From positions 3,513,001-3,577,000 of the forward strand of contig NZ_CP077085.1 in the NCBI RefSeq assembly GCF_014268455.2: DNA of 64,000 bases. The letters are read 5' to 3'. The notes beneath the pieces were generated by a model. The model searched no databases. It saw only the letters and a list, made by a program, of their open reading frames with translations, and was not told where the DNA came from. Position 1 is the stretch's first letter. Each line of letters starts with the position of its first letter. Shown piece after piece: positions 1-64,000 of the stretch. Position numbers and translations under genes: made by a program. The stretch comes from Pseudomonas shahriarae (lineage in GTDB: Bacteria; Pseudomonadota; Gammaproteobacteria; Pseudomonadales; Pseudomonadaceae).

Positions 1-1
1 T

Positions 2-2071
2 ACCATAACAACTCTTATAGGTTGCACACTCACTCATTCGACCTTGGCCGACACGGTCAGCCAAACCGTGCAGTTGCCGGCTTCGACCGTCACCGCGCGC
101 ATGGAGCAAGAGGATCCCAAGGAAGTACCGATCAGCCTCAGCGTAATCAGCGGCGAACAGTTGCGCACCCAGCGCCTCGATACCTTGGAGAGCGCTCTGC
201 GCAACACGTCCGGGGTCAGCGTCAACTCCTCCGGCGGGCCCAATGATTTCAATGTGCTGATCCGTGGCGTGGGCTCGCTGTACCAGATGTCAATGGATGA
301 CAGCTCAGTGGCGTTCAATATCGATGGTGTGCCAGTTTCATCACGCAGCCTGGGTTTTGAAACCCTGGATGTGGACCGCATCGAAGTCCTCAAGGGGCCC
401 CAGGGCACCTTGTCCGGAGCGATTGGCCAAGCCGGCGCGGTGAATATCACCACACGCCAACCGACTCGCGAATTGGAAGGTTATGTGCGTGGCGAAGTCG
501 GCCAGCAAGGCCAGTTCCTCACCGAAGGCGCGGTGGGCGGGCCGCTTACCGACAACCTCAGCGGCCGCCTGGCGGTGCGCCGGGCTGGGTACGACAGTTG
601 GATCGACAACGACCAGACCCATCAACCCCAGACCAAACCCCGCAACGAAGCGTACCGGGGCAGCCTGCTGTGGGATATCAACGACGACACCCGCGCGCTG
701 TTCAGCGCCGAGCGCCAGAAGACCAAGCGCGCCACCAATTCCCTGGTGCTGCGCCCATACGGCAGCGACCCGAGCCTGGACCTCACTCCCGGCCTGTTCG
801 ACGACAACTACAAGACCACCGAACGTTATACGATCAAGGTCGAACATGACCTCGCCAACAGCCGCCTGACCTCAACCAGCGCCACCTCCACCGCCGACTT
901 CGAAGGGCTGATCGCCTATGACAGCAAGCTGATGGGCGCGCTCTATGGCACCCCCAGCGAGTTTTGGGTGGTGGACAAATCCTTTGAGCGCTCCTGGAGC
1001 CAGGACGTGCACCTGAGCTCCCTGCCGGGCGTCGAGGTGTTCTGGGTCACAGGGCTGGCCGCCGCGCGCAACGAGCGCACCTACGACACCCCGCGCAATA
1101 CCTACGGCACCTCGGGCGCCAAGTTTCGCGACTTCACCACGACCACCTATGCCGGCTACGGCGAAGTCACTTTCCCCTTGACCGAGCAGTTGAAACTGAC
1201 CACCGGCTATCGTCACTCCTGGGACCGCAAGACCTATGACGGCGAGTATTTCTCTGGAAATGCTTCAGTCAATGACTCACGCAAACTCACGGACAACTAC
1301 GGCACCGGTCGCGCCGCCCTGAGCTATGCGCTTACCCCGCAAACCAACGTGTATGTGCAATTAGCGCGAGGCTATAAATCCGGCGGTTTCAATGATTACG
1401 CGTCACAGGTCAGCGACAGCGAACCCTACAAGGCGGCTGTCAGCAAGGCAGCCGAACTGGGCTTCAAAAGTCAAACCGATGACCATCGGGGCAGCCTCAA
1501 CGGCGCGTTGTTCTTCACTCGCGTACACGACGACCATCTGCTGGGGTACGACGCCGCAACCTTCGCCACCAATGCCTTCAATGCCGACACCCGTAGCCGT
1601 GGCGCCGAACTGGAAGGCAGCTGGCGCTTCGACTACGGCTTGACCGTGGCCGCCAGTGCCACCTACCTCGACGCGAAAATCACCAGTGCTGTGAATGGCA
1701 TTCAGGCCGGTGACGTCGCCGCCGGCAACCGGACCCCGGATATACCCCGCTGGAGTGGCAACTTCAACGTCGCCTGGGAGCACCCATTGGGCAATTTCGC
1801 TGGCCTGGGTGACACCACCCTCAACACCAGCCTCAACTACCACCTGGTGGGCGAACGGGCGGCCGATCCGCAGAACCATTTCAACCTGGATAACTACGAG
1901 AAACTCGACCTGCGCGCCGGTCTGCAAAGCAAGTTCGGCGAGGTATATGCCTATGCCGACAATCTGCTGAACCAGACCTACGACACCTATGGTTTCTACA
2001 GCGACCCAGTGGCCTACGGCGCACCCGCGCGCCGTCGTACCCTGGGCGTCGGCTACACCTATCAGTTCTGA
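2..2071 (+). CDS. TonB-dependent outer-membrane receptor, FyuA-like (5' end outside window)
   Basis: Outer-membrane receptor that would import a metal chelate or similar ligand using TonB energy. The frame is open back to base 2 with no good start. The first visible residues (ending STLA, then DTVSQ) look like the end of a signal peptide, so the gene begins upstream of the window. An N-terminal plug follows (TLESALRNTSGV, then LIRGVGS, IDGVPV and VLKGPQGTL), then a beta-barrel ending in YTYQF, the terminal Phe expected of barrel proteins. The layout matches FyuA/pesticin-receptor-type proteins, including a GYKSGGFNDY segment like FyuA's GYKPSGYN. It is a close paralogue of the convergent receptor gene just downstream, with long shared stretches such as RGEVGQQGQF. 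The ligand cannot be read from sequence. Confidence 0.93.
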   Translation, partial: TITTLIGCTLTHSTLADTVSQTVQLPASTVTARMEQEDPKEVPISLSVISGEQLRTQRLDTLESALRNTSGVSVNSSGGPNDFNVLIRGVGSLYQMSMDDSSVAFNIDGVPVSSRSLGFETLDVDRIEVLKGPQGTLSGAIGQAGAVNITTRQPTRELEGYVRGEVGQQGQFLTEGAVGGPLTDNLSGRLAVRRAGYDSWIDNDQTHQPQTKPRNEAYRGSLLWDINDDTRALFSAERQKTKRATNSLVLRPYGSDPSLDLTPGLFDDNYKTTERYTIKVEHDLANSRLTSTSATSTADFEGLIAYDSKLMGALYGTPSEFWVVDKSFERSWSQDVHLSSLPGVEVFWVTGLAAARNERTYDTPRNTYGTSGAKFRDFTTTTYAGYGEVTFPLTEQLKLTTGYRHSWDRKTYDGEYFSGNASVNDSRKLTDNYGTGRAALSYALTPQTNVYVQLARGYKSGGFNDYASQVSDSEPYKAAVSKAAELGFKSQTDDHRGSLNGALFFTRVHDDHLLGYDAATFATNAFNADTRSRGAELEGSWRFDYGLTVAASATYLDAKITSAVNGIQAGDVAAGNRTPDIPRWSGNFNVAWEHPLGNFAGLGDTTLNTSLNYHLVGERAADPQNHFNLDNYEKLDLRAGLQSKFGEVYAYADNLLNQTYDTYGFYSDPVAYGAPARRRTLGVGYTYQF

Positions 2072-2081
2072 TCAATCCCCT

Positions 2082-2168
2082 TGTAGGAGCGGGCTTGCCA
2101 GCGAAGACGGCAGGTCAGCCAACATCCTTGGCAGGGCCGACGCCATCGCTGGCAAGCCCGCTCCTACA
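2082..2168. repeat. REP pair forming a 23-bp perfect inverted repeat
   Basis: Arms at 2082-2104 and 2146-2168 are exact reverse complements (tgtaggagcgggcttgcc... type) around a 41-bp centre. This is the classic Pseudomonas REP doublet. It sits between two convergent receptor genes, where it could act as a bidirectional transcription block or mRNA 3'-end stabiliser. Confidence 0.9.
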
Positions 2169-2190
2169 GGGTTTGTTGGCTAAGCCTCTG

Positions 2191-4332
2191 TCAGAACGAA
2201 TAGCTGTAACCCACGCCCGCCGACCGTCCCCTGGCCGGCATCCCGGTCAGTACTTGGTCGGTGGAGTACGAACCGTACAAGTCATAGCGTGCATCCAGCA
2301 GGTTGTCGCCCCACAGGTAGACTTCCGAGCCGCCGCTTTCCAGGCCCAGGTGTAGGTCCAGCTTGGCGTAGCCCTTGAGGTCATAGTGGTTCTGCGGGTC
2401 TGCCGGACGGTTTTTCTGCAGGCGGTAATTGAGCAATGTATTGAGCCGCGGTGCCGGCAGGCCCAGGAGGTTGGGCAGATCCTTGTGCCAGGCCACGCTG
2501 AAATTACCACTCCACAACGGCACGTCCGGCACCCGGCTGCCTGCCACCACGTCGCCGCCAGAAACACCCAGCGCATCGGAGGTCACCAGCGCATTGGTGT
2601 AGCTCAGGGCACTGCCCAGGGTCAGTTGATCAGTAACGTGCCAGGTGCTCGACAGCTCGGCGCCCTTGCTGCGAGTGTCGGCATTCACCGCACTGACGGC
2701 CACGGTCTTGAAGTCATACCCCAGCAAATGGTCATCGCGTACCCGGGTGAAGAACAACGCGCCCTCCAGGCTCAGCGCACCGCCCTCGCTTTCATGCTTG
2801 AACCCTACTTCGGCCGCACTGACCTTAGCCGCCTTGTACGGCTCACTGTCCGCGACCGAGGTCGCGTAATCATTGAAGCCTGCAGACTTGTAGCCACGGG
2901 AAAGCACCGCATAGAGATTGGTCTGCGGCGTCAACGCATAGGCCAGCGCCACGCGCCCGGTGCTGTAGTTGTCTTGCAGTTGGCGGCTGTCGCTGGCCCG
3001 ATTGCCTGCACTCGTATATTCGCCGCCGTAGGTCTTGCGATCCCAGGTGTGGCGCAGGCCGGTGGTGAGTTTCCAGTCCTCGGCAATCGGGAAGGTGATC
3101 TCGCCATACGCCGCGTAGCTGTTGGTACTGAACTCACGTTGCTGAAGCGCGCCGTTGGTGAAGTTGCTCGAGTCGAAATTGCGCTCGGAACGGGAAAGAT
3201 TGACCCCACCCACCCAGAACACTTCGGCCTCTGGCAGAGAGCCCAGGCGCAGGTCCTGGCTCCAGACCCGTTCGTGGGCCGAGTCCTCAATGAGGTACTC
3301 AAAGGGTGAGCCGTACAGTGCACGAGTGATGTTGCGGTCATAACCCTTGACGGCATTGAAGTCGGTGCTGGTGTGGGCAGTGATCGAGGTGATCCGCGCT
3401 TGCGCCAGATCGTGGTTGAGCTCAAAGGAATAGCGCTCATTGGCCTTCTGGTTGCCGTCAAATACGCCGGGGGTGTAGTCCAGGCGTGGGCTGTCGCCAA
3501 AGGGCCGCAGCATTTCCAGGCCGGCGTAGTGCTCGGCGCGTTGGCGTTCGGCAACCAGCAGCCCAGTGATGCCCGCGTCGTTGTCCCACAGCAGGCTGCC
3601 ACGCAAGGCCAGGTCGCGAGGCGTGGTCATCGGGTCGCCATCCTGCTGGTTGTCGACCCAGTTATCGAAGCCACTGCGACGCACCGCAATGCGCCCGGCC
3701 AGGGTCTCGGTCAAGGGACCGCCCACCGCGCCTTCGCTCATGAACTGGCCTTGCTGGCCGACTTCACCCCGCACATAGCCTTCTACCTCACGGGTGGGTT
3801 TGCGGGTGGTGACGTTGATCGCCCCGGCCTCGCTGTTGCGCCCCAGCAAGGTGCCCTGGGGCCCCTTGAGCACTTCGACCTGTTGCGCATCGAGGGTGGC
3901 CATGGCTGCGTTGCGCACCGACATCGGGACGCCATCGACGTTCAGCACCACTGAGCCGTCATCCATGCTCATCTGGTTCAGCGAACCCACGCCACGAATC
4001 CGCACATTGGCGTCATTCGCCCCACCCCAGGAATTGACATCCACACCCGGAGTGCCGCGCAACGCGTCCTCCAGGGTGCGCAGGCGCCGGGTTTGCAGGG
4101 TGTGCTTGTCAAGCACCGAAAGGCCGAAGGGAATGTCCCTGGCACTTTCCTGGTTCAACCGCGCACTGACGGTCACCGGCGCCAGCTCCAGGGCCTGCGC
4201 GGGAGGCTGGTAGTCGGCCGCAAACGCGCTGCACGCCTGGCTGGACAAGGCCAGCGCCAGGGCTTGGGTGAGGACGTTGGCGCGCCAACCCTGCGGGTGG
4301 TGTAACGGTTTGAGTAGCCACTGATCAAGCAT
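2191..4332 (-). CDS. TonB-dependent outer-membrane receptor, FyuA-like
   Basis: Full-length receptor of 713 aa. The long basic N-terminus leads into a hydrophobic signal segment (ALALALSS) with a likely cleavage after AFA. A possible TonB box (APVTVSA) precedes the plug (LEDALRGTPGV, RIRGVGS, NVDGVP, VLKGPQGTLLGR). The 22-strand-type barrel ends in YSYSF. The start is supported by GGAG seven bases upstream. It is the last gene of a three-gene unit behind an ABC-2 permease and its ATPase, 33 bp after the permease stop. It is a paralogue of the convergent receptor at the left edge. A FyuA-like receptor close to YbtPQ-like ABC genes suggests metallophore uptake; the ligand is inference. Confidence 0.94.
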   Translation of the reverse strand: MLDQWLLKPLHHPQGWRANVLTQALALALSSQACSAFAADYQPPAQALELAPVTVSARLNQESARDIPFGLSVLDKHTLQTRRLRTLEDALRGTPGVDVNSWGGANDANVRIRGVGSLNQMSMDDGSVVLNVDGVPMSVRNAAMATLDAQQVEVLKGPQGTLLGRNSEAGAINVTTRKPTREVEGYVRGEVGQQGQFMSEGAVGGPLTETLAGRIAVRRSGFDNWVDNQQDGDPMTTPRDLALRGSLLWDNDAGITGLLVAERQRAEHYAGLEMLRPFGDSPRLDYTPGVFDGNQKANERYSFELNHDLAQARITSITAHTSTDFNAVKGYDRNITRALYGSPFEYLIEDSAHERVWSQDLRLGSLPEAEVFWVGGVNLSRSERNFDSSNFTNGALQQREFSTNSYAAYGEITFPIAEDWKLTTGLRHTWDRKTYGGEYTSAGNRASDSRQLQDNYSTGRVALAYALTPQTNLYAVLSRGYKSAGFNDYATSVADSEPYKAAKVSAAEVGFKHESEGGALSLEGALFFTRVRDDHLLGYDFKTVAVSAVNADTRSKGAELSSTWHVTDQLTLGSALSYTNALVTSDALGVSGGDVVAGSRVPDVPLWSGNFSVAWHKDLPNLLGLPAPRLNTLLNYRLQKNRPADPQNHYDLKGYAKLDLHLGLESGGSEVYLWGDNLLDARYDLYGSYSTDQVLTGMPARGRSAGVGYSYSF

Positions 4333-4365
4333 GCAAAACTCCAGGCAGATAAGAGAGGGATAGGT

Positions 4366-7300
4366 TCATTGCGACGTGCCCCAACGCTGGCGCGCCTGGG
4401 CGATCACCTGATCCGAGGGCGCACCCAGCAGCCCTTGAATCAAGGGGGGCCATCCCTGGCCTGTAAGGATTTGTGCAGTCATGTCCAGCAGTTGCGCAGC
4501 GCTCTGGCTGGCAGCCCAGTCGAGGCTGGCCAGGGCCGCATAAGGCGCGGCCCAGCCCTGCTGCCGGGCACTGGCCAGGGTGCCGATCGGCTCGCCGTCA
4601 CTGCCCAGCAAGCGGGTCAGGTCATCGGCCTTGAGCCCGATCAGTGCGGCACGGGCCTGGGGACCGTCGACTTCGCCGACACACAGCAAACCCAGCGCTC
4701 CGGCAACCCCCTGACTCAGCCATACATGACCCGGTTGTTCGCGCAGGTCGCTGGCGCTGAGCAGCCGCTGGCGGGCCAACAGTTCGGCGATGTGGGCGCG
4801 TCGTGCCCAGCGTCCGATGCCGGCTGGCGCCACGTCCCAGTCCGGGGTCTGGGCCAGCAGCAGGTGGCCGTTGCTCAGGCGACTGTCTCCCATGCCGCTG
4901 GGCCATTGGCTCACTTCGCTGACCGGTGGACTGGCGCCCAGATGCTGCGCGACACAGGCAGACATGGCGGTAAGATCCTCGCGCACCTCGCGGGCGGTGG
5001 TCTGGCGACTGGCATCGGCCAGCACCCGTACACCGTCCAGTTCATGGGTCACGGTCGCCGAGGTCAGGGCATAGGCGAAATCCAACGGCTGTTCACTGCG
5101 ACCACTGAGGGACTGCCCCTGGGCATCGATGGTCCAGTGCCAGGCCCCGGCCGGTGCGACCGCTTGCGCGGCCACCGCCGCCCCCTCGGGCAGCACGGGT
5201 GCCACAGCAGGCAAGCCGGCGGCCAGACGCTGCACTGGCGCACGCAAGCCACGTTCCGGGTCCAGGCCCAGGCGCGGCACCACCCGCCGCGCTTGCAGCC
5301 ATACAGCCTGAGGGCTCAGCCAGATCCCCTCGCCTTCGCTCGACCAACCGTTGGCACTCAGGGTCCAGTGCAAGGTCACCTGGCAACCGCTCGACGCACA
5401 GGCACCCAGGGCCAGCCGCAGATGATCATGGGCTTGCTCAACCACCACCGACTGGCCCATCACCCTGGCGTCCGTCACCTGCAGGCCCGCTGGCAACTCG
5501 GCATCCAGATGGCCATTGGCGGCGATCACGCCCTCCAGGGTCCACTGCCCTTGCACGTGGCGTTGGGCACTGTCGATCTGTAACTGCAATTGCCCGCCGG
5601 CCAACTGGAAGGCACCAGCGCCGCCCAGCCAGCGCTGCTCCCAGGCGGCGTTGTCGGCACGGGCCTGGGCAGCGGTCTGGTAATCGCCCTGTACCACCAA
5701 TTGGCGGTGCAACACGCTACCGCTGCCGAACATCACCAGCACACCCACTGCCAGCAACACACCGGGCACGCCGCGTAGCCGCGCACCCAGGTCGGCAAGA
5801 CGCCGCCGCTCCGGTCCATGGGGCACTGCCAGCGCCGCCAGTGCAACCAGCACCAGGCACAGCGCAAGCTTCCAACTGGCCAGCGTGCCGAGATAGGCCA
5901 GCCATGGGGCCCAGCCGGTCAACGCCGACAACGCCACGTGACCCGGGATCGCCATTTCATAGGCCGGGTAACTTACCAGTCCCAGTTCGTGATTGAGCAC
6001 CAGGAAAAACGTCAGCAACATCGACGTGGCGTATGCCAGGCCGGACCGCCGGATCAGCGCATGCACCAGCACCGTCAGCATCGCCAACTCCAACAATGGT
6101 GGGGCGAACACCAACAGTGAGTAGATCAGCGCAAACCCTGGGGCCAGGCTGGCTGGCGCAACCACCGCGCTGATCACCAGGCTGGCGAAGCCAGGCACCA
6201 AGGCCAGCGCCAGCGTGGCGAGCACCACACACAGCACCTGACCGAAGGTACGCAACCACACGGGCGCCGGCGTGGCGTGCAGCATTGCCCCCAGCCCCTG
6301 TACATCATCACGCCGGCAGATCAGGCCCACCAGCGCCGCCACCATAAAGGCAATCACCAGGAACAACGCGCTGGCAAGCAGCGGCAACGTCAAGTCAGCA
6401 CGCGGCACCATCGGCCCACGGGCATGCCACACCCCATGCACAAGGCCGCTGAGCACGCCCATCACCACCAGCAGGCCGAGGGCCAGCCACCAGACCTTGC
6501 GTGCAAACACCTGGCGGGTCTGCCAACAGGTTTCGCGCCATAGCGCCCGCGGCCAGTGGCTGGCCAACACCGGACCAGGCAAGCACACATCCAGGGCCAG
6601 TTGCATCGGTGGCTCTGCCAGTACCGCACCGCTGCGCCGGCCCATCAAGCCCTGGCGCGTCGCGCGGGCCAGGGACCAGGCCAACAGCAGCAACGGCAGT
6701 ACACACCACAGGCCCCGGTTGAGCCAGAACCCCGGCGTGAGGTCCAGCAGAGCTTGGGATTTTTGCGCTGCGGTCCAGGTTTCCACCTGGGCCTGGGCGA
6801 AAGTAAACAGCGACGGATCGAGGCTGGCCGCCAGCAGCGGGTTGATATGCCCACCCTTGAGCACCACCACCGCGAACATCCACAGCAACATCAACACCGT
6901 CGCCAGGGCAAACGGCGCGGCCAGGCCCCGACTGCGCAGCGCCAGCCAGTAATACAGAGCGCCCACGCCGGTACTGACCGGCAACAGCAACGCGGCCCAG
7001 GCAAAGCCCAGTGCCGACCAGGCCGGTGCGCCGATACTCGCCGCCGGCACCCAACCCAGCCAGGCGAGGACCGGGCTCAACAAGAAACCGGCAATCAGCG
7101 AACTGGCCAGCAGCCCACCGACCACGGCGGCGCCGATGAAGCGCCCCCATAACAACGCCGGCAACGACACCGGCAGAGCCAGCAACACCTCCTCCAGTTG
7201 CGCCTTGCGGTCCCGCAGGGCGGGCTGGGCGAACACCCAGGCCCAGGCAAAAAACAGGAAAAACATACAGCCGCAGGCCATCAAGTAGATCAGGCTCGGG

Positions 7301-7470
7301 GCATTGCGCGGGATGTCGCTGGCGCCCATTTTCTGCACGTAATCGGCATTAGTCAGGGACATCAACAGGTAGCCGGCCAGGCCCAAAAACACCAGCAAGG
7401 GAATACCACTGCGCAGCCCGGCGCGCACTTCCACCCAGGCTTCACGCATCATCAGGGCGAAGGTGCTCAT
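4366..7470 (-). CDS. ABC-2 type permease fused to a degenerate M1-peptidase-like domain
   Basis: Large inner-membrane protein of 1034 aa. The first ~570 residues carry about a dozen hydrophobic spans arranged as two ABC-2 permease halves. After a span near residue 575 a soluble C-terminal domain of roughly 440 aa follows. That domain resembles the M1 aminopeptidase domain found in related ABC-2/M1 fusions, but the zinc site is lost: at the HExxH position I read AHIAELL, and the helper motif WLxEG reads WLSQG, with Gln replacing Glu. It is therefore probably a non-catalytic binding domain. It overlaps the upstream ATPase gene by ATGA and is followed after 33 bp by a TonB receptor. The transported substrate is unknown; the receptor gene suggests a shared ligand or co-regulation. 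Confidence 0.85.
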   Translation of the reverse strand: MSTFALMMREAWVEVRAGLRSGIPLLVFLGLAGYLLMSLTNADYVQKMGASDIPRNAPSLIYLMACGCMFFLFFAWAWVFAQPALRDRKAQLEEVLLALPVSLPALLWGRFIGAAVVGGLLASSLIAGFLLSPVLAWLGWVPAASIGAPAWSALGFAWAALLLPVSTGVGALYYWLALRSRGLAAPFALATVLMLLWMFAVVVLKGGHINPLLAASLDPSLFTFAQAQVETWTAAQKSQALLDLTPGFWLNRGLWCVLPLLLLAWSLARATRQGLMGRRSGAVLAEPPMQLALDVCLPGPVLASHWPRALWRETCWQTRQVFARKVWWLALGLLVVMGVLSGLVHGVWHARGPMVPRADLTLPLLASALFLVIAFMVAALVGLICRRDDVQGLGAMLHATPAPVWLRTFGQVLCVVLATLALALVPGFASLVISAVVAPASLAPGFALIYSLLVFAPPLLELAMLTVLVHALIRRSGLAYATSMLLTFFLVLNHELGLVSYPAYEMAIPGHVALSALTGWAPWLAYLGTLASWKLALCLVLVALAALAVPHGPERRRLADLGARLRGVPGVLLAVGVLVMFGSGSVLHRQLVVQGDYQTAAQARADNAAWEQRWLGGAGAFQLAGGQLQLQIDSAQRHVQGQWTLEGVIAANGHLDAELPAGLQVTDARVMGQSVVVEQAHDHLRLALGACASSGCQVTLHWTLSANGWSSEGEGIWLSPQAVWLQARRVVPRLGLDPERGLRAPVQRLAAGLPAVAPVLPEGAAVAAQAVAPAGAWHWTIDAQGQSLSGRSEQPLDFAYALTSATVTHELDGVRVLADASRQTTAREVREDLTAMSACVAQHLGASPPVSEVSQWPSGMGDSRLSNGHLLLAQTPDWDVAPAGIGRWARRAHIAELLARQRLLSASDLREQPGHVWLSQGVAGALGLLCVGEVDGPQARAALIGLKADDLTRLLGSDGEPIGTLASARQQGWAAPYAALASLDWAASQSAAQLLDMTAQILTGQGWPPLIQGLLGAPSDQVIAQARQRWGTSQ

Positions 7471-8351
7471 GCGTCGACCGCCTCGCCGGCCTGGGCCAGC
7501 GCCAGGTAATAAATATCTTCCAGGCGTGGTGCGTGGGGCATGAAGCGTGGGTCGGCCGGCCGTTCACCCTGCACAATCACCCGACTGCCCTCGGGGCTGG
7601 CCGCCACGTGCAAGGCCGCCGGCAAGGTTTCGCCACGCCCAAAAGACGCCGCCCACAGGCGCCCCTGCTCCGCGCCCAGCAACGCCTGAGGGCTGCCCTC
7701 CACCAGGATCTGCCCGCCAGCCAACACCGCAAGGCGGCTGCACAGGTTCTCGACGTCTTCGACAATATGGGTCGACAGCAACACAATCGACTCAGCAGCC
7801 ACGTCCGCCAACACCCGGTGAAACCGGTTGCGCTCCGCCGGATCAAGGCCCGCCGTCGGCTCATCGACAATCAGCAGGCGCGGCGAACCCACCAGCGCCA
7901 TGGCGATGCCAAATCGGCGCAGCATGCCTCCCGAGTAAGTGGCCAGCGCACGGTGCGCGGCATCCTGCAGATTGACCTTGGCCAACAGGCCTTCGATTTC
8001 TGCGCGGCGTTGGCGACTATCGGTACGGCCCTTGAGCCAGGCGAAGCGGTCTAGCAAATCGCGTGCGCTGACGCCCGGATATGCCCCCAGTTGTTGCGGC
8101 AGGTAGCCAAGGCGGCGACGCAGGTGGTTGGAGTCGGCCAGCACATCCACGCCATCCAAATGGATGCTGCCCGCGTCGGGCTGCTGCAAGGTCGCCAAGG
8201 TGCGCATCAGGCTACTTTTGCCGGCGCCATTGGGGCCGAGCAACCCGTACATACCGGGGCCGACGCTCAGGTCCACGCCGCGCAGCGCTTGTACGCCGTT
8301 GTTGTAGCGCTTGCGCAGGCCGCGCACCTGCAAACCCGAATCGACTGACAT
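7467..8351 (-). CDS. ABC transporter ATP-binding protein
   Basis: Cytoplasmic ATPase of 294 aa that should power the ABC-2 permease encoded directly after it (ATGA overlap). It has Walker A GPNGAGKSS, the Q-loop in LGYLPQQLG, signature YSGGMLRR, Walker B LLIVDEPTAGLDP and H-loop STHIV. The reading frame extends further upstream, but the ATG at 8351 has GGAG seven bases ahead of it and the homologous domain begins there, so the longer N-terminus was rejected. That extra N-terminus would read through a repeat element. The gene is first in a divergent unit facing the ABC half-transporter pair. Confidence 0.93.
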   Translation of the reverse strand: MSVDSGLQVRGLRKRYNNGVQALRGVDLSVGPGMYGLLGPNGAGKSSLMRTLATLQQPDAGSIHLDGVDVLADSNHLRRRLGYLPQQLGAYPGVSARDLLDRFAWLKGRTDSRQRRAEIEGLLAKVNLQDAAHRALATYSGGMLRRFGIAMALVGSPRLLIVDEPTAGLDPAERNRFHRVLADVAAESIVLLSTHIVEDVENLCSRLAVLAGGQILVEGSPQALLGAEQGRLWAASFGRGETLPAALHVAASPEGSRVIVQGERPADPRFMPHAPRLEDIYYLALAQAGEAVDA

Positions 8352-8791
8352 CTGCAACTCCATGGGCAGCGCGCCGATACCGGCTCCCGATCCAGGGACA
8401 GCGGGCCTGCCGGGCGGCACTTGTTTGGGAATGATTGCCCTTAAGAGGCATAGGTATCTACACAACTTTCAGAAACTGACGAACTCCCCTGTGGCGAGCG
8501 GGCTTGCCACAACTGGGCTATCTGCCTGGATTTAGGCGTTACGGCAAAGTTGTGTAGATACCTATGTTTAAGAGGGACAGCCCGGGACGGTAGCCACGCA
8601 CGCGGGTGCGCTCTACCCGATTCAAGTCAATTTCCAACCGTATCGCGCAGTCACCAGCGCCGCGGCCCACAGCAGAGGTGCTCAAGCCCGACACCGGCAT
8701 GCGGATTGGAGGGGCAATCGACTCGATACGGGTAGCGGCCAAAGTGACAGCGATTAGCATCGTTGCCCGTGTAAACGCCAACGGAAACCCC
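8352..8791. other. Divergent intergenic region carrying a repeat element
   Basis: This 440-bp region separates two divergently transcribed transporter units, so promoters for both should lie here. It contains an inverted-repeat element (8449-8566) with a single REP half (near 8492-8510) in its centre. Frames run open on both strands through 8580-8791, but none has a ribosome site or a recognisable domain. A weak AT-containing stretch (gggaatgattgccc, about 8429-8442) slightly recalls half a Fur box, too weak to call. Confidence 0.5.
8449..8566. repeat. MITE-like element with 21-bp perfect terminal inverted repeats
   Basis: The sequence 'cataggtatctacacaactt' plus one T at 8449-8469 is exactly reverse-complemented at 8546-8566. 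The enclosed 76 bp hold a REP-like core (gagcgggcttgcc). The purines/pyrimidines beside the arms (cccttaagagg on the left, tttaagaggga on the right) are also similar. No coding capacity. The size and structure fit a non-autonomous mobile repeat. I believe this motif is widespread in P. fluorescens-group intergenic DNA, but this is from memory and needs a genome search. Confidence 0.75.
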
Positions 8792-10513
8792 ATGACTAGC
8801 GCCCTAGACACCCTGCAACGCCCGGTCAACCACCTGATTCGCCTTGGCGTGGCGCTCGCCGCCGTCGGGGCCTTGGTGAACCTGGTGCCCTCTATTGCCT
8901 TGACCGAGCTGGCGCGCCTGCTACTGGCCGGCACTGCTGAGCAGCAAGCCCTGTGGCTGTGCGCCAGCTGGGTGGTGATTGCCCTGAGTGTCGGCTGGAT
9001 GGCCTGCGGCGCCGCCCTGTGGCTGACACACCTGGCCGACCATCGCTTGCAAGCCAGCCTGCGCGAAGCGCTGGTTGGCAAGCTCGCACGCGTGCCGCTG
9101 GGCTGGTACACCGAGTCGAGTTCCGGCGCAGTGCGCAAGGTAGTCCAGGACGATCTTGAAGACCTGCATCACCTGATCGCCCACCACGCCGTGGAACGTA
9201 CCGCCGCCATCGTCACGCCCCTGGCAGGGCTGGTGTGGCTGGCCAGCCTGAACTGGCGACTGGCGCTGCTGGCAGTGCTGACCCTGCCGCTCTATAGCCT
9301 GGCCTATGCCCTGATGATGCGCGGCTTCGGCAGCAAGATGCAGTTGCTGGATCAGAGCATGACCCGTATCAGCGCAGCCATTGTCGAGTTCGTCCACGGG
9401 ATTTCCGTAGTCAAGGCATTCGGTCGCGTCGGCCAGGCCCATCACGGCTATCAACAGGCAGTCAGCCAGTTCGGCCAGCAGTACGCCGACTGGGTGCGGC
9501 CCTTGCTGCGCCTGGAAGCCATTTCGTCCATGGCCCTGAGCGTGCCGGTGATTCTGCTGGTGAGCCTGGGGGTGGGCAGCCTGTGGTTGAGTCGCGGCTG
9601 GATCACCCCACTGCAATTGTTTGCCGAAACGCTGGTGGCGGTGGTCATTCCACAGTCCCTGCTGGTGATCAACCAGAGCCTGGCCGCCCAGCGTACTGCC
9701 CAGGCCGCCGCCGGGCGGATCGAAGCCCTGTTGAACGTAGAAGAACTGCCCACGCCAGCCCACTGCCGCGAACCGGCGGGGCACGATGTGAGGTTCGAAC
9801 AGGTCGAGTTTGGCTACGACGCAGCGCACCCGATCCTCAAGGGCATCGACCTGTATTGCCCGGCCGGTACGGTCACCGCGTTAGTGGGCAGTTCCGGTGC
9901 CGGTAAATCGACCCTGGCCAAGTTGGTGCCGCGTTTTCATGACGTCAACGCTGGCCGGGTGCTGGTGGGCGGTGTCGATGTGCGGCAGATCGACCCGGGC
10001 AAGTTGTACCGGCACGTCGGTTTTGTTTTGCAGGATGCGCAACTGGTGCATGGCAGCGTGGCCGATAACCTGCGCCTGGGCTGCCCCGGTGCCAGCGATG
10101 AGCAATTGCAGGCCGCCGCCCGCGCGGCGCAGATTCATCAGCGCATCCTGGCCCTGCCCCGAGGTTATCAATCCGTGATTGGCGAAGACGCGATTCTTTC
10201 CGGCGGCGAGGCCCAGCGCCTGTCAATCGCCCGTACGCTGCTGGCGGATACCCCGGTGCTGATCCTCGACGAAGCCACCTCCCACGCCGATCCGCAATCC
10301 GAGGCGCTGATCCAGGATGCGCTTTCTGCGCTGGCGCGAGGGCGCACGGTACTGGTGATTGCCCATCGCCTGGCGAGTATTCGCGATGTCGACCAAATCG
10401 TCGTGCTCGATCAGGGTCGCGTTGTGGAATGTGGTCGCCATCAGCAACTGCTGCAGGCCAACGGCGCCTACTCTCGGTTATGGCACGCCAGTGCGCTGGA
10501 GGCCTCGTTATGA
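8792..10513 (+). CDS. ABC half-transporter (permease-ATPase), PchH/YbtP/IrtA-like
   Basis: Protein of 573 aa: an N-terminal type IV exporter-fold membrane domain (about residues 15-310, six spans) followed by an ATPase domain. That domain has Walker A GSSGAGKST, signature LSGGEAQRLSIA, Walker B VLILDEATSHADP and H-loop VIAHR. The SHADP form instead of AALDP is seen in siderophore-linked members such as YbtP and IrtA. An upstream in-frame extension exists, but the ATG at 8792 follows GGA and matches the domain start. The stop overlaps the next gene by ATGA, so the two should form a heterodimer. The family handles Fe-siderophore import (YbtPQ, IrtAB) or pyochelin use (PchHI); direction and ligand here are inferred from FyuA-like neighbours. 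Confidence 0.9.
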   Translation: MTSALDTLQRPVNHLIRLGVALAAVGALVNLVPSIALTELARLLLAGTAEQQALWLCASWVVIALSVGWMACGAALWLTHLADHRLQASLREALVGKLARVPLGWYTESSSGAVRKVVQDDLEDLHHLIAHHAVERTAAIVTPLAGLVWLASLNWRLALLAVLTLPLYSLAYALMMRGFGSKMQLLDQSMTRISAAIVEFVHGISVVKAFGRVGQAHHGYQQAVSQFGQQYADWVRPLLRLEAISSMALSVPVILLVSLGVGSLWLSRGWITPLQLFAETLVAVVIPQSLLVINQSLAAQRTAQAAAGRIEALLNVEELPTPAHCREPAGHDVRFEQVEFGYDAAHPILKGIDLYCPAGTVTALVGSSGAGKSTLAKLVPRFHDVNAGRVLVGGVDVRQIDPGKLYRHVGFVLQDAQLVHGSVADNLRLGCPGASDEQLQAAARAAQIHQRILALPRGYQSVIGEDAILSGGEAQRLSIARTLLADTPVLILDEATSHADPQSEALIQDALSALARGRTVLVIAHRLASIRDVDQIVVLDQGRVVECGRHQQLLQANGAYSRLWHASALEASL

Positions 10514-12255
10514 TCCGCAGCCTGTCGACCTTGTTGGGCCCGGCCCACGCCACGCGCCTGTATCGCTACCTCGCCTGGCTGGTGGCCAGTGCCATGCTGC
10601 AAGGCTTGGCGGTGGCGTTACTGGTGCCGATCCTCCACGCGCTGTTTGCCGGCGACCTGCCGACGGCCATGACCTGGCTCGCCGGCCTCGCGGCGATGGT
10701 GGTGCTGACCTGCATTGCCCACTACCAGCAGGCGATGCAGGGGTTCGCCCTGGCGCTGCTGGTGCTTACCACTTTGCATGAGCGCCTTGGCCAGCACCTG
10801 ATGCGCCTGCCCCTGGGCTGGTTCGACAGCGAGAAGGTCGGCCAACTGTCGCGCAGCGCCACCAGCGGCACGCTGATGGTCACCGGGTTGTTTGCCCATT
10901 ATCTGGGCCCGGTGGTATCCGGCGTGGTGGTACCTGCCACAGTCGCGCTGACCCTGTTTGTGTTTGACTGGCGACTGGGGCTGACGGCGCTGCTGTGCGC
11001 GCCGCTGATCTATTTCACCCATCACTGGTCGGCCAATGCCATTGGCGCCAATGACGCGCGGGTCGAAGCCGCCGCCAGCGAAGCCGGCAACCGCGTGGTG
11101 GAATTTGCCCGCTACCAGCAAGTGCTGCGCGCCTTTGGCCGGGCCCAGGGCGGCTATCAGCCGTTGCAGGCGGCCAACCACGCACAACAACAGGCCGGGG
11201 GCTCGGTGCTGGCGCAGACCTTTCCCAAGTTGCTGGCCGGAGGCCTGAGCGTGCAATTGGCGTTCGCCCTGCTGGTTGGCGCGGGCATTGCCCTGGCCGT
11301 GACCCAACAGATCGACGCCATCGAGTTGGTGGCCTTGCTGGCCCTGGCCGCGCGGTTTGTCGGGCCCCTGGCGGAGGCCGCTGCGCGCAGTGGTTTGTTG
11401 CGTATGGCCGGCAACGACCTGGAGCAACTGGTGAGCATCCTGCGCCAACCACCTCTGGCGGAACCGGCGCACAGCCAACCCATGAGCGCCCCCGGCAGCC
11501 TCGAATTTGAACACGTGGGCTTTACCTACCCCAGTGGCCCGCCGGTGCTCAAGAACCTGAGTTTCAGCGCCCAGCCCAACACGATGACAGCGATTGTCGG
11601 CGCGTCGGGCTCGGGCAAGACCACTGTCACCCGCCTGCTGATGCGCTTCTTCGATGCCAGCGAGGGCAGCGTCAAGGTGGGCGGCGTGGATGTGCGCGCG
11701 CTGTCCAGCGAAGCCCTGATGGGGCAGCTGTCTTTGGTGATGCAGGACGTGTATCTGTTCGGCGGCAGCCTGGAGGCCAACATCCGCGTCGGCAACCCGG
11801 ATGCCAGCCCTCGGCAGTTGGCGCAAGCGGCAACATTGGCTGGCGTCGATGAGATCGTCGCGCGCCTGCCACAAGGCTGGGACACCCCGGTCGGTGAAGG
11901 GGGTTCCAGCCTGTCCGGCGGTGAACGCCAACGCGTGTCCCTGGCGCGTGCCCTGCTCAAGCGCGCGCCGATTGTGCTGCTGGATGAAGCCACGGCAGCA
12001 CTCGATCCGCAGAATGAGGCTTACGTGCAAGCCGCCATTGGCACGCTGATCCAGCGTGCCACCGTGCTGGTGATCGCCCATCGCTTGCCGACCATCATGG
12101 CTGCCGACCAGATCCTGGTGCTCGATGAAGGTCGCCTCGTGGAGTCGGGTACTCACCGTCAGTTGCTCACCCACAACGGGCGCTACGCCGGTTTTTGGCA
12201 CGAGCGTCAACGGGCCGGCGGCTGGCGACTGAAACAGGAGCGGCCCTCATTGTAG
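10510..12255 (+). CDS. ABC half-transporter (permease-ATPase), PchI/YbtQ/IrtB-like
   Basis: Partner half-transporter of 581 aa. The membrane domain occupies about residues 1-320. The ATPase domain has Walker A GASGSGKTT, Q-loop LVMQDVYLFGG, signature LSGGERQRVSLA, Walker B IVLLDEATAALDP and H-loop VIAHR. The start at 10510 overlaps the stop of the preceding gene (ATGA), which implies translational coupling and a 1:1 heterodimer. The stop codon lies inside a REP-like sequence (12250-12280). The gene lies directly upstream of the MarR regulator and the enzyme operon, so its product may move that operon's product or its metal complex. Confidence 0.9.
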   Translation: MIRSLSTLLGPAHATRLYRYLAWLVASAMLQGLAVALLVPILHALFAGDLPTAMTWLAGLAAMVVLTCIAHYQQAMQGFALALLVLTTLHERLGQHLMRLPLGWFDSEKVGQLSRSATSGTLMVTGLFAHYLGPVVSGVVVPATVALTLFVFDWRLGLTALLCAPLIYFTHHWSANAIGANDARVEAAASEAGNRVVEFARYQQVLRAFGRAQGGYQPLQAANHAQQQAGGSVLAQTFPKLLAGGLSVQLAFALLVGAGIALAVTQQIDAIELVALLALAARFVGPLAEAAARSGLLRMAGNDLEQLVSILRQPPLAEPAHSQPMSAPGSLEFEHVGFTYPSGPPVLKNLSFSAQPNTMTAIVGASGSGKTTVTRLLMRFFDASEGSVKVGGVDVRALSSEALMGQLSLVMQDVYLFGGSLEANIRVGNPDASPRQLAQAATLAGVDEIVARLPQGWDTPVGEGGSSLSGGERQRVSLARALLKRAPIVLLDEATAALDPQNEAYVQAAIGTLIQRATVLVIAHRLPTIMAADQILVLDEGRLVESGTHRQLLTHNGRYAGFWHERQRAGGWRLKQERPSL

Positions 12256-12280
12256 GAGCCGGCTTACCCGCGATGGCGCC
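12250..12280 (+). repeat. Single REP-like element overlapping a stop codon
   Basis: The segment tgtaggagccggcttacccg with its gcgatggc continuation resembles the local REP consensus. The TAG stop of the preceding ABC gene (12253-12255) is part of the element. It marks the boundary between the transporter pair and the MarR-headed gene set. Confidence 0.65.
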
Positions 12281-12348
12281 CTATAAAGCGACACGCATCC
12301 CGGTGACGAAGGCGCCCAGCATCGACATTAAACAAAATGTTGACTTAG

Positions 12349-12375
12349 TAAGGCGCCAAGATAAACTGCGCCTTA
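12349..12375 (+). promoter_or_regulatory. Candidate MarR operator overlapping promoter and start codon
   Basis: TAAGGCGC (12349-12356) and GCGCCTTA (12368-12375) are perfect inverted repeats around an 11-bp AT-rich spacer (caagataaact). A TTGACT box (12340-12345) and ATAAAC (12361-12366) could serve as -35 and -10 with a short 15-bp spacer. The right arm ends on the A of the regulator's ATG. MarR proteins commonly repress their own gene through such palindromes. The site was not noticed elsewhere in the window. Confidence 0.55.
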
Positions 12376-12887
12376 TGAATATTTTAGAGAACAAACACCA
12401 CATCATGCTGCGCGAGCTTGATGGGGTGCCAGCCGAGGTCAGGGACAGTGTCAAGCTGTGCTTCGAGCTGCTGTCGGCCGCGGCCGCGATCAATCGTGTG
12501 TGTGCCATCCGCCTGGCTCGCTACAACCTGTCGGAGGGCCGCTTCGTCATCATGCTCACCCTCAAGAGTGCCGGCGGGAAGCTGTCGCCGCTGGAGTTGG
12601 CGACCCGCCTTTCAATTACCACCGGCACCGTTACCGGCTTGCTCGATGGCTTGCAGGGCGACGGGTTTATCAAGCGCAAAACCGACCCGACCGACCGACG
12701 CAAGCTGATTATCAGCCTGACCACCGACGGTAAACGCGTGGTCGATGAGGTGTTTGCCGAACACACGGATTGGATCAGCGGCATCATCCAGGGCTTGAGC
12801 ATTGAGCAGCGCCAGGCATTGTCCGAGTCGATTTATTGCATCTCGGCCAGCCACGCACTGTCCCAGCAACTGCCGGATGAGCATTAG
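12375..12887 (+). CDS. MarR-family transcriptional regulator
   Basis: Protein of 170 aa with a winged-helix core. The recognition region reads LSPLELATRLSITTGTVTGLLDGLQ, followed by the wing segment RKTDPTDRRKLIISLT, where the DxRR motif is typical of MarR. Helices before and after form the dimer interface. No clear Shine-Dalgarno precedes the ATG at 12375; a second ATG at 12405 is possible. A perfect palindrome spans the promoter region up to the start codon, which fits autorepression. It lies 50 bp before an eight-gene enzyme run on the same strand, so it is the likely local regulator, possibly released by the pathway product or by a phenolic ligand. Confidence 0.9.
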   Translation: MNILENKHHIMLRELDGVPAEVRDSVKLCFELLSAAAAINRVCAIRLARYNLSEGRFVIMLTLKSAGGKLSPLELATRLSITTGTVTGLLDGLQGDGFIKRKTDPTDRRKLIISLTTDGKRVVDEVFAEHTDWISGIIQGLSIEQRQALSESIYCISASHALSQQLPDEH

Positions 12888-12937
12888 GCCCGGGTTTCAA
12901 TTGCTTCAATCGCGGTAGTCACACAAGGAGGTGTTTG

Positions 12938-13867
12938 ATGCTGCACAGTCAGCGAGTGATGACCAATTTCGGCAGGAAGCCACGGATCCACAGTGGCGTC
13001 GATGTCATCCGCCACAGCATGGTTTCCCTGGAACGCTACATCCCACCCACGCTTTACCGGCGCTTGTTTATCAAGCGTATCGCCCGCCATTCCCTGGCCA
13101 TCGAAGGCTTTGAGTTTCGCCCGGTGCAAAGTCTGTTCGAACTGGAAGAGGCCTTGCGCCTGGTCAACGACAGCTATGCACGGCGCGGTATCTCCACAGT
13201 GTGCCGGGCCGGAATGCGCTTTTCGGCGTTCCACCTGTTGCCGGGCACCACCACCTTTGTGGCTATCAAGGATCAACAGATCGTCGGCACCGTCTCGTTG
13301 ATCGAGGATTCCATGCTCGGTTTGCCCCTGGAAGAAGTCCATGGCAACGAGGTCGTCATGCAGCGCCTGGCCGGCGGCCGGCTGGCAGAGGTCGGCACCC
13401 TGGCGGTGGCTGCAGGTTACCGAGGCAAAGGGGTGCCCTTGATGCTCTACAATGCGATGTTTCGCTGGGCCATGCATTTTCGCGGGGTACAGCGCTTGCT
13501 GATCGCCGTGCATCCGCGGGCGGGGGCGTTTTATCGCAATGTATTGTTCTTCTCCCCCATGGGCCGGGTGCAGCCCTACACCAAGCTAAACAACGCCCTG
13601 TCGCTGCCCTTGTGTCTGGATCTGGGCAACGCGCCGGCGATTTTTCAGCAGGCTTATCAGCGCCCCACCCTGGGGTTTTCCGTCGAAGGCCAGCGCACGC
13701 ACTTCTTCGATTTTTTCTGCCGCAGTGACTACGCCCATATCCGCCTGCCCGCTACCGGCAGCGTACGCCGCTGGGACGCGCAAGAAGTGCTGACGCATAT
13801 GGCGCGCTGTGGCGTGCATGGCCGAAACCTGTCGCCACGGGTCCAGCGAGCACTGGCCCTGGCGTAA
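12938..13867 (+). CDS. FeeM-like N-acyl amino acid synthase (GNAT fold)
   Basis: Protein of 309 aa. The central segment matches the FeeM/N-acyl amino acid synthase core: VNDSYARRG, then LLPGTTTFVAIKDQQIVGTV, the SLIEDSMLGLPLEE stretch, and a GNAT acyl-donor segment AEVGTLAVAAGYRGKG. FeeM-type enzymes take a fatty acyl group from acyl-ACP and place it on the amine of an amino acid such as tyrosine. They share the fold of LuxI autoinducer synthases. The start at 12938 has AAGGAGG six bases upstream; nearby GTG and TTG starts are less well placed. The gene opens a packed run ending with an antiporter. A later amidase gene could remove or swap the acyl group. Acyl donor and acceptor are not known. 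Confidence 0.75.
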   Translation: MLHSQRVMTNFGRKPRIHSGVDVIRHSMVSLERYIPPTLYRRLFIKRIARHSLAIEGFEFRPVQSLFELEEALRLVNDSYARRGISTVCRAGMRFSAFHLLPGTTTFVAIKDQQIVGTVSLIEDSMLGLPLEEVHGNEVVMQRLAGGRLAEVGTLAVAAGYRGKGVPLMLYNAMFRWAMHFRGVQRLLIAVHPRAGAFYRNVLFFSPMGRVQPYTKLNNALSLPLCLDLGNAPAIFQQAYQRPTLGFSVEGQRTHFFDFFCRSDYAHIRLPATGSVRRWDAQEVLTHMARCGVHGRNLSPRVQRALALA

Positions 13868-13901
13868 GCACGTTCAAACGTCATTTCATGGAGGAAGCAG
13901 T

Positions 13902-14768
13902 ATGGACAGCGGATTGCTGCGCGCGATATTCAGGGAAATAACGATCAAGCAACCGTTCGAGCGCATACCCGAACCGGCCTTGGTCATGGAAGCACAACAG
14001 AGTGTGGCGTCCTATGCCGACAGTGCGGCCCAGGGCCAGGCCTTGTCCGGCACCCACCTTTATCACTGTGCGCAGATGTGCGCGCTGATCAAGCCCGGCG
14101 ACGTGGTGCTGGACATCGGCTGCGGCCCAGCGGCCCTGTTGCTGCAAGTCGCACGGCTCAACCCACGGGCCGAATTCATTGGCATGGACCTGTCGCAGAA
14201 CATGCTGGAAGTGGCGCGTGAAGCGTGTCATCAGCAAGGCATCGACAACGTGCAACTGGTTGAAGATGACATGACTCGGCTCAGCATGATCGCTGACCGC
14301 AGCGTGGATGTAGTGATCTCGTCGATGGCCCTGCATCACCTGGAAAACCTTGGCCAGTTGGAAGGTACTTTTCGCAATATCTCCCGGGTACTGCGCAATG
14401 ACCGGGCGATTTACCTGAATGACTTCGGGCGCCTGAAAACCATCGAGTCCGTCGACTACTTTGTCCAGCGCGCCAGCGACGGCGCGGACGCGGAAACCCT
14501 GTTGGACTATCGAAACTCGCTGCTCGCGGCTTTCTCGCTGGAAGAGTTCCAGACCCTGGCCGCCAGTTACCTGGGCCCGTGTGCCAAGGTCTATAGCACC
14601 GCGTTCAGCCCGTTGATGATGGTGATTCGCACGCCCAAGCGACGCTGCGTGAAGGTAATGAAACCCGAGTTCCGCCGCCGCTACACTGCGCTACCCGCCA
14701 GTCGCCAGGCGGATGTGAACCAGTTGCGCCTGTTCCTGCGCCTGGGAGGCCTGGCCAGTGCCTTTTGA
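13902..14768 (+). CDS. SAM-dependent class I methyltransferase
   Basis: Soluble protein of 288 aa with a Rossmann-type methyltransferase core. Motif I is VVLDIGCGPAAL (about residues 68-79), motif II is FIGMDLSQNML, and the later segments VQLVEDDMTRL and VDVVISSMALHHL match motifs III and IV. The last ~60 residues are basic and not assigned. GAGGAAG precedes the ATG at 13902. Its end overlaps the start of the flavin oxidase gene by 11 bp, so the two are probably translationally coupled. It would methylate an O, N or C atom of the pathway intermediate; the substrate is unknown. Confidence 0.88.
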   Translation: MDSGLLRAIFREITIKQPFERIPEPALVMEAQQSVASYADSAAQGQALSGTHLYHCAQMCALIKPGDVVLDIGCGPAALLLQVARLNPRAEFIGMDLSQNMLEVAREACHQQGIDNVQLVEDDMTRLSMIADRSVDVVISSMALHHLENLGQLEGTFRNISRVLRNDRAIYLNDFGRLKTIESVDYFVQRASDGADAETLLDYRNSLLAAFSLEEFQTLAASYLGPCAKVYSTAFSPLMMVIRTPKRRCVKVMKPEFRRRYTALPASRQADVNQLRLFLRLGGLASAF

Positions 14769-16380
14769 ATCCGCCCACCTGACATTTGCCCAGCAACAAT
14801 GGCGCGAGGTTCTCGGTGACGCGGGTGTGCGCGTCGACCCGGCAAGCATCGAGCGTTTCGGGCAAGACACCATGTGTTCCCCCGCGTATGCCAGGGTGGT
14901 GATTGCGCCACGCTCAACCGAGCAAGTCTCGGCATGTATGGTGATCGCACAGCGTCATGGGGTTGCCGTGCATCCGATCAGCACCGGGCACAACTGGGGT
15001 TATGGCAGCGCCTCGACCAGCGACGCCCGCTGTGTGCTGATGGATTTGTCCGGGATGGACCGGGTTCTGGGGTTCGATGAGGAGCTGTCGGTGGTGACCC
15101 TGGAGCCAGGGGTGACCCAGGGCGATCTCGCCCGTTATCTACAGGAGCACAACTTGCCCTGGCTGACACCCGTCACCGGCGCGGGCCCGACCTGCAGCGT
15201 GCTGGGCAATGCACTGGAGCGCGGTTTTGGCATCACCCCCCATACCGATCACTTTCAGGCGGTACTCGGCATCGAAGCGGTGCTGGCAGACGGCACGCTG
15301 TACCGCTCGCCAATGGCCCTGGGGGTCACGGCGCCCTGCTTCAAATGGGGTGTGGGGCCGTACCTGGACGGGCTGTTCAGCCAGAGCGGGCTGGGCGTGG
15401 TGACGCAAATGTCGATTGCCCTGGTGCGCAAGCCCGAGGTTATCCAGCCGTTTTATTTCTGGGTGGATGAAGAGCAAGGGCTGGAAGCCGCGTTGGCAGG
15501 GATCAAGCGCATGCTGGACCTGGCCCCCGGGCAGATTGGAGGTATCAACCTGATGAACCGCACACGGCTATTGACCATGGCCAGCGAAGACACCCAGGTG
15601 GTGGGCATGAGTGAAGAGCAGCAACGGGCCGCCGCCGAAGCCCTGGGCCTGCCGGCGTGGATGGGCGTCGGTTCGATCTATTGCCAGAAAGCCCAGTACG
15701 CCCCGCTCAAACACATGATCAACCGTGAACTTGAGGCTTTCGCCAGCAAATCGATGTTCAAGAGCCGTGGTCAGTTGACCACCGCTCGACGCTTGCTAGG
15801 CCATCTGCCCGGCGGCTGGTCCCGGCGCTGGCAGCGGACCCTGGGCAAGATGCTGCAAGGCATCGACCTGATGGAAGGCCAGCCCAGCGAAGTGGCCCTG
15901 CCGTTGGCCTACACTGCCGGCGCCAAGCCGCTGCCCGATGCGCCCCTGAACCCGGCGCGGGATAACTGCGGGCTGATCTGGTACGCACCGATCCTGCCGC
16001 TGAAAATCCAGGAGGTCGCCGATTTTGTGCGCGCCATGGAGCGTCGGTGCCGCCAGCAGCAAATGCCTTGCCCGGTGACGCTGACCAGCCTGTCGAGTCG
16101 TGCCATCGACTGCACCGTACCGCTGCTGTTCGATCGTGCGGACGCCCAGGCGTCAACCCGGGCCCATGAGTGCTATCGCCAACTGTTCGCCCAAGGCAAG
16201 GCACAGGGCGTATTGCCGTATCGCGTGCCCGCCAGCTTCATGCACCTGCTGACCGACGCTCAGGGGCCCGCCTGGCAGCTCGGGGCGCGGATCAAGGCCG
16301 CATTGGATCCGGGCAACCTGCTTTCACCAGGGCGTTACTGCGCCACAAACCCAACGCCTGACCAGGCCATGACCGCGTAG
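14758..16380 (+). CDS. FAD-linked oxidase of the VAO/p-cresol methylhydroxylase family
   Basis: Protein of 540 aa starting with GTG, with GGGAGG eight bases upstream and inside the end of the methyltransferase gene. The N-terminal PP-loop FAD domain is clear (VVIAPRSTEQVSACMVIA, HPISTGHNWGYGS, VTLEPGVTQGDLARYL). A substrate domain follows (GITPHTDHF, SGLGVVTQMSIAL), and the C-terminus has the family ending LDPGNLLSPGRY. Members oxidise para-alkyl phenols such as p-cresol or vanillyl alcohol, which would suit a phenolic, for example tyrosine-derived, substrate made by the preceding synthase. That link is inference. Whether FAD is covalently bound cannot be decided by eye. Confidence 0.88.
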   Translation: MPFESAHLTFAQQQWREVLGDAGVRVDPASIERFGQDTMCSPAYARVVIAPRSTEQVSACMVIAQRHGVAVHPISTGHNWGYGSASTSDARCVLMDLSGMDRVLGFDEELSVVTLEPGVTQGDLARYLQEHNLPWLTPVTGAGPTCSVLGNALERGFGITPHTDHFQAVLGIEAVLADGTLYRSPMALGVTAPCFKWGVGPYLDGLFSQSGLGVVTQMSIALVRKPEVIQPFYFWVDEEQGLEAALAGIKRMLDLAPGQIGGINLMNRTRLLTMASEDTQVVGMSEEQQRAAAEALGLPAWMGVGSIYCQKAQYAPLKHMINRELEAFASKSMFKSRGQLTTARRLLGHLPGGWSRRWQRTLGKMLQGIDLMEGQPSEVALPLAYTAGAKPLPDAPLNPARDNCGLIWYAPILPLKIQEVADFVRAMERRCRQQQMPCPVTLTSLSSRAIDCTVPLLFDRADAQASTRAHECYRQLFAQGKAQGVLPYRVPASFMHLLTDAQGPAWQLGARIKAALDPGNLLSPGRYCATNPTPDQAMTA

Positions 16381-16391
16381 GTGGTATCGAG

Positions 16392-17156
16392 ATGAGTGAG
16401 GAACGCAAGGACCTGATTGACCAGGGCCGCCTGGCCACCCGCAATCTGGGCGAGTGTCTGGCCGTTGACCAGGTAGCGCTGGCAGCGGCCCTTGGCGCGC
16501 AGTTGGAGCCGTCTCTGGCGCGAACACTTTACAGCGCAGCCCAGGCCGGCCAGGCCCTGGGCATTTCCAAGAAAGTCGCCGCCCTGGGCCTTGCGCTGGG
16601 GCAGTGGCTGGAGAGCGCCGCCCTGCCCCTGCGCGAGCAGACCTGGGGCCTGCTGCTGGAGCATCCGTCGGACACCGTGCGCAGTTGGGCGGCCTTTGCC
16701 AACGCCTACTGCCAACGCAACAGCGAACCGGAGCAGGCTTTGCTGAGCCAGTTCCGATTCGCCACCGACCCGCATTTCGGCGTGCGCGAATGGGCCTGGA
16801 TTGCCTTGCGACCGTTGCTGGCCCGGGACCTGACGGGCGCACTGGAGATGCTACGCCGCCATGCCCGCAGCGATGACCCGCTGATCCGCCGTTTCTGCGT
16901 TGAAATCCTGCGCCCGCGTGGGGTCTGGTGCGAGCACATCGCCCCGCTCAAAGCCGAGCCGCAGATGGCCGAACCCTTGCTGATTGCCATGCTCGATGAA
17001 ACCGACAAATACGCCCAGGACTCGGTCGCCAACTGGATCAACGACGCCAGCAAGACCCGGCCGGATTGGGTGCAGCATTTGTTCGAGCGCTACCCACCCA
17101 GCGGCAAAGCCGCCACCAGGATTTTTACCCGGGCTACCCGCAGCCTTTCTCAATAG
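16392..17156 (+). CDS. HEAT-repeat protein related to AlkC/AlkD DNA alkylation repair
   Basis: All-helical protein of 254 aa built of HEAT-like repeats. The C-terminal half lines up with the conserved block of AlkC/AlkD-type DNA glycosylases: DPLIRRFCVEILRPRGVW parallels the family's HVRRLxSEGxRPRLPW, and YAQDSVANWINDASK parallels YVRxSVANHLNDISK. The family excises alkylated bases such as 3-methyladenine. I did not find the exact AlkD catalytic residues, so glycosylase activity is uncertain and a scaffold role is possible. Some AlkD relatives (for example YtkR2) are self-resistance genes in clusters for DNA-alkylating metabolites, which makes its place inside this enzyme run notable. It starts 11 bp after the oxidase stop. 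Confidence 0.75.
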   Translation: MSEERKDLIDQGRLATRNLGECLAVDQVALAAALGAQLEPSLARTLYSAAQAGQALGISKKVAALGLALGQWLESAALPLREQTWGLLLEHPSDTVRSWAAFANAYCQRNSEPEQALLSQFRFATDPHFGVREWAWIALRPLLARDLTGALEMLRRHARSDDPLIRRFCVEILRPRGVWCEHIAPLKAEPQMAEPLLIAMLDETDKYAQDSVANWINDASKTRPDWVQHLFERYPPSGKAATRIFTRATRSLSQ

Positions 17157-17175
17157 ATGTGAACAGGAGTCACAA

Positions 17176-17817
17176 ATGTCGCTCAAAGAAAAGCTACAAA
17201 CCGTCAAGGACCAGATGGCCCAGCTGCCTGCCGAGGTCCTGCACAAGTTCCAGGCATCGCTACAGACGCTGCTCGACAGCCATTTGGGCGACAAGGCTCT
17301 GAAGGTCAACGACAAGGCGCCCCTGGCGGTGCTCAAGGATGCTGACGAGCAGGATGTGGACCTACGCCAGTTGCTGGATAAAGGTCCATTGGTGCTGGTG
17401 TTCTACCGAGGCCTGTGGTGCCCCTTCTGCGGCCAGGCATTGACCGCCTACCAGCAGATGGTCGGGGACCTTGCCGCCTCGGGCGCCACCCTGGTGGCCG
17501 TGTCGGCACAAACGCCGGAGTTCACGCGCAAGACCCGCGAAGCCCTCGGCATCAAATACCTGTTGCTCAGCGATACCGATAACCAGCTGGCGCGCCAGTA
17601 CGGCATCGTGTTCAAGCTCGAAGACGAGCTGGATGAGGTCTACCGCTCCCTGGGTGCCGACCTCAAGCTATTCAACGGCTCCGACGCCCTGACCTTGCCC
17701 CTGGCCAGCGCCTTTGTGATCGGCCAGGACGGGCTGATCCGCGCCGCCTTCGTCAACGTGGACTACTCGCAACGGGTAGAGCCACAGGCATTGATCACGG
17801 CCGCCAGCCGCGTATAA
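17176..17817 (+). CDS. Peroxiredoxin-like (AhpC/TSA family) protein
   Basis: Thioredoxin-fold protein of 213 aa. The active-site segment is FYRGLWCPFCGQAL, giving a CPFC pair (C-x-x-C) in place of the usual single peroxidatic Cys motif. The later stretch AVSAQTPEFTRKTREAL and the C-terminal ASAFVIGQDGLI fit the AhpC/TSA fold. GGAG lies upstream of the ATG at 17176. It follows the HEAT-protein gene by 19 bp and precedes a hairpin and the halogenase-like gene. It could remove peroxide released by the two flavoenzymes, or act as a disulfide reductase in the pathway; both are inference. Confidence 0.88.
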   Translation: MSLKEKLQTVKDQMAQLPAEVLHKFQASLQTLLDSHLGDKALKVNDKAPLAVLKDADEQDVDLRQLLDKGPLVLVFYRGLWCPFCGQALTAYQQMVGDLAASGATLVAVSAQTPEFTRKTREALGIKYLLLSDTDNQLARQYGIVFKLEDELDEVYRSLGADLKLFNGSDALTLPLASAFVIGQDGLIRAAFVNVDYSQRVEPQALITAASRV

Positions 17818-17827
17818 CCGGCAACCC

Positions 17828-17855
17828 TCGCCGAAGGTACCCACGCCTTTGGCGA
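17828..17855 (+). other. Intercistronic hairpin before the halogenase-like gene
   Basis: TCGCCGAAGG (17828-17837) pairs with CCTTTGGCGA (17846-17855), with one G-U pair and an 8-base loop. There is no T-run after it, so it is not a simple terminator. It lies in the largest gap (63 bp) of the enzyme operon after the FeeM-like gene and may set the relative level of downstream genes. Confidence 0.55.
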
Positions 17856-17880
17856 ACCCACTTGTTCAGGGACTGACGAC

Positions 17881-19551
17881 ATGAAACGAATCGCAATCAT
17901 GGGGGCCGGTGTAGCCGGTCACCTGGCCGCGCTGTACTTCAAAAAAAGGTTACCGGGTGTCGAAGTCATCCTGATCGGGCGTCCGGACCGCAAGCGCCCG
18001 ATCGTCGGCGAGTCCACAGTCGAGTTGACTACCCACTTCTTCAAGGGCCTGGGGCTGGGGCGCCTGCTGGAAGAAAAGCACTACCACAAGTACGGCCTGA
18101 CCTATTACCTGAAGCTGCGCAACAACCCCGAGTGCCGCAACTACGTGGTGCACGAGGCTCCGGGCGTGATCCGCATGCCGGCCTACAATCTCAACCGTTT
18201 CAGTTTCGACAAGGACCTGCGCCAGATTGTCGGTGATCAGCAGGTACAAATGATTGAGGCCGATGTCACTGCCGTCGACCTCAATGCCGGTGAGCACGCC
18301 ACCCACCTGCTGACCCTGCGCAGTGCCGCCGATGAGCAACAGCAACTGACCGCCGATTGGGTGGTGGACGCCACCGGCCGCAATCGCTTCATGGCGAAAA
18401 AGCTCAAGCTGCACAAAGAAGCGACGTACCAGCGCAGTACCTTCTGGCTCAGGCTCAAGGACTTCGACCGCAGCATCTTGTCCAGCATCACCGCGCACAA
18501 GGACAAGCATCACTGCTACGACCCGTACTACGTGACCCATCATTTTTATGGCAAGGGCTACTGGATCTGGATGATCCCGATGCGCAGCGACGACGGCAAC
18601 GAGATGATCAGCATCGGCATCACCTACCGGCCGGACATGATCGAGCAGAAAATCGGCACCCTGGAGGCCTTCAAGGAAAAGGTCATGGCCGACCATCCGG
18701 TGATTACCGAGTTGATCGAGTCGGGCCAACTGGTCGATACCCAGGCCATGCACAACTACATGTACGAGGCGCGGCAATACTACTCGACCGAAGGTTGGTT
18801 CCTGCTGGGCGACGCAGCCTTTACCTTCGACCCGGCCAACAGCGCCGGGCTGGCCTATGTGGCGCAGCAGATCCCGCAAGTCGCTGCGATGATCGAGAAG
18901 GATATCCACGGCAGCCTGACACCCGCCTACGTCAACTGCCTGGAGTCGCACATCCAGGCGCAACTGGCCCTGCAGGACACCTGGAGCAAGTGGTACGAGG
19001 TGATGGACGACCCGTTCATGATGGGCTGGACCCTGCTGTTCGCCAACATGGCGTACTTCCACGTGGTGTTGCCGATGTACATGACCGGGGATTTTCTCGA
19101 TGGTCATCAGGCCCAGCAATTTGCCGACCTGCTGCCGCGCTACACCCGCGAGATGCAACCCTCGCCCCTGCCGTTTGCCTGCCTGCTGCAAGAGATCCGT
19201 CGCTCGAACCCGGGCTTGAGCCCGGAGATGATGCCCAACCTCTACTCACGCACCATCAACTTCGACCTGTACAGGGCGGAGAACCGCGCACGGCCGATCT
19301 ACGCCTCCAACTATTACCTGCGCTCGGCGCTGCTGCGGGTGCGGCTGATGAAAATGGTCAAGTGGTCGCTGTCCGCACGCCACTTCAAGTTGTTGCTGCG
19401 CCATGGCGGTGGCGCCGTGCAGGACCTGGCACGGGCTGCGGTCCTGCGCCTGCGCCCTTCACTGTTCTACAAATATGGCGAGTCGCCGGAGCTGCTGAAG
19501 TCGCCGTTTGGCAAGGAAGGTGGCTTCCTCGACCTGGTACGTCGCGGATGA
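17881..19551 (+). CDS. Flavin-dependent halogenase-like FAD monooxygenase
   Basis: Protein of 556 aa. It begins with an FAD-binding GAGVAG at residues 8-13, followed by GESTVE (43-48), the GEATV-like motif of tryptophan halogenases. The halogenase fingerprint WxWxIP is present as WIWMIP at 228-233. A further FAD motif reads FLLGDAAFTFDP, then NSAGLA. A lysine at about 70 (HKYGLTYY) is a candidate for the catalytic lysine that forms the chloramine/HOCl relay. It lies 63 bp after the peroxiredoxin gene and overlaps the amidase gene by ATGA. It could halogenate a phenol or pyrrole ring, or be a halogenase-fold monooxygenase. A flavin reductase partner is not encoded nearby. Confidence 0.82.
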   Translation: MKRIAIMGAGVAGHLAALYFKKRLPGVEVILIGRPDRKRPIVGESTVELTTHFFKGLGLGRLLEEKHYHKYGLTYYLKLRNNPECRNYVVHEAPGVIRMPAYNLNRFSFDKDLRQIVGDQQVQMIEADVTAVDLNAGEHATHLLTLRSAADEQQQLTADWVVDATGRNRFMAKKLKLHKEATYQRSTFWLRLKDFDRSILSSITAHKDKHHCYDPYYVTHHFYGKGYWIWMIPMRSDDGNEMISIGITYRPDMIEQKIGTLEAFKEKVMADHPVITELIESGQLVDTQAMHNYMYEARQYYSTEGWFLLGDAAFTFDPANSAGLAYVAQQIPQVAAMIEKDIHGSLTPAYVNCLESHIQAQLALQDTWSKWYEVMDDPFMMGWTLLFANMAYFHVVLPMYMTGDFLDGHQAQQFADLLPRYTREMQPSPLPFACLLQEIRRSNPGLSPEMMPNLYSRTINFDLYRAENRARPIYASNYYLRSALLRVRLMKMVKWSLSARHFKLLLRHGGGAVQDLARAAVLRLRPSLFYKYGESPELLKSPFGKEGGFLDLVRRG

Positions 19552-21029
19552 ACGGCATGGCGCAGGTCCGCACTGACCTGCTGGACCTGAGTGCCGTGCA
19601 ACTGGCGTGGTTGATTCGCGGCAAGCAGATATCGCCGGTGGAACTGATCGAGCAATGCATTGCGCGCCTGGAGCAGGTCCAGCCACTGTGCAATGCGATG
19701 GCGGTCGACCTGTTCGAGGCTGCCCGCGACGCTGCCCGCCGGGCCGAAGAGGATGTGCTCAAGGGGCGGCCACTGGGACGCTTGCACGGCGTGCCCTTCT
19801 CCATGAAGGAAGGCCTGGGTCTTGCGGGGGCCCCCAAGACCTGCGGCTCACGCCTGCGCAGCAACACCCGCGCCCGCAGCACCGCCACGGTGGCCACGCG
19901 GCTGCTGGCGGCCGGCGCCATCCCCCTGGCCTTGGGCAATCAGGCAGAGATGGCGTTGTGGCCCGAAACGGACAACCTGGTGTATGGCCGCACACTCAAC
20001 CCCTACGACACCTCACGCACCGCCGGTGGCAGCAGCGGCGGTGACTCAGTGATGGTCGCCAGCGGATGCGTGCCCTTTGCCCTGGGCACCGACGGCGGCG
20101 GCTCGATCCGCATCCCGGCGGCGTTCAATGGGATTTTTGGTTTGAAGCCGTCACGGGGGCTGGTGCCGCTGAGTGGGCACCTGCCGCTGGATGACCAGCG
20201 GTGGTCATTGCCGGTGTCCCAAGCCGTTGCCGGCCACTTTGCAGCGGGCCCCCTGTGCCGGTACGCAGAGGACCTGGGCGTAGTGCTGGAGGTCATCGCC
20301 GGCAGCGACGGGATCGACCGCAATATCCACTCCGGCTACCAGCAACCGCCCCAGGCGACACCGCTCAAGCGCGTATTCATCTGCCTGCCGGCCCCTGTCA
20401 AATGGGGCACGCCACTCTCGCCCGCCGTGACTGCTGCGGTGATCGAGACCGGCCAGCGTTATGCGGACCAAGGTGTGGAGGTGCAAGCCTGGAGTGAAAG
20501 CTGTTTAACCAACGCGTTTTTTATCTGGCTGGCCGTACTCAAGTGCGAGACCCATATTCACCTGGCCGACTACCTCGGGGATGGGCAGCCACTGAATTAT
20601 CCACGGGCGTTGTATGCAGCCCTGGCTGGCAGGCCGCAGTTCTCCCGGGGGCCACTGCTTGCCAGCTTGATGGACAGCTGCGGCGATCAGCTGGGCAACC
20701 CGGGGCTCGCGCGGTTCCTGAAGCAGCGCGATCACTTGCAGCAGGCCCTGGCCGGGTTGTTCGACGGCCAGAGCATTCTGGTGTTGCCGGCCACCCCGAG
20801 CGTGGCGCCGGCCCATGGCAGTGCCCTGAAGCGCCCGTTCGATATCGGCTATTGCGCGCTGTTCAATGTCCTCGGTTTTCCGGCCCTTTGCGTGCCTATG
20901 GGGCGCCTCGACCAGGGCTGCCCGGTGGCCGTGCAACTGGTGGCCGGGCTGGGCCAGGACGCGTTGTTACTGGAAGCCGCGCGCTTTCTGGAAATGGAAT
21001 TCGGCGGCTGGCGCAAGCCCCCGCTCTGA
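19548..21029 (+). CDS. Amidase-signature family hydrolase (FAAH-like)
   Basis: Protein of 493 aa with the complete amidase-signature core. The catalytic Lys is in VPFSMKEGLGLAG, the cis-Ser in GGSSGGD, and the nucleophilic Ser in DGGGSIRIPAAFNGIFGLKP. The family hydrolyses amides, including fatty-acid amides (FAAH), or transfers acyl groups. Placed in one operon with a FeeM-like N-acyl synthase, it could trim an N-acyl protecting group or form the final amide; this is inference. The start ATG overlaps the halogenase stop (ATGA); an alternative ATG lies nine bases further. A 24-bp gap leads to the antiporter gene. Confidence 0.88.
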   Translation: MNGMAQVRTDLLDLSAVQLAWLIRGKQISPVELIEQCIARLEQVQPLCNAMAVDLFEAARDAARRAEEDVLKGRPLGRLHGVPFSMKEGLGLAGAPKTCGSRLRSNTRARSTATVATRLLAAGAIPLALGNQAEMALWPETDNLVYGRTLNPYDTSRTAGGSSGGDSVMVASGCVPFALGTDGGGSIRIPAAFNGIFGLKPSRGLVPLSGHLPLDDQRWSLPVSQAVAGHFAAGPLCRYAEDLGVVLEVIAGSDGIDRNIHSGYQQPPQATPLKRVFICLPAPVKWGTPLSPAVTAAVIETGQRYADQGVEVQAWSESCLTNAFFIWLAVLKCETHIHLADYLGDGQPLNYPRALYAALAGRPQFSRGPLLASLMDSCGDQLGNPGLARFLKQRDHLQQALAGLFDGQSILVLPATPSVAPAHGSALKRPFDIGYCALFNVLGFPALCVPMGRLDQGCPVAVQLVAGLGQDALLLEAARFLEMEFGGWRKPPL

Positions 21030-21053
21030 CACCTCAAGTACTAGGACCTCCCC

Positions 21054-22391
21054 ATGCAAACCAACACCAGCGCTATCACGCTACAAGCCCCTGCGCCTGC
21101 GGGCGGGCAATCGGCCGTGGGCTCCCAGGCCGAGCATTTGACCCTGTTGTTCCTGATCCAACTGATCGTGATTTTCAGCGCCAGCCGCCTGATCTCCTGG
21201 CTCAGCACCCGCTGCCTGGGGCAAACCCCGGTGGCCGGGGAGATTCTCGCCGGGCTGGTCCTGGGCCCGAGCCTGCTGGGGTATTTTTTCCCGGAACTGC
21301 TCAGCAGTATCTTTGTGCCGCAAACCTCCACCGCCTTTGTCGCCACGGCCCAGGTCGGCCTGATTCTGTTGATGTTCCAGGTGGGCCTGGAATTTGAATT
21401 CGGCGCCCACCTCAAGGGGCGTAAACGCTCGATCATGGCGATCAGCCTGGGTGGACTGCTGGTGCCATTTGCCAGTGGCTTCCTGGTGGCCGAGTATTTC
21501 TGGCAACAGATCGTCGGCGACAAGCCGCCACTGCTGGCCTTCCAACTGTTTTTTGCCACGGCGTTGTCGATCACCGCCTTGCCGATCCTTGGGCGGATCT
21601 TCATGGAACTGGGGCTGTCCCGCTCCCGCGTGGCCACCCTGACGATTGGCGCGGCGGCCATCGATGATGTGTGCGGCTGGCTGATCCTCGGTGGGGTAAC
21701 GTCGATCATCGCGTCCAATTTCAGTGTGTGGGCCTCCCTGGGCAGGATCCTCGCGCTGGCGGTGTTTATCGTGTTGGTGCTGTGGGTGGTGCGGCCCTTG
21801 GTGCTGCGCTGGATCATCGGCGACCTGGAGCGCAAGCCGCTGTCGGCCCAGGGTATTTCCCTGATGCTGATCGTGCTGTTTGGCAGTGCAGTGATTACCA
21901 ACCTGATCGGCGTATTTTCGATCATTGGCGGTTTTATCATCGGCGTCGCCCTGCACACCCACCGGCCCTTTGTCACACAGTGGAATGCCAAGGTCAGTGG
22001 TCTGGTCAATGCGTTTTTCCTGCCGGTGTTCTTTGCCTACACCGGCCTGCGCACCGACATCGGCTCGCTCAACGGCGACACGGCGCTGCTCAATTGCTTT
22101 CTGGTGTGCCTGGTGGCGTTCGCCAGCAAATTCTTCGGGGCTTACGGCGCCAGCCGCTGGCTGGGCGAGACACCGCGCAACAGCGCGCTGATCGGCGTGT
22201 GCATGAACACCCGGGCGCTGATGGAACTGGTGGTGCTCAACGTGGGCTATGACCTGGGCGTGCTGCCCAAGGAGTACTTCACCATGCTGGTGATCATGGC
22301 CATCATCAGTACCTTTATCGCCTCGCCCCTGATCCGCCTGCTGACGAGTGAAGAGCGACGTATACCGGTGGGCCAACCTGCGGTGAAATAA
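21054..22391 (+). CDS. CPA2-family monovalent cation:proton antiporter
   Basis: Inner-membrane protein of 445 aa with about 12 hydrophobic spans after a polar 25-residue N-terminus. Family marks include TPVAGEILAGLVLGPSLLG, the GLILLMFQVGLEFEF stretch, the paired acidic residues in AAAIDDVCGW, and FFLPVFFAYTGLRTD. No RCK/TrkA-N nucleotide-binding tail is present, so this is the short KefB/NapA-like form. It closes the enzyme run on the same strand. Antiporters of this kind occur in some metabolite clusters, where they may help export or ion homeostasis; that role is inferred here. Confidence 0.9.
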   Translation: MQTNTSAITLQAPAPAGGQSAVGSQAEHLTLLFLIQLIVIFSASRLISWLSTRCLGQTPVAGEILAGLVLGPSLLGYFFPELLSSIFVPQTSTAFVATAQVGLILLMFQVGLEFEFGAHLKGRKRSIMAISLGGLLVPFASGFLVAEYFWQQIVGDKPPLLAFQLFFATALSITALPILGRIFMELGLSRSRVATLTIGAAAIDDVCGWLILGGVTSIIASNFSVWASLGRILALAVFIVLVLWVVRPLVLRWIIGDLERKPLSAQGISLMLIVLFGSAVITNLIGVFSIIGGFIIGVALHTHRPFVTQWNAKVSGLVNAFFLPVFFAYTGLRTDIGSLNGDTALLNCFLVCLVAFASKFFGAYGASRWLGETPRNSALIGVCMNTRALMELVVLNVGYDLGVLPKEYFTMLVIMAIISTFIASPLIRLLTSEERRIPVGQPAVK

Positions 22392-22412
22392 GAGACCTGA
22401 CACCCGGCGTCA

Positions 22413-22573
22413 TCGTCGACGGTTTTCGCCGGTAAGCCGGCTCCTACAGGGTCAGATGAGCCCCGGCTTTTTGTAGGAGCTGGCTTGCCAGCGAAAAACG
22501 CAAACTGGCTGCGTTTCTGCAGGTTGCCCGCATTATCGTTGACGATTTTCGCCGGCAAGCCGGCTCCTGCAGG
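22413..22573. repeat. Cluster of three REP elements
   Basis: Three related units are visible. 22413-22449 and 22536-22573 share the form tcgtcgacggttttcgccgg then aagccggctcctacag, and 22472-22497 is an inverted copy (tgtaggagctggcttgccag). The inverted order allows strong hairpins. The cluster lies between the convergent antiporter and YcaC-like genes, so it probably also ends transcription from both sides. Confidence 0.88.
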
Positions 22574-22589
22574 AGGTGGGGGCTGGGGC

Positions 22590-23216
22590 TTACTTGCCCT
22601 CGGTCAACGCGTTGTAGCTGGTGAACAGGTTGCGATAGTCCGGGATGTGGTTGGAGAACAAGGTCCCCAGGCCTTCGATATCGTTGCGCCAGTCGCGGTG
22701 CAGCTCGCAGGCCAGGCCAAACCAGGTCATCAGTTGCGCGCCGTTGGCGGTCATGCGGGCCCAGGCCGATTGCTGGGTCAGTTCGTTGAAAGTGCCGGAG
22801 GCATCGGTCACCACAAACACGTCATAGCCTTCGGCCAGGGCCGACAGCGCCGGGAACGCCACGCACACCTCGGTCACCACGCCAGCGATGATCAGTTGCT
22901 TCTTGCCGGTAGCCTTGATGGCCTTGACGAAGTCTTCGTTGTCCCAGGCGTTGATCTGGCCAGGGCGGGCAATGTACGGCGCGTCCGGGAACAGCGCCTT
23001 GAGCTCGGGCACCAGCGGGCCGTTGGGGCCGGTTTCGAAACTGGTGGTGAGGATGGTCGGCAGCTTGAAGTACTTGGCCAGGTCAGCCAGGGCCAGTACG
23101 TTGTTCTTGAACTTGTCGGGCTCGATATCGCGGACCAGTGACAGCAAGCCAGCCTGATGGTCAACCAGCAGGACAGCTGCGTTGTCTTTGTCCAGGCGAA
23201 CGTAGGGTTTAGACAT
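22590..23216 (-). CDS. ycaC: YcaC-like isochorismatase-family hydrolase
   Basis: Soluble hydrolase of 208 aa, the same length as E. coli YcaC. The family Asp lies in VLLVDHQAGLL, the nucleophilic Cys in GVVTEVCVAFPAL, and the N-terminus SKPYVRLDKDNAA is typical. The true substrate of YcaC-type proteins is not settled. I chose the ATG at 23216, seven bases after AGGAG; the adjacent ATG at 23219 is equally in frame. It is transcribed away from a LysR gene 249 bp upstream, which is its likely regulator. It ends next to a REP cluster. Confidence 0.9.
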   Translation of the reverse strand: MSKPYVRLDKDNAAVLLVDHQAGLLSLVRDIEPDKFKNNVLALADLAKYFKLPTILTTSFETGPNGPLVPELKALFPDAPYIARPGQINAWDNEDFVKAIKATGKKQLIIAGVVTEVCVAFPALSALAEGYDVFVVTDASGTFNELTQQSAWARMTANGAQLMTWFGLACELHRDWRNDIEGLGTLFSNHIPDYRNLFTSYNALTEGK

Positions 23217-23465
23217 CATGATGCTCCTGGTAAAAAGGTGTTTCCCGAAATGGGCCGCACCGGAAAGAGTCAACGGTGTTTATGGCGCTGGGAGTCTAGC
23301 TCGTCGTCACTGAACCACTTTCACTGACAAAACCCGCCTATTGACCGTCCTCGCGTGCCCCGCTGATGGTTGTAGGAAAAAACCAGGGTCCCACTTTAGT
23401 CATCACACTAGGTGCTCGGTAGTGGTTGAATTAAACTTCACCATCTCAAAAATGGAACGATACCC

Positions 23466-24407
23466 ATGTTCGACCTGAATGAGCTCTTCCTCTACGCCAA
23501 GGTGGTTGAGCATGGTGGTTTCGCAGCGGCCGGTCGGGCGCTGAACATGCCCAAGTCGACCTTGAGCCGCCGGGTCAGCCAGCTGGAAGCGCGGCTGGGG
23601 GCACGCCTGATACAACGCTCCACCCGTCAGTTCCAGGTCACTGATATTGGCCAGGCCTACTACCGCCACTGCGTGGCAATGACCGCCGAGGCAGAGTCCG
23701 CCGAGGAGCTGATCGCCTTCAACAAAGCCGAGCCGCGCGGAGTGATTCGCCTGAGTTGCACCACCGCGCTGCTCAATTACTGGGTAGCGCCGATGCTGGG
23801 CCAGTTCATGGCGCAGTGCCCCAGCGTTGAACTCAATGTGAAGAGTTTCAACCGCAAGGTCGATGTGATCAGCGAGGGCTATGACATTGCGCTGAACCTG
23901 TGCTTCCCGCCCCTGGAAAGCAGCGACCTGGTGATGAAACTGCTCGCCAGGAGCCCCCAGGTGTTGGTAGCGAGCCCGGCGTTTTTGCAGGCGCATCCAC
24001 TGCCCCTACTCCCTGCGGATTTATCCGGGCTGCCGACCATCAACTGGGGCAGCCCGCTGTTGCAATACACCTGGGGGCTGACCGGGCCAGAAGGCATGAG
24101 GGCTGAGATCTGCCACACCCCACGGCTGGTCAGTGACGACATGCCGACCCTGAAAAGCGCGGTACTGCTGGGCGTGGGCATCGCCAACCTGCCGCTGGCC
24201 GTGGTCAAGGATGAGATAGACGACGGCCGCCTGGTCAGCCTGCTCCCCGACTGGCAACCCACCGAAGGTGTGATCAGCGCTGTCTTCCCTTCAAGGCGCG
24301 GGCTGTTACCGTCGGTGCGCACCTTGATCGACTTTCTGGCGCAGGCGTTTGAAAAACACCAGCAAAGCCAGGCCGCGAGAACGTCAAACTTCGATGAGTC
24401 CAGCTAG
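23466..24407 (+). CDS. LysR-family transcriptional regulator
   Basis: Protein of 313 aa. The N-terminal helix-turn-helix covers about residues 4-60 (LNELFLYAKVVEHGGFAAAG, then LNMPKSTLSRRVSQLE), followed by a periplasmic-binding-like effector domain with CTTALLNYW at its start. It is closest in feel to the LysR subgroup paired with oxidoreductases and YcaC-type hydrolases. It is divergent from the ycaC-like gene and probably controls it and itself from the 249-bp gap. The effector is unknown. Confidence 0.93.
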   Translation: MFDLNELFLYAKVVEHGGFAAAGRALNMPKSTLSRRVSQLEARLGARLIQRSTRQFQVTDIGQAYYRHCVAMTAEAESAEELIAFNKAEPRGVIRLSCTTALLNYWVAPMLGQFMAQCPSVELNVKSFNRKVDVISEGYDIALNLCFPPLESSDLVMKLLARSPQVLVASPAFLQAHPLPLLPADLSGLPTINWGSPLLQYTWGLTGPEGMRAEICHTPRLVSDDMPTLKSAVLLGVGIANLPLAVVKDEIDDGRLVSLLPDWQPTEGVISAVFPSRRGLLPSVRTLIDFLAQAFEKHQQSQAARTSNFDESS

Positions 24408-24585
24408 AGCCACGAAGCGCCTGGCCGCTGTTTTACTCCCGGGCGAGGCACAACGAAACGTCCACTATCGCGCCACACAAATCCGCACCGTGGCGCCATC
24501 AGGCACTGCCATTACCCTGCCAGTATTTACGCAGCGTCTTTTTGAGCTAGCCTTGCCCTGCCGCTCCTTCTTACACAGTGAACTC

Positions 24586-24840
24586 ATGGAAACGCTCACC
24601 AAAACAGAGATCGAAAGTGCTCTTTCCAGTCGCCTACCCAACTGTGTCGTCACCTGCCTGATCAACCCGGACGGCAGCCTCTCAGTGACTGTTTTAGCGC
24701 CAGATGCCAATCAATTCACCATCGCGAGCATCAATCGTGCCCAGTATCACGCCGAGTCGGGAATCAATAGGCTTGTCCGGGAGATCCTCGAGGAAATGGT
24801 GGTATCCCGGCAATCATCCCACCTGCCGCCGGAGGGGTAA
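24586..24840 (+). CDS. DUF1652 family small protein
   Basis: Protein of 84 aa resembling the DUF1652 family common in pseudomonads (TKTEIESALSSRLPNCVVTC, then NPDGSLSVTVLAPD). Function unknown. A longer reading frame starts inside the LysR gene, but family similarity begins at the ATG at 24586, so this start is preferred although no clear ribosome site is visible. It stands alone between the LysR gene and a convergent dehydrogenase gene. Confidence 0.75.
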   Translation: METLTKTEIESALSSRLPNCVVTCLINPDGSLSVTVLAPDANQFTIASINRAQYHAESGINRLVREILEEMVVSRQSSHLPPEG

Positions 24841-24994
24841 TCGCCTTGGCGAGAATGCCCGGATAGTGACCGATCCCCGGCTCGGAGGTGGCGATACACA
24901 CCCACAATTCGGCGGTGAATTGGGGGTGCGCCGAGGCCTTGAAAGTCGCGGCGGATCAGTGACCTGCGCCGCTTCGTTCTGCACCAGGGGCGCG

Positions 24995-25852
24995 TCAGAG
25001 AATCGGCTTGCCGCCGGTCACGCCATAACGTTCACCGGAGATGTAACTGCCCTCGTCCGACGCCAGCAGTACGTAAATCGGCGCCACCTCGACCGGTTGG
25101 CCTGGCCGACCGAGGGGCGTATTGGCACCGAAATGCTTCACCGCCTCCTGCGACATAGTCGATACGATCAAGGGCGTCCAGATTGGCCCCGGTGCAACGC
25201 TGTTGACGCGGATACCGCGCTTACCCAGCAACTGCGCCAGCCCGGCGGTGAAGTTCGCGATGGCGCCTTTGGTGGCCGCGTAAGGTAACAGCGTCGGGTT
25301 GGGGGTGTCGGAGTTGACCGAGCTGGTGTTGATGATGGAACTGCCCTCGGCCATGTGGGGCAGCGCGGCCTTGCAGATGCGAAACATCGCTGTCACGTTG
25401 ACATCGAATGTCATTACCCATTCTTCATCGCTGATTTCTTCAAGGGTTTCGTGGGACATCTGGAACGCAGCATTGTTGACCAGGATGTCGATGCGCCCGA
25501 ACGTCTCCACCGTGTCATTCACGATGGCCGCACACTGCGCCAGGTTCCTCAGATCTCCCGGCAGCAGCAGGCATTGGCGCCCGGCCGCCTCGACCCAGCG
25601 CGCAGTCTCTTTTGCGTCCTCGTGTTCGTCCAGGTATGACACCGCTACGTCAGCGCCTTCCCGGGCAAAAGCGATGGCCACGGCGCGCCCGATGCCGCTG
25701 TCAGCCCCGGTGATCAAGGCGATTTTGTTGGCAAGCCGGCCTGAGCCTTTATAGGTTTGTTCACCGCAATCGGGCTGGGGATCCATTCGGCGTTGATCAC
25801 CCGGCACAGGTTGCTGTTGAGGTGCGAAAGGGGGTTTTGGATAGTTGATCAT
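24995..25852 (-). CDS. Short-chain dehydrogenase/reductase, YghA-like
   Basis: NAD(P)-dependent oxidoreductase of 285 aa. The cofactor motif is ITGADSGIG, then NNAA. The catalytic Ser is in NTSSVNS and the YxxxK pair in YAATKGA. The proline-rich N-terminal leader with YKGSGRLANKIALITG is typical of the YghA group of general-stress SDRs. AGGAGG lies eight bases before the ATG at 25852, which rules out the slightly longer start. The gene stands alone; the physiological substrate is unknown. Confidence 0.92.
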   Translation of the reverse strand: MINYPKPPFAPQQQPVPGDQRRMDPQPDCGEQTYKGSGRLANKIALITGADSGIGRAVAIAFAREGADVAVSYLDEHEDAKETARWVEAAGRQCLLLPGDLRNLAQCAAIVNDTVETFGRIDILVNNAAFQMSHETLEEISDEEWVMTFDVNVTAMFRICKAALPHMAEGSSIINTSSVNSDTPNPTLLPYAATKGAIANFTAGLAQLLGKRGIRVNSVAPGPIWTPLIVSTMSQEAVKHFGANTPLGRPGQPVEVAPIYVLLASDEGSYISGERYGVTGGKPIL

Positions 25853-26203
25853 CAGTGTTCCTCCTGGGTTTTCCTCTTCTTGCGAGGACACCCCGGGGGC
25901 GTTAGTTCAGATCAAATTGCGAAATCCGGATTAGCGTCAGGGCGGCCGGTGTCTACCCGTCATATCCGGCATCGCCCCACTGCTGATCAGTACCAATGGG
26001 TCGTCATCGACCAGCAGTCTCTCGAAACGCCGTTGAGAAAGGCAGTCGTCTGCGGCCGACTCAAGTCCGGCCGATACAGGCGCCTCGGACCGGCACACGG
26101 GGCACGGGGCACGCAGACGGTCATGGGGCAGGATCGAGGGCAGTGGGTGTAGATCTCGCCCCCCACGCTGAGGCAGGATGCAGTTTTACAGTGCGGGTGA
26201 GTT
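25853..26203. other. Intergenic region, no gene recognised
   Basis: This 351-bp stretch separates the divergent SDR and ClbS-like genes and must hold both promoters. Short open frames on the + strand (for example around 25996-26160) lack a ribosome site and any family resemblance. No strong repeat or RNA gene is evident. Confidence 0.5.
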
Positions 26204-26728
26204 ATGGCGGTCCCTCAAGACAAACAAGAGTTGCTCGATGCCATTAATGCAACCTATGAAAAATTACTCAGCGTCATCCGGCGGGTACCCATGCCCCGGG
26301 TCAACGAATGCAGCCTGGAGGGGCATGCCAAGGGGACGCAGATGAGCGTCGCCAATCTGGTCGCCTACCTGGTGGGCTGGAATGAATTGGTGCTCAAGTG
26401 GCTGGACGCGGACGCCGCCGGCACTGTCATCGACTTCCCGGAAACCGGCTTCAAGTGGAACCAGTTGGGCCAGCTTGCACAGAAGTTCTACCGCGACTAC
26501 CAAGGCATCCCTTTTGAGCAATTGCTCGAGCGGCTCGACAGCGCAAAGCAGCGGATCGTGTCCAGCATCCAGAGCCGCGAGAATGCCGAGCTGTATGAAT
26601 GCCCGTGGTACGAGCACTGGACGATGGGGCGGATGATCCAGTTCAACACCGCCTCCCCCTATGACAATGCACGTGGGCGCTTGCGCAAATGGCTTAAGGC
26701 AGAAGGCCCCAGTTCTCAGCCTGCATAG
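26204..26728 (+). CDS. ClbS/DfsB family four-helix-bundle protein
   Basis: Protein of 174 aa with the ClbS/DfsB layout: an N-terminal helix starting PQDKQELLDAINATYEKLL, the central LVAYLVGWNELVLKWL segment, and the terminal TASPYDNARGRLRKWLK. ClbS protects colibactin producers by opening the toxin's cyclopropane ring. Most homologues are stand-alone proteins of unknown role. The gene is monocistronic, followed by a hairpin shared with a convergent gene. It lies 3.8 kb after a candidate metabolite operon that also encodes an alkylation-repair-like protein. A link is possible but not shown by the sequence. Confidence 0.85.
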   Translation: MAVPQDKQELLDAINATYEKLLSVIRRVPMPRVNECSLEGHAKGTQMSVANLVAYLVGWNELVLKWLDADAAGTVIDFPETGFKWNQLGQLAQKFYRDYQGIPFEQLLERLDSAKQRIVSSIQSRENAELYECPWYEHWTMGRMIQFNTASPYDNARGRLRKWLKAEGPSSQPA

Positions 26729-26815
26729 GGACGGTGTCGCACCATGTCTCCAACATTGCCTCTCAGGCATTGATCGCAAAGGCCCGGTTTGTCCCCAGCG
26801 GGAGCATCGAGCACC

Positions 26816-26849
26816 TTGACGAACACGTCCCTGAACGGATGTTCGTCAA
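26816..26849. terminator. Hairpin between convergent genes
   Basis: TTGACGAACA (26816-26825) and TGTTCGTCAA (26840-26849) are perfect 10-bp inverted repeats around a 14-base loop. It lies between the convergent ClbS-like and DUF2165 genes. No long T-run follows on either strand, so it may end transcription weakly or protect the 3' ends. Confidence 0.55.
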
Positions 26850-26876
26850 ATTCGTTCGCTGACCGTATGAGGCGCT

Positions 26877-27371
26877 TCAGTCGCGATCAGCCTCCGCCTG
26901 GTTGAGAAAAATCAGCACCCCAAGCAGCGCCATATAGAACTTGAATGCCGCTTCCTGGCCGTTCCACTGATGGGATTGCCACATCAGGAACCACTCACCG
27001 CCAATCACCATGAAGCCGAAAAACCACACCAGCAGGCCCGCAGTAAAACCGACAATGGCCACCTGTTTGGCGGCATCGAACTGCCGGCCAGTGCCTAGCC
27101 TGGCCCGCCACATTGCCAGCGCCCCACGGGCCAGTAATACGGCAGTCAAGGCTTCGCCGGCGATGATCAGCCCATAGGCGCCATGCCACAGCCAGGGTGT
27201 GGTGATTGCCCGGTACATGGCCGTATTACCCGGAAAGGTGGTGTCCATGCTCAACACATGCTTGACGAAGGCAAAGTTGGAGCCGTAATCGGTAAGGTTG
27301 TTGAACGCCACCAGCGCGGCGAAGGCCGCCAGCATCAGGGTCAGGACGATTTTTGCGTAGCGGGTGGTCAT
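26877..27371 (-). CDS. DUF2165 family integral membrane protein
   Basis: Small inner-membrane protein of 164 aa with four hydrophobic spans. Typical stretches are AALVAFNNLTDYGSNFAFV near the N-terminus, GAYGLIIAGEALTAVLL, GFTAGLLVWFFGFMVIGGEW and the end segment KFYMALLGVLIFLNQ. These agree with DUF2165; function unknown. The reading frame extends upstream, but the start at 27371 gives a proper first membrane span and has GGGAAG ahead. It lies downstream of the MocR gene on the same strand (113-bp gap). Confidence 0.85.
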   Translation of the reverse strand: MTTRYAKIVLTLMLAAFAALVAFNNLTDYGSNFAFVKHVLSMDTTFPGNTAMYRAITTPWLWHGAYGLIIAGEALTAVLLARGALAMWRARLGTGRQFDAAKQVAIVGFTAGLLVWFFGFMVIGGEWFLMWQSHQWNGQEAAFKFYMALLGVLIFLNQAEADRD

Positions 27372-27484
27372 GTTTGCTTCCCAGGGCAATGAAAGGGCTA
27401 CGCTAGCACGTCCTTTGAGTGCCTTCGAGACACACAGTTGTAGGGTTTTACCTAGCGATAAAAGCCTTTTTTCCGGCACACCAC

Positions 27485-28888
27485 CTAGGTGATGACTTGA
27501 GCCAATCGAAGCGCCACCGCGGCAGCCTGTTCAGCGCTGGCGATGTTGGTAAAACCCAGTACCAGGCCGTGCCTGGGCCTGGCCTCGAGGTACCACTGCG
27601 ACAGCGGCTCGACAGCGAGGCCAATGGCCCGGGCGCGCTGAGCGAGTTCAACATCATCCCCTTCACTCAGGCCCGCAATCAGGTGCATGCCTCCGGCCTG
27701 GAGGTTGATCGACAGCCGTTCGCCGAACTGTTGCTGCAGCGCATCGACCAGCCACTGGCGGCGGCGCGCGTAGAGCGTGCGCATTTTTTTCAAATGCCGT
27801 GCAAAGTGCCCCTCGTAGAGGAAGGCGCTGACCGTCGCCTGGAGAAGCTGCGGGCAGTGGTTGTGCAGGCGGTCAGCCTGGCGGGCGAAGGCGTCGCTTT
27901 GCGCCTGCGGCACCACCAGATAGGCCAGGCGCAGGCCCGGAAACAACACCTTGCTAAAGGTGCCGGTATAGAGCACCCGCCCCTGCTGGTCGAGGCTCTT
28001 GAGCGCAGGCAAGGGCCGGCCCTGATAGCGGTATTCGCTGTCGTAATCATCCTCGATGATCCAACTGCCTTGGCGACTGGCCCAGTCCAGCAGTGCCAGC
28101 CGGCGCGGCAGGGACAGTGATACACCCAGCGGGCTCTGGTGGGTCGGCGTGACCACGGCAAAGCGTGCATCCGCACAGCGGGCGATGCCTTGCACGACAT
28201 CAAGCCCCTGCTCATCCACGGCAACCGGCACCAACTGCACGCCGGCCTCCCGGAGTGTGTTGCGCGCCATGAAGTAGCCCGGCTCTTCCAGCCAGCAGCG
28301 ATCGCCGGGGCGCATCAGCGTGTGGCTGATCAGGTCCAGGCACGCGCGATAGCCCGCGCAGACGAACACCTGTTCCGGGCGGCAGGCAATCCCTCGGGCA
28401 ATCCCCAGGTAGCTGGCAATGGCTGTGCGCAATGCTGCATGGCCACGCGGGTCCGGGTACACCAGCCCCTCGAGGCCGGCCTGGCGCAGTTGACGACCGG
28501 CCAGCCGGGTCCAGAGCTTGCGGGGAAATGCATCCAGTGCGGGCAGCCCCATCTGCAGTGCCAACGGCAGCGCCCCGCAATGATTGGACGAGTACTGCGG
28601 CGCAGCAACCGGGGCCGGGAGTACGGGCGAGGCAACGGCAGCCAGTTGCGGCGTGACAATCGTCCCGGCGGCGCCCCGCGCAATCAGGTAACCCTCCCCT
28701 ATCAACAACTGGTAAGCCGCTTCTACCGTGCCACGCGCCAGGTTCAACTGCGCCGCCAACGCGCGTACGGCAGGCACGCGATCCCCCGGGCGCAGGCGGC
28801 CATCGGCAATGGATTCGCGAAATCGCTGGTAAAGCTGGCGATACATCGGCGCGCTCTGGCTACGGTCCAGCGTAAAGGGAGGAATCAT
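27485..28888 (-). CDS. MocR/PdxR-type GntR regulator with aminotransferase domain
   Basis: Protein of 467 aa. An N-terminal GntR winged helix (about residues 10-80, with RPGDRVPAVRALAAQL, then LARGTVEAAYQLL) is joined to a class-I aminotransferase-like domain. The PLP-binding lysine is in TGTFSKVLFPGLRL, and the segments EDDYDSEYRY and ALKSLD are family marks. Such regulators use PLP, or an amino compound bound to it, as effector. It is divergent from a GNAT/azoreductase pair across 87 bp and is their likely regulator. Confidence 0.92.
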   Translation of the reverse strand: MIPPFTLDRSQSAPMYRQLYQRFRESIADGRLRPGDRVPAVRALAAQLNLARGTVEAAYQLLIGEGYLIARGAAGTIVTPQLAAVASPVLPAPVAAPQYSSNHCGALPLALQMGLPALDAFPRKLWTRLAGRQLRQAGLEGLVYPDPRGHAALRTAIASYLGIARGIACRPEQVFVCAGYRACLDLISHTLMRPGDRCWLEEPGYFMARNTLREAGVQLVPVAVDEQGLDVVQGIARCADARFAVVTPTHQSPLGVSLSLPRRLALLDWASRQGSWIIEDDYDSEYRYQGRPLPALKSLDQQGRVLYTGTFSKVLFPGLRLAYLVVPQAQSDAFARQADRLHNHCPQLLQATVSAFLYEGHFARHLKKMRTLYARRRQWLVDALQQQFGERLSINLQAGGMHLIAGLSEGDDVELAQRARAIGLAVEPLSQWYLEARPRHGLVLGFTNIASAEQAAAVALRLAQVIT

Positions 28889-28975
28889 GGCCTAGTCATT
28901 TATGCACTTTTCGGCCCTGTAGCTTAAGTCATCGGGGCTTTAAGGTCAGCTACCTCCCTACAGCGGAAGACCGAC

Positions 28976-29422
28976 ATGGCTTATACCCTTGGGCATCTGG
29001 AGGACCAGCAGGCCTTCGCGGCCAGTTTCAACCTGATGCGCGTACTGCGACCCCATGTCGCCAACCCGGCCCACTATGTCGCGCAATTGCTGCGCCAGGT
29101 CGGGCAAGGCTACCGCCTACTGGCTGCATGGGAAGCTGGGCAGGTGGTGGGCCTGGCCGGTTACCGCGAGTTGGAGAACCTGCTCTACGGGCGCTTCATT
29201 TACGTCGATGACCTGGTGGTACACCCCGACCTGCAGCGCGGTGGCCTCGGCGCACGGCTGCTGGACGCCGTGCGCGAAGAAGCCGTGCAGCGCGGTTGCG
29301 CGCATTTTGTGCTGGACACCGGGCTGCATATGCCGCTGGCCCAACGTTTCTACTTTCGCCAAGGGCTGCTGGCCCACGGCATGCACTTCACCCAACGCCT
29401 TCACACAGAGAGTCCGGCATGA
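28976..29422 (+). CDS. GNAT family N-acetyltransferase
   Basis: Protein of 148 aa with the GNAT core: VDDLVVHPDLQRGGLGARLL contains the acetyl-CoA pyrophosphate loop (RGGLGA), followed by AHFVLDTG and QRFYFRQG, the usual C-terminal strand. Substrate unknown. GGAAG precedes the start. It overlaps the azoreductase gene by ATGA and is divergent from the MocR-type regulator gene, so the pair is probably induced together. Confidence 0.9.
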   Translation: MAYTLGHLEDQQAFAASFNLMRVLRPHVANPAHYVAQLLRQVGQGYRLLAAWEAGQVVGLAGYRELENLLYGRFIYVDDLVVHPDLQRGGLGARLLDAVREEAVQRGCAHFVLDTGLHMPLAQRFYFRQGLLAHGMHFTQRLHTESPA

Positions 29423-30039
29423 AGAGTGTTCTATTGATCAACGCCAGCCCCAATGGCCAGGTTTCCCATGCGAACCAGTTGGCACTGGAACTGGTGGACA
29501 CCCTTCGCCAGCGCCACCCGACGCTCGAACTGGTCGAACGTGACCTGGGCACACACCCACTGCCACCGCTCGGCATGGATTACGCCCGGGGCCTGGCGAC
29601 GACCACGCCGTTCGACGCGCCGGCTTTCGAGGTTTCCGAAACGCTGATCCGCGAGCTGGAAGGTTGCGATATCCTGCTGATTGCCACGCCAATGCACAAT
29701 TTCACGCTGCCCGCTGCACTCAAGCTGTGGATCGACTACGTCCTGCGTATTCACCGCACATTCAGCTCAGGGCCCGAGGGCAAGACCGGTCTGCTGAACA
29801 ACCGTGCGGTGTATGTGCTGGTGGGTTCCGGTGGTTTTCATCAGGGCGCGTCGGCACGGCAACCGGACTTCCTGACACCTTACCTGCGCCAGGTACTGGG
29901 CACCCTCGGGCTGTTCGACCCGCACTTCACCTACCTCCAGGGCCTGGTATTCGGTGAGGAAGCGGTCCAAGCAGCGCTCCAGGAGAGCCGTGCCCGGCTG
30001 TCACTGGAGTCACTGTTCAACCCACTGATGGGTACCTGA
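29419..30039 (+). CDS. azoR: FMN-dependent NADH-azoreductase / flavodoxin-fold quinone reductase
   Basis: Protein of 206 aa of the AzoR family. The FMN phosphate loop is INASPNGQVSHANQLA, the flavin-side motif is TPMHNFTLPAALKLWIDYVLR, and the later VGSGGFHQG stretch is typical. It reduces quinones and azo compounds with NAD(P)H. The start at 29419 overlaps the acetyltransferase stop (ATGA). It converges with the MatC-type gene with only three bases between stop codons. Confidence 0.92.
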   Translation: MKSVLLINASPNGQVSHANQLALELVDTLRQRHPTLELVERDLGTHPLPPLGMDYARGLATTTPFDAPAFEVSETLIRELEGCDILLIATPMHNFTLPAALKLWIDYVLRIHRTFSSGPEGKTGLLNNRAVYVLVGSGGFHQGASARQPDFLTPYLRQVLGTLGLFDPHFTYLQGLVFGEEAVQAALQESRARLSLESLFNPLMGT

Positions 30040-30042
30040 TCG

Positions 30043-31395
30043 TCACAGCAGGCCCGGCACCACCAGGGTCAGCCAGGCAACACACGGCCCGACCAGGGCA
30101 ATCACTGCGCTGTAGATCAGCAGGCTGCGCAAGACTTTTTCGCGCTCCTGCGGCGGTGTATTGGCAACCACCAGTGCGCCGTTGGTGGAGAACGGGCTGG
30201 TGTCGACGATGGTGGTGGAAATGGCGATGGCCGCGACCACGCCGACCGCACTGATATGGCCCTGGCTCAAGAAGGGCACGGCCAGGGGAATGATCACCCC
30301 CAGCAACGCCGTGGACGACGCAAAGGACGAGATGATCGCGGCGGTAAAACACAGCAGCAACGCCACCAGCAGCGGCTCACCCAGCCCGGAGATGCCATGG
30401 GCGACATAGTCGATGGTGCCGATGGTCTGCATCACGCCGATGTAGGTGATGATCCCGGTGATCAGCAGCACCGTCGACCAACTGACCTTGTCGATGGCCG
30501 CCTTCTGCGCCGTGGGTGCGAACATGGCCAACACCACCGCGACCGTCATCGCCACCAGGCCGATATTGAACTTGAACACCAGCGCCGAGATCGCCAGGGC
30601 CAACAAGCCGATCAGTGTCGACAGCTTGGCCCCGTCCAGGCCACTGACAGCCTGTAGCGGCGCACCGGCGCCGGTCAGGTCGGTGCGGTGATAGGCCGGG
30701 GAAGCCGGCGTACCGCCATGGCCAAGAATCGCCAGGGATGCACCCGCCGCATGCAACGTGGGGCCGAACGAGACCGGTGCCAGCGACAGGCGCGCGCTGC
30801 GCAAACCGCCGAACACGACGAAGACCACCATGGCAATCCCCAGGTTGAACAGCAAGCTGGTGATGAACAACGTGAACGGCGCATAGGGCAGCCCGGACGA
30901 CGCCACGATCTGATTGGTGATGCCACCGAAAATGCTCACCGGCGAAAAGCTGCCGCCCTGGGCGCCATGAATCACCATCAGCCCCATCAACACCGGGTTG
31001 ATGCGGTACTGCACGGCGAAGTTCAGCGCAATCGGCGCCAGGATCGCGGCCACCGCCGGGCTCAGCGCGCCGAAACCGGTCAGCAATGCCGCCACCACGA
31101 ACATCACCCAGGGGATCCAGGCGACGCGTCCACGCACCATCAACACCGCCCGCTCGATCAGCCAGTCGATGGTGCCGTTGTTCTGCGCGATGCCGAACAG
31201 ATAGGTGACCCCGACCAGCGTCAGGAACAGGTCACTGGGAAACCCGGCAAAGATCGTCGCCGGGGTCATTTCCAATATCACCGAACCGACGACAAAGGCC
31301 GCCGCAAAGGCCAGCGCACCCATGTTGATGGGCAACACGCTGGCGATGCCGAAGATGACCACCAACACCAGAATCGACAGAAGCTCATTATTCAT
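30043..31395 (-). CDS. MatC-type dicarboxylate carrier (SLC13/ion transporter superfamily)
   Basis: Inner-membrane transporter of 450 aa with about 12 spans. The N-terminal half (VLPINMGALAFAAAFVVG, ATIFAGFPSDLFLTLVGVTY, IHGAQGGSFSPVSIFG) matches the MatC_N dicarboxylate-carrier region. The C-terminal half has SASTALLGV-like and STTIVDTSPFSTNGAL motifs of the ion-transporter superfamily. Rhizobial MatC imports malonate. It is third in a unit after a type III CoA-transferase and an ScpB-like decarboxylase (88-bp gap), which points to import of malonate, methylmalonate or a related diacid. GGGAG precedes the ATG. Confidence 0.85.
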   Translation of the reverse strand: MNNELLSILVLVVIFGIASVLPINMGALAFAAAFVVGSVILEMTPATIFAGFPSDLFLTLVGVTYLFGIAQNNGTIDWLIERAVLMVRGRVAWIPWVMFVVAALLTGFGALSPAVAAILAPIALNFAVQYRINPVLMGLMVIHGAQGGSFSPVSIFGGITNQIVASSGLPYAPFTLFITSLLFNLGIAMVVFVVFGGLRSARLSLAPVSFGPTLHAAGASLAILGHGGTPASPAYHRTDLTGAGAPLQAVSGLDGAKLSTLIGLLALAISALVFKFNIGLVAMTVAVVLAMFAPTAQKAAIDKVSWSTVLLITGIITYIGVMQTIGTIDYVAHGISGLGEPLLVALLLCFTAAIISSFASSTALLGVIIPLAVPFLSQGHISAVGVVAAIAISTTIVDTSPFSTNGALVVANTPPQEREKVLRSLLIYSAVIALVGPCVAWLTLVVPGLL

Positions 31396-31483
31396 TGCAA
31401 TCTGACTCCCCGCAGTCGGACGGCCCCGCAGGTACCGCCCTTGTTATTATTTTTTCGGGATGTGGCGCTACCGCACGCGTGTT

Positions 31484-32278
31484 CTAGCGACCGCTGAACA
31501 CCGCCGGCCGGCGCTCGGCAAAGGCTGCCAGGCCTTCGCCAAAGTCGGCGCTTTCACAGGCTTGTCGGCGCAGTTCGGCAATCTGTTCCATCGCCTGCAC
31601 CGGCATCGGTTGCAGGTCTTCAAGGATGCGCAGCTGTTCCTTGACCGCCGCAACCGCCAGGGGCGCCTTGCTGGCAATACCTTGCGCCAGCTCCAGCGCA
31701 GTCGCTTCCAATACATCGCTGTCGACCAGGCGGTTGACCAGGCCAAAGCGTTCCGCACGCTGCGCATCAAGCTTGTGCGCCGTGAAGAACATTTCCTTCA
31801 ACACATGAATCGGCAAATTGTTGAAAAAGCGCAGCAAGCCGCTGGTGGTGTACGGCAAGCCAATATTCACCGGGGTCATGGCAAAGCTGGCGCTGGGGTC
31901 CGCGACGACCAGGTCGCAGCTCATCACCAGGTCCACCGCACCACCCCACACCGAGCCGGATACCAGGGCGATCACCACACCGGGATAAGCACGGATGCGA
32001 CGTATGACCCGCTCCAGCGGCTTGCCGTAGGCAATCGGGTCGCGGTCGTGTTGCAGTTCACGGATGTCGTGGCCGGCACTCCATACCGAGTGGCCGACTT
32101 CGCTGCCCAGGATCACCACCGGGATGCGTTGTGCCGCCAGGGTCTGCAGGCTCTCATCGAGTGACTGCAATAGTTGTGCGCTGAGTGCATTGCGTTGTGC
32201 GGGGTTGCTGAAGACCAGTCGCGCGATGCGCTCATCGACTGGGTGGACGGTCACGGTGGCAGTAGCAGCGGGATTCAT
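31484..32278 (-). CDS. Enoyl-CoA hydratase-fold (methyl)malonyl-CoA decarboxylase, ScpB-like
   Basis: Crotonase-fold enzyme of 264 aa. It follows E. coli methylmalonyl-CoA decarboxylase ScpB closely at the key places: SAGHDIREL, GSVWGGAVDLVMSCDL, the SFAMTPVNIGLPY segment, HVLKEMFFTA, and KAPLAVAAVKEQLRIL. ScpB turns methylmalonyl-CoA into propionyl-CoA; relatives can act on malonyl-CoA. Its ATG overlaps the CoA-transferase stop (ATGA), so the two are coupled: the transferase would load CoA on the diacid and this enzyme would decarboxylate it. Confidence 0.85.
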   Translation of the reverse strand: MNPAATATVTVHPVDERIARLVFSNPAQRNALSAQLLQSLDESLQTLAAQRIPVVILGSEVGHSVWSAGHDIRELQHDRDPIAYGKPLERVIRRIRAYPGVVIALVSGSVWGGAVDLVMSCDLVVADPSASFAMTPVNIGLPYTTSGLLRFFNNLPIHVLKEMFFTAHKLDAQRAERFGLVNRLVDSDVLEATALELAQGIASKAPLAVAAVKEQLRILEDLQPMPVQAMEQIAELRRQACESADFGEGLAAFAERRPAVFSGR

Positions 32279-33504
32279 TGTGCGGTTCCTGTTGATTGGG
32301 TGCAGGGGCTGTCGACGGAGTTCTGGAACACGACCTTTGCGTCGAGCAGTGCGTTGATCGAGGCGCTGTCGAAGCCGGTTTCACGCAGGATTTCGACGGT
32401 GTGTTCACCCAGCAGTGGCGGTGGGCGGCTGGCACCGCTGGCAGTGCTGCCAAACACCGGGGTCACCACCTGGCGCAGGGCGCCGAGGGTCGGATGGGTA
32501 AGTGTTTCAGTCAGTTGGCTGTGCAGCACCTGTGGGTCGGCGAACACCTCATCGAGGGTATTGATCGGGCCTGCGGGTAATCCTGCGTCGACAAACAGAG
32601 CGGTCCACTCGCGTTTGCTGCGGGTTTTCAAGCGGTCTTCGAGAATATCGCGTAATTCATCACGACGTTCGACCCGCGCTTCATTGGTGGCGAACCGTGG
32701 ATCGTCCGGCAGCCCGGGCAAATCCAGCAGTATGCACAGGCGCCCCCACATGGCCGAGGTAATCGGCGCCAGATTGAGCGGGCCATCCAGGGTCTGGAAC
32801 ACGCCATAAGGCGCAATCACCGAATGGGCGTTGCCGGTGCGGCGCGGCACGTCCCCGAGGCTGAGGTAGCGTTGGCCATGCACACTCAACAAGCCGACCA
32901 GGCTGGCCAACAGCGAGGTGCTGACATGCTGGCCACGCCCGCTGCGCTCGCGCTCCAGCAGCGCGCCCAGCACGGCTGTCACCAGCCACATGCCCGACGT
33001 CAGGTCGCCAATAGCGGTGCCGGTGCGCGTCGGGTCGCCATCGCCGAAACCGGTCAGGCTCATCAGCCCCGAGTAGCCCTGGGCGATCTGGTCGAAGCCC
33101 GGCCAACTGCTCATCGGCCCATCGGCGCCAAAGGCGTTGATGCTGCCCAGCACCAGTCGTGGATTGCGGGCGCTGAGCACCTCATAACCGAGGCCCATGC
33201 TGTGCAGCGTGCCGGGCTTGAAGTTCTCGATGACCACATCGGCGTCATCAATCAGTTGCTGGAGGGTGGCCAGCCCCTTGGGGTTGCGCAGGTCAATGCA
33301 CATGCCGCGCTTGTTGCGGTTGCACGATAGATAGTAGGTGCTCACGCCCCGGTCAAAGGGCCCCCAGGTACGGCTCATGTCGCCATCGGGGCCGGACTCG
33401 ATCTTGATCACATCGGCACCCAGATCTGCCAGCACCATGGTGCAGAACGGCCCCGACAGTGCGCGACTCAGGTCGACGATTTTCACGCCTTGCAAAGCTT
33501 GCAT
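32275..33504 (-). CDS. Type III (CaiB/BaiF) CoA-transferase
   Basis: Protein of 409 aa of the CaiB/BaiF family. It has the N-terminal VKIVDLSRALSGPFCTMVLADLGADVIKIE region, DVVIENFKPGT, and the catalytic Asp in GTAIGDLTSGMWL. These enzymes move CoA between acyl-CoA and free acids, often succinyl-CoA to a diacid. GGAG lies before the ATG. It is first in a three-gene unit with an ScpB-like decarboxylase and MatC-type carrier, and is divergent from a LysR gene. It would replace the MatB synthetase of the rhizobial malonate pathway; this is inference. Confidence 0.9.
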   Translation of the reverse strand: MQALQGVKIVDLSRALSGPFCTMVLADLGADVIKIESGPDGDMSRTWGPFDRGVSTYYLSCNRNKRGMCIDLRNPKGLATLQQLIDDADVVIENFKPGTLHSMGLGYEVLSARNPRLVLGSINAFGADGPMSSWPGFDQIAQGYSGLMSLTGFGDGDPTRTGTAIGDLTSGMWLVTAVLGALLERERSGRGQHVSTSLLASLVGLLSVHGQRYLSLGDVPRRTGNAHSVIAPYGVFQTLDGPLNLAPITSAMWGRLCILLDLPGLPDDPRFATNEARVERRDELRDILEDRLKTRSKREWTALFVDAGLPAGPINTLDEVFADPQVLHSQLTETLTHPTLGALRQVVTPVFGSTASGASRPPPLLGEHTVEILRETGFDSASINALLDAKVVFQNSVDSPCTQSTGTAQ

Positions 33505-33549
33505 AGGGTTCTCCAGTGAAGAACGCTTAGTGGGTTGTGGTCCGAGTCT

Positions 33550-33610
33550 AGGCGCCGTATCTCATAAACTAAAAATATGATATTCCTCTGATCTCATCGG
33601 AAAATTATAT
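33550..33610. promoter_or_regulatory. AT-rich divergent promoter with imperfect LysR-type dyad
   Basis: Between the CoA-transferase and LysR starts lies an AT-rich block. It contains TATCTCATA, nine bases, then TATGATATT, an imperfect inverted repeat of the T-N11-A type bound by LysR proteins, followed by a second ATCTCAT copy. It is the probable control region for both directions. Confidence 0.45.
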
Positions 33611-33626
33611 GACTAAAGAGGTACCC

Positions 33627-34544
33627 ATGGACCTGCGCCAATTGCGCTACTTCGTCAAAGTCATCGAGTGCGGCAACATTACCCGCGCCAGTGAAGCGCT
33701 GCATATTGCGCAGCCCGCAATCAGTCAGCAGATGCGCAATCTGGAACTGGATATGGGCATGCCGCTGCTCGAACGCAGCGTGCACGGCGTAGTCGCCACG
33801 GCGGCCGGGCAGACCCTTTACCGGCACGCCATCGAGCTGCTGCGCCAAGCCGATGGCACCCGGGAAATGCTGCGCCAGGACGCCGACTTCCCCCAGGGCA
33901 AAGTCTCGGTCGGCATGCCCTCGAGTACCGCACGCATGCTGGCCATTCCCTTGGCGCGCGCGATTGGCCAGCGATATCCCGGCATCAAGCTGGAGTTGAT
34001 TGACGCCCCCAGCGCCGAACTGGGGCGCCTGATCACCGTGGGGCGGGTGGCACTGGCGGTGAACGTTGATGTGGTCGAAACCCGAGGCATGGCGTTCCAG
34101 CGGCTGTTAACTGAAACACTGTATTTGGTGGCCTGGCCGGAATTTGAATTGGCCGAAGACCCGGTGTCGATTGAGGCATTGGCAAAAATGCCGCTGGTGC
34201 TGCCGTGTGCGCCGAATACCATCCGCAGCCGGGTCGAGTTTGCCCTGCAGGAGGCCGGCCTCAAATGCGAGGTTGAGTTTGAAGCCAACTCCACCGACCT
34301 GTTGTTCTCAGCCGTCAAGGCGCAGTTGGGTGTCACGATCCTGCCGTGGGCGGCGGCCCATGCCGAGCTGGGGCAACAGCGGCTCAAGCTGGCCAGGATC
34401 GATCATCGACTGTTCAAGCGCGATCTTTCACTGTGCTGGCATGACACGGTGGTCGAGAGCAATGCGGTACAGAAGGTCAAGGCAACCATCATTGAGCTGT
34501 TCGAGGCGTTCGGGCGCCAGCCGGGGTGGGCGGACGGGCAGTGA
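33627..34544 (+). CDS. LysR-family regulator, Nac/MdcR-like
   Basis: Protein of 305 aa. The helix-turn-helix region reads MDLRQLRYFVKVIECGNITR, then LHIAQPAISQQMRNLE. The effector domain has the PSSTARMLAIPLARAI stretch typical of the Nac/MdcR/CynR-like group. The ATG at 33627 has AGAGG at good distance; the upstream ATG at 33609 does not. It is divergent from the CoA-transferase/decarboxylase/carrier unit and is the expected diacid-responsive activator. Confidence 0.92.
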   Translation: MDLRQLRYFVKVIECGNITRASEALHIAQPAISQQMRNLELDMGMPLLERSVHGVVATAAGQTLYRHAIELLRQADGTREMLRQDADFPQGKVSVGMPSSTARMLAIPLARAIGQRYPGIKLELIDAPSAELGRLITVGRVALAVNVDVVETRGMAFQRLLTETLYLVAWPEFELAEDPVSIEALAKMPLVLPCAPNTIRSRVEFALQEAGLKCEVEFEANSTDLLFSAVKAQLGVTILPWAAAHAELGQQRLKLARIDHRLFKRDLSLCWHDTVVESNAVQKVKATIIELFEAFGRQPGWADGQ

Positions 34545-34631
34545 CAAGAGGCTGGGGCTCGACGCGGGCCAATAAACGGTACCATTGCCGCGCCTGGCCC
34601 ACTGATCGGTTCAAATGAAGGAACAGAAGAC

Positions 34632-35555
34632 ATGATCGAAACCCGCCTGCTGCGCCAGTTCATTGCCGTGGCTGAAGAGCTGCACTTTCATAAGGCGGCG
34701 ATACGCCTGCACATGGCCCAACCGCCGCTGAGCCAGGCCATCAACCGCCTGGAGGGCAAGCTGGGGTTCAGCCTGTTTACCCGCAGCAAACGCGGGGTAA
34801 AACTGACCCCGGCCGGTGGCGTATTCCTCGATGCCGCCTACAGCACCCTCAACGAATTGGAGCGGGGTATCGAGCACGCGCGCCAGGTAGCCGAGGGGAT
34901 TGCGGGCAAACTGACGGTGACTGCGGTGTCGATCACCTACTACGCGTCACTGCTCAGTAGCCTGCGCCGGTTTCGCGAGACCTTCCCCAAGGTGCAATTG
35001 GTCATCAAGGAGATGCCCTCCGCCAGCCAGGCCAAGGCCATTGTGTCGGGGGAAGCGGATATTGCTTTCATGCGCAAGTTGCCGATTGCGGCGCAAAACG
35101 TCGAGTCGCGCCTGTTGCTGGACGAACAGATCGTGATGGCATTGCCCGCCGACCACTCCAAGGCTGACGCTGGCCAGATCGACTTGCGGGACTTCGCCGG
35201 GGAAGACTTCGTGTTCACCCCCCAGGCCCTGGGCAGCGGCTATCACAGCCAGTTGATCGCCCTGTGTGAAGCCGCCGGTTTTTACCCCAGGGTGGTGCAG
35301 GAAGCCGCGCAGCTCCATACCTTGATCGGCCTGGTGGCCTGTGGCTTCGGCGTTGCCCTGGTGCCGGAGTCGATTGCCAACTCGATCATGCGCGACAAGG
35401 TCGTGTTTCGCCGGATCGGCCCGGTCGGCGCCGCCCCCAACCCGGCCATCGGCCTGTACCTGAGCTGGAACACCGACAACCAATCACCGTTGCTCGACAG
35501 TTTTATCTCCCTGCTCGACTTCGGCGCCACCGCTGTGCCAGCGACCACCGATTAG
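34632..35555 (+). CDS. LysR-family regulator
   Basis: Protein of 307 aa. The DNA-binding region is ETRLLRQFIAVAEELHFHKA, then LHMAQPPLSQAINRLE. The effector domain starts near residue 92 (KLTVTAVSITYYASLLSSLR) and resembles the BenM/CatR-like group. AAGGAA lies before the ATG. It follows another LysR gene by 87 bp and precedes an MFS exporter gene by 281 bp, which may be its target. Effector unknown. Confidence 0.92.
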   Translation: MIETRLLRQFIAVAEELHFHKAAIRLHMAQPPLSQAINRLEGKLGFSLFTRSKRGVKLTPAGGVFLDAAYSTLNELERGIEHARQVAEGIAGKLTVTAVSITYYASLLSSLRRFRETFPKVQLVIKEMPSASQAKAIVSGEADIAFMRKLPIAAQNVESRLLLDEQIVMALPADHSKADAGQIDLRDFAGEDFVFTPQALGSGYHSQLIALCEAAGFYPRVVQEAAQLHTLIGLVACGFGVALVPESIANSIMRDKVVFRRIGPVGAAPNPAIGLYLSWNTDNQSPLLDSFISLLDFGATAVPATTD

Positions 35556-35836
35556 TCGCGGCCAAAAGTATTGGGCAGAGACTTTATAGTATTTCCCATG
35601 GCGCGGTTGCCGCCGGCAGCGTGGTCATCTGCCTGGCTCCGGATAGCGTGACCTTGCACTTGCTGCGCCTGGCGCACCAGCATCTCCCCCAATCCATCGC
35701 CGGGGCGGCATTGATTGCATTGATGATGACTATCAAACCGAGCGCCCTGTTTAATTACCCACGCTGATTCCTATAATCGCCTCCACATTCTCCCCCCGGC
35801 CTGGCTTCAGGCTGCATTTCCCCCGGATTTTCACCC

Positions 35837-37063
35837 ATGCCAAGTGCCCACCAGGCCCCTCGCAGCCTTCCCGAACATAATCAACAGAGTGTCAAACAGC
35901 AGTGGCTGGCGATTCTCTCCGTGGCCGTAGGTGCCTTCGCCCTGGTAACCAGTGAGTTTCTGCCGGTGGGTGTGCTCAATGATGTCGCCAGCGACTTGGG
36001 TATCACTGCCGGTCACGCCGGGCTGATGGTGACCCTGCCCGGCATCATGGCCGCCCTCGCCGCGCCTTTGCTGTCGGTCAGCATTGGCACCATGGACCGT
36101 CGCTATTTATTGATCGGCCTGACGCTGATCATGATCATCGCCAACTCGGTGGTGGCTTTTGCCAGCGACTTTGGCCTGCTGCTGTTGGGCCGCGTACTGC
36201 TGGGCATCAGCATCGGCGGCTTCTGGGCGACCGCCATCGCCCTCAGCGGCCGGCTGGCGCCCAAGGGTGTGGGCGTCGCCCAGGCGACTTCGATCATCAT
36301 GGTCGGCGTGACCCTCGCCACCGTGCTGGGCGTGCCCGTAGGCACCTGGCTTAGCGGCCTGATGGGCTGGCGCATGACCTTCCTGGTCACCGCGCTGATG
36401 GGCGTCCCGGTCCTCCTGGCGCAGATATTTCTGCTGCCACGACTCAACCCGGAGAAAGCCATCCACATCCGCGACCTGCCCGCCTTGTTTATCAACCCCC
36501 AAGCGCGGGTCGGATTGATCGCAGTATTGCTTATCGGCCTGGCGCACTTTGCCGCGTACACCTATGTGGCGCCATTCTTCAAGCACAGTGCCGGCTTCGA
36601 CGGCCCAACGATTGGCTCGTTGCTGTTGCTCTTCGGCGTGGCTGGGGTCGCGGGTAATATTTTTGCCGGCTTTGCCGCCAACCGCAGCGTACGTCACACC
36701 CTGTTGCTGGTGGCGCTGATGATCGGCACCAGCACCGCCCTGTTCCCCCACTTCGCCACCGGCATGACCGGCGCAGCCATGTTGATTGGGCTCTGGGGTT
36801 TTGCCTTCGGCGCCTTCCCGGCCTGCGCCAGTATCTGGATGTTTGTCGTGGCGCCCAAGGATGTCGAACGCGGCATGCCGCTCTTCGTCGCCCTGTTCCA
36901 GGTGATTATTGCCCTGGGTTCATTCTTCGGTGGGCGGATCGTCGACCAGTTGGGCAGCTCGGTGCTCCTGAGCCTTGCCACGGTGCTGGTGGGCTTGGGT
37001 TTTGTGACGGTGCTGGTGCTGGGACGCAATGTCAGCAACAGCCTTGCGGCCCAGCCCTGCTGA
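35837..37063 (+). CDS. MFS transporter of the AraJ/NepI drug:H+ antiporter group
   Basis: Inner-membrane protein of 408 aa with 12 spans after a 25-residue polar leader. Marks are FALVTSEFLPVGVLNDVASD, the motif-A-like STIGTMDRR-type loop (seen as SIGTMDRRYLLIG), and RVLLGISIGGFWATAIALS. NepI and relatives export purine ribonucleosides, arabinose or drugs; substrate here unknown. It stands alone behind a LysR gene and ends at a hairpin shared with the convergent DUF2931 gene. Confidence 0.9.
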   Translation: MPSAHQAPRSLPEHNQQSVKQQWLAILSVAVGAFALVTSEFLPVGVLNDVASDLGITAGHAGLMVTLPGIMAALAAPLLSVSIGTMDRRYLLIGLTLIMIIANSVVAFASDFGLLLLGRVLLGISIGGFWATAIALSGRLAPKGVGVAQATSIIMVGVTLATVLGVPVGTWLSGLMGWRMTFLVTALMGVPVLLAQIFLLPRLNPEKAIHIRDLPALFINPQARVGLIAVLLIGLAHFAAYTYVAPFFKHSAGFDGPTIGSLLLLFGVAGVAGNIFAGFAANRSVRHTLLLVALMIGTSTALFPHFATGMTGAAMLIGLWGFAFGAFPACASIWMFVVAPKDVERGMPLFVALFQVIIALGSFFGGRIVDQLGSSVLLSLATVLVGLGFVTVLVLGRNVSNSLAAQPC

Positions 37064-37075
37064 GCAGTGAAACCT

Positions 37076-37100
37076 GGCTCTCCCCTCAGGCGGGGGAGCC
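37076..37100. terminator. Hairpin between convergent genes
   Basis: GGCTCTCCCC and GGGGGAGCC pair imperfectly around a short loop between the MFS and DUF2931 genes, and the hairpin reaches the latter's stop codon. GC-rich and without a long T-run; a weak bidirectional terminator is likely. Confidence 0.5.
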
Positions 37101-38161
37101 TACTCGATTTTACGGGACAGCCTGACTTTGGCTTTGCCGATGGGAATCTCTTGCGCGCCCGCCCTTAATGCCAGGGAAACCCGGGTGTTTTGCGCGTCAA
37201 CCTTCACCAGCAGGTCTATGTCCTTTTGTTTGCCCAGTTTCTGGAAAATATCGAAGATTTCTTCTTCATCGAATGCGTCAATCCAGACGCCATACCGGCT
37301 GTTGCCATTGCGCCAATAGAACCCGCAGAACGTTGGAATGGCCCGTTTTACATAGTGATTGTCGAGTAGGGCCTTTCCGAAAAGATTCTCCTGCTCGCCG
37401 TTGTAGGCGCTGAATCCGAAATCAAGCCATTCGCCTTGCTGCAGCACAACCACAGGCCTCCAGCTGTATTTCTCCCGGTAGGTGTCGTAGATGTTTGCCG
37501 GGGGATAGCCCTGCGTGGCTATTTTTTGCCGGATATCGGCACTGAAGGTCTTATAGGATGGATCATTGAGCATGCGGTCTGCATAGCCGTCTTTGAACAT
37601 GTACTGGGCATTGCTGTAGGCGCTCTCCTTGGTAAGGTTTGTGGCCTGCGCCTGAAAGACCCCCACTTCCTTCTGGTTTCCCGCCCCGCTCATCCAGAGC
37701 ACCACCCTGCCCTGTGGCGCCAACCCCACGATAAACGTGCTGTAGGTGTCTTTTTTATGGGTGTCCTGATCAATAAAGCCCTCATCCAGGAGGCTCTTTA
37801 TCTTCTGTGGGTCCAAGTTCCATTGGCCGCTATAGAACGTTCTCTCCACCAGCGAGTACCACGTGAATTCCAGTTGATAGGGCACTGCCTTTTTTTCCAG
37901 CGCCGTGGTCATGGTTCCGCCAGGACTCCCCCAACCGGTGTTCTGCGTGCCCCAGATCGCATCAAAACCGTAGGTAAAGCCCTCAGCGACCAGGGCGCCA
38001 CCGTATACCTCCATGGGGTATTCCTGTGGTGCAGAGACAGTTCCCGTCCAGCTATAGGTTTCAGGCATGTCTTTACTCTTGCACGCCGCCATGGAAAAAC
38101 AGAACACGACCGCAGCGATCACGGTTATCGGGCTTTTCAGTGTCACGCACTGCCACCTCAT
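37100..38161 (-). CDS. DUF2931 family lipoprotein
   Basis: Protein of 353 aa. A hydrophobic signal segment (ITVIAAVVFCFSMAAC) ends in a plausible lipobox with Cys at about 27, so it is probably a lipoprotein. The body has the DUF2931 marks WTGTVSAPQEYPMEVYGG near the N-terminus and FYSGQWNLD. Some DUF2931 proteins sit by type VI secretion lipase effectors and are thought to give immunity; no effector is seen here. It overlaps the upstream channel gene by ATGA, an unusual pairing. Confidence 0.8.
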   Translation of the reverse strand: MRWQCVTLKSPITVIAAVVFCFSMAACKSKDMPETYSWTGTVSAPQEYPMEVYGGALVAEGFTYGFDAIWGTQNTGWGSPGGTMTTALEKKAVPYQLEFTWYSLVERTFYSGQWNLDPQKIKSLLDEGFIDQDTHKKDTYSTFIVGLAPQGRVVLWMSGAGNQKEVGVFQAQATNLTKESAYSNAQYMFKDGYADRMLNDPSYKTFSADIRQKIATQGYPPANIYDTYREKYSWRPVVVLQQGEWLDFGFSAYNGEQENLFGKALLDNHYVKRAIPTFCGFYWRNGNSRYGVWIDAFDEEEIFDIFQKLGKQKDIDLLVKVDAQNTRVSLALRAGAQEIPIGKAKVRLSRKIE

Positions 38162-40575
38162 GATTGCCTCACAGGAACATCACCAGCCACTGCACCTGCC
38201 TCTCCCGGAATCAGCACCATGCTCTGGGGCGAAGACAATGTAATCCCCATGTCCTGCAGGCGCGCAAGCAGGATGAACAGCAAGTCGCTGCGGGTGCCGG
38301 ACACCGAGCGTGGGCTGTTGACGTAGCCGCTGACCCCAATGATCAAACCATCCCTGGCCAGGTCCTTGAACGTGACCGAAGGGGCGGGAGTGTCGAGAAT
38401 CGCCTCGTGCTCGGTAAACGACTGCATCAGCAGTTCGCGAACCTTCAGTACATCGGTATCCAGCGGCAAGGTAAGGGTGATGCTCACCACACCGAGCGCG
38501 TTGCCCATGGTGACGTTGCGCACGTTTTGCGAGATGAACTGCGAGTTCGGCACAATCACCGTCGAGCGGTCGGACATCTGGATCTCGGTCGCCCTGACGT
38601 TGATCCGGCGAATATCGCCCTCCACGCCCCCCAGGCTGACCCAATCGCCGACCTTCACCGGCCGTTCGGTGAGCAGGATCAGCCCGGAGATGAAGTTCTG
38701 CACAATCGCCTGCAAACCGAAGCCGATGCCCACCGACAAGGCACTGACCACCCAGGTCAGGCTGGTCAGGTTGATCCGCAGGGTGGACATCACCAGCAGG
38801 CTCAACAACACAAAACCGAGGTAACCCACCAGGGTCACCAGGGACGCGCGCATGCCGGCATCCATGTTGGTTTCCGGCAGCAACCGCTCACTCAGCCAGC
38901 GCTTCAAGGTGCGCACGGCGAACAAGCCGACGACAAACATCAGCAGCGCAATGAGGATGTCCTGGGGAACGATCTGCAGGTTGCCCAGGGTCTTGCTGGA
39001 TTCGCCCAGTTGGCTGAAGCCCTGGAGCAACTCACTGGGGCTGGAGCCCGCTGGAAGGAAGGCCGCCATCACGGCGGTGAGCAACAGCAAGGTACGGCCG
39101 ACGCCCGCCAGCACCGTGCACGCCTGGGCCTGGTGCCGTGGCGACAGCCCCAGGGCGTTGGCCAGTGCCAGGCCGCTGGGCTGCCTGGGCGAAAGCAGGG
39201 TTTCACAGACGTCACCAAAAAAGGCGATCAACAGGTAGGCCGTGGCTGCCACGACGCTGACCCACAACAATTTGACGGTAAGGAAGTAGGCCAGGGACAG
39301 ATACCCGGTGAACAACGCGAGGACAATCACCGCCACCCACATCGATGCGACAAAGGGCAACATGCCGGCGAGCCCACCCGGGCGCTGCAGCTCCAGTTTT
39401 TTGCGCACGTGGCGCACGCGCAGCAACGCGGCGATGAAGATCAGCGCGGTGGTCAGGGCGGTCAGGCCATTGAGCGCCACGGTCAGCGCCAGGCTGGCCC
39501 CCGTAACATTGTTGATCCGCTCCTCGGTCGCCACCAGCATCAGCGCCACCGCCAGAATCGCCGGGAAAGGCCCCAGGGCACTGGCGATTTCATCGGCAAT
39601 GGCCGGCAACCGCCAGGACGGGCGTGGCAGCATCAGCAAGGCGCGTCCAAGGCCGGCAATAAACGCGCAGAAGGTGGCCAGGGTGACCAAGTGATCGGAC
39701 AGCCGGCCCAGGTTTTCACTCAGGACCGCATTGCTTTCCAGGCCCCAGCGCATCAGCGAGACGGCCCCCATGATCGTCAGGATCGACGATAAGCCTACCG
39801 CCACCGCCAACGTGCTGCGCCGCAGGCGCCCCTCCGGCAGCCAACGGATCATCGCCCAGGTAAGCAGATGCTCGAGCAGTCGCCGGCCGAAACTCCAGAT
39901 CAGTACCGCCACCAACAGCGTGCTGAAGAACGCCCAGCGGTGCTCCGGGCTGATGGCACTCTTGAGGGCAACGATGCCTTCGGCCTTGAGGTTGTCCAGG
40001 CGCTGCAGGTCTTCAGCGGTGGGGCGGATCAGGGTCGACCAGAATGTGGGACTGAAGGGCGAATCGGTACGGGAGGTGACCTGGGAATTGAACAGATTGC
40101 GCCGCAGGTTGACGATCTGCGCGGCGAGTTCGCGGCTCGTCTGGCTCAGTTGCTTGGCGTGCTGCTCATCCTCGAGCAGGCTGTTCTTTTTTCGGGTCAG
40201 GGCATCCCGCTGCTCGGTGAGGCTCTGCGCCTCTCCTGGCTGGGCCGCGCCCAATACCTTGAGCTGATCGTCAATGCGCTCCATCTCGGTGGCGCGCACC
40301 GTGAGCAATGCCCCGGCCAGTTGTTGCACCTGCAGTGCGCCCTGTCGAAATTCCGCCAGCTTTTCGTCACTGGTACTGATGGGGACACTCTGGCGAATCA
40401 GCTCAAGCTGCTGGCCAAGCTGCTTGAGGTTGGCGTCTTCGGGCAACAGCACCAGGCTGTCGACGACCTCTACTGGCGCCGGCGTGGCGGCCGCATCTGC
40501 CCATCCCGGCAGGCTGATAGCCATAACCATGGCCAGCAAGGCCTGGCAGATGACGCCCCTATAAATTCGCCGCAT
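38158..40575 (-). CDS. DUF3772 mechanosensitive ion channel family protein (MscS-like)
   Basis: Protein of 805 aa. A signal peptide (SLPGWADAAA) leads into a helical periplasmic DUF3772-type domain rich in Gln and Leu (about residues 35-190). About 10 spans follow, then the MscS pore and beta domain (VGIGFGLQAIVQNFISGLIL, ERPVKVGDWV, TVIVPNSQFIS). It should release solutes on hypo-osmotic shock, like the large KefA-type channels. The start at 40575 follows AGGG and excludes a longer frame lacking a signal. The stop overlaps the lipoprotein gene start by ATGA. Confidence 0.92.
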   Translation of the reverse strand: MRRIYRGVICQALLAMVMAISLPGWADAAATPAPVEVVDSLVLLPEDANLKQLGQQLELIRQSVPISTSDEKLAEFRQGALQVQQLAGALLTVRATEMERIDDQLKVLGAAQPGEAQSLTEQRDALTRKKNSLLEDEQHAKQLSQTSRELAAQIVNLRRNLFNSQVTSRTDSPFSPTFWSTLIRPTAEDLQRLDNLKAEGIVALKSAISPEHRWAFFSTLLVAVLIWSFGRRLLEHLLTWAMIRWLPEGRLRRSTLAVAVGLSSILTIMGAVSLMRWGLESNAVLSENLGRLSDHLVTLATFCAFIAGLGRALLMLPRPSWRLPAIADEIASALGPFPAILAVALMLVATEERINNVTGASLALTVALNGLTALTTALIFIAALLRVRHVRKKLELQRPGGLAGMLPFVASMWVAVIVLALFTGYLSLAYFLTVKLLWVSVVAATAYLLIAFFGDVCETLLSPRQPSGLALANALGLSPRHQAQACTVLAGVGRTLLLLTAVMAAFLPAGSSPSELLQGFSQLGESSKTLGNLQIVPQDILIALLMFVVGLFAVRTLKRWLSERLLPETNMDAGMRASLVTLVGYLGFVLLSLLVMSTLRINLTSLTWVVSALSVGIGFGLQAIVQNFISGLILLTERPVKVGDWVSLGGVEGDIRRINVRATEIQMSDRSTVIVPNSQFISQNVRNVTMGNALGVVSITLTLPLDTDVLKVRELLMQSFTEHEAILDTPAPSVTFKDLARDGLIIGVSGYVNSPRSVSGTRSDLLFILLARLQDMGITLSSPQSMVLIPGEAGAVAGDVPVRQS

Positions 40576-40677
40576 CAATTCACCCTTTTCTGTCTTTTTT
40601 CCATTGGCATTATGGACCGCCACGGCAGAAAGGAAATTCCGCCCTGGCGGTAAAAGAGTAGATGCGGCGTTTTCCTC

Positions 40678-42396
40678 TCAGTCAACCAGTGTGGCCCTGG
40701 GCGCCAATGCCCACGGCGCCTGCAAGCGCTGCGGGGTCTGGCAGGTTTTGCGCTTGAACACGAAGTTGCGGCACTTCTCGGCAAACTGCTGGCGGTTTTC
40801 CACCATATCCAACCGCATCTGTGCCAGCTCGTTTTCGCGGCAGCGCTCAATCTGCGCAAGGTCCATGTTCGATTTGCGCGCACGATGCAGGGCGTATCTT
40901 TCATCGGTCAACGCGTCACTGGCCTGTTGCAGCAGCCATAAGCCAAATGCCCGTGGGCAGCGTGGGCCGATGTCCTGGACCATTCCCCAGTGCCGGGCCT
41001 GGAGGGCGCTGATCGGCAGGCATTCTTCGACAAGCTTGTGGGCGACTTCACTGCCGACCGCCCGAGGCAGGCTGTAGGTCCAGTATTCGGAGCCATACAA
41101 GCCCATGGTCTTGTAATGCGGATTAAGGACCACACCCGCCCGGGCGAAGACGATGTCGGCGGCCAGCGCCAGCATCACACCGCCGGCTCCGGCGCTGCCC
41201 GTCAGGCCACTGACCACCAGTTGCCGGGCCGTCAGCAGCTCGCGGCAAACATCATCGATGGCCTGGATATTGGCCCAGGCTTCCAACCCCGGCACTTCGG
41301 CCGCCTGAATCACGTTGAGGTGCACCCCATTGGAAAAGCTCCCGCGCCCTCCCCTGACCAGCAGCACCTGGGTGTCCCGAGCCTTGGCCCAGCGCAACGC
41401 TGCGACCAGCCGCTGGCACTGTTCAGTGCTCATGGCACCGTTGTAGAACTCGAAGGTCAGCTCGCCCACATGACCGGTTTCTCGGTAACGAATCGGCTGA
41501 TAGGCCATCTCGTCGAAGCCTTGGTTGGCGAGCGAGCCGTCCAGCACCGGCACATCAGCCAGTTGCCCGGCTAACACATGGCGGGCCGGTAACTTGAAGG
41601 TTTCCTCGCCGGGCAAGGCCTTGCGCTTGAGCGAGCCGAGCCACAGGCTGTGATCGCCGGCCGCAACCAATACCGCGTCGTCCTGTACCGCAAGGATCTC
41701 GCCCGGCGTGCCGCGGCGCGCATCCAGGTGCGCGTCATACAGGTAATACTGCCCGCCGGCGAGGCTGGCCAACACCCCGGGCTGGCCGTCAGCGGCGTCG
41801 ATACTGCGCTTGATAAACCGTGCGCAATCGTACCAACTGAAGGTGCGGTCAGCCTGCTTCATATTCGGCTGCAAACGCCCAGCGACGTCGGGCTGCGTGT
41901 AATCGAGGGGCGTGGGCACGAACCCCCTGGCGAATTTCTCCACCACATCGCGGATGCAAGAGATCGCCGCGTCACTCACCAGGCCGTTGTACAACTCGGA
42001 TTTGCGCACGTCGGCGGGCATGTCGAACTCGCAGGTCGACCAGATCGGACCGGCGTCCATTTCCTCCACCGCCTGCAAGGCCGTGACGCCCCAGCGCCTG
42101 ACTTGCTGGGTGATTGCCCAGTCCAGCGCGCTGGCGCCACGGTCGCCGACGATGCCCGGATGAATGATCACCACCGGGCGCTCAGGATTGCTCCAGAGTT
42201 GTTGCGGTACGCGGTCCTTGAGAAACGGACAAATCACCAGGTCCGCCGCCGATGCCTCGATCTGCCGACATACCGAGGCTTCATCGGTGAACAGCACCAC
42301 ACTGGGCGTGTGCCCCAACTGGCGTAAGTCCAGCCAGGCCCGCTGGGTCAAACCGTTGAACGCCGATGACAACAACATGATCTTCAATGACTGCAT
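40678..42396 (-). CDS. hoxX: HoxX-like CO-forming hydrogenase maturation protein
   Basis: Protein of 572 aa with both HoxX domains. The N-terminal half is a formyl-THF transferase/hydrolase fold (SSAFNGLTQRAWLDL, then HPGIVGDRGASALDWAI and AVEEMDAGPIW). The C-terminal half is a crotonase fold (GNGVHLNVIQ-type segment, seen as FSNGVHLNVIQAAE, then TGSAGAGGVMLALAADIVFA). In hydrogen-oxidising bacteria HoxX makes CO from formyl-THF for the NiFe-hydrogenase active site under air. No hydrogenase or hyp gene is in the window. AAGGAAGAG precedes the ATG. It may have a different role here or serve a distant hydrogenase. Confidence 0.85.
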   Translation of the reverse strand: MQSLKIMLLSSAFNGLTQRAWLDLRQLGHTPSVVLFTDEASVCRQIEASAADLVICPFLKDRVPQQLWSNPERPVVIIHPGIVGDRGASALDWAITQQVRRWGVTALQAVEEMDAGPIWSTCEFDMPADVRKSELYNGLVSDAAISCIRDVVEKFARGFVPTPLDYTQPDVAGRLQPNMKQADRTFSWYDCARFIKRSIDAADGQPGVLASLAGGQYYLYDAHLDARRGTPGEILAVQDDAVLVAAGDHSLWLGSLKRKALPGEETFKLPARHVLAGQLADVPVLDGSLANQGFDEMAYQPIRYRETGHVGELTFEFYNGAMSTEQCQRLVAALRWAKARDTQVLLVRGGRGSFSNGVHLNVIQAAEVPGLEAWANIQAIDDVCRELLTARQLVVSGLTGSAGAGGVMLALAADIVFARAGVVLNPHYKTMGLYGSEYWTYSLPRAVGSEVAHKLVEECLPISALQARHWGMVQDIGPRCPRAFGLWLLQQASDALTDERYALHRARKSNMDLAQIERCRENELAQMRLDMVENRQQFAEKCRNFVFKRKTCQTPQRLQAPWALAPRATLVD

Positions 42397-42757
42397 GACT
42401 GACTCTTCCTTGAAAATGCATGGCCGCAGGCTCCTTGAGCCATCCTTGGCCTTTTATGGAAGTGCCAGAGTAGAGGGAGTAACAGGGGAGGCAGATGATC
42501 GAGGTCAATCTTGTGTCAGCACATCGGCTTGATTTGAGTGGCGTGCATGTTAGCCAATGCACCCAGCTTGACCCGCTCAGCAGCTACCCGCCTGATCTTG
42601 CTGATGTACTGGTTGCTTGGGCTGCAGGCGTAGTCTCCTGACACCTTGTGACGGCTTTCTAAACGTGGGAAATACAAAAGCCGGGAGACAATCTCCCGGC
42701 TTTTTATTGATAAAAATCTGATCTCGCGCCAGCCCTGCGGGACTACGCCGGCAACGA
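42397..42757. other. Intergenic region with a terminator
   Basis: This 361-bp gap separates copZ from hoxX. It contains the hoxX promoter area and a strong terminator near the copZ end. A 29-codon frame (42547-42636, + strand, encoding a hydrophobic peptide ending MYWLLGLQA) has no convincing ribosome site and is not called. Confidence 0.5.
42676..42704. terminator. Bidirectional rho-independent terminator
   Basis: AAAAGCCGGGAGA (42676-42688) and TCTCCCGGCTTTT (42692-42704) form a perfect 13-bp stem with a 3-base loop, flanked by A-runs and T-runs. It lies just after copZ on the minus strand and would end the copA-cueR-copZ transcripts; it can also act on + strand transcripts. Confidence 0.9.
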
Positions 42758-42973
42758 TCAGCTGGATATCGCTTGCGGCAGATGCTCACCCGGATACCCG
42801 GCGTCACTCAGCACCGTGAGCAGCGTGTGCGCATCCAGAGTGCTGTCAATCACGACCACACGTGTGGGCGGATCAGTTTTGATCTGGGCCTGCGGGTCTA
42901 CGCCCAGCAGTACCCGGGTAACGGACCTGGCGCAGCCGCCACAGGTCATGTTTGGTATGAAAAAACGCAGCAT
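42758..42973 (-). CDS. copZ: CopZ-like heavy-metal-associated copper chaperone
   Basis: Small cytoplasmic protein of 71 aa consisting of one HMA domain with the metal motif MTCGGC (Cys at residues 11 and 14) and the fold ending LSDAGYPGEHLP. It should carry Cu(I) to the CopA ATPase. The ATG at 42973 has AGGAG at good distance; longer frames upstream are not supported. It follows cueR by 50 bp on the same strand and ends before a strong terminator. Confidence 0.92.
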   Translation of the reverse strand: MLRFFIPNMTCGGCARSVTRVLLGVDPQAQIKTDPPTRVVVIDSTLDAHTLLTVLSDAGYPGEHLPQAISS

Positions 42974-43023
42974 GTGGAACTCCTGAAGTTGCTCTGAAGA
43001 GTGAATGTGAGCCTTGCCAGCGC

Positions 43024-43524
43024 TTACAAATGCATCTGCATCGCGGCGCGATGCTGGGATGAGGCCGCCGTATCCCCCCCAAACCGGGGGGGATTCTGAG
43101 GAGCCCTGGGGCGCAGTTCCATCGCCACGGCGGCTGTGCGCTGCGCCAAACCGGCAATGATCGGGCAATCCGGACGATCGTTGCCATGGCATTGCTCGGC
43201 CAACTGCTCTAGGGTTTGCGCCATGGCCTGCAGGTCAGCAATCTTTGCCTTCAACCCGGCCACATGGGACAGGGCCATGGCCTTGACGTCGATACAGCCG
43301 CGATCAGGGTCGCCCCACAAAACCAGCAACTCGGAGATCTGCCTGACCGAAAAGCCAAGGTCACGCGCGCGGCGAATGAAACGCAGGTTTTGCACATCCT
43401 GTGTACCGTAGTTTCGATAGCCGGCATCAGACCGGCTGACCTTGGGCACCAAACCAATCTGTTCGTAGTAGCGAATCGACTTAGCCGAAACGCCGGAGAA
43501 CTTGGCTGCTTGACCGATATTCAT
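43024..43524 (-). CDS. cueR: CueR, Cu(I)-responsive MerR-family activator
   Basis: Protein of 166 aa with an N-terminal MerR helix-turn-helix (NIGQAAKFSGVSAKSIRYYE) and a dimer helix. The metal loop is CHGNDRPDC, the Cys-x7-Cys pair of CueR. A histidine-containing tail (HRAAMQMHL) of about 35 residues is longer than in E. coli CueR and might add a metal site. The ATG at 43524 is eight bases after AGGAGG; the adjacent ATG at 43527 is also possible. It activates copA and copZ when Cu(I) binds; a matching operator lies upstream of copA. Confidence 0.93.
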   Translation of the reverse strand: MNIGQAAKFSGVSAKSIRYYEQIGLVPKVSRSDAGYRNYGTQDVQNLRFIRRARDLGFSVRQISELLVLWGDPDRGCIDVKAMALSHVAGLKAKIADLQAMAQTLEQLAEQCHGNDRPDCPIIAGLAQRTAAVAMELRPRAPQNPPRFGGDTAASSQHRAAMQMHL

Positions 43525-43615
43525 CATTCTCTCCTCCTGAGGGAACCTATCAACTACTCACCGCAAATTCGGGAACTCACCTGCACACGGCGCATGAGTA
43601 CGCTTGGCCGTGTCC

Positions 43616-43651
43616 TTAAACAATCACGCTCGGATGAGGTTCACTGGCCAT
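43616..43651 (-). CDS. Possible 11-codon leader peptide
   Basis: A short frame encoding MASEPHPSVIV has a strong ribosome site (GAGGAGG, five bases before ATG) in the copA-cueR gap. It is too short to judge as a protein. It may be a translational leader for cueR or chance; no attenuator stem was recognised next to it. Confidence 0.2.
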   Translation of the reverse strand: MASEPHPSVIV

Positions 43652-43689
43652 TACAGCCTCCTCAATCGTGTTCAAACCCAAGCCTGATA

Positions 43690-46263
43690 TCAGTGCTCAT
43701 TCGCTAGGCGTGGCTTGGCCAATGCCGCCCCACCCACTGGCGCCTCGGCGCTGCTCTCTACTGTCATCGGTGCTCGGAAGCGCTTGAGCCGCAGTGCGTT
43801 GCCAAGCACGAAGATACTGGAGAGCGCCATCGCCGCCGCGGCGAAGATCGGCGACAGCAGCGTGCCGTTCAGCGGGTACAGAACGCCCGCCGCAACCGGT
43901 ATCAACAACGCGTTGTAGGCGAAGGCCCAGAACAGGTTCTGCTTGATGTTGCGGATCGTCGCCTGGCTGAGGGCGATGGCGTTCGGCACGCCGCGCAAGT
44001 CGCCCGACATCAGCACCACGTCAGCGGCTTCGATGGCCACATCGGTGCCGGTGCCGATGGCAAGCCCGACGTCTGCTTCGGCGAGTGCCGGTGCGTCGTT
44101 GATCCCGTCACCCACAAAGGCAACTCGCGCCCCCTTGCTGCGAAACTTTTTCAGCGCCGCGACCTTACCGTCGGGCAACACCTCGGCCGCCACCTCATCG
44201 ATACCCAGTTGCCTGGCGATTGCCGCTGCCGTGGCCGCATTGTCACCGGTGATCATCGCCACCCTGAGCCCCAGCGCATGCAGGGCCCTGATCGCTTCGG
44301 GCGTGGTCTCCTTGATCGGATCGGCAACCGCGATCACCGCCGCCAGGCGGCCATCAATCGCCGCATAGAGCGGGCTTTTGCCTTGCTCGCCGAGACGCTG
44401 GGCAGTCGACTGGAAGCCCGTCACATCAAGGCCCAGTTGCGTCATGAACCGGTCAGCCCCCACAGAGACCGTGCGCGCGGCGACCTTCGCCGTCACGCCA
44501 AAGCCCGGTACGGCGTCGAAGGCCTCAATCGGTGCAAGCGTGATGCCCTTGCTCTTTGCCGCGCTGACAATCGCTTCGGCAATCGGATGTTCGGAGCGTG
44601 TCTCCACCGCCGCGACAAGTGCCAATACTTCGTCGTAGTCAAAGCCCTCGGCGGGAACCAGGTCGGTCAACTCAGGCCGGCCCTTGGTCAGCGTGCCAGT
44701 CTTGTCGAGGGCGATAATCGACACATCGCGTAGCGCCTGCAATGCCTCGCCCTTGCGGAAAAGCACCCCGAGCTCGGCTGCGCGGCCCGTGCCGACCATG
44801 ATCGAGGTCGGCGTGGCCAGCCCCATGGCACAGGGGCAGGCAATAATAAGCACCGCTACCGCGTTGACCAACGCGAACGTCAGCGCCGGCGTCGGGCCAA
44901 AAATCAGCCAGACCAGGAAGGTCACCGTGGCCGCCGCCATCACCGCCGGGACAAACCACATCGTGACCTTGTCCACCAGTGCCTGGATCGGCAGCTTGGA
45001 GCCCTGCGCCTCTTCCACCAGGCGAATAATCTGCGCGAGGACGGTGTTGGCCCCCACTTTGGTCACCCGGAAACTGAACGCACCGGTCTTGTTGATCGTG
45101 CCGCCAACGACTTCGGCGCCTACGCTTTTGGACACGGGCACCGGTTCGCCGCTGATCATGCTCTCGTCAACGTACGAGGTGCCTTCAATCACCTCGCCGT
45201 CGACCGGGACCTTCTCCCCCGGACGGACGAAGACAATGTCGCCGGCCGTCACCTGATCAAGGGCAACTTCCAATATTTCGCCATTGCGCTCCACGCGCGC
45301 GGTCTTCGCCTGAAGACCGACCAGCCGCTTGATCGCCTGTGAGGTTCGCCCCTTGGCGCGCGCCTCCAACGTGCGGCCCAGCAGGATCAGGGTCACAATC
45401 ACCGCTGCGGCTTCGAAATAGACGTTGGCGGTGCCCTGCGGCAGAACCTCGGGAATAAACGTCGCGACCAGCGAATAACCGTAAGCCGCCGCGGTGCCCA
45501 CAGAGACTAGCGAGTTCATGTCTGGCGCCCCTCGCAGCAACGCCGGTACGCCTTTGCGGAAAAACCGCAGCCCTGGGCCGAACAACACGAGGGTGGCCAG
45601 CGCGAACTGTACATACCAGTTCGTCTGCTGCCCCATGACCCCCATCACCCAATGGTGCATGGCAGGGATAAGGTGCGAACCCATCTCAAGGATGAAGACC
45701 GGCAAAGTGAGGAGCGCTGCAATCAACATGGAGCGCTGCAACTCCCGAGCTTCGCTGTCGCGCCGCGCGGCATCCTGGTCGCCCTCGCTCGGCGACTCGG
45801 CGGACAAGCTGCGGGCCTTGTAGCCGGCCTGCTCCACTGCTGCTTCAAGGTCTGCCGTGGAGACTGCGCCGCCCAAGTGGCGCACCCGGGCACGCTCGGT
45901 GGCCAGGTTAACCGTGGCTTCGAGCACGCCGGGGATTTTAGCCAGGGCCTTTTCGACCCGGCCCACACATGACGCACAGGTCATGCCTTCTATCGCAAGA
46001 TGAGTCGTCTCTTCACGCACGCTGTAGCCTGCGCTCTCGATGGCACGCACCGCCGCCTGGGGATCGGGCGCCCCGGTGAAGGTGATGCTGGCATGCTCGG
46101 TGGCAAGATTGACGGCGGCCGTGTGCACGCCAGGCACCGCTTTCAGCGCGCGCTCGACCCGACCGACGCAGGATGCGCACGTCATGCCCTCGACCGGCAG
46201 ACTCAGGCGCACCTCCCGCGAACTGGATGGGTTGGACCCCTGCTGATGGGAAACCGTAGCCAT
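43690..46263 (-). CDS. copA: Cu(I)-exporting P1B-type ATPase CopA
   Basis: Inner-membrane pump of 857 aa. Two N-terminal HMA domains carry GMTCASC (about residues 28-34 and 95-101). Eight spans follow with the Cu-binding [12 protein letters not shown], phosphorylation site DKTGTLTKG, the SEHPIAEAI motif and [11 protein letters not shown] hinge. It exports Cu(I) to the periplasm. AAGGGG lies ahead of the ATG. The upstream region has a CueR operator, and cueR plus copZ lie downstream on the same strand, so the whole set is a copper-tolerance unit. Confidence 0.96.
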
Positions 46264-46302
46264 TGCAATACCCCTTGAATGTTACTGATGAAGCAAGCCT
46301 GA

Positions 46303-46326
46303 AGCTTCCCATGATGGAAAGGTCAA
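46303..46326 (-). promoter_or_regulatory. CueR operator/promoter of copA
   Basis: Read on the minus strand, TTGACC (46321-46326) is followed by a dyad ACCTTTCCATCATGGGAAGCT (given here as the span 46303-46323), close to the CueR consensus CCTTCC-N7-GGAAGG. The next hexamer 19 bases later (CAGGCT) would be the -10. The long spacer is the hallmark of MerR-type promoters. It lies about 60 bp before the copA start. Confidence 0.8.
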
Positions 46327-46574
46327 GGCTTTTGCATCATCTGTTTCGCCAGGTTGGCGTTTGGTGTGACAGCTGGACTGCGGAGGACGTTACCGCACGC
46401 GGAGCGTAAGAGCCTGCGCGCGGACCTTGAGCGATACCGGCAACCGCTCTAGACCGGCCTCTGATGAGTTCGACGGCCATCAAAACCACTGAGCCTGAGG
46501 CTCTGAGTGCATGATATCTTCACCCCTCCAACGCTGGTTTTTCCAGTTCAGTCTCACCTCACCAAGGGCGACCC

Positions 46575-47093
46575 ATGCCGGCGATTATTCGCGTTGCTGT
46601 ACCGGAAGATGCACAACGCCTGCCTGCCATCGAAATTTCCGCAGCTCAAGCCTTCCGCATGATTGATGGGTTGAGTTGGCTGGCTGAATCACCCCCGATG
46701 TCCGTTGAGCAACATCGCCAACGTATCGCGCTCTCGACCTGCTGGGTCGCCCTGGACGCCGAAAACCGGCCGCAAGGTTTTCTCAGCGCTGCGCGCCACG
46801 GCAATGACTTACACATCTATGAGTTATCCGTGATGCACGCGGTGCAGGGACAAGGTTGGGGGCGGCGTCTGGTTGAGGCCGCAAAGGACTATGCCCGCGC
46901 CAACAGACTGAGTTTCGTAACGCTCACGACATTCACGAGCGTGCCATGGAACGCCCCCTTTTATGCCCGCCTGGGATTCCAGATCAAAGCCACCGCAGAC
47001 CTGGATCAGAGGCTAGCGGCCGTATTGAGCGAGGAGTACCAGCACGGATTCGCGCCGGGCAGTCGGTGTGCCATGGCATGGCCAGTGGCTTAA
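46575..47093 (+). CDS. GNAT family N-acetyltransferase
   Basis: Protein of 172 aa. The acetyl-CoA loop is VMHAVQGQGWGRRLVEAA, followed by TTFTSVPWNAPFYARLGF, a form common in acetyltransferases for toxins or small amines. AAGGG precedes the ATG. It is divergent from copA across 311 bp and ends in a clear terminator. Substrate unknown. Confidence 0.9.
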   Translation: MPAIIRVAVPEDAQRLPAIEISAAQAFRMIDGLSWLAESPPMSVEQHRQRIALSTCWVALDAENRPQGFLSAARHGNDLHIYELSVMHAVQGQGWGRRLVEAAKDYARANRLSFVTLTTFTSVPWNAPFYARLGFQIKATADLDQRLAAVLSEEYQHGFAPGSRCAMAWPVA

Positions 47094-47107
47094 GGCGTTT
47101 ACGCGGT

Positions 47108-47155
47108 AAACGTCCCACTGACACTCCTTGTGAACAAGCGGGGACGTTTTTATCG
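47108..47155 (+). terminator. Rho-independent terminator
   Basis: AAACGTCCC (47108-47116) pairs with GGGACGTTT (47141-47149), with an inner CTTGT/ACAAG stem (47127-47138) and a following T-run. It ends the acetyltransferase transcript and sits next to the convergent protease gene. Confidence 0.8.
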
Positions 47156-47169
47156 TCACCGATGAGCTC

Positions 47170-48681
47170 TTAGCGTAGTGACGGTGATGGCTTCACCGTT
47201 TGCTGGGGAGGGAGATACCTTGATATTTCGATTACATCCGTACGGACGGCGGACGGCTGACCAGCAAGGTTGCGGGCATAGCTGCACAATGTGATGGGGA
47301 GCTGTGACACCTGGTAAGGGTTGCTGCCGTTGGCCAATGCATAGCGGACGTCGTCGATGTCTTGGCACAAAGCCCGTTCTGAAGCATCCACGTAGAAGTA
47401 GTGATGGGTGAAGTCTGTGGTTTGGTCGTCCCAGTTGACGTTGTAGCTCAGGCTGATCTGCGGTGTCGGCGTTGGGGCGGTCAAAAATACGGAGTGTGTG
47501 AAAACATTGTGGAGCAAGGCTGGCGTCAGGGGCTCGCTGCGGTTTTGTATCCCAATGATGCACAACACATGGGCCCCCAGCGCCGGCCCGATCGCCTGGT
47601 TGATGTAACCATCCGTTGACGCTACGGCGTTGTGATAGTCGCTGGGAGATCGACACTCCCTGACCTCGCGCACGGCCTTGAATCGATAGTAGGGATCGTT
47701 GACCGAGAATCTGATGTTCCACGTGGGCCAAATACTGAGCCCGTTCACACCCTGCTGCAAATGCACGTAGGGGTTGAGTTTCCAAGGCTCTTCAAGGACG
47801 AGTTCGACGGATTTCAGTTGGCAGTCCCGCGTGTTATTCAAGAACTGGCCATCGACAAAACAATGATGAAGGTCGTTCGCTGGATAGCTATAGTTAAACT
47901 TGGCCGCTTCACACGCGGAGGTATTCAGACAGTTGCTGAGGATGTCCTTTTTGATGACAGCAGCGACCTTGCTGACAATGCCAGTAATTTCGTTGGTACC
48001 CCGATCGAGCATCGGGCTCCCGGAGCTTCCGTACTGAAGGTCTTGGCAACGGTTTTTCATGGCGCCAGGAAATACACCGGGATGCTCGACAAAGCTATTT
48101 GTTGCCGTTTCCTTGCACGCACTCATGCGTAAGCCTTTTTGGCGAAACCCGGTCGGGGATCCGACATTGATGACCTCCCGCTCTCCAGTGTGCTGATGAG
48201 CCGCGAGCTTGAGTGGCATGACCCCCTCTGCAATGAGGGCAGCCAATGGCGCATCAAGCTCCAGAACCGCCAGATCAGTGCCGACCATACTGCTCCAATG
48301 CGCTGTTTTGATGCGAAATTTCCGGTGTTGCGCGGGAGTATCGTGGAAATAGTTGAAGGTGATGCTCGCCTCTACGGTTTGGTTGATAGAAGCCGTGCCG
48401 TAGCTGAAGTAAACACAATGCCCACTCGTCAATACATAGGCGGGGCCAACGGTTTTATTCTGCCGGTCGCGAGTATCCAGCAGAACCGCATTGCAGCTTT
48501 GCCCGATTGCATTTTTCATAAGTCCAATGCCAGACCACAGCCCATAGCGCAGGTCGTGGTTCTGCAACGCCACAGACGGGTCCTGTTCGGTCAGTCCTTC
48601 AGCCAGATCCCTGCCGTGGGTTTGTCCGGCAATACAAGAAACCAAAAGAAATAGAAAGGGGATAAAACAACGGGTCAGCAT
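47170..48681 (-). CDS. Secreted trypsin/V8-like serine protease
   Basis: Protein of 503 aa with a signal peptide (CFIPFLFLLVSCIAGQTHG). The N-terminal S1-type protease domain shows all three catalytic residues: His in LTSGHCV, Asp in GTDLAVLELD, and Ser in YGSSGSPML. The GSSGSP form is that of V8-like peptidases. About 230 further residues (from NYSYPAND) are Cys- and Tyr-rich and not assigned. The ATG at 48681 gives a proper signal peptide; the longer frame does not. It stands alone beside an IS relic and AT-richer DNA, which suggests acquisition. Confidence 0.82.
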   Translation of the reverse strand: MLTRCFIPFLFLLVSCIAGQTHGRDLAEGLTEQDPSVALQNHDLRYGLWSGIGLMKNAIGQSCNAVLLDTRDRQNKTVGPAYVLTSGHCVYFSYGTASINQTVEASITFNYFHDTPAQHRKFRIKTAHWSSMVGTDLAVLELDAPLAALIAEGVMPLKLAAHQHTGEREVINVGSPTGFRQKGLRMSACKETATNSFVEHPGVFPGAMKNRCQDLQYGSSGSPMLDRGTNEITGIVSKVAAVIKKDILSNCLNTSACEAAKFNYSYPANDLHHCFVDGQFLNNTRDCQLKSVELVLEEPWKLNPYVHLQQGVNGLSIWPTWNIRFSVNDPYYRFKAVREVRECRSPSDYHNAVASTDGYINQAIGPALGAHVLCIIGIQNRSEPLTPALLHNVFTHSVFLTAPTPTPQISLSYNVNWDDQTTDFTHHYFYVDASERALCQDIDDVRYALANGSNPYQVSQLPITLCSYARNLAGQPSAVRTDVIEISRYLPPQQTVKPSPSLR

Positions 48682-49466
48682 GATAGAGCCTCGAAGTGTT
48701 GCAACAGTGATTTGCGCTGAATTTACTCGGCACTTCTCACTGATGTGACATATCGGGTTGCTACAGTGAACGACCGAGAAAGTACTCATGCACGTGCCAA
48801 CAACGCCCGCGTGAAGTCGTCACCACCAGAGACCGGCCGTCAATGTTGCAAGGGTGTAATCTTGGCCTACCGGACGGCTGCATCTGAAAGCGCCCTGCTT
48901 GCAGCCTTCTGAAGGTTGTGCTTAGGGCGAGATGTTCAGCAAATGACTCGCCGGGCTCACCACCAGAAACTGGCTTGAGACCTGTCTTTGAGCTACCCGC
49001 GGCACAGTAGACATTCCTCAGCCTCAAACTGAGGCACTTTCGAAGGCATCAGGACTGACGCCGCCCAGGTGACGGTGACGACGCGTTCGGTTGTAAAACG
49101 CTTAAATCTAATCGAGCACATCGACCTGGGCCATATCCCGAGCTCTGTAGATTCTCTTGCAAATGCGTTCTTTCTGCAGGCTTCTAAAAAATCCTCCGTC
49201 GCTGCATTGCCCTGGTATTTTCCTCGACTGCTCACACTCGGCCACCGTTCGTTGACCTGTTTCTCGACTTTGTCAGAAAGCACGGCGTTGACCCGTTTGT
49301 AGACACGGTGGGTCATTGGGCGCTCAGACCCTATCCCTCCACTACAACCAGGCAGGTGCCAGGGGCGGCAACACACCACAAAAGGCACTATTTAATAATT
49401 AATTATTGTAATGCAGTAATTTATTGTGCAAAAATCGAGTTCCACCCATCAAAAAGGCTTAAAAAA
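48682..49466. other. Gene-poor accessory gap
   Basis: This 785-bp stretch holds the protease promoter area, a transposase relic (49024-49316) and an AT-rich block (about 49380-49466) that should be the promoter of the DUF2975 gene. No other gene is recognised; frames in 48760-49020 look accidental. Confidence 0.5.
49024..49316 (-). pseudogene. IS3-family transposase OrfB remnant
   Basis: Minus-strand reading gives pieces of the C-terminal end of an IS3-group integrase-type transposase: SRGKYQGNAATEDFL (like SRKGxCxDNAxMExFF) in one frame, then, after a frameshift and stop codons, DVLD, FYNRTRRHRHLGGVSPDAFE in another. The end of the element and its inverted repeats were not identified. It is clearly inactive. 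Confidence 0.75.
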
Positions 49467-50027
49467 ATGCCCATTAACCGCCTTGCTTCCTTTAGCCAGC
49501 GTATGGCTGCTCTAACACTGACGCTCATAGCCTGCATGCTCATCCTCAATGCCGCACTGTGGGTATTTCCGACATTGGGGTCAAACGATGGATTAGGGCT
49601 TGGATTTTCCCTGAGCGGAGTGATGTTGACCCAACTCGCGGTAAAAATCGAAGTGCTCGCCTGGTGGCAAATACTCGGCGCGATCGTCATCTCCAGCGTG
49701 CCTTTGATCGCCTTGGCCAGCGGCCTGAATCACCTCCGCCGCCTGTTCCAGGGGTATGCCCGGAGCGAGTATTTCTCCAATAATGCTGCCGTTCACTTAG
49801 GGAAAGTTGGAAGGGGGGTCATTCTTTGGGTGGTTTCAAGTTTCTTATGCACACCAATATTGAGTATTCTGGTCACCTTACATGCTCCACCCGGTCAACG
49901 CTTACTTACCATCAGCTTTACACCAGCGGACTTTATCGCTCTCTTTCTCGCCGGATGTATCGCAGTGATCGCGCGAATTTTGGCACAAGCGAGTGAAGTA
50001 AGTTCCGAAAATCAAACCTTTGTGTAA
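49467..50027 (+). CDS. DUF2975 family membrane protein
   Basis: Inner-membrane protein of 186 aa with four hydrophobic spans (for example LTLIACMLILNAALWVF and WQILGAIVISSVPLIALAS). The middle segment LNHLRRLFQGYARSEYFS is the DUF2975 signature. These proteins are regularly paired with small XRE regulators of the YozG type, as here. The upstream frame extension was rejected because the first span begins after the ATG at 49467. The gene lies in DNA with lower GC than the rest of the window and next to an IS relic. Confidence 0.85.
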   Translation: MPINRLASFSQRMAALTLTLIACMLILNAALWVFPTLGSNDGLGLGFSLSGVMLTQLAVKIEVLAWWQILGAIVISSVPLIALASGLNHLRRLFQGYARSEYFSNNAAVHLGKVGRGVILWVVSSFLCTPILSILVTLHAPPGQRLLTISFTPADFIALFLAGCIAVIARILAQASEVSSENQTFV

Positions 50028-50037
50028 GGCCAGCATA

Positions 50038-50265
50038 ATGACGATCATTATTGAGTTAGATGTAATGCTAGCAAAACGCAAAGTTAAATCAAAAGACCTT
50101 GCCGCCGCAATTGGTATCACCGAACAAAATCTATCCCTATTAAAGCAAGGCAAGGTCAAAGGAGTACGTCTAGCTACACTTGAGGCGATCTGTGCCCATT
50201 TAAGTTGTCAGCCTGGAGATCTCCTAGTGTACCAACCGGAGCCACATGTTTCTGTTGTCGTCTAG
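50038..50265 (+). CDS. XRE-family (Cro/CI-type, YozG-like) small regulator
   Basis: Protein of 75 aa, almost entirely one helix-turn-helix domain (ELDVMLAKRKVKSKDLAAAI, then TEQNLSLLKQGKVKGVRLATLEAIC), followed by LSCQPGDLLVYQP, the usual YozG-type ending. It starts 10 bp after the DUF2975 stop. In known pairs the membrane partner is thought to modulate the regulator. Target genes unknown. Confidence 0.88.
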   Translation: MTIIIELDVMLAKRKVKSKDLAAAIGITEQNLSLLKQGKVKGVRLATLEAICAHLSCQPGDLLVYQPEPHVSVVV

Positions 50266-50552
50266 CAAATGCCCACCACGGGAGATCAACTGCGAGTTAG
50301 AGTCTGGTACGCGCTCAAAACACGCCAACTTCCAGCATTCACTTTCTGAATAGTTGTGATTTGGAGTTTGCAGACTATTTTGGATACGACCGGCTCAAAA
50401 CAGCTACTGTTTATTGTTGGAAACAGCAGCCTAGGCCGCGTCGAGTGCTGCTGCATGGGAAAGGGTCAAGGAAAACCCAAGTGGAATGAAGTCGGATCAG
50501 CCTACCGGCGCCCGCCCTGCTCCGTGGGTGCCGGTGAGTCCGACGTAAAATC

Positions 50553-51875
50553 CTATTCTGCGTACCTCCACCGTGAATGGCTTAGGCGGGACAAGCCTGC
50601 CTGCAATGCAAACGCAACGATCACGGTAGAGGGGGCGGAAAAGCGGCTCAGCTCACCGCCTGCAAACATCAACGCCAGTCCCAGTGCTGTAGCCCCAAAC
50701 CATGCGGTCAAACCCACCGGATTGAAGGCTGCCACCCGCTCAAGCGCCTTCACATCACTGTGCTCGCAGAGGATCTTGGCCAACGCCACGCCGACCCAGG
50801 CCACCACGAAAATCCCCTGATACGCCAACGCTTTGAGGAGGTAGGCAAACACATCCGCCAGCATCAACCCATAGACGATCACACCGACCACTATTGCCCA
50901 CATCAGGTATGAACCGCGCGCGCCAAAACGCCCGAAGAACGCCTGCATATTCAGCGTCGCCAAGTAGTAATTGGCGGTGTTGATCCGGGTTTGCGTAGCC
51001 CAGACGAACAGCAACCCCCACAGGCCCATCAACTGCAGAATCGCCATCACTACTGACACTTCGCTCAGCGCACCTTCATGGGGAATGCTACTCACCAGAT
51101 AGATCCCCGCCGCGCCGTTGAGCAGAAACGTCACCGCGTAGAATGGCATGCCAAAGTTCCAGCGACCGTGGTATTCGGCGTCTTCAGGCTTGCCAAAACG
51201 TGCGTAGTCAAAGGTGAACAGCATCAGCACCCAGACGCCCATGTAAGCGACAAAGCAATCCCACCAGCCGAATGCACTCGGCGTTGCCGGGCCGAAATCC
51301 AGCCATTGAGGCTGGTAGCCATACCGGCTGATCGATAGCCCCACCGCCACCAGCAAACCTGCGAGGTACACCGGGAGCAACACGCCGTTGAGCTTGTCCA
51401 GCCAGTGCTGCACGCTACCCAGTATCAGCGGCACGCTGTAGAGCACCACTACCAGTGCGGCAAGCGGATAGGCCAATTGCGGATAGAGGTGGTTGAGCGC
51501 CACGGCGATCACCGAACCTTCAAACACTGCGTAATAGATCGCGGTCGAGAAGAAAATCAGCGTCGCCAGACACGCCCCAGTGCTGCCGAACAGTAGTCGT
51601 GAAAACAACGCCACCGACAGACCGCTGCGAATCGCAAAGCGGCTGAGCACGCTGTTGATCAGTCCATAGCTGATCACCGACAGGACCATGCCGATCAGCG
51701 CATTGCGCGTACCGAACGACAACGCCAATGACGCACCCACGACGATGTAAAACATCGCACTGCACACCGCCCACCAAGCCATAGTCAGGGATAATCGCCC
51801 CATGCGTGCTTCGGTCGGGACGGGCTGATGGGCCGGGTCTTGCCCGGTTTGATTCGATTGCGATAAAGCAGCCAT
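50553..51875 (-). CDS. NCS1-family (cytosine/purine/hydantoin-type) permease
   Basis: Inner-membrane protein of 440 aa with about 12 spans, of the nucleobase:cation symporter-1 type (WWAVCSAMFYIVVGASLALSF-type first span, then VLSVISYGLINSVLSR and FTFDYARFGKPED). NCS1 members import cytosine, allantoin, hydantoins or uracil. Here it is the last gene after pxpABC and accBC (111-bp gap), so its substrate may be 5-oxoproline or another small lactam. GGAG precedes the ATG at 51875. Confidence 0.88.
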   Translation of the reverse strand: MAALSQSNQTGQDPAHQPVPTEARMGRLSLTMAWWAVCSAMFYIVVGASLALSFGTRNALIGMVLSVISYGLINSVLSRFAIRSGLSVALFSRLLFGSTGACLATLIFFSTAIYYAVFEGSVIAVALNHLYPQLAYPLAALVVVLYSVPLILGSVQHWLDKLNGVLLPVYLAGLLVAVGLSISRYGYQPQWLDFGPATPSAFGWWDCFVAYMGVWVLMLFTFDYARFGKPEDAEYHGRWNFGMPFYAVTFLLNGAAGIYLVSSIPHEGALSEVSVVMAILQLMGLWGLLFVWATQTRINTANYYLATLNMQAFFGRFGARGSYLMWAIVVGVIVYGLMLADVFAYLLKALAYQGIFVVAWVGVALAKILCEHSDVKALERVAAFNPVGLTAWFGATALGLALMFAGGELSRFSAPSTVIVAFALQAGLSRLSHSRWRYAE

Positions 51876-51986
51876 ATGCGTGAACTCCAAAACCAGTCAA
51901 AGGTTGAAGCGCGGGCAGCCGTCACCGCACCGAAGTACGGCGTTGGCATACCGTTTGGCATGGCCCGCGCTATGCGGCGGGCAGGA

Positions 51987-52961
51987 TCAGGAAGGGAACA
52001 GCTTGTTCAGGCAGCTGAGTTTTTTCTTATAGGATCGTCGTGCCTCCAGCGCCTCTTCGAGGGTCACCGCAACAAAGCGGGCTTTCTGGTTGGGTTGCAT
52101 CTGGCCGATCAAATCGAGGTCGGCGCTAATCACTGTGCCAATCATCGCGTAGCCGCCACCGGACACCGCATCACGGTGCAACACAATGGGTTCAAGCCCG
52201 GCGGGCACCTGGATCGAGCCGATCGGGTAGCAACTGTCGACGATGTTCGACGGATCGGAACCGGCGCCGAATGGCTGCTCGCGGGGCTGAAAGCTCAGCG
52301 CGCTGCCACCCTTGAAGCGATAGCCGATGCGGTCCGCTTCCGAACCGACCGTCCACGGTTCGGCGAAAAAGCTCTGCGCCGCCGATTCGGTCAAACGGTG
52401 GTAGTACAAACCGGGCACTACCCGCAGGGTGATTTCGCCCCCCAATGCTTGCCGTAACGCCATGGGCAAACTGGCCCCGGCGAGCCCCTTGCCACTGGCG
52501 ATACCGACCGGCAATTCGTCCCCCGCATTCAGCCGTCGCCCTTGAAAACCGCCGAGCGCACCGAGCGCGTAGGTGGATCGACTGCCGAGCACCACCGGTA
52601 CATCAATGCCGCCGGCCACCGCCACATAAGTGCGGGCACCGGCCTTGGGAAAGTCAAAGCGCAGCACTTGCCCGGCCTTCACCGTGAACGCGGTGTCGTG
52701 GTGCATTTCCACGCCATCGACCCGTGGCGTCATGTGCGCGCCACTGACCGCCACCAGTGCATCCTGCTGAAACTCCAACTCAGGGCCCAGCAAGGTGCAC
52801 TCCAGCGCCGCCGCTCCTGCGGGGTTGCCGACCAATTGATTGGCCACGCTCAAGGCGTATTGATCAAGCGCGCCGGACGGCGGAATGCCCAAGTGGTAAT
52901 ACCCTTCGCGGCCTAGGTCCTGCACAGAAGTGGCGAGGCCGGGTTTGAGGACCTTAATCAT
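51987..52961 (-). CDS. pxpC: 5-oxoprolinase subunit PxpC (biotin-dependent carboxyltransferase family)
   Basis: Protein of 324 aa of the KipA/allophanate-hydrolase-subunit-2 family (MIKVLKPGLATSVQDLGREG, then GIPPSGALDQYALSVAN, PREQPFGAGSDPSNIVDSC). With PxpA and PxpB it forms bacterial 5-oxoprolinase, which opens 5-oxoproline to glutamate with ATP. AGGAGG precedes the ATG at 52961, which overlaps the pxpB stop (ATGA). A longer upstream frame was rejected. Confidence 0.93.
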   Translation of the reverse strand: MIKVLKPGLATSVQDLGREGYYHLGIPPSGALDQYALSVANQLVGNPAGAAALECTLLGPELEFQQDALVAVSGAHMTPRVDGVEMHHDTAFTVKAGQVLRFDFPKAGARTYVAVAGGIDVPVVLGSRSTYALGALGGFQGRRLNAGDELPVGIASGKGLAGASLPMALRQALGGEITLRVVPGLYYHRLTESAAQSFFAEPWTVGSEADRIGYRFKGGSALSFQPREQPFGAGSDPSNIVDSCYPIGSIQVPAGLEPIVLHRDAVSGGGYAMIGTVISADLDLIGQMQPNQKARFVAVTLEEALEARRSYKKKLSCLNKLFPS

Positions 52962-53830
52962 GCCAATACCTCCTGCAGCGACTTGGGATAGCCGACAGGA
53001 TCGGCAAGGAACGCGTCCAGCGAAAACTCGACTGGTCGAATCCGCAGCTCGAAGCAACCGGCTTCCACTTCGGCGACCGCGTGGTCGTAGGCTTCGCGGT
53101 CCATCGGTTTGAACTGCACAATGTCGCCTGGACGGAAAAACACCATGTGTTCTTTCAGGTACGCAAGGTTCTGTTGCGGGTCGTAGATCGGCGCGGGCGT
53201 AACGCCAAACATCTGATAGCCGCCGGCGCCGCGCACTGAGTAAATGCATCCAAAGCAACCGCCGTGGCCAAGGGTCAATTTTGGCGTGTCGGTGCGTGGG
53301 CGCAGGTATTTAGGCACTTGCAACTGGCGCTCACGCTCAACCATCTGGAACATGAACGGCAACCCGGCAACGAAGCCCACCATCGAGACAAACCACGGTG
53401 CGCCACTGTGGGCCGCGATGAATGCATCGACGTCGGCCAGGCCGTTGATGCGTGCGGCGTATTCCAGGTCCGTGGCGCTCGGGTCTTGATGGCGGTCGCG
53501 AAAACGCATCAGGGTTTCGTGGGTCCAGGGATCGTTGTAGAGCACGGGGATCTCGATGATCCGCGTCTGCAACGTGCGCTCCGCGACGGCCCCGGTCTCG
53601 GCGATTTGTACCGCTTCGAGCAAGGTGTGAGGGGCGATGCGATCCGGGTCGAAACGAATCTGGAATGATGCGTTAGCCAGGCAGATATCGAGCACACCAT
53701 CCAGAGCCAACCGTTCCACGGCGCGGGTGATGGCCAGTCCTTTGAAGAAGGCGTCCAGGGACATGCTGTCACTGACTTCGGCAAACAAATGTTCATCAGC
53801 GCCAAAGCTGTAGCGGACGGGAGTACTCAT
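52958..53830 (-). CDS. pxpB: 5-oxoprolinase subunit PxpB (KipI family)
   Basis: Protein of 290 aa of the KipI/allophanate-hydrolase-subunit-1 family. Marks are the N-terminal YSFGADEHLFAEVSD, the IEIPVLYNDPWTHET segment, GFVAGLPFMF and GGYQMFGVTPAPIYD. It binds PxpC to form the ATP-using part of 5-oxoprolinase. Its length is greater than the usual ~220 aa because of an extended middle and end. It overlaps both neighbours by ATGA, showing a tightly coupled operon. Confidence 0.92.
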   Translation of the reverse strand: MSTPVRYSFGADEHLFAEVSDSMSLDAFFKGLAITRAVERLALDGVLDICLANASFQIRFDPDRIAPHTLLEAVQIAETGAVAERTLQTRIIEIPVLYNDPWTHETLMRFRDRHQDPSATDLEYAARINGLADVDAFIAAHSGAPWFVSMVGFVAGLPFMFQMVERERQLQVPKYLRPRTDTPKLTLGHGGCFGCIYSVRGAGGYQMFGVTPAPIYDPQQNLAYLKEHMVFFRPGDIVQFKPMDREAYDHAVAEVEAGCFELRIRPVEFSLDAFLADPVGYPKSLQEVLA

Positions 53831-55200
53831 GATTCGCCTCCATTGCCGCGCTCGGCCAACCAGGTTTCCAGCGTGCCCGTGTGAAAGTCGGCGTTGTGCA
53901 ACCAGGGTTGTTCCAGCAATTCGCCGTGCAACGCCAAGGTGTTGGCCATGCCGGTAAGCGTGGTGTTTGCCACCGCGACTCGCGCTCGGCCTAGGGCTTC
54001 AGCGCGATCCGCGCCGTGAACAATCAGTTTGGCCAGCAGCGAGTCGTAGTACGGCGGCACGCGATAGCCTGGATACAGATGCGTATCGACGCGAATGCCC
54101 TCGCCGTTCGGCCAGATCAGCTCCTCGACCAGGCCTGGACTCGGGAAGAAATCCCGCGCCGGGTCTTCGGCGTTCAGGCGCATTTGCAAGGCCGCGCCGT
54201 TGAGTCGGATGTCGCTCTGCTTGAAGCCGAGCGGCTCGCCGCCTGCGATGCGTAACATGGCCTGGACCAAATCGATGCCGGTGATCAGTTCACTGACCGG
54301 GTGCTCCACTTGAATCCGCGTGTTCATCTCGATAAAGAAGAACTCCCCAGTGGCGTCGTCATACAGGTACTCCAGAGTACCGGCGCCCTTGTAGCCCAAA
54401 GATTCGGTCAGACGCACGGCGCTTTCGCAGAGGGTCTCTCGTTGCTGCTGGCTGAGGGCTGGCGACGGCGCCTCCTCAAAGATTTTCTGCCGGCGCCGTT
54501 GCAACGAGCATTCGCGCTCGAACAAATGCACGGCGTGATGACCGTCGCCCAGTACCTGCACTTCAATATGCCGGGCCTTACTGATAAACCGCTCCAGGTA
54601 CACCGCTCCATTGCCAAACGCCGCTTGGGCTTCGCGCTGGGAACGGGGGAACTCTTCACTCAATTGCTCGGCGTTTTCCGCCAGCCGAATACCGCGCCCG
54701 CCGCCACCGGCCGAAGCTTTGATCAGCAGCGGGAAACCAACGGATTCGGCAGCCTTGAGCGCCGATTCAACGTCGAACAGTTCACCCGGCGAACCCGGCA
54801 CCACCGGTACGCCAGCGGCTTGCGCCGTGCGCCGAGCCTCAGCTTTATCGCCCATGCGCCGGATCGTCTCCGCGCTCGGGCCGACGAAAATGGCACCGGC
54901 AGACACGACTGCTTCAGCGAAATCGGCGTTCTCTGACAGAAAGCCATAACCGGGATGCACTGCGTTGGCGCCCGTGGATGTCAAGGCACCGAGCAAGGCT
55001 TCTACGTTCAGGTAACTTTTGTCAGCACGGGCCGGGCCGAGAATGTGCACTTCATCGGCCATGCGCGCCGCCAGGGAGTCGACGTCCGCCTCGCTGCACG
55101 CCGCCACGGTGGGAATCCCGAGCGCCTTGGCGGCACGAATAATCCGCACCGCGATCTCGCCACGGTTGGCGATCAGTAATTTATGAATACCTTGGGTCAT
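53827..55200 (-). CDS. accC: Biotin carboxylase (AccC-like)
   Basis: Protein of 457 aa with a complete ATP-grasp biotin carboxylase: N-terminal LLIANRGEIAVRIIRAAK, glycine-rich loop KASAGGGGRGIRL, the HIEVQVLGDGH segment and catalytic EMNTRIQVEHPV. It carboxylates the biotin on the carrier encoded just upstream (10-bp gap). It is a second, operon-specific copy apart from the fatty-acid AccC usually found with accB elsewhere; the window does not show that one. GAGGG precedes the ATG. Confidence 0.94.
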   Translation of the reverse strand: MTQGIHKLLIANRGEIAVRIIRAAKALGIPTVAACSEADVDSLAARMADEVHILGPARADKSYLNVEALLGALTSTGANAVHPGYGFLSENADFAEAVVSAGAIFVGPSAETIRRMGDKAEARRTAQAAGVPVVPGSPGELFDVESALKAAESVGFPLLIKASAGGGGRGIRLAENAEQLSEEFPRSQREAQAAFGNGAVYLERFISKARHIEVQVLGDGHHAVHLFERECSLQRRRQKIFEEAPSPALSQQQRETLCESAVRLTESLGYKGAGTLEYLYDDATGEFFFIEMNTRIQVEHPVSELITGIDLVQAMLRIAGGEPLGFKQSDIRLNGAALQMRLNAEDPARDFFPSPGLVEELIWPNGEGIRVDTHLYPGYRVPPYYDSLLAKLIVHGADRAEALGRARVAVANTTLTGMANTLALHGELLEQPWLHNADFHTGTLETWLAERGNGGES

Positions 55201-55210
55201 GATCGCGCCC

Positions 55211-55456
55211 TCACTCGACGTCGAGTGTTGCGATGACTTGACCCGGCTCCACCGGATCACCGTCTTCTACCAGGAATGCGCTGAGACGACCAGCCGTCCC
55301 GGCGGTCAGTTCGGAGAACTGCTTCATGACCTCAATCAGGCCAATCACCGTATCGGCGCTGACCTGAGCGCCCACTTCGACGTAGTTCGCCGATTCCGGA
55401 GTCGCTTTGCGGTAGAAGGACCCCGGCAACGGGGTGATTACACTGTGTTCGGCCAT
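55211..55456 (-). CDS. accB: Biotin carboxyl carrier protein (AccB-like)
   Basis: Small protein of 81 aa, a lone biotinyl/lipoyl domain. The biotinylation site reads EVMK (Lys at about 45) within VIGLIEVMKQFSELTAG, in place of the common EAMK. It lacks the long N-terminus of housekeeping AccB, so it is a dedicated carrier for this operon. AGAGGA precedes the ATG at 55456; the longer frame upstream was rejected. Confidence 0.92.
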   Translation of the reverse strand: MAEHSVITPLPGSFYRKATPESANYVEVGAQVSADTVIGLIEVMKQFSELTAGTAGRLSAFLVEDGDPVEPGQVIATLDVE

Positions 55457-55551
55457 GTCTGTTCCTCTTGGAATAGTTGTAGAAAGGCAGGCAAAAAAGT
55501 ACCTGGGTGGGCAAACCCAGACGTGTGTGTGCCAAGTATTTTTATTCGGTC

Positions 55552-56310
55552 TCAGCGCGGTGATCGGACCTCTATACACGCGTCATCGAGGGCACGACGC
55601 GTTGCTTCGACCAACGCCAGGGCGCCCGGCGTATCGCTGTGCAAACAGATGGAATCGAATTCAATCGCCAGGTCTTCGCCCTCGACGGTACGCACCACGC
55701 CCAGTTGGCAAGCACGCAGCACTCGCTCGGCGACCTGGATCGGGTCGTAAGCCCGCACGTTGCGAGTGAAGACGATGGAGCCGCTGAGGTCGTATTCGCG
55801 GTCGGCGTAGAACTCGCGAATCACCGGTTGGCCAAGGTCCGTGGCAATCCGCCAGATCACGGAACCGGGCATGCAATACAGCAGCAACTCCGGCTCCAGA
55901 CGCTGGAGGTTCTCCACCAGCAAAAGCGCAGCCTCTTCGTCCCGGGCCAGGTGCATGTAGAGCGCGCCGTGGGGCTTGATGTGTTGCAAGGCTACGCCCT
56001 GAACCCTGGCTAGTTCACGCAAGGCGCCTAACTGATAGAGCATGTCATCGACCAGTTCCTGGGCCGGCGCATTGATGTGCCGACGGCCAAAACCAACCAG
56101 GTCGCGAAACCCCGGATGCGCGCCGATAGCCACACCCAAACGCTTGGCATGCTCGACGGTACGTCGCATGGTACTGGGGTCGCCAGCATGAAAACCGGTG
56201 GCGATGTTGGCCGAACTGATAAAGCCCATCAGCTCATTGTCGACGCCATCGCCGATGGTCCAAGGGCCAAACCCTTCGCCCATGTCCGAGTTGAAATCTA
56301 CTGCCTGCAT
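55552..56310 (-). CDS. pxpA: 5-oxoprolinase subunit PxpA (LamB/YcsF family)
   Basis: Protein of 252 aa of the LamB/YcsF family ([13 protein letters not shown], then [14 protein letters not shown] and [16 protein letters not shown]). It is the hydrolase subunit that acts with PxpBC on 5-oxoproline. The start at 56310 fits the family; the longer frame adds residues without similarity. It is the first gene of the operon and lies 126 bp from a divergent LysR gene. accB follows after 95 bp. Confidence 0.93.
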
Positions 56311-56436
56311 GACGCTTGCTCCCAACGCTTGTGACTTCTTGCAGGCCACGTTAGATTCCTCCTCTCCCCCTTGGGAAGATCTATTATCAGATAGGCTGTC
56401 TTCTGAAAAACAGATACGCGCTCACCAGGAGAGCCT

Positions 56437-57354
56437 ATGTCACTGACCCTGCGCCAGATTCGCTATTTCGTCGCCACCGCCGAGATCGGGCAAATTTCTC
56501 AAGCGGCGATTCAGTTAAATATTTCCCAATCGGCCGTGACCACGGCGATCAAGGAGCTGGAAGGCATCCTCGGTACACTGTTGTTCCAGCGCTCGGCCCA
56601 GGGCATGAGCCTGACCGATGCCGGGCGGCACTTTTTGAATCGGGCCTACGTGATTTTGCGCAGCGTCGATGATGCGTTGAACAGCCCGTTGCCGGACATC
56701 CGCGCCAGTGGTGTATTGCGCTTGGCGGCAAGCTACACGGTGATCGGTTACTTCTTGCCGCACCACCTGCAACGACTTGAGCACTGGCATCCGGACGTGG
56801 CCATCGAAGTGCACGAACAAGAACGCACGGCCATCGAGCAGGGTCTGTTGGAAGGTCGATTCGACATGGCAGTGGTGCTCACCGCGAACCTGACCCACCC
56901 GGACATCGTCTCGGAGACGCTCTTCAACTCCGAGCGCCGGCTATGGCTGCCCAGCGGCCATGCCCTTTGCGAGCGCTCGGCCGTGAGCCTCGCCGATGTG
57001 GCGCAAGAGCCCTACATTCTCCTGACCGTCGACGAAGCCGAACAAAGTGCAATGCGTTACTGGGAACTCGCAAACTTTCAGCCGGACGTCAAAGTGCGCA
57101 CCAGTTCCGTCGAGGCGGTGCGCAGCATGGTAGCCAATGGTAACGGCGTTGCGATCCTCTCAGACCTGGTACACCGCCCCTGGTCGCTGGAAGGAAAGCG
57201 CATTGAAACCCTGACCATCTCCGATCAGGTGACCCCCATGAGCGTCGGCCTGGCGTGGCATCGCGAACGTGAATTCAGCTCGGCGATGCACGCATTTCGA
57301 AATTATTTCCACCACACATTTCTAACGCCCCAACAGCATTTCGCACGACGCTGA
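56437..57354 (+). CDS. LysR-family regulator of the pxp operon
   Basis: Protein of 305 aa. The DNA-binding helices read TLRQIRYFVATAEIGQISQA, then LNISQSAVTTAIKELE. The effector domain starts near residue 90 (VLRLAASYTVIGYFLPHHL). AGGAG precedes the ATG. It is divergent from pxpA, so it is the probable regulator of the 5-oxoprolinase/carboxylase/permease operon. Effector unknown, perhaps 5-oxoproline. Confidence 0.92.
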   Translation: MSLTLRQIRYFVATAEIGQISQAAIQLNISQSAVTTAIKELEGILGTLLFQRSAQGMSLTDAGRHFLNRAYVILRSVDDALNSPLPDIRASGVLRLAASYTVIGYFLPHHLQRLEHWHPDVAIEVHEQERTAIEQGLLEGRFDMAVVLTANLTHPDIVSETLFNSERRLWLPSGHALCERSAVSLADVAQEPYILLTVDEAEQSAMRYWELANFQPDVKVRTSSVEAVRSMVANGNGVAILSDLVHRPWSLEGKRIETLTISDQVTPMSVGLAWHREREFSSAMHAFRNYFHHTFLTPQQHFARR

Positions 57355-57764
57355 AAACTTGCGATTTTAATCAAGGATGACCGGGAGCCACGCACGGTGG
57401 GCTACCCGTACTGAAGCGGCGTCGCGAAGGACTTCACGTAAACCTCATCGGTATGAAGCGGGCAACTTTCACGATCGTGGAACGCTTTGGCGCTCACGCC
57501 AAACCGGACGGGATACATAAGCTGATGGGGCATTGATCTGGCCCGCGCAAACCTGTTCATTGCACTCAATCGAACAGATTGAAGCCCAAAATCAAGTCAT
57601 GTGGTTGTGAACTATTCGATCGAAGGGCTGTGCAATAGGCAAGTTTTGCCGGTTTTATTCTCAAAGCTTGTTAGGATAAACGCGCTTACATCTCGTTTTA
57701 CCATAGGAACAGCGGGGATAATCACAACTACACGTTAAGACGTGCCAACAACAAGGAGATTCTT
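57355..57764 (+). other. 410-bp upstream region of the BCCT gene
   Basis: No gene recognised. It contains a perfect hairpin TTTGGCG-CTCA-CGCCAAA (57486-57503). The 3' part (57640-57760) is AT-richer and should hold the BCCT promoter. Minus-strand frame 57400-57530 gives a peptide with DEVYVK, which slightly recalls a transposase fragment, but too short to call. Confidence 0.45.
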
Positions 57765-59432
57765 ATGGTTGAAAAGCCTACGGATGATCGACCGAACACC
57801 CCAAACGTCCCCAGTGAGGACGGTATTCCTGCGCCTAGTGGGGCTGCCAATCTGATCGACACTGACTACGTCATCGGTCAAGACAATATCAAGGGAGAGT
57901 TTTCATTCTCGCTCGATATCCACGGCAAAGTATTCATCATTTCAGCTGCCACAATTTTACTGTTCGTGATTTTGACATTGGCACTGCAAAATGAAGTAGA
58001 GCCCCTCTTCAGCGCCATCCGGAACTGGTTAACCAGCCACCTCGCCTGGCTCTTCATGAGCATTGCGAATGTTTTTGTGGTGCTGTGCATTGCGCTGATT
58101 TTCTCCCCGCTGGGAAAGGTGCGTTTGGGCGGCAGAGATGCCAAACCAGACCACTCCTACGTCGGATGGTTTTCAATGCTGTTTGCCGCGGGCATGGGCA
58201 TTGGGTTGATGTTTTATGGCGTAGCCGAACCCATGTCGCATTACGCGGCATCCATGGGAGGCGTGACCGTCGATGCGAGCGGAGTGCGTACGGACTGGGC
58301 ACCGTTGGGCGGTGCAGCAGGCGATATGAAAGCATCCGCCGACTTGGCCATGGCCGCTACGATCTTTCACTGGGGACTTCATCCCTGGGCGATCTATGCA
58401 ATTGTGGCGTTGTCCCTGGCATTGTTTTCTTACAACAAGGGCTTACCGCTGTCGATACGCTCAATTTTCTATCCGTTACTGGGTGAGCGCGTTTGGGGAT
58501 GGCCGGGGCATCTCATCGATATTCTCGCGGTATTCGCCACACTATTTGGGTTGGCGACCTCTCTGGGCATTGGCGCAGAACAGGCTGCTGCGGGGATTGA
58601 ATATCTCTTCGGGATACAATCGACAAATCTCAGCAAAGTTGTCCTGATCGTTGGCATCACCTTGATCGCGCTGTGGTCAGTCCTTTCCGGTTTGGACAAG
58701 GGCGTCAAAATGCTTTCCCAGATCAATATGGGACTCGCGTTTCTCTTACTGGTATTTATCATCGTAGTGGGGCCGACCCTGGCCATCTTCACCGGGTTCT
58801 TCAGTAACCTGGTGACGTATGTTGAATACCTGCCGGCGCTGTCAAATCCATTCGGCCGCACTGACACTCAATTCACCCAAGGCTGGACAGCCTTCTACTG
58901 GGCGTGGTGGATCAGTTGGTCGCCGTTTGTAGGGATGTTTATCGCCCGCGTCAGTCGTGGTCGAACGGTCAGAGAGTTTCTGATTTCGGTCTTGCTCGTC
59001 CCCTCAGTGGTGTCTGTGCTGTGGATGACAACGTTCGGTGGAACGGCCATTGACCAAACGACCTTACAGGGCCTGATGGGCGTCAAGGACGCTGTGCTGG
59101 AACTGAAGTTGTTTGCCATGCTGGGGGAGTTGCCGCTTAAAGAGATCACCTCATTCCTGGGCATCGTTCTGGTCATTGTGTTCTTTATTACCTCCTCGGA
59201 CTCAGGCTCCTTGGTAATCGACACAATCACCGCCGGCGGCAAGGTGGATGCGCCGGTGCCTCAACGTGTGTTCTGGGCAGTGATCGAGGGCGTTATTGCT
59301 ATTGCTCTCCTGCTGGGCGGCGGTCTTGTGGCATTGCAGGCAATGGCAGTGTCTACAGGGTTGCCTTTCGCAATCGTATTAATGCTGGGGTGCATATCCC
59401 TCGTGAAAGGACTGATGTCTGAGCCTCGCTAG
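57765..59432 (+). CDS. BCCT-family transporter (betaine/carnitine/choline type)
   Basis: Inner-membrane protein of 555 aa with 12 spans after a 65-residue polar N-terminus. Family marks are MGIGLMFYGVAEPMSHY, the tryptophan box FYWAWWISWSPFVGMFIAR and SRGRTVREF. It lacks the long cytoplasmic C-terminus of BetT that senses osmotic stress, so constitutive or otherwise controlled uptake is likely. AAGGAG precedes the ATG. Substrate (choline, betaine, carnitine or a related compound) cannot be fixed from sequence. Long upstream region. Confidence 0.93.
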   Translation: MVEKPTDDRPNTPNVPSEDGIPAPSGAANLIDTDYVIGQDNIKGEFSFSLDIHGKVFIISAATILLFVILTLALQNEVEPLFSAIRNWLTSHLAWLFMSIANVFVVLCIALIFSPLGKVRLGGRDAKPDHSYVGWFSMLFAAGMGIGLMFYGVAEPMSHYAASMGGVTVDASGVRTDWAPLGGAAGDMKASADLAMAATIFHWGLHPWAIYAIVALSLALFSYNKGLPLSIRSIFYPLLGERVWGWPGHLIDILAVFATLFGLATSLGIGAEQAAAGIEYLFGIQSTNLSKVVLIVGITLIALWSVLSGLDKGVKMLSQINMGLAFLLLVFIIVVGPTLAIFTGFFSNLVTYVEYLPALSNPFGRTDTQFTQGWTAFYWAWWISWSPFVGMFIARVSRGRTVREFLISVLLVPSVVSVLWMTTFGGTAIDQTTLQGLMGVKDAVLELKLFAMLGELPLKEITSFLGIVLVIVFFITSSDSGSLVIDTITAGGKVDAPVPQRVFWAVIEGVIAIALLLGGGLVALQAMAVSTGLPFAIVLMLGCISLVKGLMSEPR

Positions 59433-59460
59433 CAAATAGGCTGCCGCTGTCAGCGCGCAG

Positions 59461-59501
59461 CCCCCCCCCCGTGACGCCATCGTCTGCGCAGATGGCGTCA
59501 C
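59461..59501. repeat. Poly-C tract followed by an 11-bp hairpin
   Basis: Ten cytosines (59461-59470) directly precede GTGACGCCATC (59471-59481) and its exact complement GATGGCGTCAC (59491-59501) around a 9-base loop. It lies just after the BCCT stop. It may be the BCCT terminator. The C tract is prone to length change or to sequencing error. Confidence 0.7.
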
Positions 59502-59660
59502 CCTGAGTACCGCTAGCGAGTCAATGCCCATTTGCTCAAGGCGGATAATGACGGCAGGCCCAACACCCAAATGCATCTCAAAGCGAGATCCATCGGCCCA
59601 AGCGGAGGCCTCAGGAAGGTCCGTCAGACAGCCGCAAGCGTTTCACTTTCAAGCGGCGAC

Positions 59661-60383
59661 TCAGTTCCATAACTCGCCAACAGGCGTGGACGTTGAGTAA
59701 TGAGTCGCTACTTGCGCCTGCAACAGTTCTGCCGTCGCCAGGGCATCGGTTAATGCATGGTGAGCGTGATAAGCCGGAAGGCCAAGGCGCGCTCGGCTAT
59801 CCGCCAGCCTTATGGACGGTTGTGAGCGCCCCATAAGTCGGGCGAACCACCCGCGTTTTCGCCGGTGTAGACGGGCTTCTAACTGCATCGTATCGATGAC
59901 CGGAAACTCAAACCCCTCCCCTAAATGGCTACGCACTGCCTGATCCAGAAAGGCCCGCTCAATATTCCGGTAATGGACGACCATCACCTTACCTGCCATG
60001 GCCTCCAGCAATGGCGCCAGCACCCGCTCAAAGGTGGGAGCATCTGAAATTTCAGCATGGGTTATGTGATGAAACGTCACTGACTTTTCCTTCAGCTCGG
60101 ACGCTGGCTTTATCACCCAGTAAAGCGAACTCCCACAATAAATGCGCTGCAGCGTGAACGGCATGACGCCGATGCTCACAATACTGTCAGCCTGTGCATC
60201 AAGGCCGGTGGTTTCTACGTCCAAGGCCAGCAATTGCACGCTTTCAATGGATGCCTGTGCCGAGACCGCGCCGGCTTGATAGAACTGTCGCAAGCGGCTG
60301 TTAACGGCCTCGCCTGCCAGCGTCTCAAACCGCGCGGACCACTCCAGCATTTTATGATTGGGCTGCGCTTTCACGTGGTTCAT
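59661..60383 (-). CDS. DnaQ-like 3'-5' exonuclease (DEDDh)
   Basis: Protein of 240 aa. The exonuclease motifs are LALDVETTGLD (ExoI, about residue 53), HYRNIERAFLD (ExoII) and HHALTDALATAELL (ExoIII, DEDDh type). The N-terminal 45 residues are family-specific. This is the stand-alone DnaQ-like protein found next to cNMP/CBS/DUF294 genes. Its start overlaps the upstream DUF294 gene stop by ATGA, so the two act together. Substrate nucleic acid or nucleotide unknown. Confidence 0.92.
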   Translation of the reverse strand: MNHVKAQPNHKMLEWSARFETLAGEAVNSRLRQFYQAGAVSAQASIESVQLLALDVETTGLDAQADSIVSIGVMPFTLQRIYCGSSLYWVIKPASELKEKSVTFHHITHAEISDAPTFERVLAPLLEAMAGKVMVVHYRNIERAFLDQAVRSHLGEGFEFPVIDTMQLEARLHRRKRGWFARLMGRSQPSIRLADSRARLGLPAYHAHHALTDALATAELLQAQVATHYSTSTPVGELWN

Positions 60384-62260
60384 GAGGACAGGCGACCCTT
60401 GGAGGGATAACGGAAGCGCAAGAAATTCTGGCCATTACTCAAGACTTGAAACGCCTCTTTGAGGTTATGCCGCTCACTATTGGAAAAGCGCTCAGGCTCA
60501 ATGTAATTGTTAAGCGCAGCTCCCTGCTCCAGTGCATCAACCTGATGTCGAATTCGCACCATCGACAGGAACTCCAGCGCGTATCGGAGTTGCTTTAATG
60601 CTTCAGGCGGAATGACGTTGCTGTTCGCGATGGCATCCATGCGATCAAATGAATTCTGCGCAGTACTGCCACACGCGAGCGCGTGGATACGGATCAGATC
60701 AGTCAGCGGTGCAGTGCCTCGCCCCTTGAGGTTGATAATCCGTTTATGCTGCCCATCTGTCTCAACCACAAAGGTCCGGAAAAAGCCCAATGGCGGTGTC
60801 CGGTTAAGGGCAATTCGAGCCATGGCACTTAGAAAAACAGGATGTGCGCTGGATTTTCGAGCACACAGAACCTTAAGTTCCTGGACAAGCTCGAGTTCGC
60901 CAAACACACCATCCAGGTCGAAAAAAATACAACTATTGAGCAACGTCGTCGGATTAGGCTTTTCGATCCACTGATCAAAATAACTTCGCCATACCTTCAG
61001 CGGCTGACGCCACTGATCGTTCGTCGCCATGATCCCGCCTTTGCAATAGCTGTAACCGCACGCGGCCAGGCCATCACTCACAAACGTCGCCAACGCGCGG
61101 AAGTATGCATCGTGCTGGATCGGATCGAAGCGGTCGTCGAGCACCAGGGCGTTGTCCTGGTCCGTCACCAATAGCTGCTCATCACGTGCCATGGAGCCCA
61201 GCACCATAAAGCAGTAAGGCACCGGAGGCGGCCCCAGCTTTTTCTCTGCGAGCTCCAGCAAACGTTGGGTAAAGGCTCGGCCAATACCAGAAATCGCGCT
61301 GCCAATCATGTGCGCCGTCGCGCCATCACGCACCATGCGGATGTAGGTTCCGCGCAGGTCACGCAAAAGCGATTTCAAACCGTCGACCGACGTCTGGTTA
61401 GAGATTCTGTTTACCAGGTACAAACTGCTGTGTGACTCGTAGCGGATGATATCCGACAAGTTGATCAGCCCGATCGGATGGCCAAGATGGACCACCGGCA
61501 GATGGTGAATATTACGGCGCAACATCACCAGCATCGCTTCAAACACTGAGTCGTCTGCGCCTATCGCTACCGGCTCGGCCGTCATGATGTCTCGGGCAGA
61601 CGTTTCGTCAGCGTTTCGGCCTTCCGCGACAACGCGTGTGCGAAGGTCCCGATCGGTCACAATCCCTTGGATTTCAGCCGCCTGCAAGCCCGCTGATGAC
61701 ATCACCAGAACGCAAGAAACACTTTGCTCTGTCATGATTTTTGCCGCGTCGCCGACACAGGTATCCGACGTGACCCACACCAAGGGCCGAGAGATAAGGC
61801 CTCGGCATTTGAGCTGAATAAGCTCACTCGCCCGCCCCTGCGCCTCTACGGCAGTCTTGAGCCTGGAATGCCCCTCAGCTTCAACGAAGTCGGCGAAAGC
61901 ATCATGCTGTGCGCACAGTTCAGCGAAGATATTGGCGGGTATGTAATAGATCAGGCTATCTTCCAAGGCTCTGGCGGGAAAACGCACCTTGTTACTGCGC
62001 AACAAACCGGCCTGACCGAAGAGGTCGCCTTCGACAAGTCGGTTATAGAGTTCGCCATTGCGCCGGTAAATCTCCACCGCACCGCTACGGACATAGTGCA
62101 AGTCATGAATGATTGCGCCCGCTTCAAGGATGTCACTGCCGGCCTTGAAATAACTCACTTCTACCCGCCGGGCGATGGCGTCTACCGTTTCCTTTGGTAG
62201 CGTATCAAATGGAGCGAAACGATAGAGGTGGTCGCTAATCTCCTGTAACTCGATTTGCAT
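60380..62260 (-). CDS. cNMP-binding/CBS/DUF294 nucleotidyltransferase-like signalling protein
   Basis: Protein of 626 aa. A cyclic-nucleotide-binding-type domain (about residues 10-130, with the segment VEGDLFGQAGLL) is followed by a CBS pair (about 155-275, with GIVTDRDLRTRVV). Then comes a GlnD-like nucleotidyltransferase domain with GSMARDEQ (355-362) and the Asp pair in TDQDNALV, and a DUF294 C-terminal domain. Such proteins are often next to acetate or dicarboxylate transport genes. It sits upstream of an exonuclease gene (ATGA) and is divergent from a TRAP binding-protein gene across 775 bp. Confidence 0.92.
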   Translation of the reverse strand: MQIELQEISDHLYRFAPFDTLPKETVDAIARRVEVSYFKAGSDILEAGAIIHDLHYVRSGAVEIYRRNGELYNRLVEGDLFGQAGLLRSNKVRFPARALEDSLIYYIPANIFAELCAQHDAFADFVEAEGHSRLKTAVEAQGRASELIQLKCRGLISRPLVWVTSDTCVGDAAKIMTEQSVSCVLVMSSAGLQAAEIQGIVTDRDLRTRVVAEGRNADETSARDIMTAEPVAIGADDSVFEAMLVMLRRNIHHLPVVHLGHPIGLINLSDIIRYESHSSLYLVNRISNQTSVDGLKSLLRDLRGTYIRMVRDGATAHMIGSAISGIGRAFTQRLLELAEKKLGPPPVPYCFMVLGSMARDEQLLVTDQDNALVLDDRFDPIQHDAYFRALATFVSDGLAACGYSYCKGGIMATNDQWRQPLKVWRSYFDQWIEKPNPTTLLNSCIFFDLDGVFGELELVQELKVLCARKSSAHPVFLSAMARIALNRTPPLGFFRTFVVETDGQHKRIINLKGRGTAPLTDLIRIHALACGSTAQNSFDRMDAIANSNVIPPEALKQLRYALEFLSMVRIRHQVDALEQGAALNNYIEPERFSNSERHNLKEAFQVLSNGQNFLRFRYPSKGRLSS

Positions 62261-64000
<1,740 letters not shown>

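Follow-up and report, generated by a model that had tools for sequence, protein, structure and literature searches.

A horizontally moving FeeM-type gene cluster in Pseudomonas with an AlkC-like HEAT protein as a candidate self-resistance glycosylase

What might be made by a tight run of genes in which a regulator of the MarR family is followed by a FeeM-like N-acyl amino acid synthase and a series of predicted tailoring enzymes, and why should a gene related to DNA repair travel with them? We addressed this question in a 64,000-nt window of the Pseudomonas shahriarae genome (NZ_CP077085.1, 3,513,001-3,577,000), within which all positions below are counted and in which the locus comprises the following features.

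12329..22391, plus strand: conserved block in full; its nucleotide match with the other Pseudomonas loci ends at or near both borders
12340..12375, plus strand: probable promoter/operator, conserved across 10 aligned Pseudomonas loci
12375..12887, plus strand: MarR-family regulator (PF01047, 1.2e-12), present at all 10 Pseudomonas loci
12938..13867, plus strand: FeeM-like N-acyl amino acid synthase, GNAT fold (PF21926, 1e-36; FeeM structure 2g0b, 1.5e-8)
13902..14768, plus strand: class I SAM methyltransferase (Pfam, 1.9e-22; nearest solved folds CouO/NovO and Coq5)
14758..16380, plus strand: predicted para-alkylphenol oxidase or dehydrogenase of the VAO/PCMH family (FAD_binding_4, PF01565, 1.9e-26)
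16392..17156, plus strand: AlkC-like HEAT-repeat DNA glycosylase, proposed to confer self-resistance (5vi0/5vhv, 1.7e-11)
17176..17817, plus strand: peroxiredoxin-like protein (AhpC-TSA, Pfam, 4.1e-25)
17881..19551, plus strand: flavin-dependent halogenase-like enzyme (Trp_halogenase, PF04820, 4.2e-21; relatives CmlS and PltA)
19548..21029, plus strand: amidase-signature hydrolase (Pfam Amidase, 1.5e-79; Lys-Ser-Ser triad)
21054..22391, plus strand: CPA2 antiporter (Na_H_Exchanger, 5.4e-49, the sole domain matched)

Pfam matches and open frames bore out the identities that a preliminary description had assigned to MarR and the eight same-strand genes. The block extends over about 10 kb in the order listed, with all nine genes on the plus strand and zero internal stops; its borders were placed by nucleotide comparison on a joined sequence, window coordinates being joined coordinates minus 8001. 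The intergenic gaps measure 71, 34, 11, 19, 63 and 24 bp (FeeM counted from 12959), and the view that the genes form one transcription unit, without PKS/NRPS genes and with a FeeM-type enzyme at its head, is supported. Several overlapping stops and starts had also been described; the packing is indeed tight and two overlaps are real (methyltransferase/oxidase, 11 bp; halogenase/amidase, 4 bp), but that between FeeM and the methyltransferase is a longest-ORF artefact, the methyltransferase beginning at ATG 13902 as in its relatives. FeeM itself probably starts at ATG 12938, downstream of the conserved AAGGAGGTG.

A neighbourhood comparison, suggested earlier as a check on whether the genes belong together, revealed conserved co-occurrence. 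An identical nine-gene set and order was present at 10 of the 10 Pseudomonas loci that we examined, with flanks of three different kinds, and the 9 of 298 Pseudomonas genomes with FeeM are also those with the halogenase and the oxidase; P. gessardii DSM 17152 and strain NBRC 14671 are among the carriers. For these scans only 4 halogenase, 4 oxidase and 9 HEAT candidates per genome were scored; FeeM was full-length in the 9 genomes counted, weak matches with internal stops in two others (G051, 1.1e-6; G004, 2.3e-4) being excluded. At one of the ten loci, G052, the amidase looks frame-shifted. A six-gene core is also found in Pseudoalteromonas (P. flavipulchra, L018, and a second Pseudoalteromonas, L102) and on the 41-kb Methylorubrum populi plasmid pMPPM04. 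The Pseudoalteromonas and Methylorubrum versions include an AzoR-like, quinone-reductase-type flavodoxin; the peroxiredoxin, which tblastn did not find in L018, L074 or L102, belongs to the Pseudomonas version only, while the antiporter had no match in either Pseudoalteromonas stretch and has a counterpart of 25% identity on the Methylorubrum plasmid. Taken together, the gene set, order, conservation and mobility define the block as a self-contained, horizontally moving biosynthetic cluster. No tRNA or Rfam element was detected in the window, and no integration site was recognised there. Anti-phage defence was considered and rejected: PADLOC, given eight of the nine proteins (the methyltransferase was left out), returned a single weak match, that of MarR with a CARF model (1.8e-4, 19.2 bits); the seven other proteins gave none.

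The synthase scores 126.6 bits against the FeeM domain (Pfam cut-off 27), and the block has in common with the known FeeM/NasY N-acyl-tyrosine clusters (the fee eDNA cluster, thalassotalic acids, kyonggic acids, stieleriacines and Mtb tyzACB) a FeeM-type synthase with tailoring enzymes and the absence of PKS/NRPS; in the Stieleria cluster, as here, a methyltransferase adjoins the synthase. Unlike those clusters, it adds a VAO/PCMH oxidase, a halogenase, an amidase and the AlkC-like protein. According to PMC12479983, known N-acyl dehydrotyrosine clusters desaturate via ThiF-like and nitroreductase proteins. Neither was matched among the nine cassette genes in Pfam and NCBIfam searches, which rules out identity with a known N-acyl-tyrosine pathway, and the nine-gene set is undescribed in the literature searched, whose scope stopped short of subscription journals and MIBiG.

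In the case of the methyltransferase, a fold search placed the C-methyltransferases CouO/NovO first, yet it returned 1353 chains at E<=0.001, with many other methyltransferases scoring close and a mean model pLDDT of just 75.6; the model gives only a hint of ring C-methylation. The oxidase combines the PP-loop FAD domain of the VAO/PCMH family with Y82, Y488 and R489, equivalents of the PCMH phenol-contact residues Tyr95, Tyr473 and Arg474; all three are unchanged across the 6 sequences aligned, which come from three genera. At the position of the flavin-linking Tyr384 of PCMH it has N398 (aligned, and counted by hand); not every member of this family binds its flavin covalently. The earlier guess at a phenolic product thus gains ground at the level of the oxidase, whose substrate is predicted to be phenolic.

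The halogenase-like enzyme (75.8 bits; cut-off 21) matches CmlS (1.4e-14) and PltA (5.2e-10) and has what is common to both, namely the FAD fold, the lysine and WxWxIP; K70 (in HKYG) and WxWxIP are present in 8 of 8 aligned sequences and at 13 of 13 loci scanned. It differs from them in being distant in sequence and in having no carrier-protein gene nearby. Relatives of this enzyme include some monooxygenases, and halogenation is predicted by homology. A wider spread of the gene was not borne out: 4 of 274 Gammaproteobacteria have a match, including the genome studied here, the other three being distant (1e-27 to 1e-34), and a true counterpart occurs in 2 of 99 Pseudoalteromonas genomes, with distant matches in seven more. 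The amidase residues K87, S163 and S186 are invariant in 4 sequences from three genera; a regular expression for the triad missed six loci, in two of which the four-sequence alignment reveals it. Since a KTN/TrkA domain was undetected, the antiporter is not a plain KefB/C.

By both homology and structural modelling, the HEAT protein resembles AlkC and is a predicted alkylpurine DNA glycosylase. Its HEAT_2 match (5.1e-6, 27.1 bits) lies slightly below the cut-off of 27.7; residues 134-252 match AlkC (5vi0/5vhv, 1.7e-11), covering the AlkC sequence block, and the model (pLDDT 93.7), which shows the HEAT fold, has AlkC as its best Foldseek match (TMq 0.72). With 254 aa against the 369 of the AlkC chain, where the match stops at residue 241, the protein lacks the C-terminal domain (about 110 residues) of P. 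fluorescens AlkC; AlkC forms without this domain exist. An ordinary AlkC of about 370 aa is encoded elsewhere in 6 of the 9 cluster genomes. The glycosylase gene lies within the conserved cluster at 10 Pseudomonas loci, at 2 in Pseudoalteromonas and on 1 plasmid, and a search for phage carriage returned zero matches.

This gene also outlasts the pathway. Cassette-type HEAT genes occur in 13 of 298 Pseudomonas genomes, 9 with the cluster and 4 without the pathway, and HEAT is the only one of the four scanned genes (FeeM, halogenase, oxidase, HEAT) to persist alone; no halogenase was found at E<=0.001 in three of the four genomes (G145, G057 and G289). Three of the four keep the gene at the site that holds the complete cluster in relatives. 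In G057 and G289 nothing but this gene separates the cluster's left flank from its right flank. In G145 the right junction is common with the cluster loci and the left flank differs, and the final ten residues of the HEAT frame (TPAAAEVGAG) match the antiporter C-terminus (TPEATEVGSG) together with its stop; this end in the antiporter's last codons is a deletion scar. The fourth orphan (G009) occupies an unrelated site. All four fall within the Pseudomonas cassette clade (support 100/100). Because the G057 and G289 genes are more diverged (75-78% nucleotide identity) than their flanks (84-91%), their history may involve recombination, not simple loss. Further afield, trios of MarR, AlkC and DUF6616 genes without biosynthetic genes are present at 9 loci, two adjoining a Tn3 transposase and some being plasmid-borne. 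The preliminary description had missed the AlkC-like nature of the HEAT protein and its retention without the pathway, which may point to a DNA-damaging product.

Since the cluster carries its own DNA-repair gene, kept by some bacteria lacking the rest, we propose, with confidence evenly balanced, that it encodes a FeeM-based pathway, undescribed so far, whose product is a halogenated, DNA-alkylating, acyl-tyrosine-like phenol, and that self-resistance is of AlkC type. In the scheme that we infer, from chemical steps and product to genotoxicity, self-resistance and regulation, FeeM would N-acylate an amino acid, likeliest tyrosine or a relative, with a fatty-acyl group taken from acyl-ACP; the PCMH/VAO-type flavoenzyme would oxidise the benzylic carbon of a para-alkylphenol via a p-quinone methide; and the methyltransferase, perhaps by ring C-methylation, and halogenase would decorate the phenol. 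The amidase may act on the amide, either trimming it or releasing an active head group. Either the final product or an intermediate would be an electrophile that alkylates DNA bases, and the AlkC-like glycosylase would remove the adducts as the producer's self-resistance, with the peroxiredoxin (Pseudomonas), the AzoR-like flavodoxin (Pseudoalteromonas, Methylorubrum) and the antiporter fitting protection against peroxide, quinones or electrophiles.

Expression would be controlled by MarR, which would sit on a palindrome covering its own promoter and keep the operon repressed until a ligand releases it. The probable promoter (-35 TTGACT, 12340-12345; spacer 16 bp; -10 TAAACT, 12362-12367; boxes assigned by eye) is overlapped by the inverted repeat TAAGGCGC-N11-GCGCCTTA at 12349-12375, which is single-copy in the window on the one strand scanned; when the 75-bp stretch was put through 2000 mononucleotide shuffles, 23 of them gave an arm of at least 8 bp.

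Colibactin is an N-acyl prodrug DNA alkylator with an amidase, ClbL, which is among the solved relatives of the cluster amidase. Both systems feature an acylated amino acid and an amidase-signature enzyme, and by analogy a prodrug might be made here too; the present cluster differs in its lack of PKS/NRPS and in its resistance gene. Genotoxin clusters with self-resistance glycosylases (YtkR2/AlkD; the HTH_42 proteins AlkZ, TxnU, LldU and HedH4) likewise include a base-excision glycosylase; YtkR2 is a HEAT-like repeat relative, whereas the glycosylase here is AlkC-like. The abstract of PMC8934636, from 2022, names only two self-resistance glycosylase families (YtkR2/AlkD and AlkZ/YcaQ), and our literature search found no AlkC-type case.

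A broader proposal, which we hold as possible if somewhat doubtful, is that small N-acyl phenolic genotoxins form a widespread class, that AlkC is a third self-resistance glycosylase family, and that bacteria which do not make the toxin retain the antidote, or gain it, by itself. In Pseudomonas it would survive as relics at the same site; across Proteobacteria it would travel in mobile MarR-AlkC-DUF6616 modules that have related operators and are carried by plasmids and a transposon, MarR sensing the toxin and switching repair on. If our reading is right, natural products that damage DNA would also arise by an N-acyl-amino-acid route with no PKS/NRPS, one that genome-mining tools built around those enzymes would tend to miss; AlkC would join the glycosylases serving self-resistance, and the AlkC-like genes found with a MarR regulator on mobile elements would be explained. 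The relic alleles permit direct comparison of sister strains with cluster, relic or neither.

The cluster might instead make a non-genotoxic acyl-amino-acid lipid (a signal, a surfactant or an antibiotic acting elsewhere), with the AlkC-like protein mending damage from peroxide or leaky quinone methide or having another nucleic-acid role. The oxidase and peroxiredoxin imply peroxide, and the HEAT family reaches beyond the cluster (9 of 398 phylum genomes) and so need not serve its pathway; known FeeM/NasY products are, according to PMC12479983, acyl tyrosines or dehydrotyrosines with biofilm or mild antimicrobial roles. However, the glycosylase belongs to the three-genus core and the peroxiredoxin does not, and persistence without the pathway is not what one would expect of a gene that merely deals with an endogenous by-product, leaving this reading rather unlikely. 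Less probable again is that the operon, under MarR control, serves to detoxify or catabolise phenolic amides or electrophiles of plant or competitor origin; the compound would be modified by oxidase, amidase and FeeM, the damage repaired by AlkC and ions restored by the antiporter. MarR, the AzoR-like flavodoxin, the peroxiredoxin, the antiporter and the glycosylase are of kinds typical of stress responses, the MarR-AlkC-DUF6616 trios resemble a stand-alone stress response, and PCMH/VAO relatives degrade lignin phenols; but an acyl-ACP-type synthase, a methyltransferase and a halogenase make up an assembly set, and Pfam and NCBIfam searches with the nine proteins gave zero matches to ring-cleavage or beta-oxidation families.

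That the block works as a siderophore-like system together with the FyuA-like receptors and the ABC exporters/importers encoded upstream is highly improbable: these upstream genes, described earlier as PchHI/YbtPQ-type and FyuA-like, are real and adjoin the block in P. shahriarae, but their tie to it failed, as they occupy a stretch of about 13.5 kb absent beside the cluster at the other nine Pseudomonas loci, where only weak ABC-domain or TonB matches (20-35% identity) lie elsewhere in the stretches, and no pyochelin- or yersiniabactin-type arrangement is conserved with the block. By sequence comparison this stretch is a separate insertion outside the cluster, and in G052 just 65 bp lie between the common upstream flank and the cassette.

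The block of nine same-strand genes reported in the preliminary description is present in full, with all frames intact. As for the overlapping starts and stops reported with it, those between the methyltransferase and oxidase genes (11 bp) and between the halogenase and amidase genes (4 bp) hold, whereas the FeeM/methyltransferase overlap is not real, because the methyltransferase start common to its relatives removes it. When 298 Pseudomonas genomes were scanned, FeeM was found at full length in nine, with weak matches containing internal stops in two more, and both the halogenase and the oxidase were recovered from the identical nine genomes, bearing out the co-occurrence proposed earlier as a check. 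Moreover, the order of all nine genes is kept in 10/10 loci examined (the nine cluster genomes and P. putida NBRC 14671). Similarity at the nucleotide level extends from about 40 bp before marR to the antiporter gene (12329–22391 of the window), and the cluster sits in three flank contexts: the window/gessardii group, the single genome G061 and the putida group. In G052, the nearest relative, the amidase gene (locus L019, around 20682) is split into two frames meeting at residue 204, through a frameshift or sequencing error. Directly behind the window cluster, on the opposite strand, lies a YcaC-type cysteine hydrolase gene (22590–23213; 402 bits against a cut-off of 310), which does not adjoin the cassette in other loci, yet occurs about 5 kb downstream in genome G032. 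The window's own genome also holds a second, weak FeeM-domain match (G000:C1:2699372-2699698, L039; 27.9 bits against a cut-off of 27).

The receptor and ABC transporter genes that the preliminary description placed directly upstream do not share this conservation, as the following stretch of about 13.5 kb was not found beside the cluster in other Pseudomonas loci:

Window 1–12328 plus about 1.2 kb before the window: two TonB-dependent siderophore-type receptors
Same stretch: DrrA-like ABC ATPase and a 1034-aa partner, the latter matching no family
Same stretch: two MsbA/CydD-like ABC exporters

In G052, the common upstream flank stops 65 bp before the cassette, whereas the corresponding flank in the window genome sits about 13.5 kb off. 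The two TonB receptor genes and the ABC genes occupy this interval; they represent a local insertion (or a loss elsewhere) and lie outside the cluster.

Relatives in other genera define the core. In two Pseudoalteromonas loci, L018 of P. flavipulchra and L102 of genome G599, a divergent marR accompanies HEAT, FeeM, methyltransferase, oxidase, halogenase and amidase genes. The 41,417-bp plasmid pMPPM04 of M. populi P-1M (L074, NZ_AP014813.1), typed as mobilizable, carries the whole core cluster: a divergent Rrf2 gene, HEAT (annotated 'DNA alkylation repair protein'), GNAT, methyltransferase and FAD oxidase, then 'tryptophan 7-halogenase', amidase, NAD(P)H oxidoreductase and a cation:proton antiporter. 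An IS1380 transposase gene adjoins the regulator at the cluster edge, and G+C is 0.56 versus 0.60 for the stretch. The gene content of these clusters, whose proteins are 35–50% identical to those of the window, thus gives a core common to three genera of HEAT, FeeM, methyltransferase, oxidase, halogenase and amidase. An AzoR-like flavodoxin gene adjoins the Pseudoalteromonas marR (L018 4296–4919); on the Methylorubrum plasmid, a counterpart with 46% identity to it stands after the amidase gene, and the Pseudomonas version has the peroxiredoxin instead.

The oxidase aligns to p-cresol methylhydroxylase (PCMH, 2e-55), with Y82, Y488 and R489 (counted along the printed alignment) opposite PCMH Tyr95, Tyr473 and Arg474, the residues that hold the phenol; all three are invariant in six sequences from three genera. 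In the halogenase, WxWxIP and K70, the lysine that lines up with CmlS and PltA, are both retained, and the amidase keeps Lys-Ser-Ser. The methyltransferase model (pLDDT 75.6) lies nearest to CouO and NovO, both C-methyltransferases, with many other chains close. A presumed handover from FeeM to a para-phenol oxidase points to an N-acyl-tyrosine-like substrate, and a phenolic N-acyl amino acid is, on balance, the probable product.

The HEAT protein (16392–17156, + strand) matches P. fluorescens AlkC (1.7e-11, residues 134–252) while lacking its C-terminal ~110 residues, and its model (mean pLDDT 93.7) has AlkC as first fold match (E 3e-6, TMq 0.72), followed by AlkD2 relatives. Since ordinary AlkC is additionally present in 6/9 cluster genomes, the cassette copy is an extra one. 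We consider it likely to serve self-resistance. AlkC has a preference for small cationic lesions, 3mC and 3mA among them, and quinone methides react with cytosine N3, adenine N1 and guanine N7; a literature search on this matter yielded nothing. In the scheme we propose, FeeM would acylate, the oxidase would give rise to a quinone methide, methylation and halogenation would tune the ring, the amidase would trim or release, and AlkC-like repair would protect the maker; DNA alkylation by this route is a tentative idea, on the doubtful side. Glycosylase self-resistance is known, in the parts of the literature consulted, for the AlkD and AlkZ/YcaQ families (PMC8934636, PMC9040887, PMC8626424), in contrast to the AlkC-like protein here, and N-acyl tyrosine clusters have been described with ThiF and nitroreductase (PMC12479983). 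No publication on the present gene combination was found in the literature searched.

Of the 298 Pseudomonas genomes, 13 hold a HEAT gene of the cassette type (E<=1e-124, the next best match being 1e-25), namely the nine cluster carriers and four 'orphans', G145, G057, G289 and G009, from which scans for FeeM, halogenase and oxidase returned nothing beyond a distant halogenase-like match in G009 (2e-11). To the left of HEAT, G057 and G289 match the cluster carrier S37 up to ~12.61–12.62 kb (S37 marR starts at 12.8 kb); to its right, the match picks up again at 22.83 kb, immediately past the antiporter, whose stop in S37 is at 22866 (other loci end 20–30 codons earlier). G145 has the same right junction, with its left flank resuming ~5 kb further out. 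The final residues of its HEAT frame are ...TPAAAEVGAG, compared with ...TPEATEVGSG at the NBRC 14671 antiporter C-terminus, with the same DNA downstream, the remnant expected from a deletion of all the sequence that separates HEAT from the final antiporter codons. All four orphan HEATs keep the conserved blocks and fall within the 14-row Pseudomonas cassette clade (support 100/100), where the three orphans from the putida site and the four putida cassettes come together with 84/96 support, under the tool's star limit. However, the G057 and G289 HEAT genes share 75–78% DNA identity with cluster copies while their flanks share 84–91%, a divergence that would speak against a simple retention story.

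AlkC-like genes also occur in MarR-AlkC-DUF6616 trios, possible mobile antidotes, at 9 plasmid or chromosomal loci (L099, L100, L101, L105, L106, L108, L111, L112 and L113):

Two plasmids of one Klebsiella isolate: trio, with a recombinase and a Tn3 transposase next in line
Plasmid records, one apiece, of Sphingopyxis, Paracoccus, Aeromonas and Shinella: trio (the Aeromonas and Shinella 'plasmid' records being 4.9 and 4.6 Mb)
Three genomes from the phylum scan: trio

Plasmid surroundings were read for 7/18 records with a HEAT match. A fourth genome of the phylum scan has MarR-AlkC alone, and four have HEAT without MarR or DUF6616, one of them at a contig end. Within the stretches of the 9 trio loci there were no matches to FeeM, halogenase or other core genes; DUF6616 has no described function and was not named in the literature searched. 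Perfect palindromes of 9–10 bp (TGATTAGGCGCCTAATCA) precede marR in three genomic modules, and the window operator has TAAGGCGCC, which is no more than a hint of kinship between the operators.
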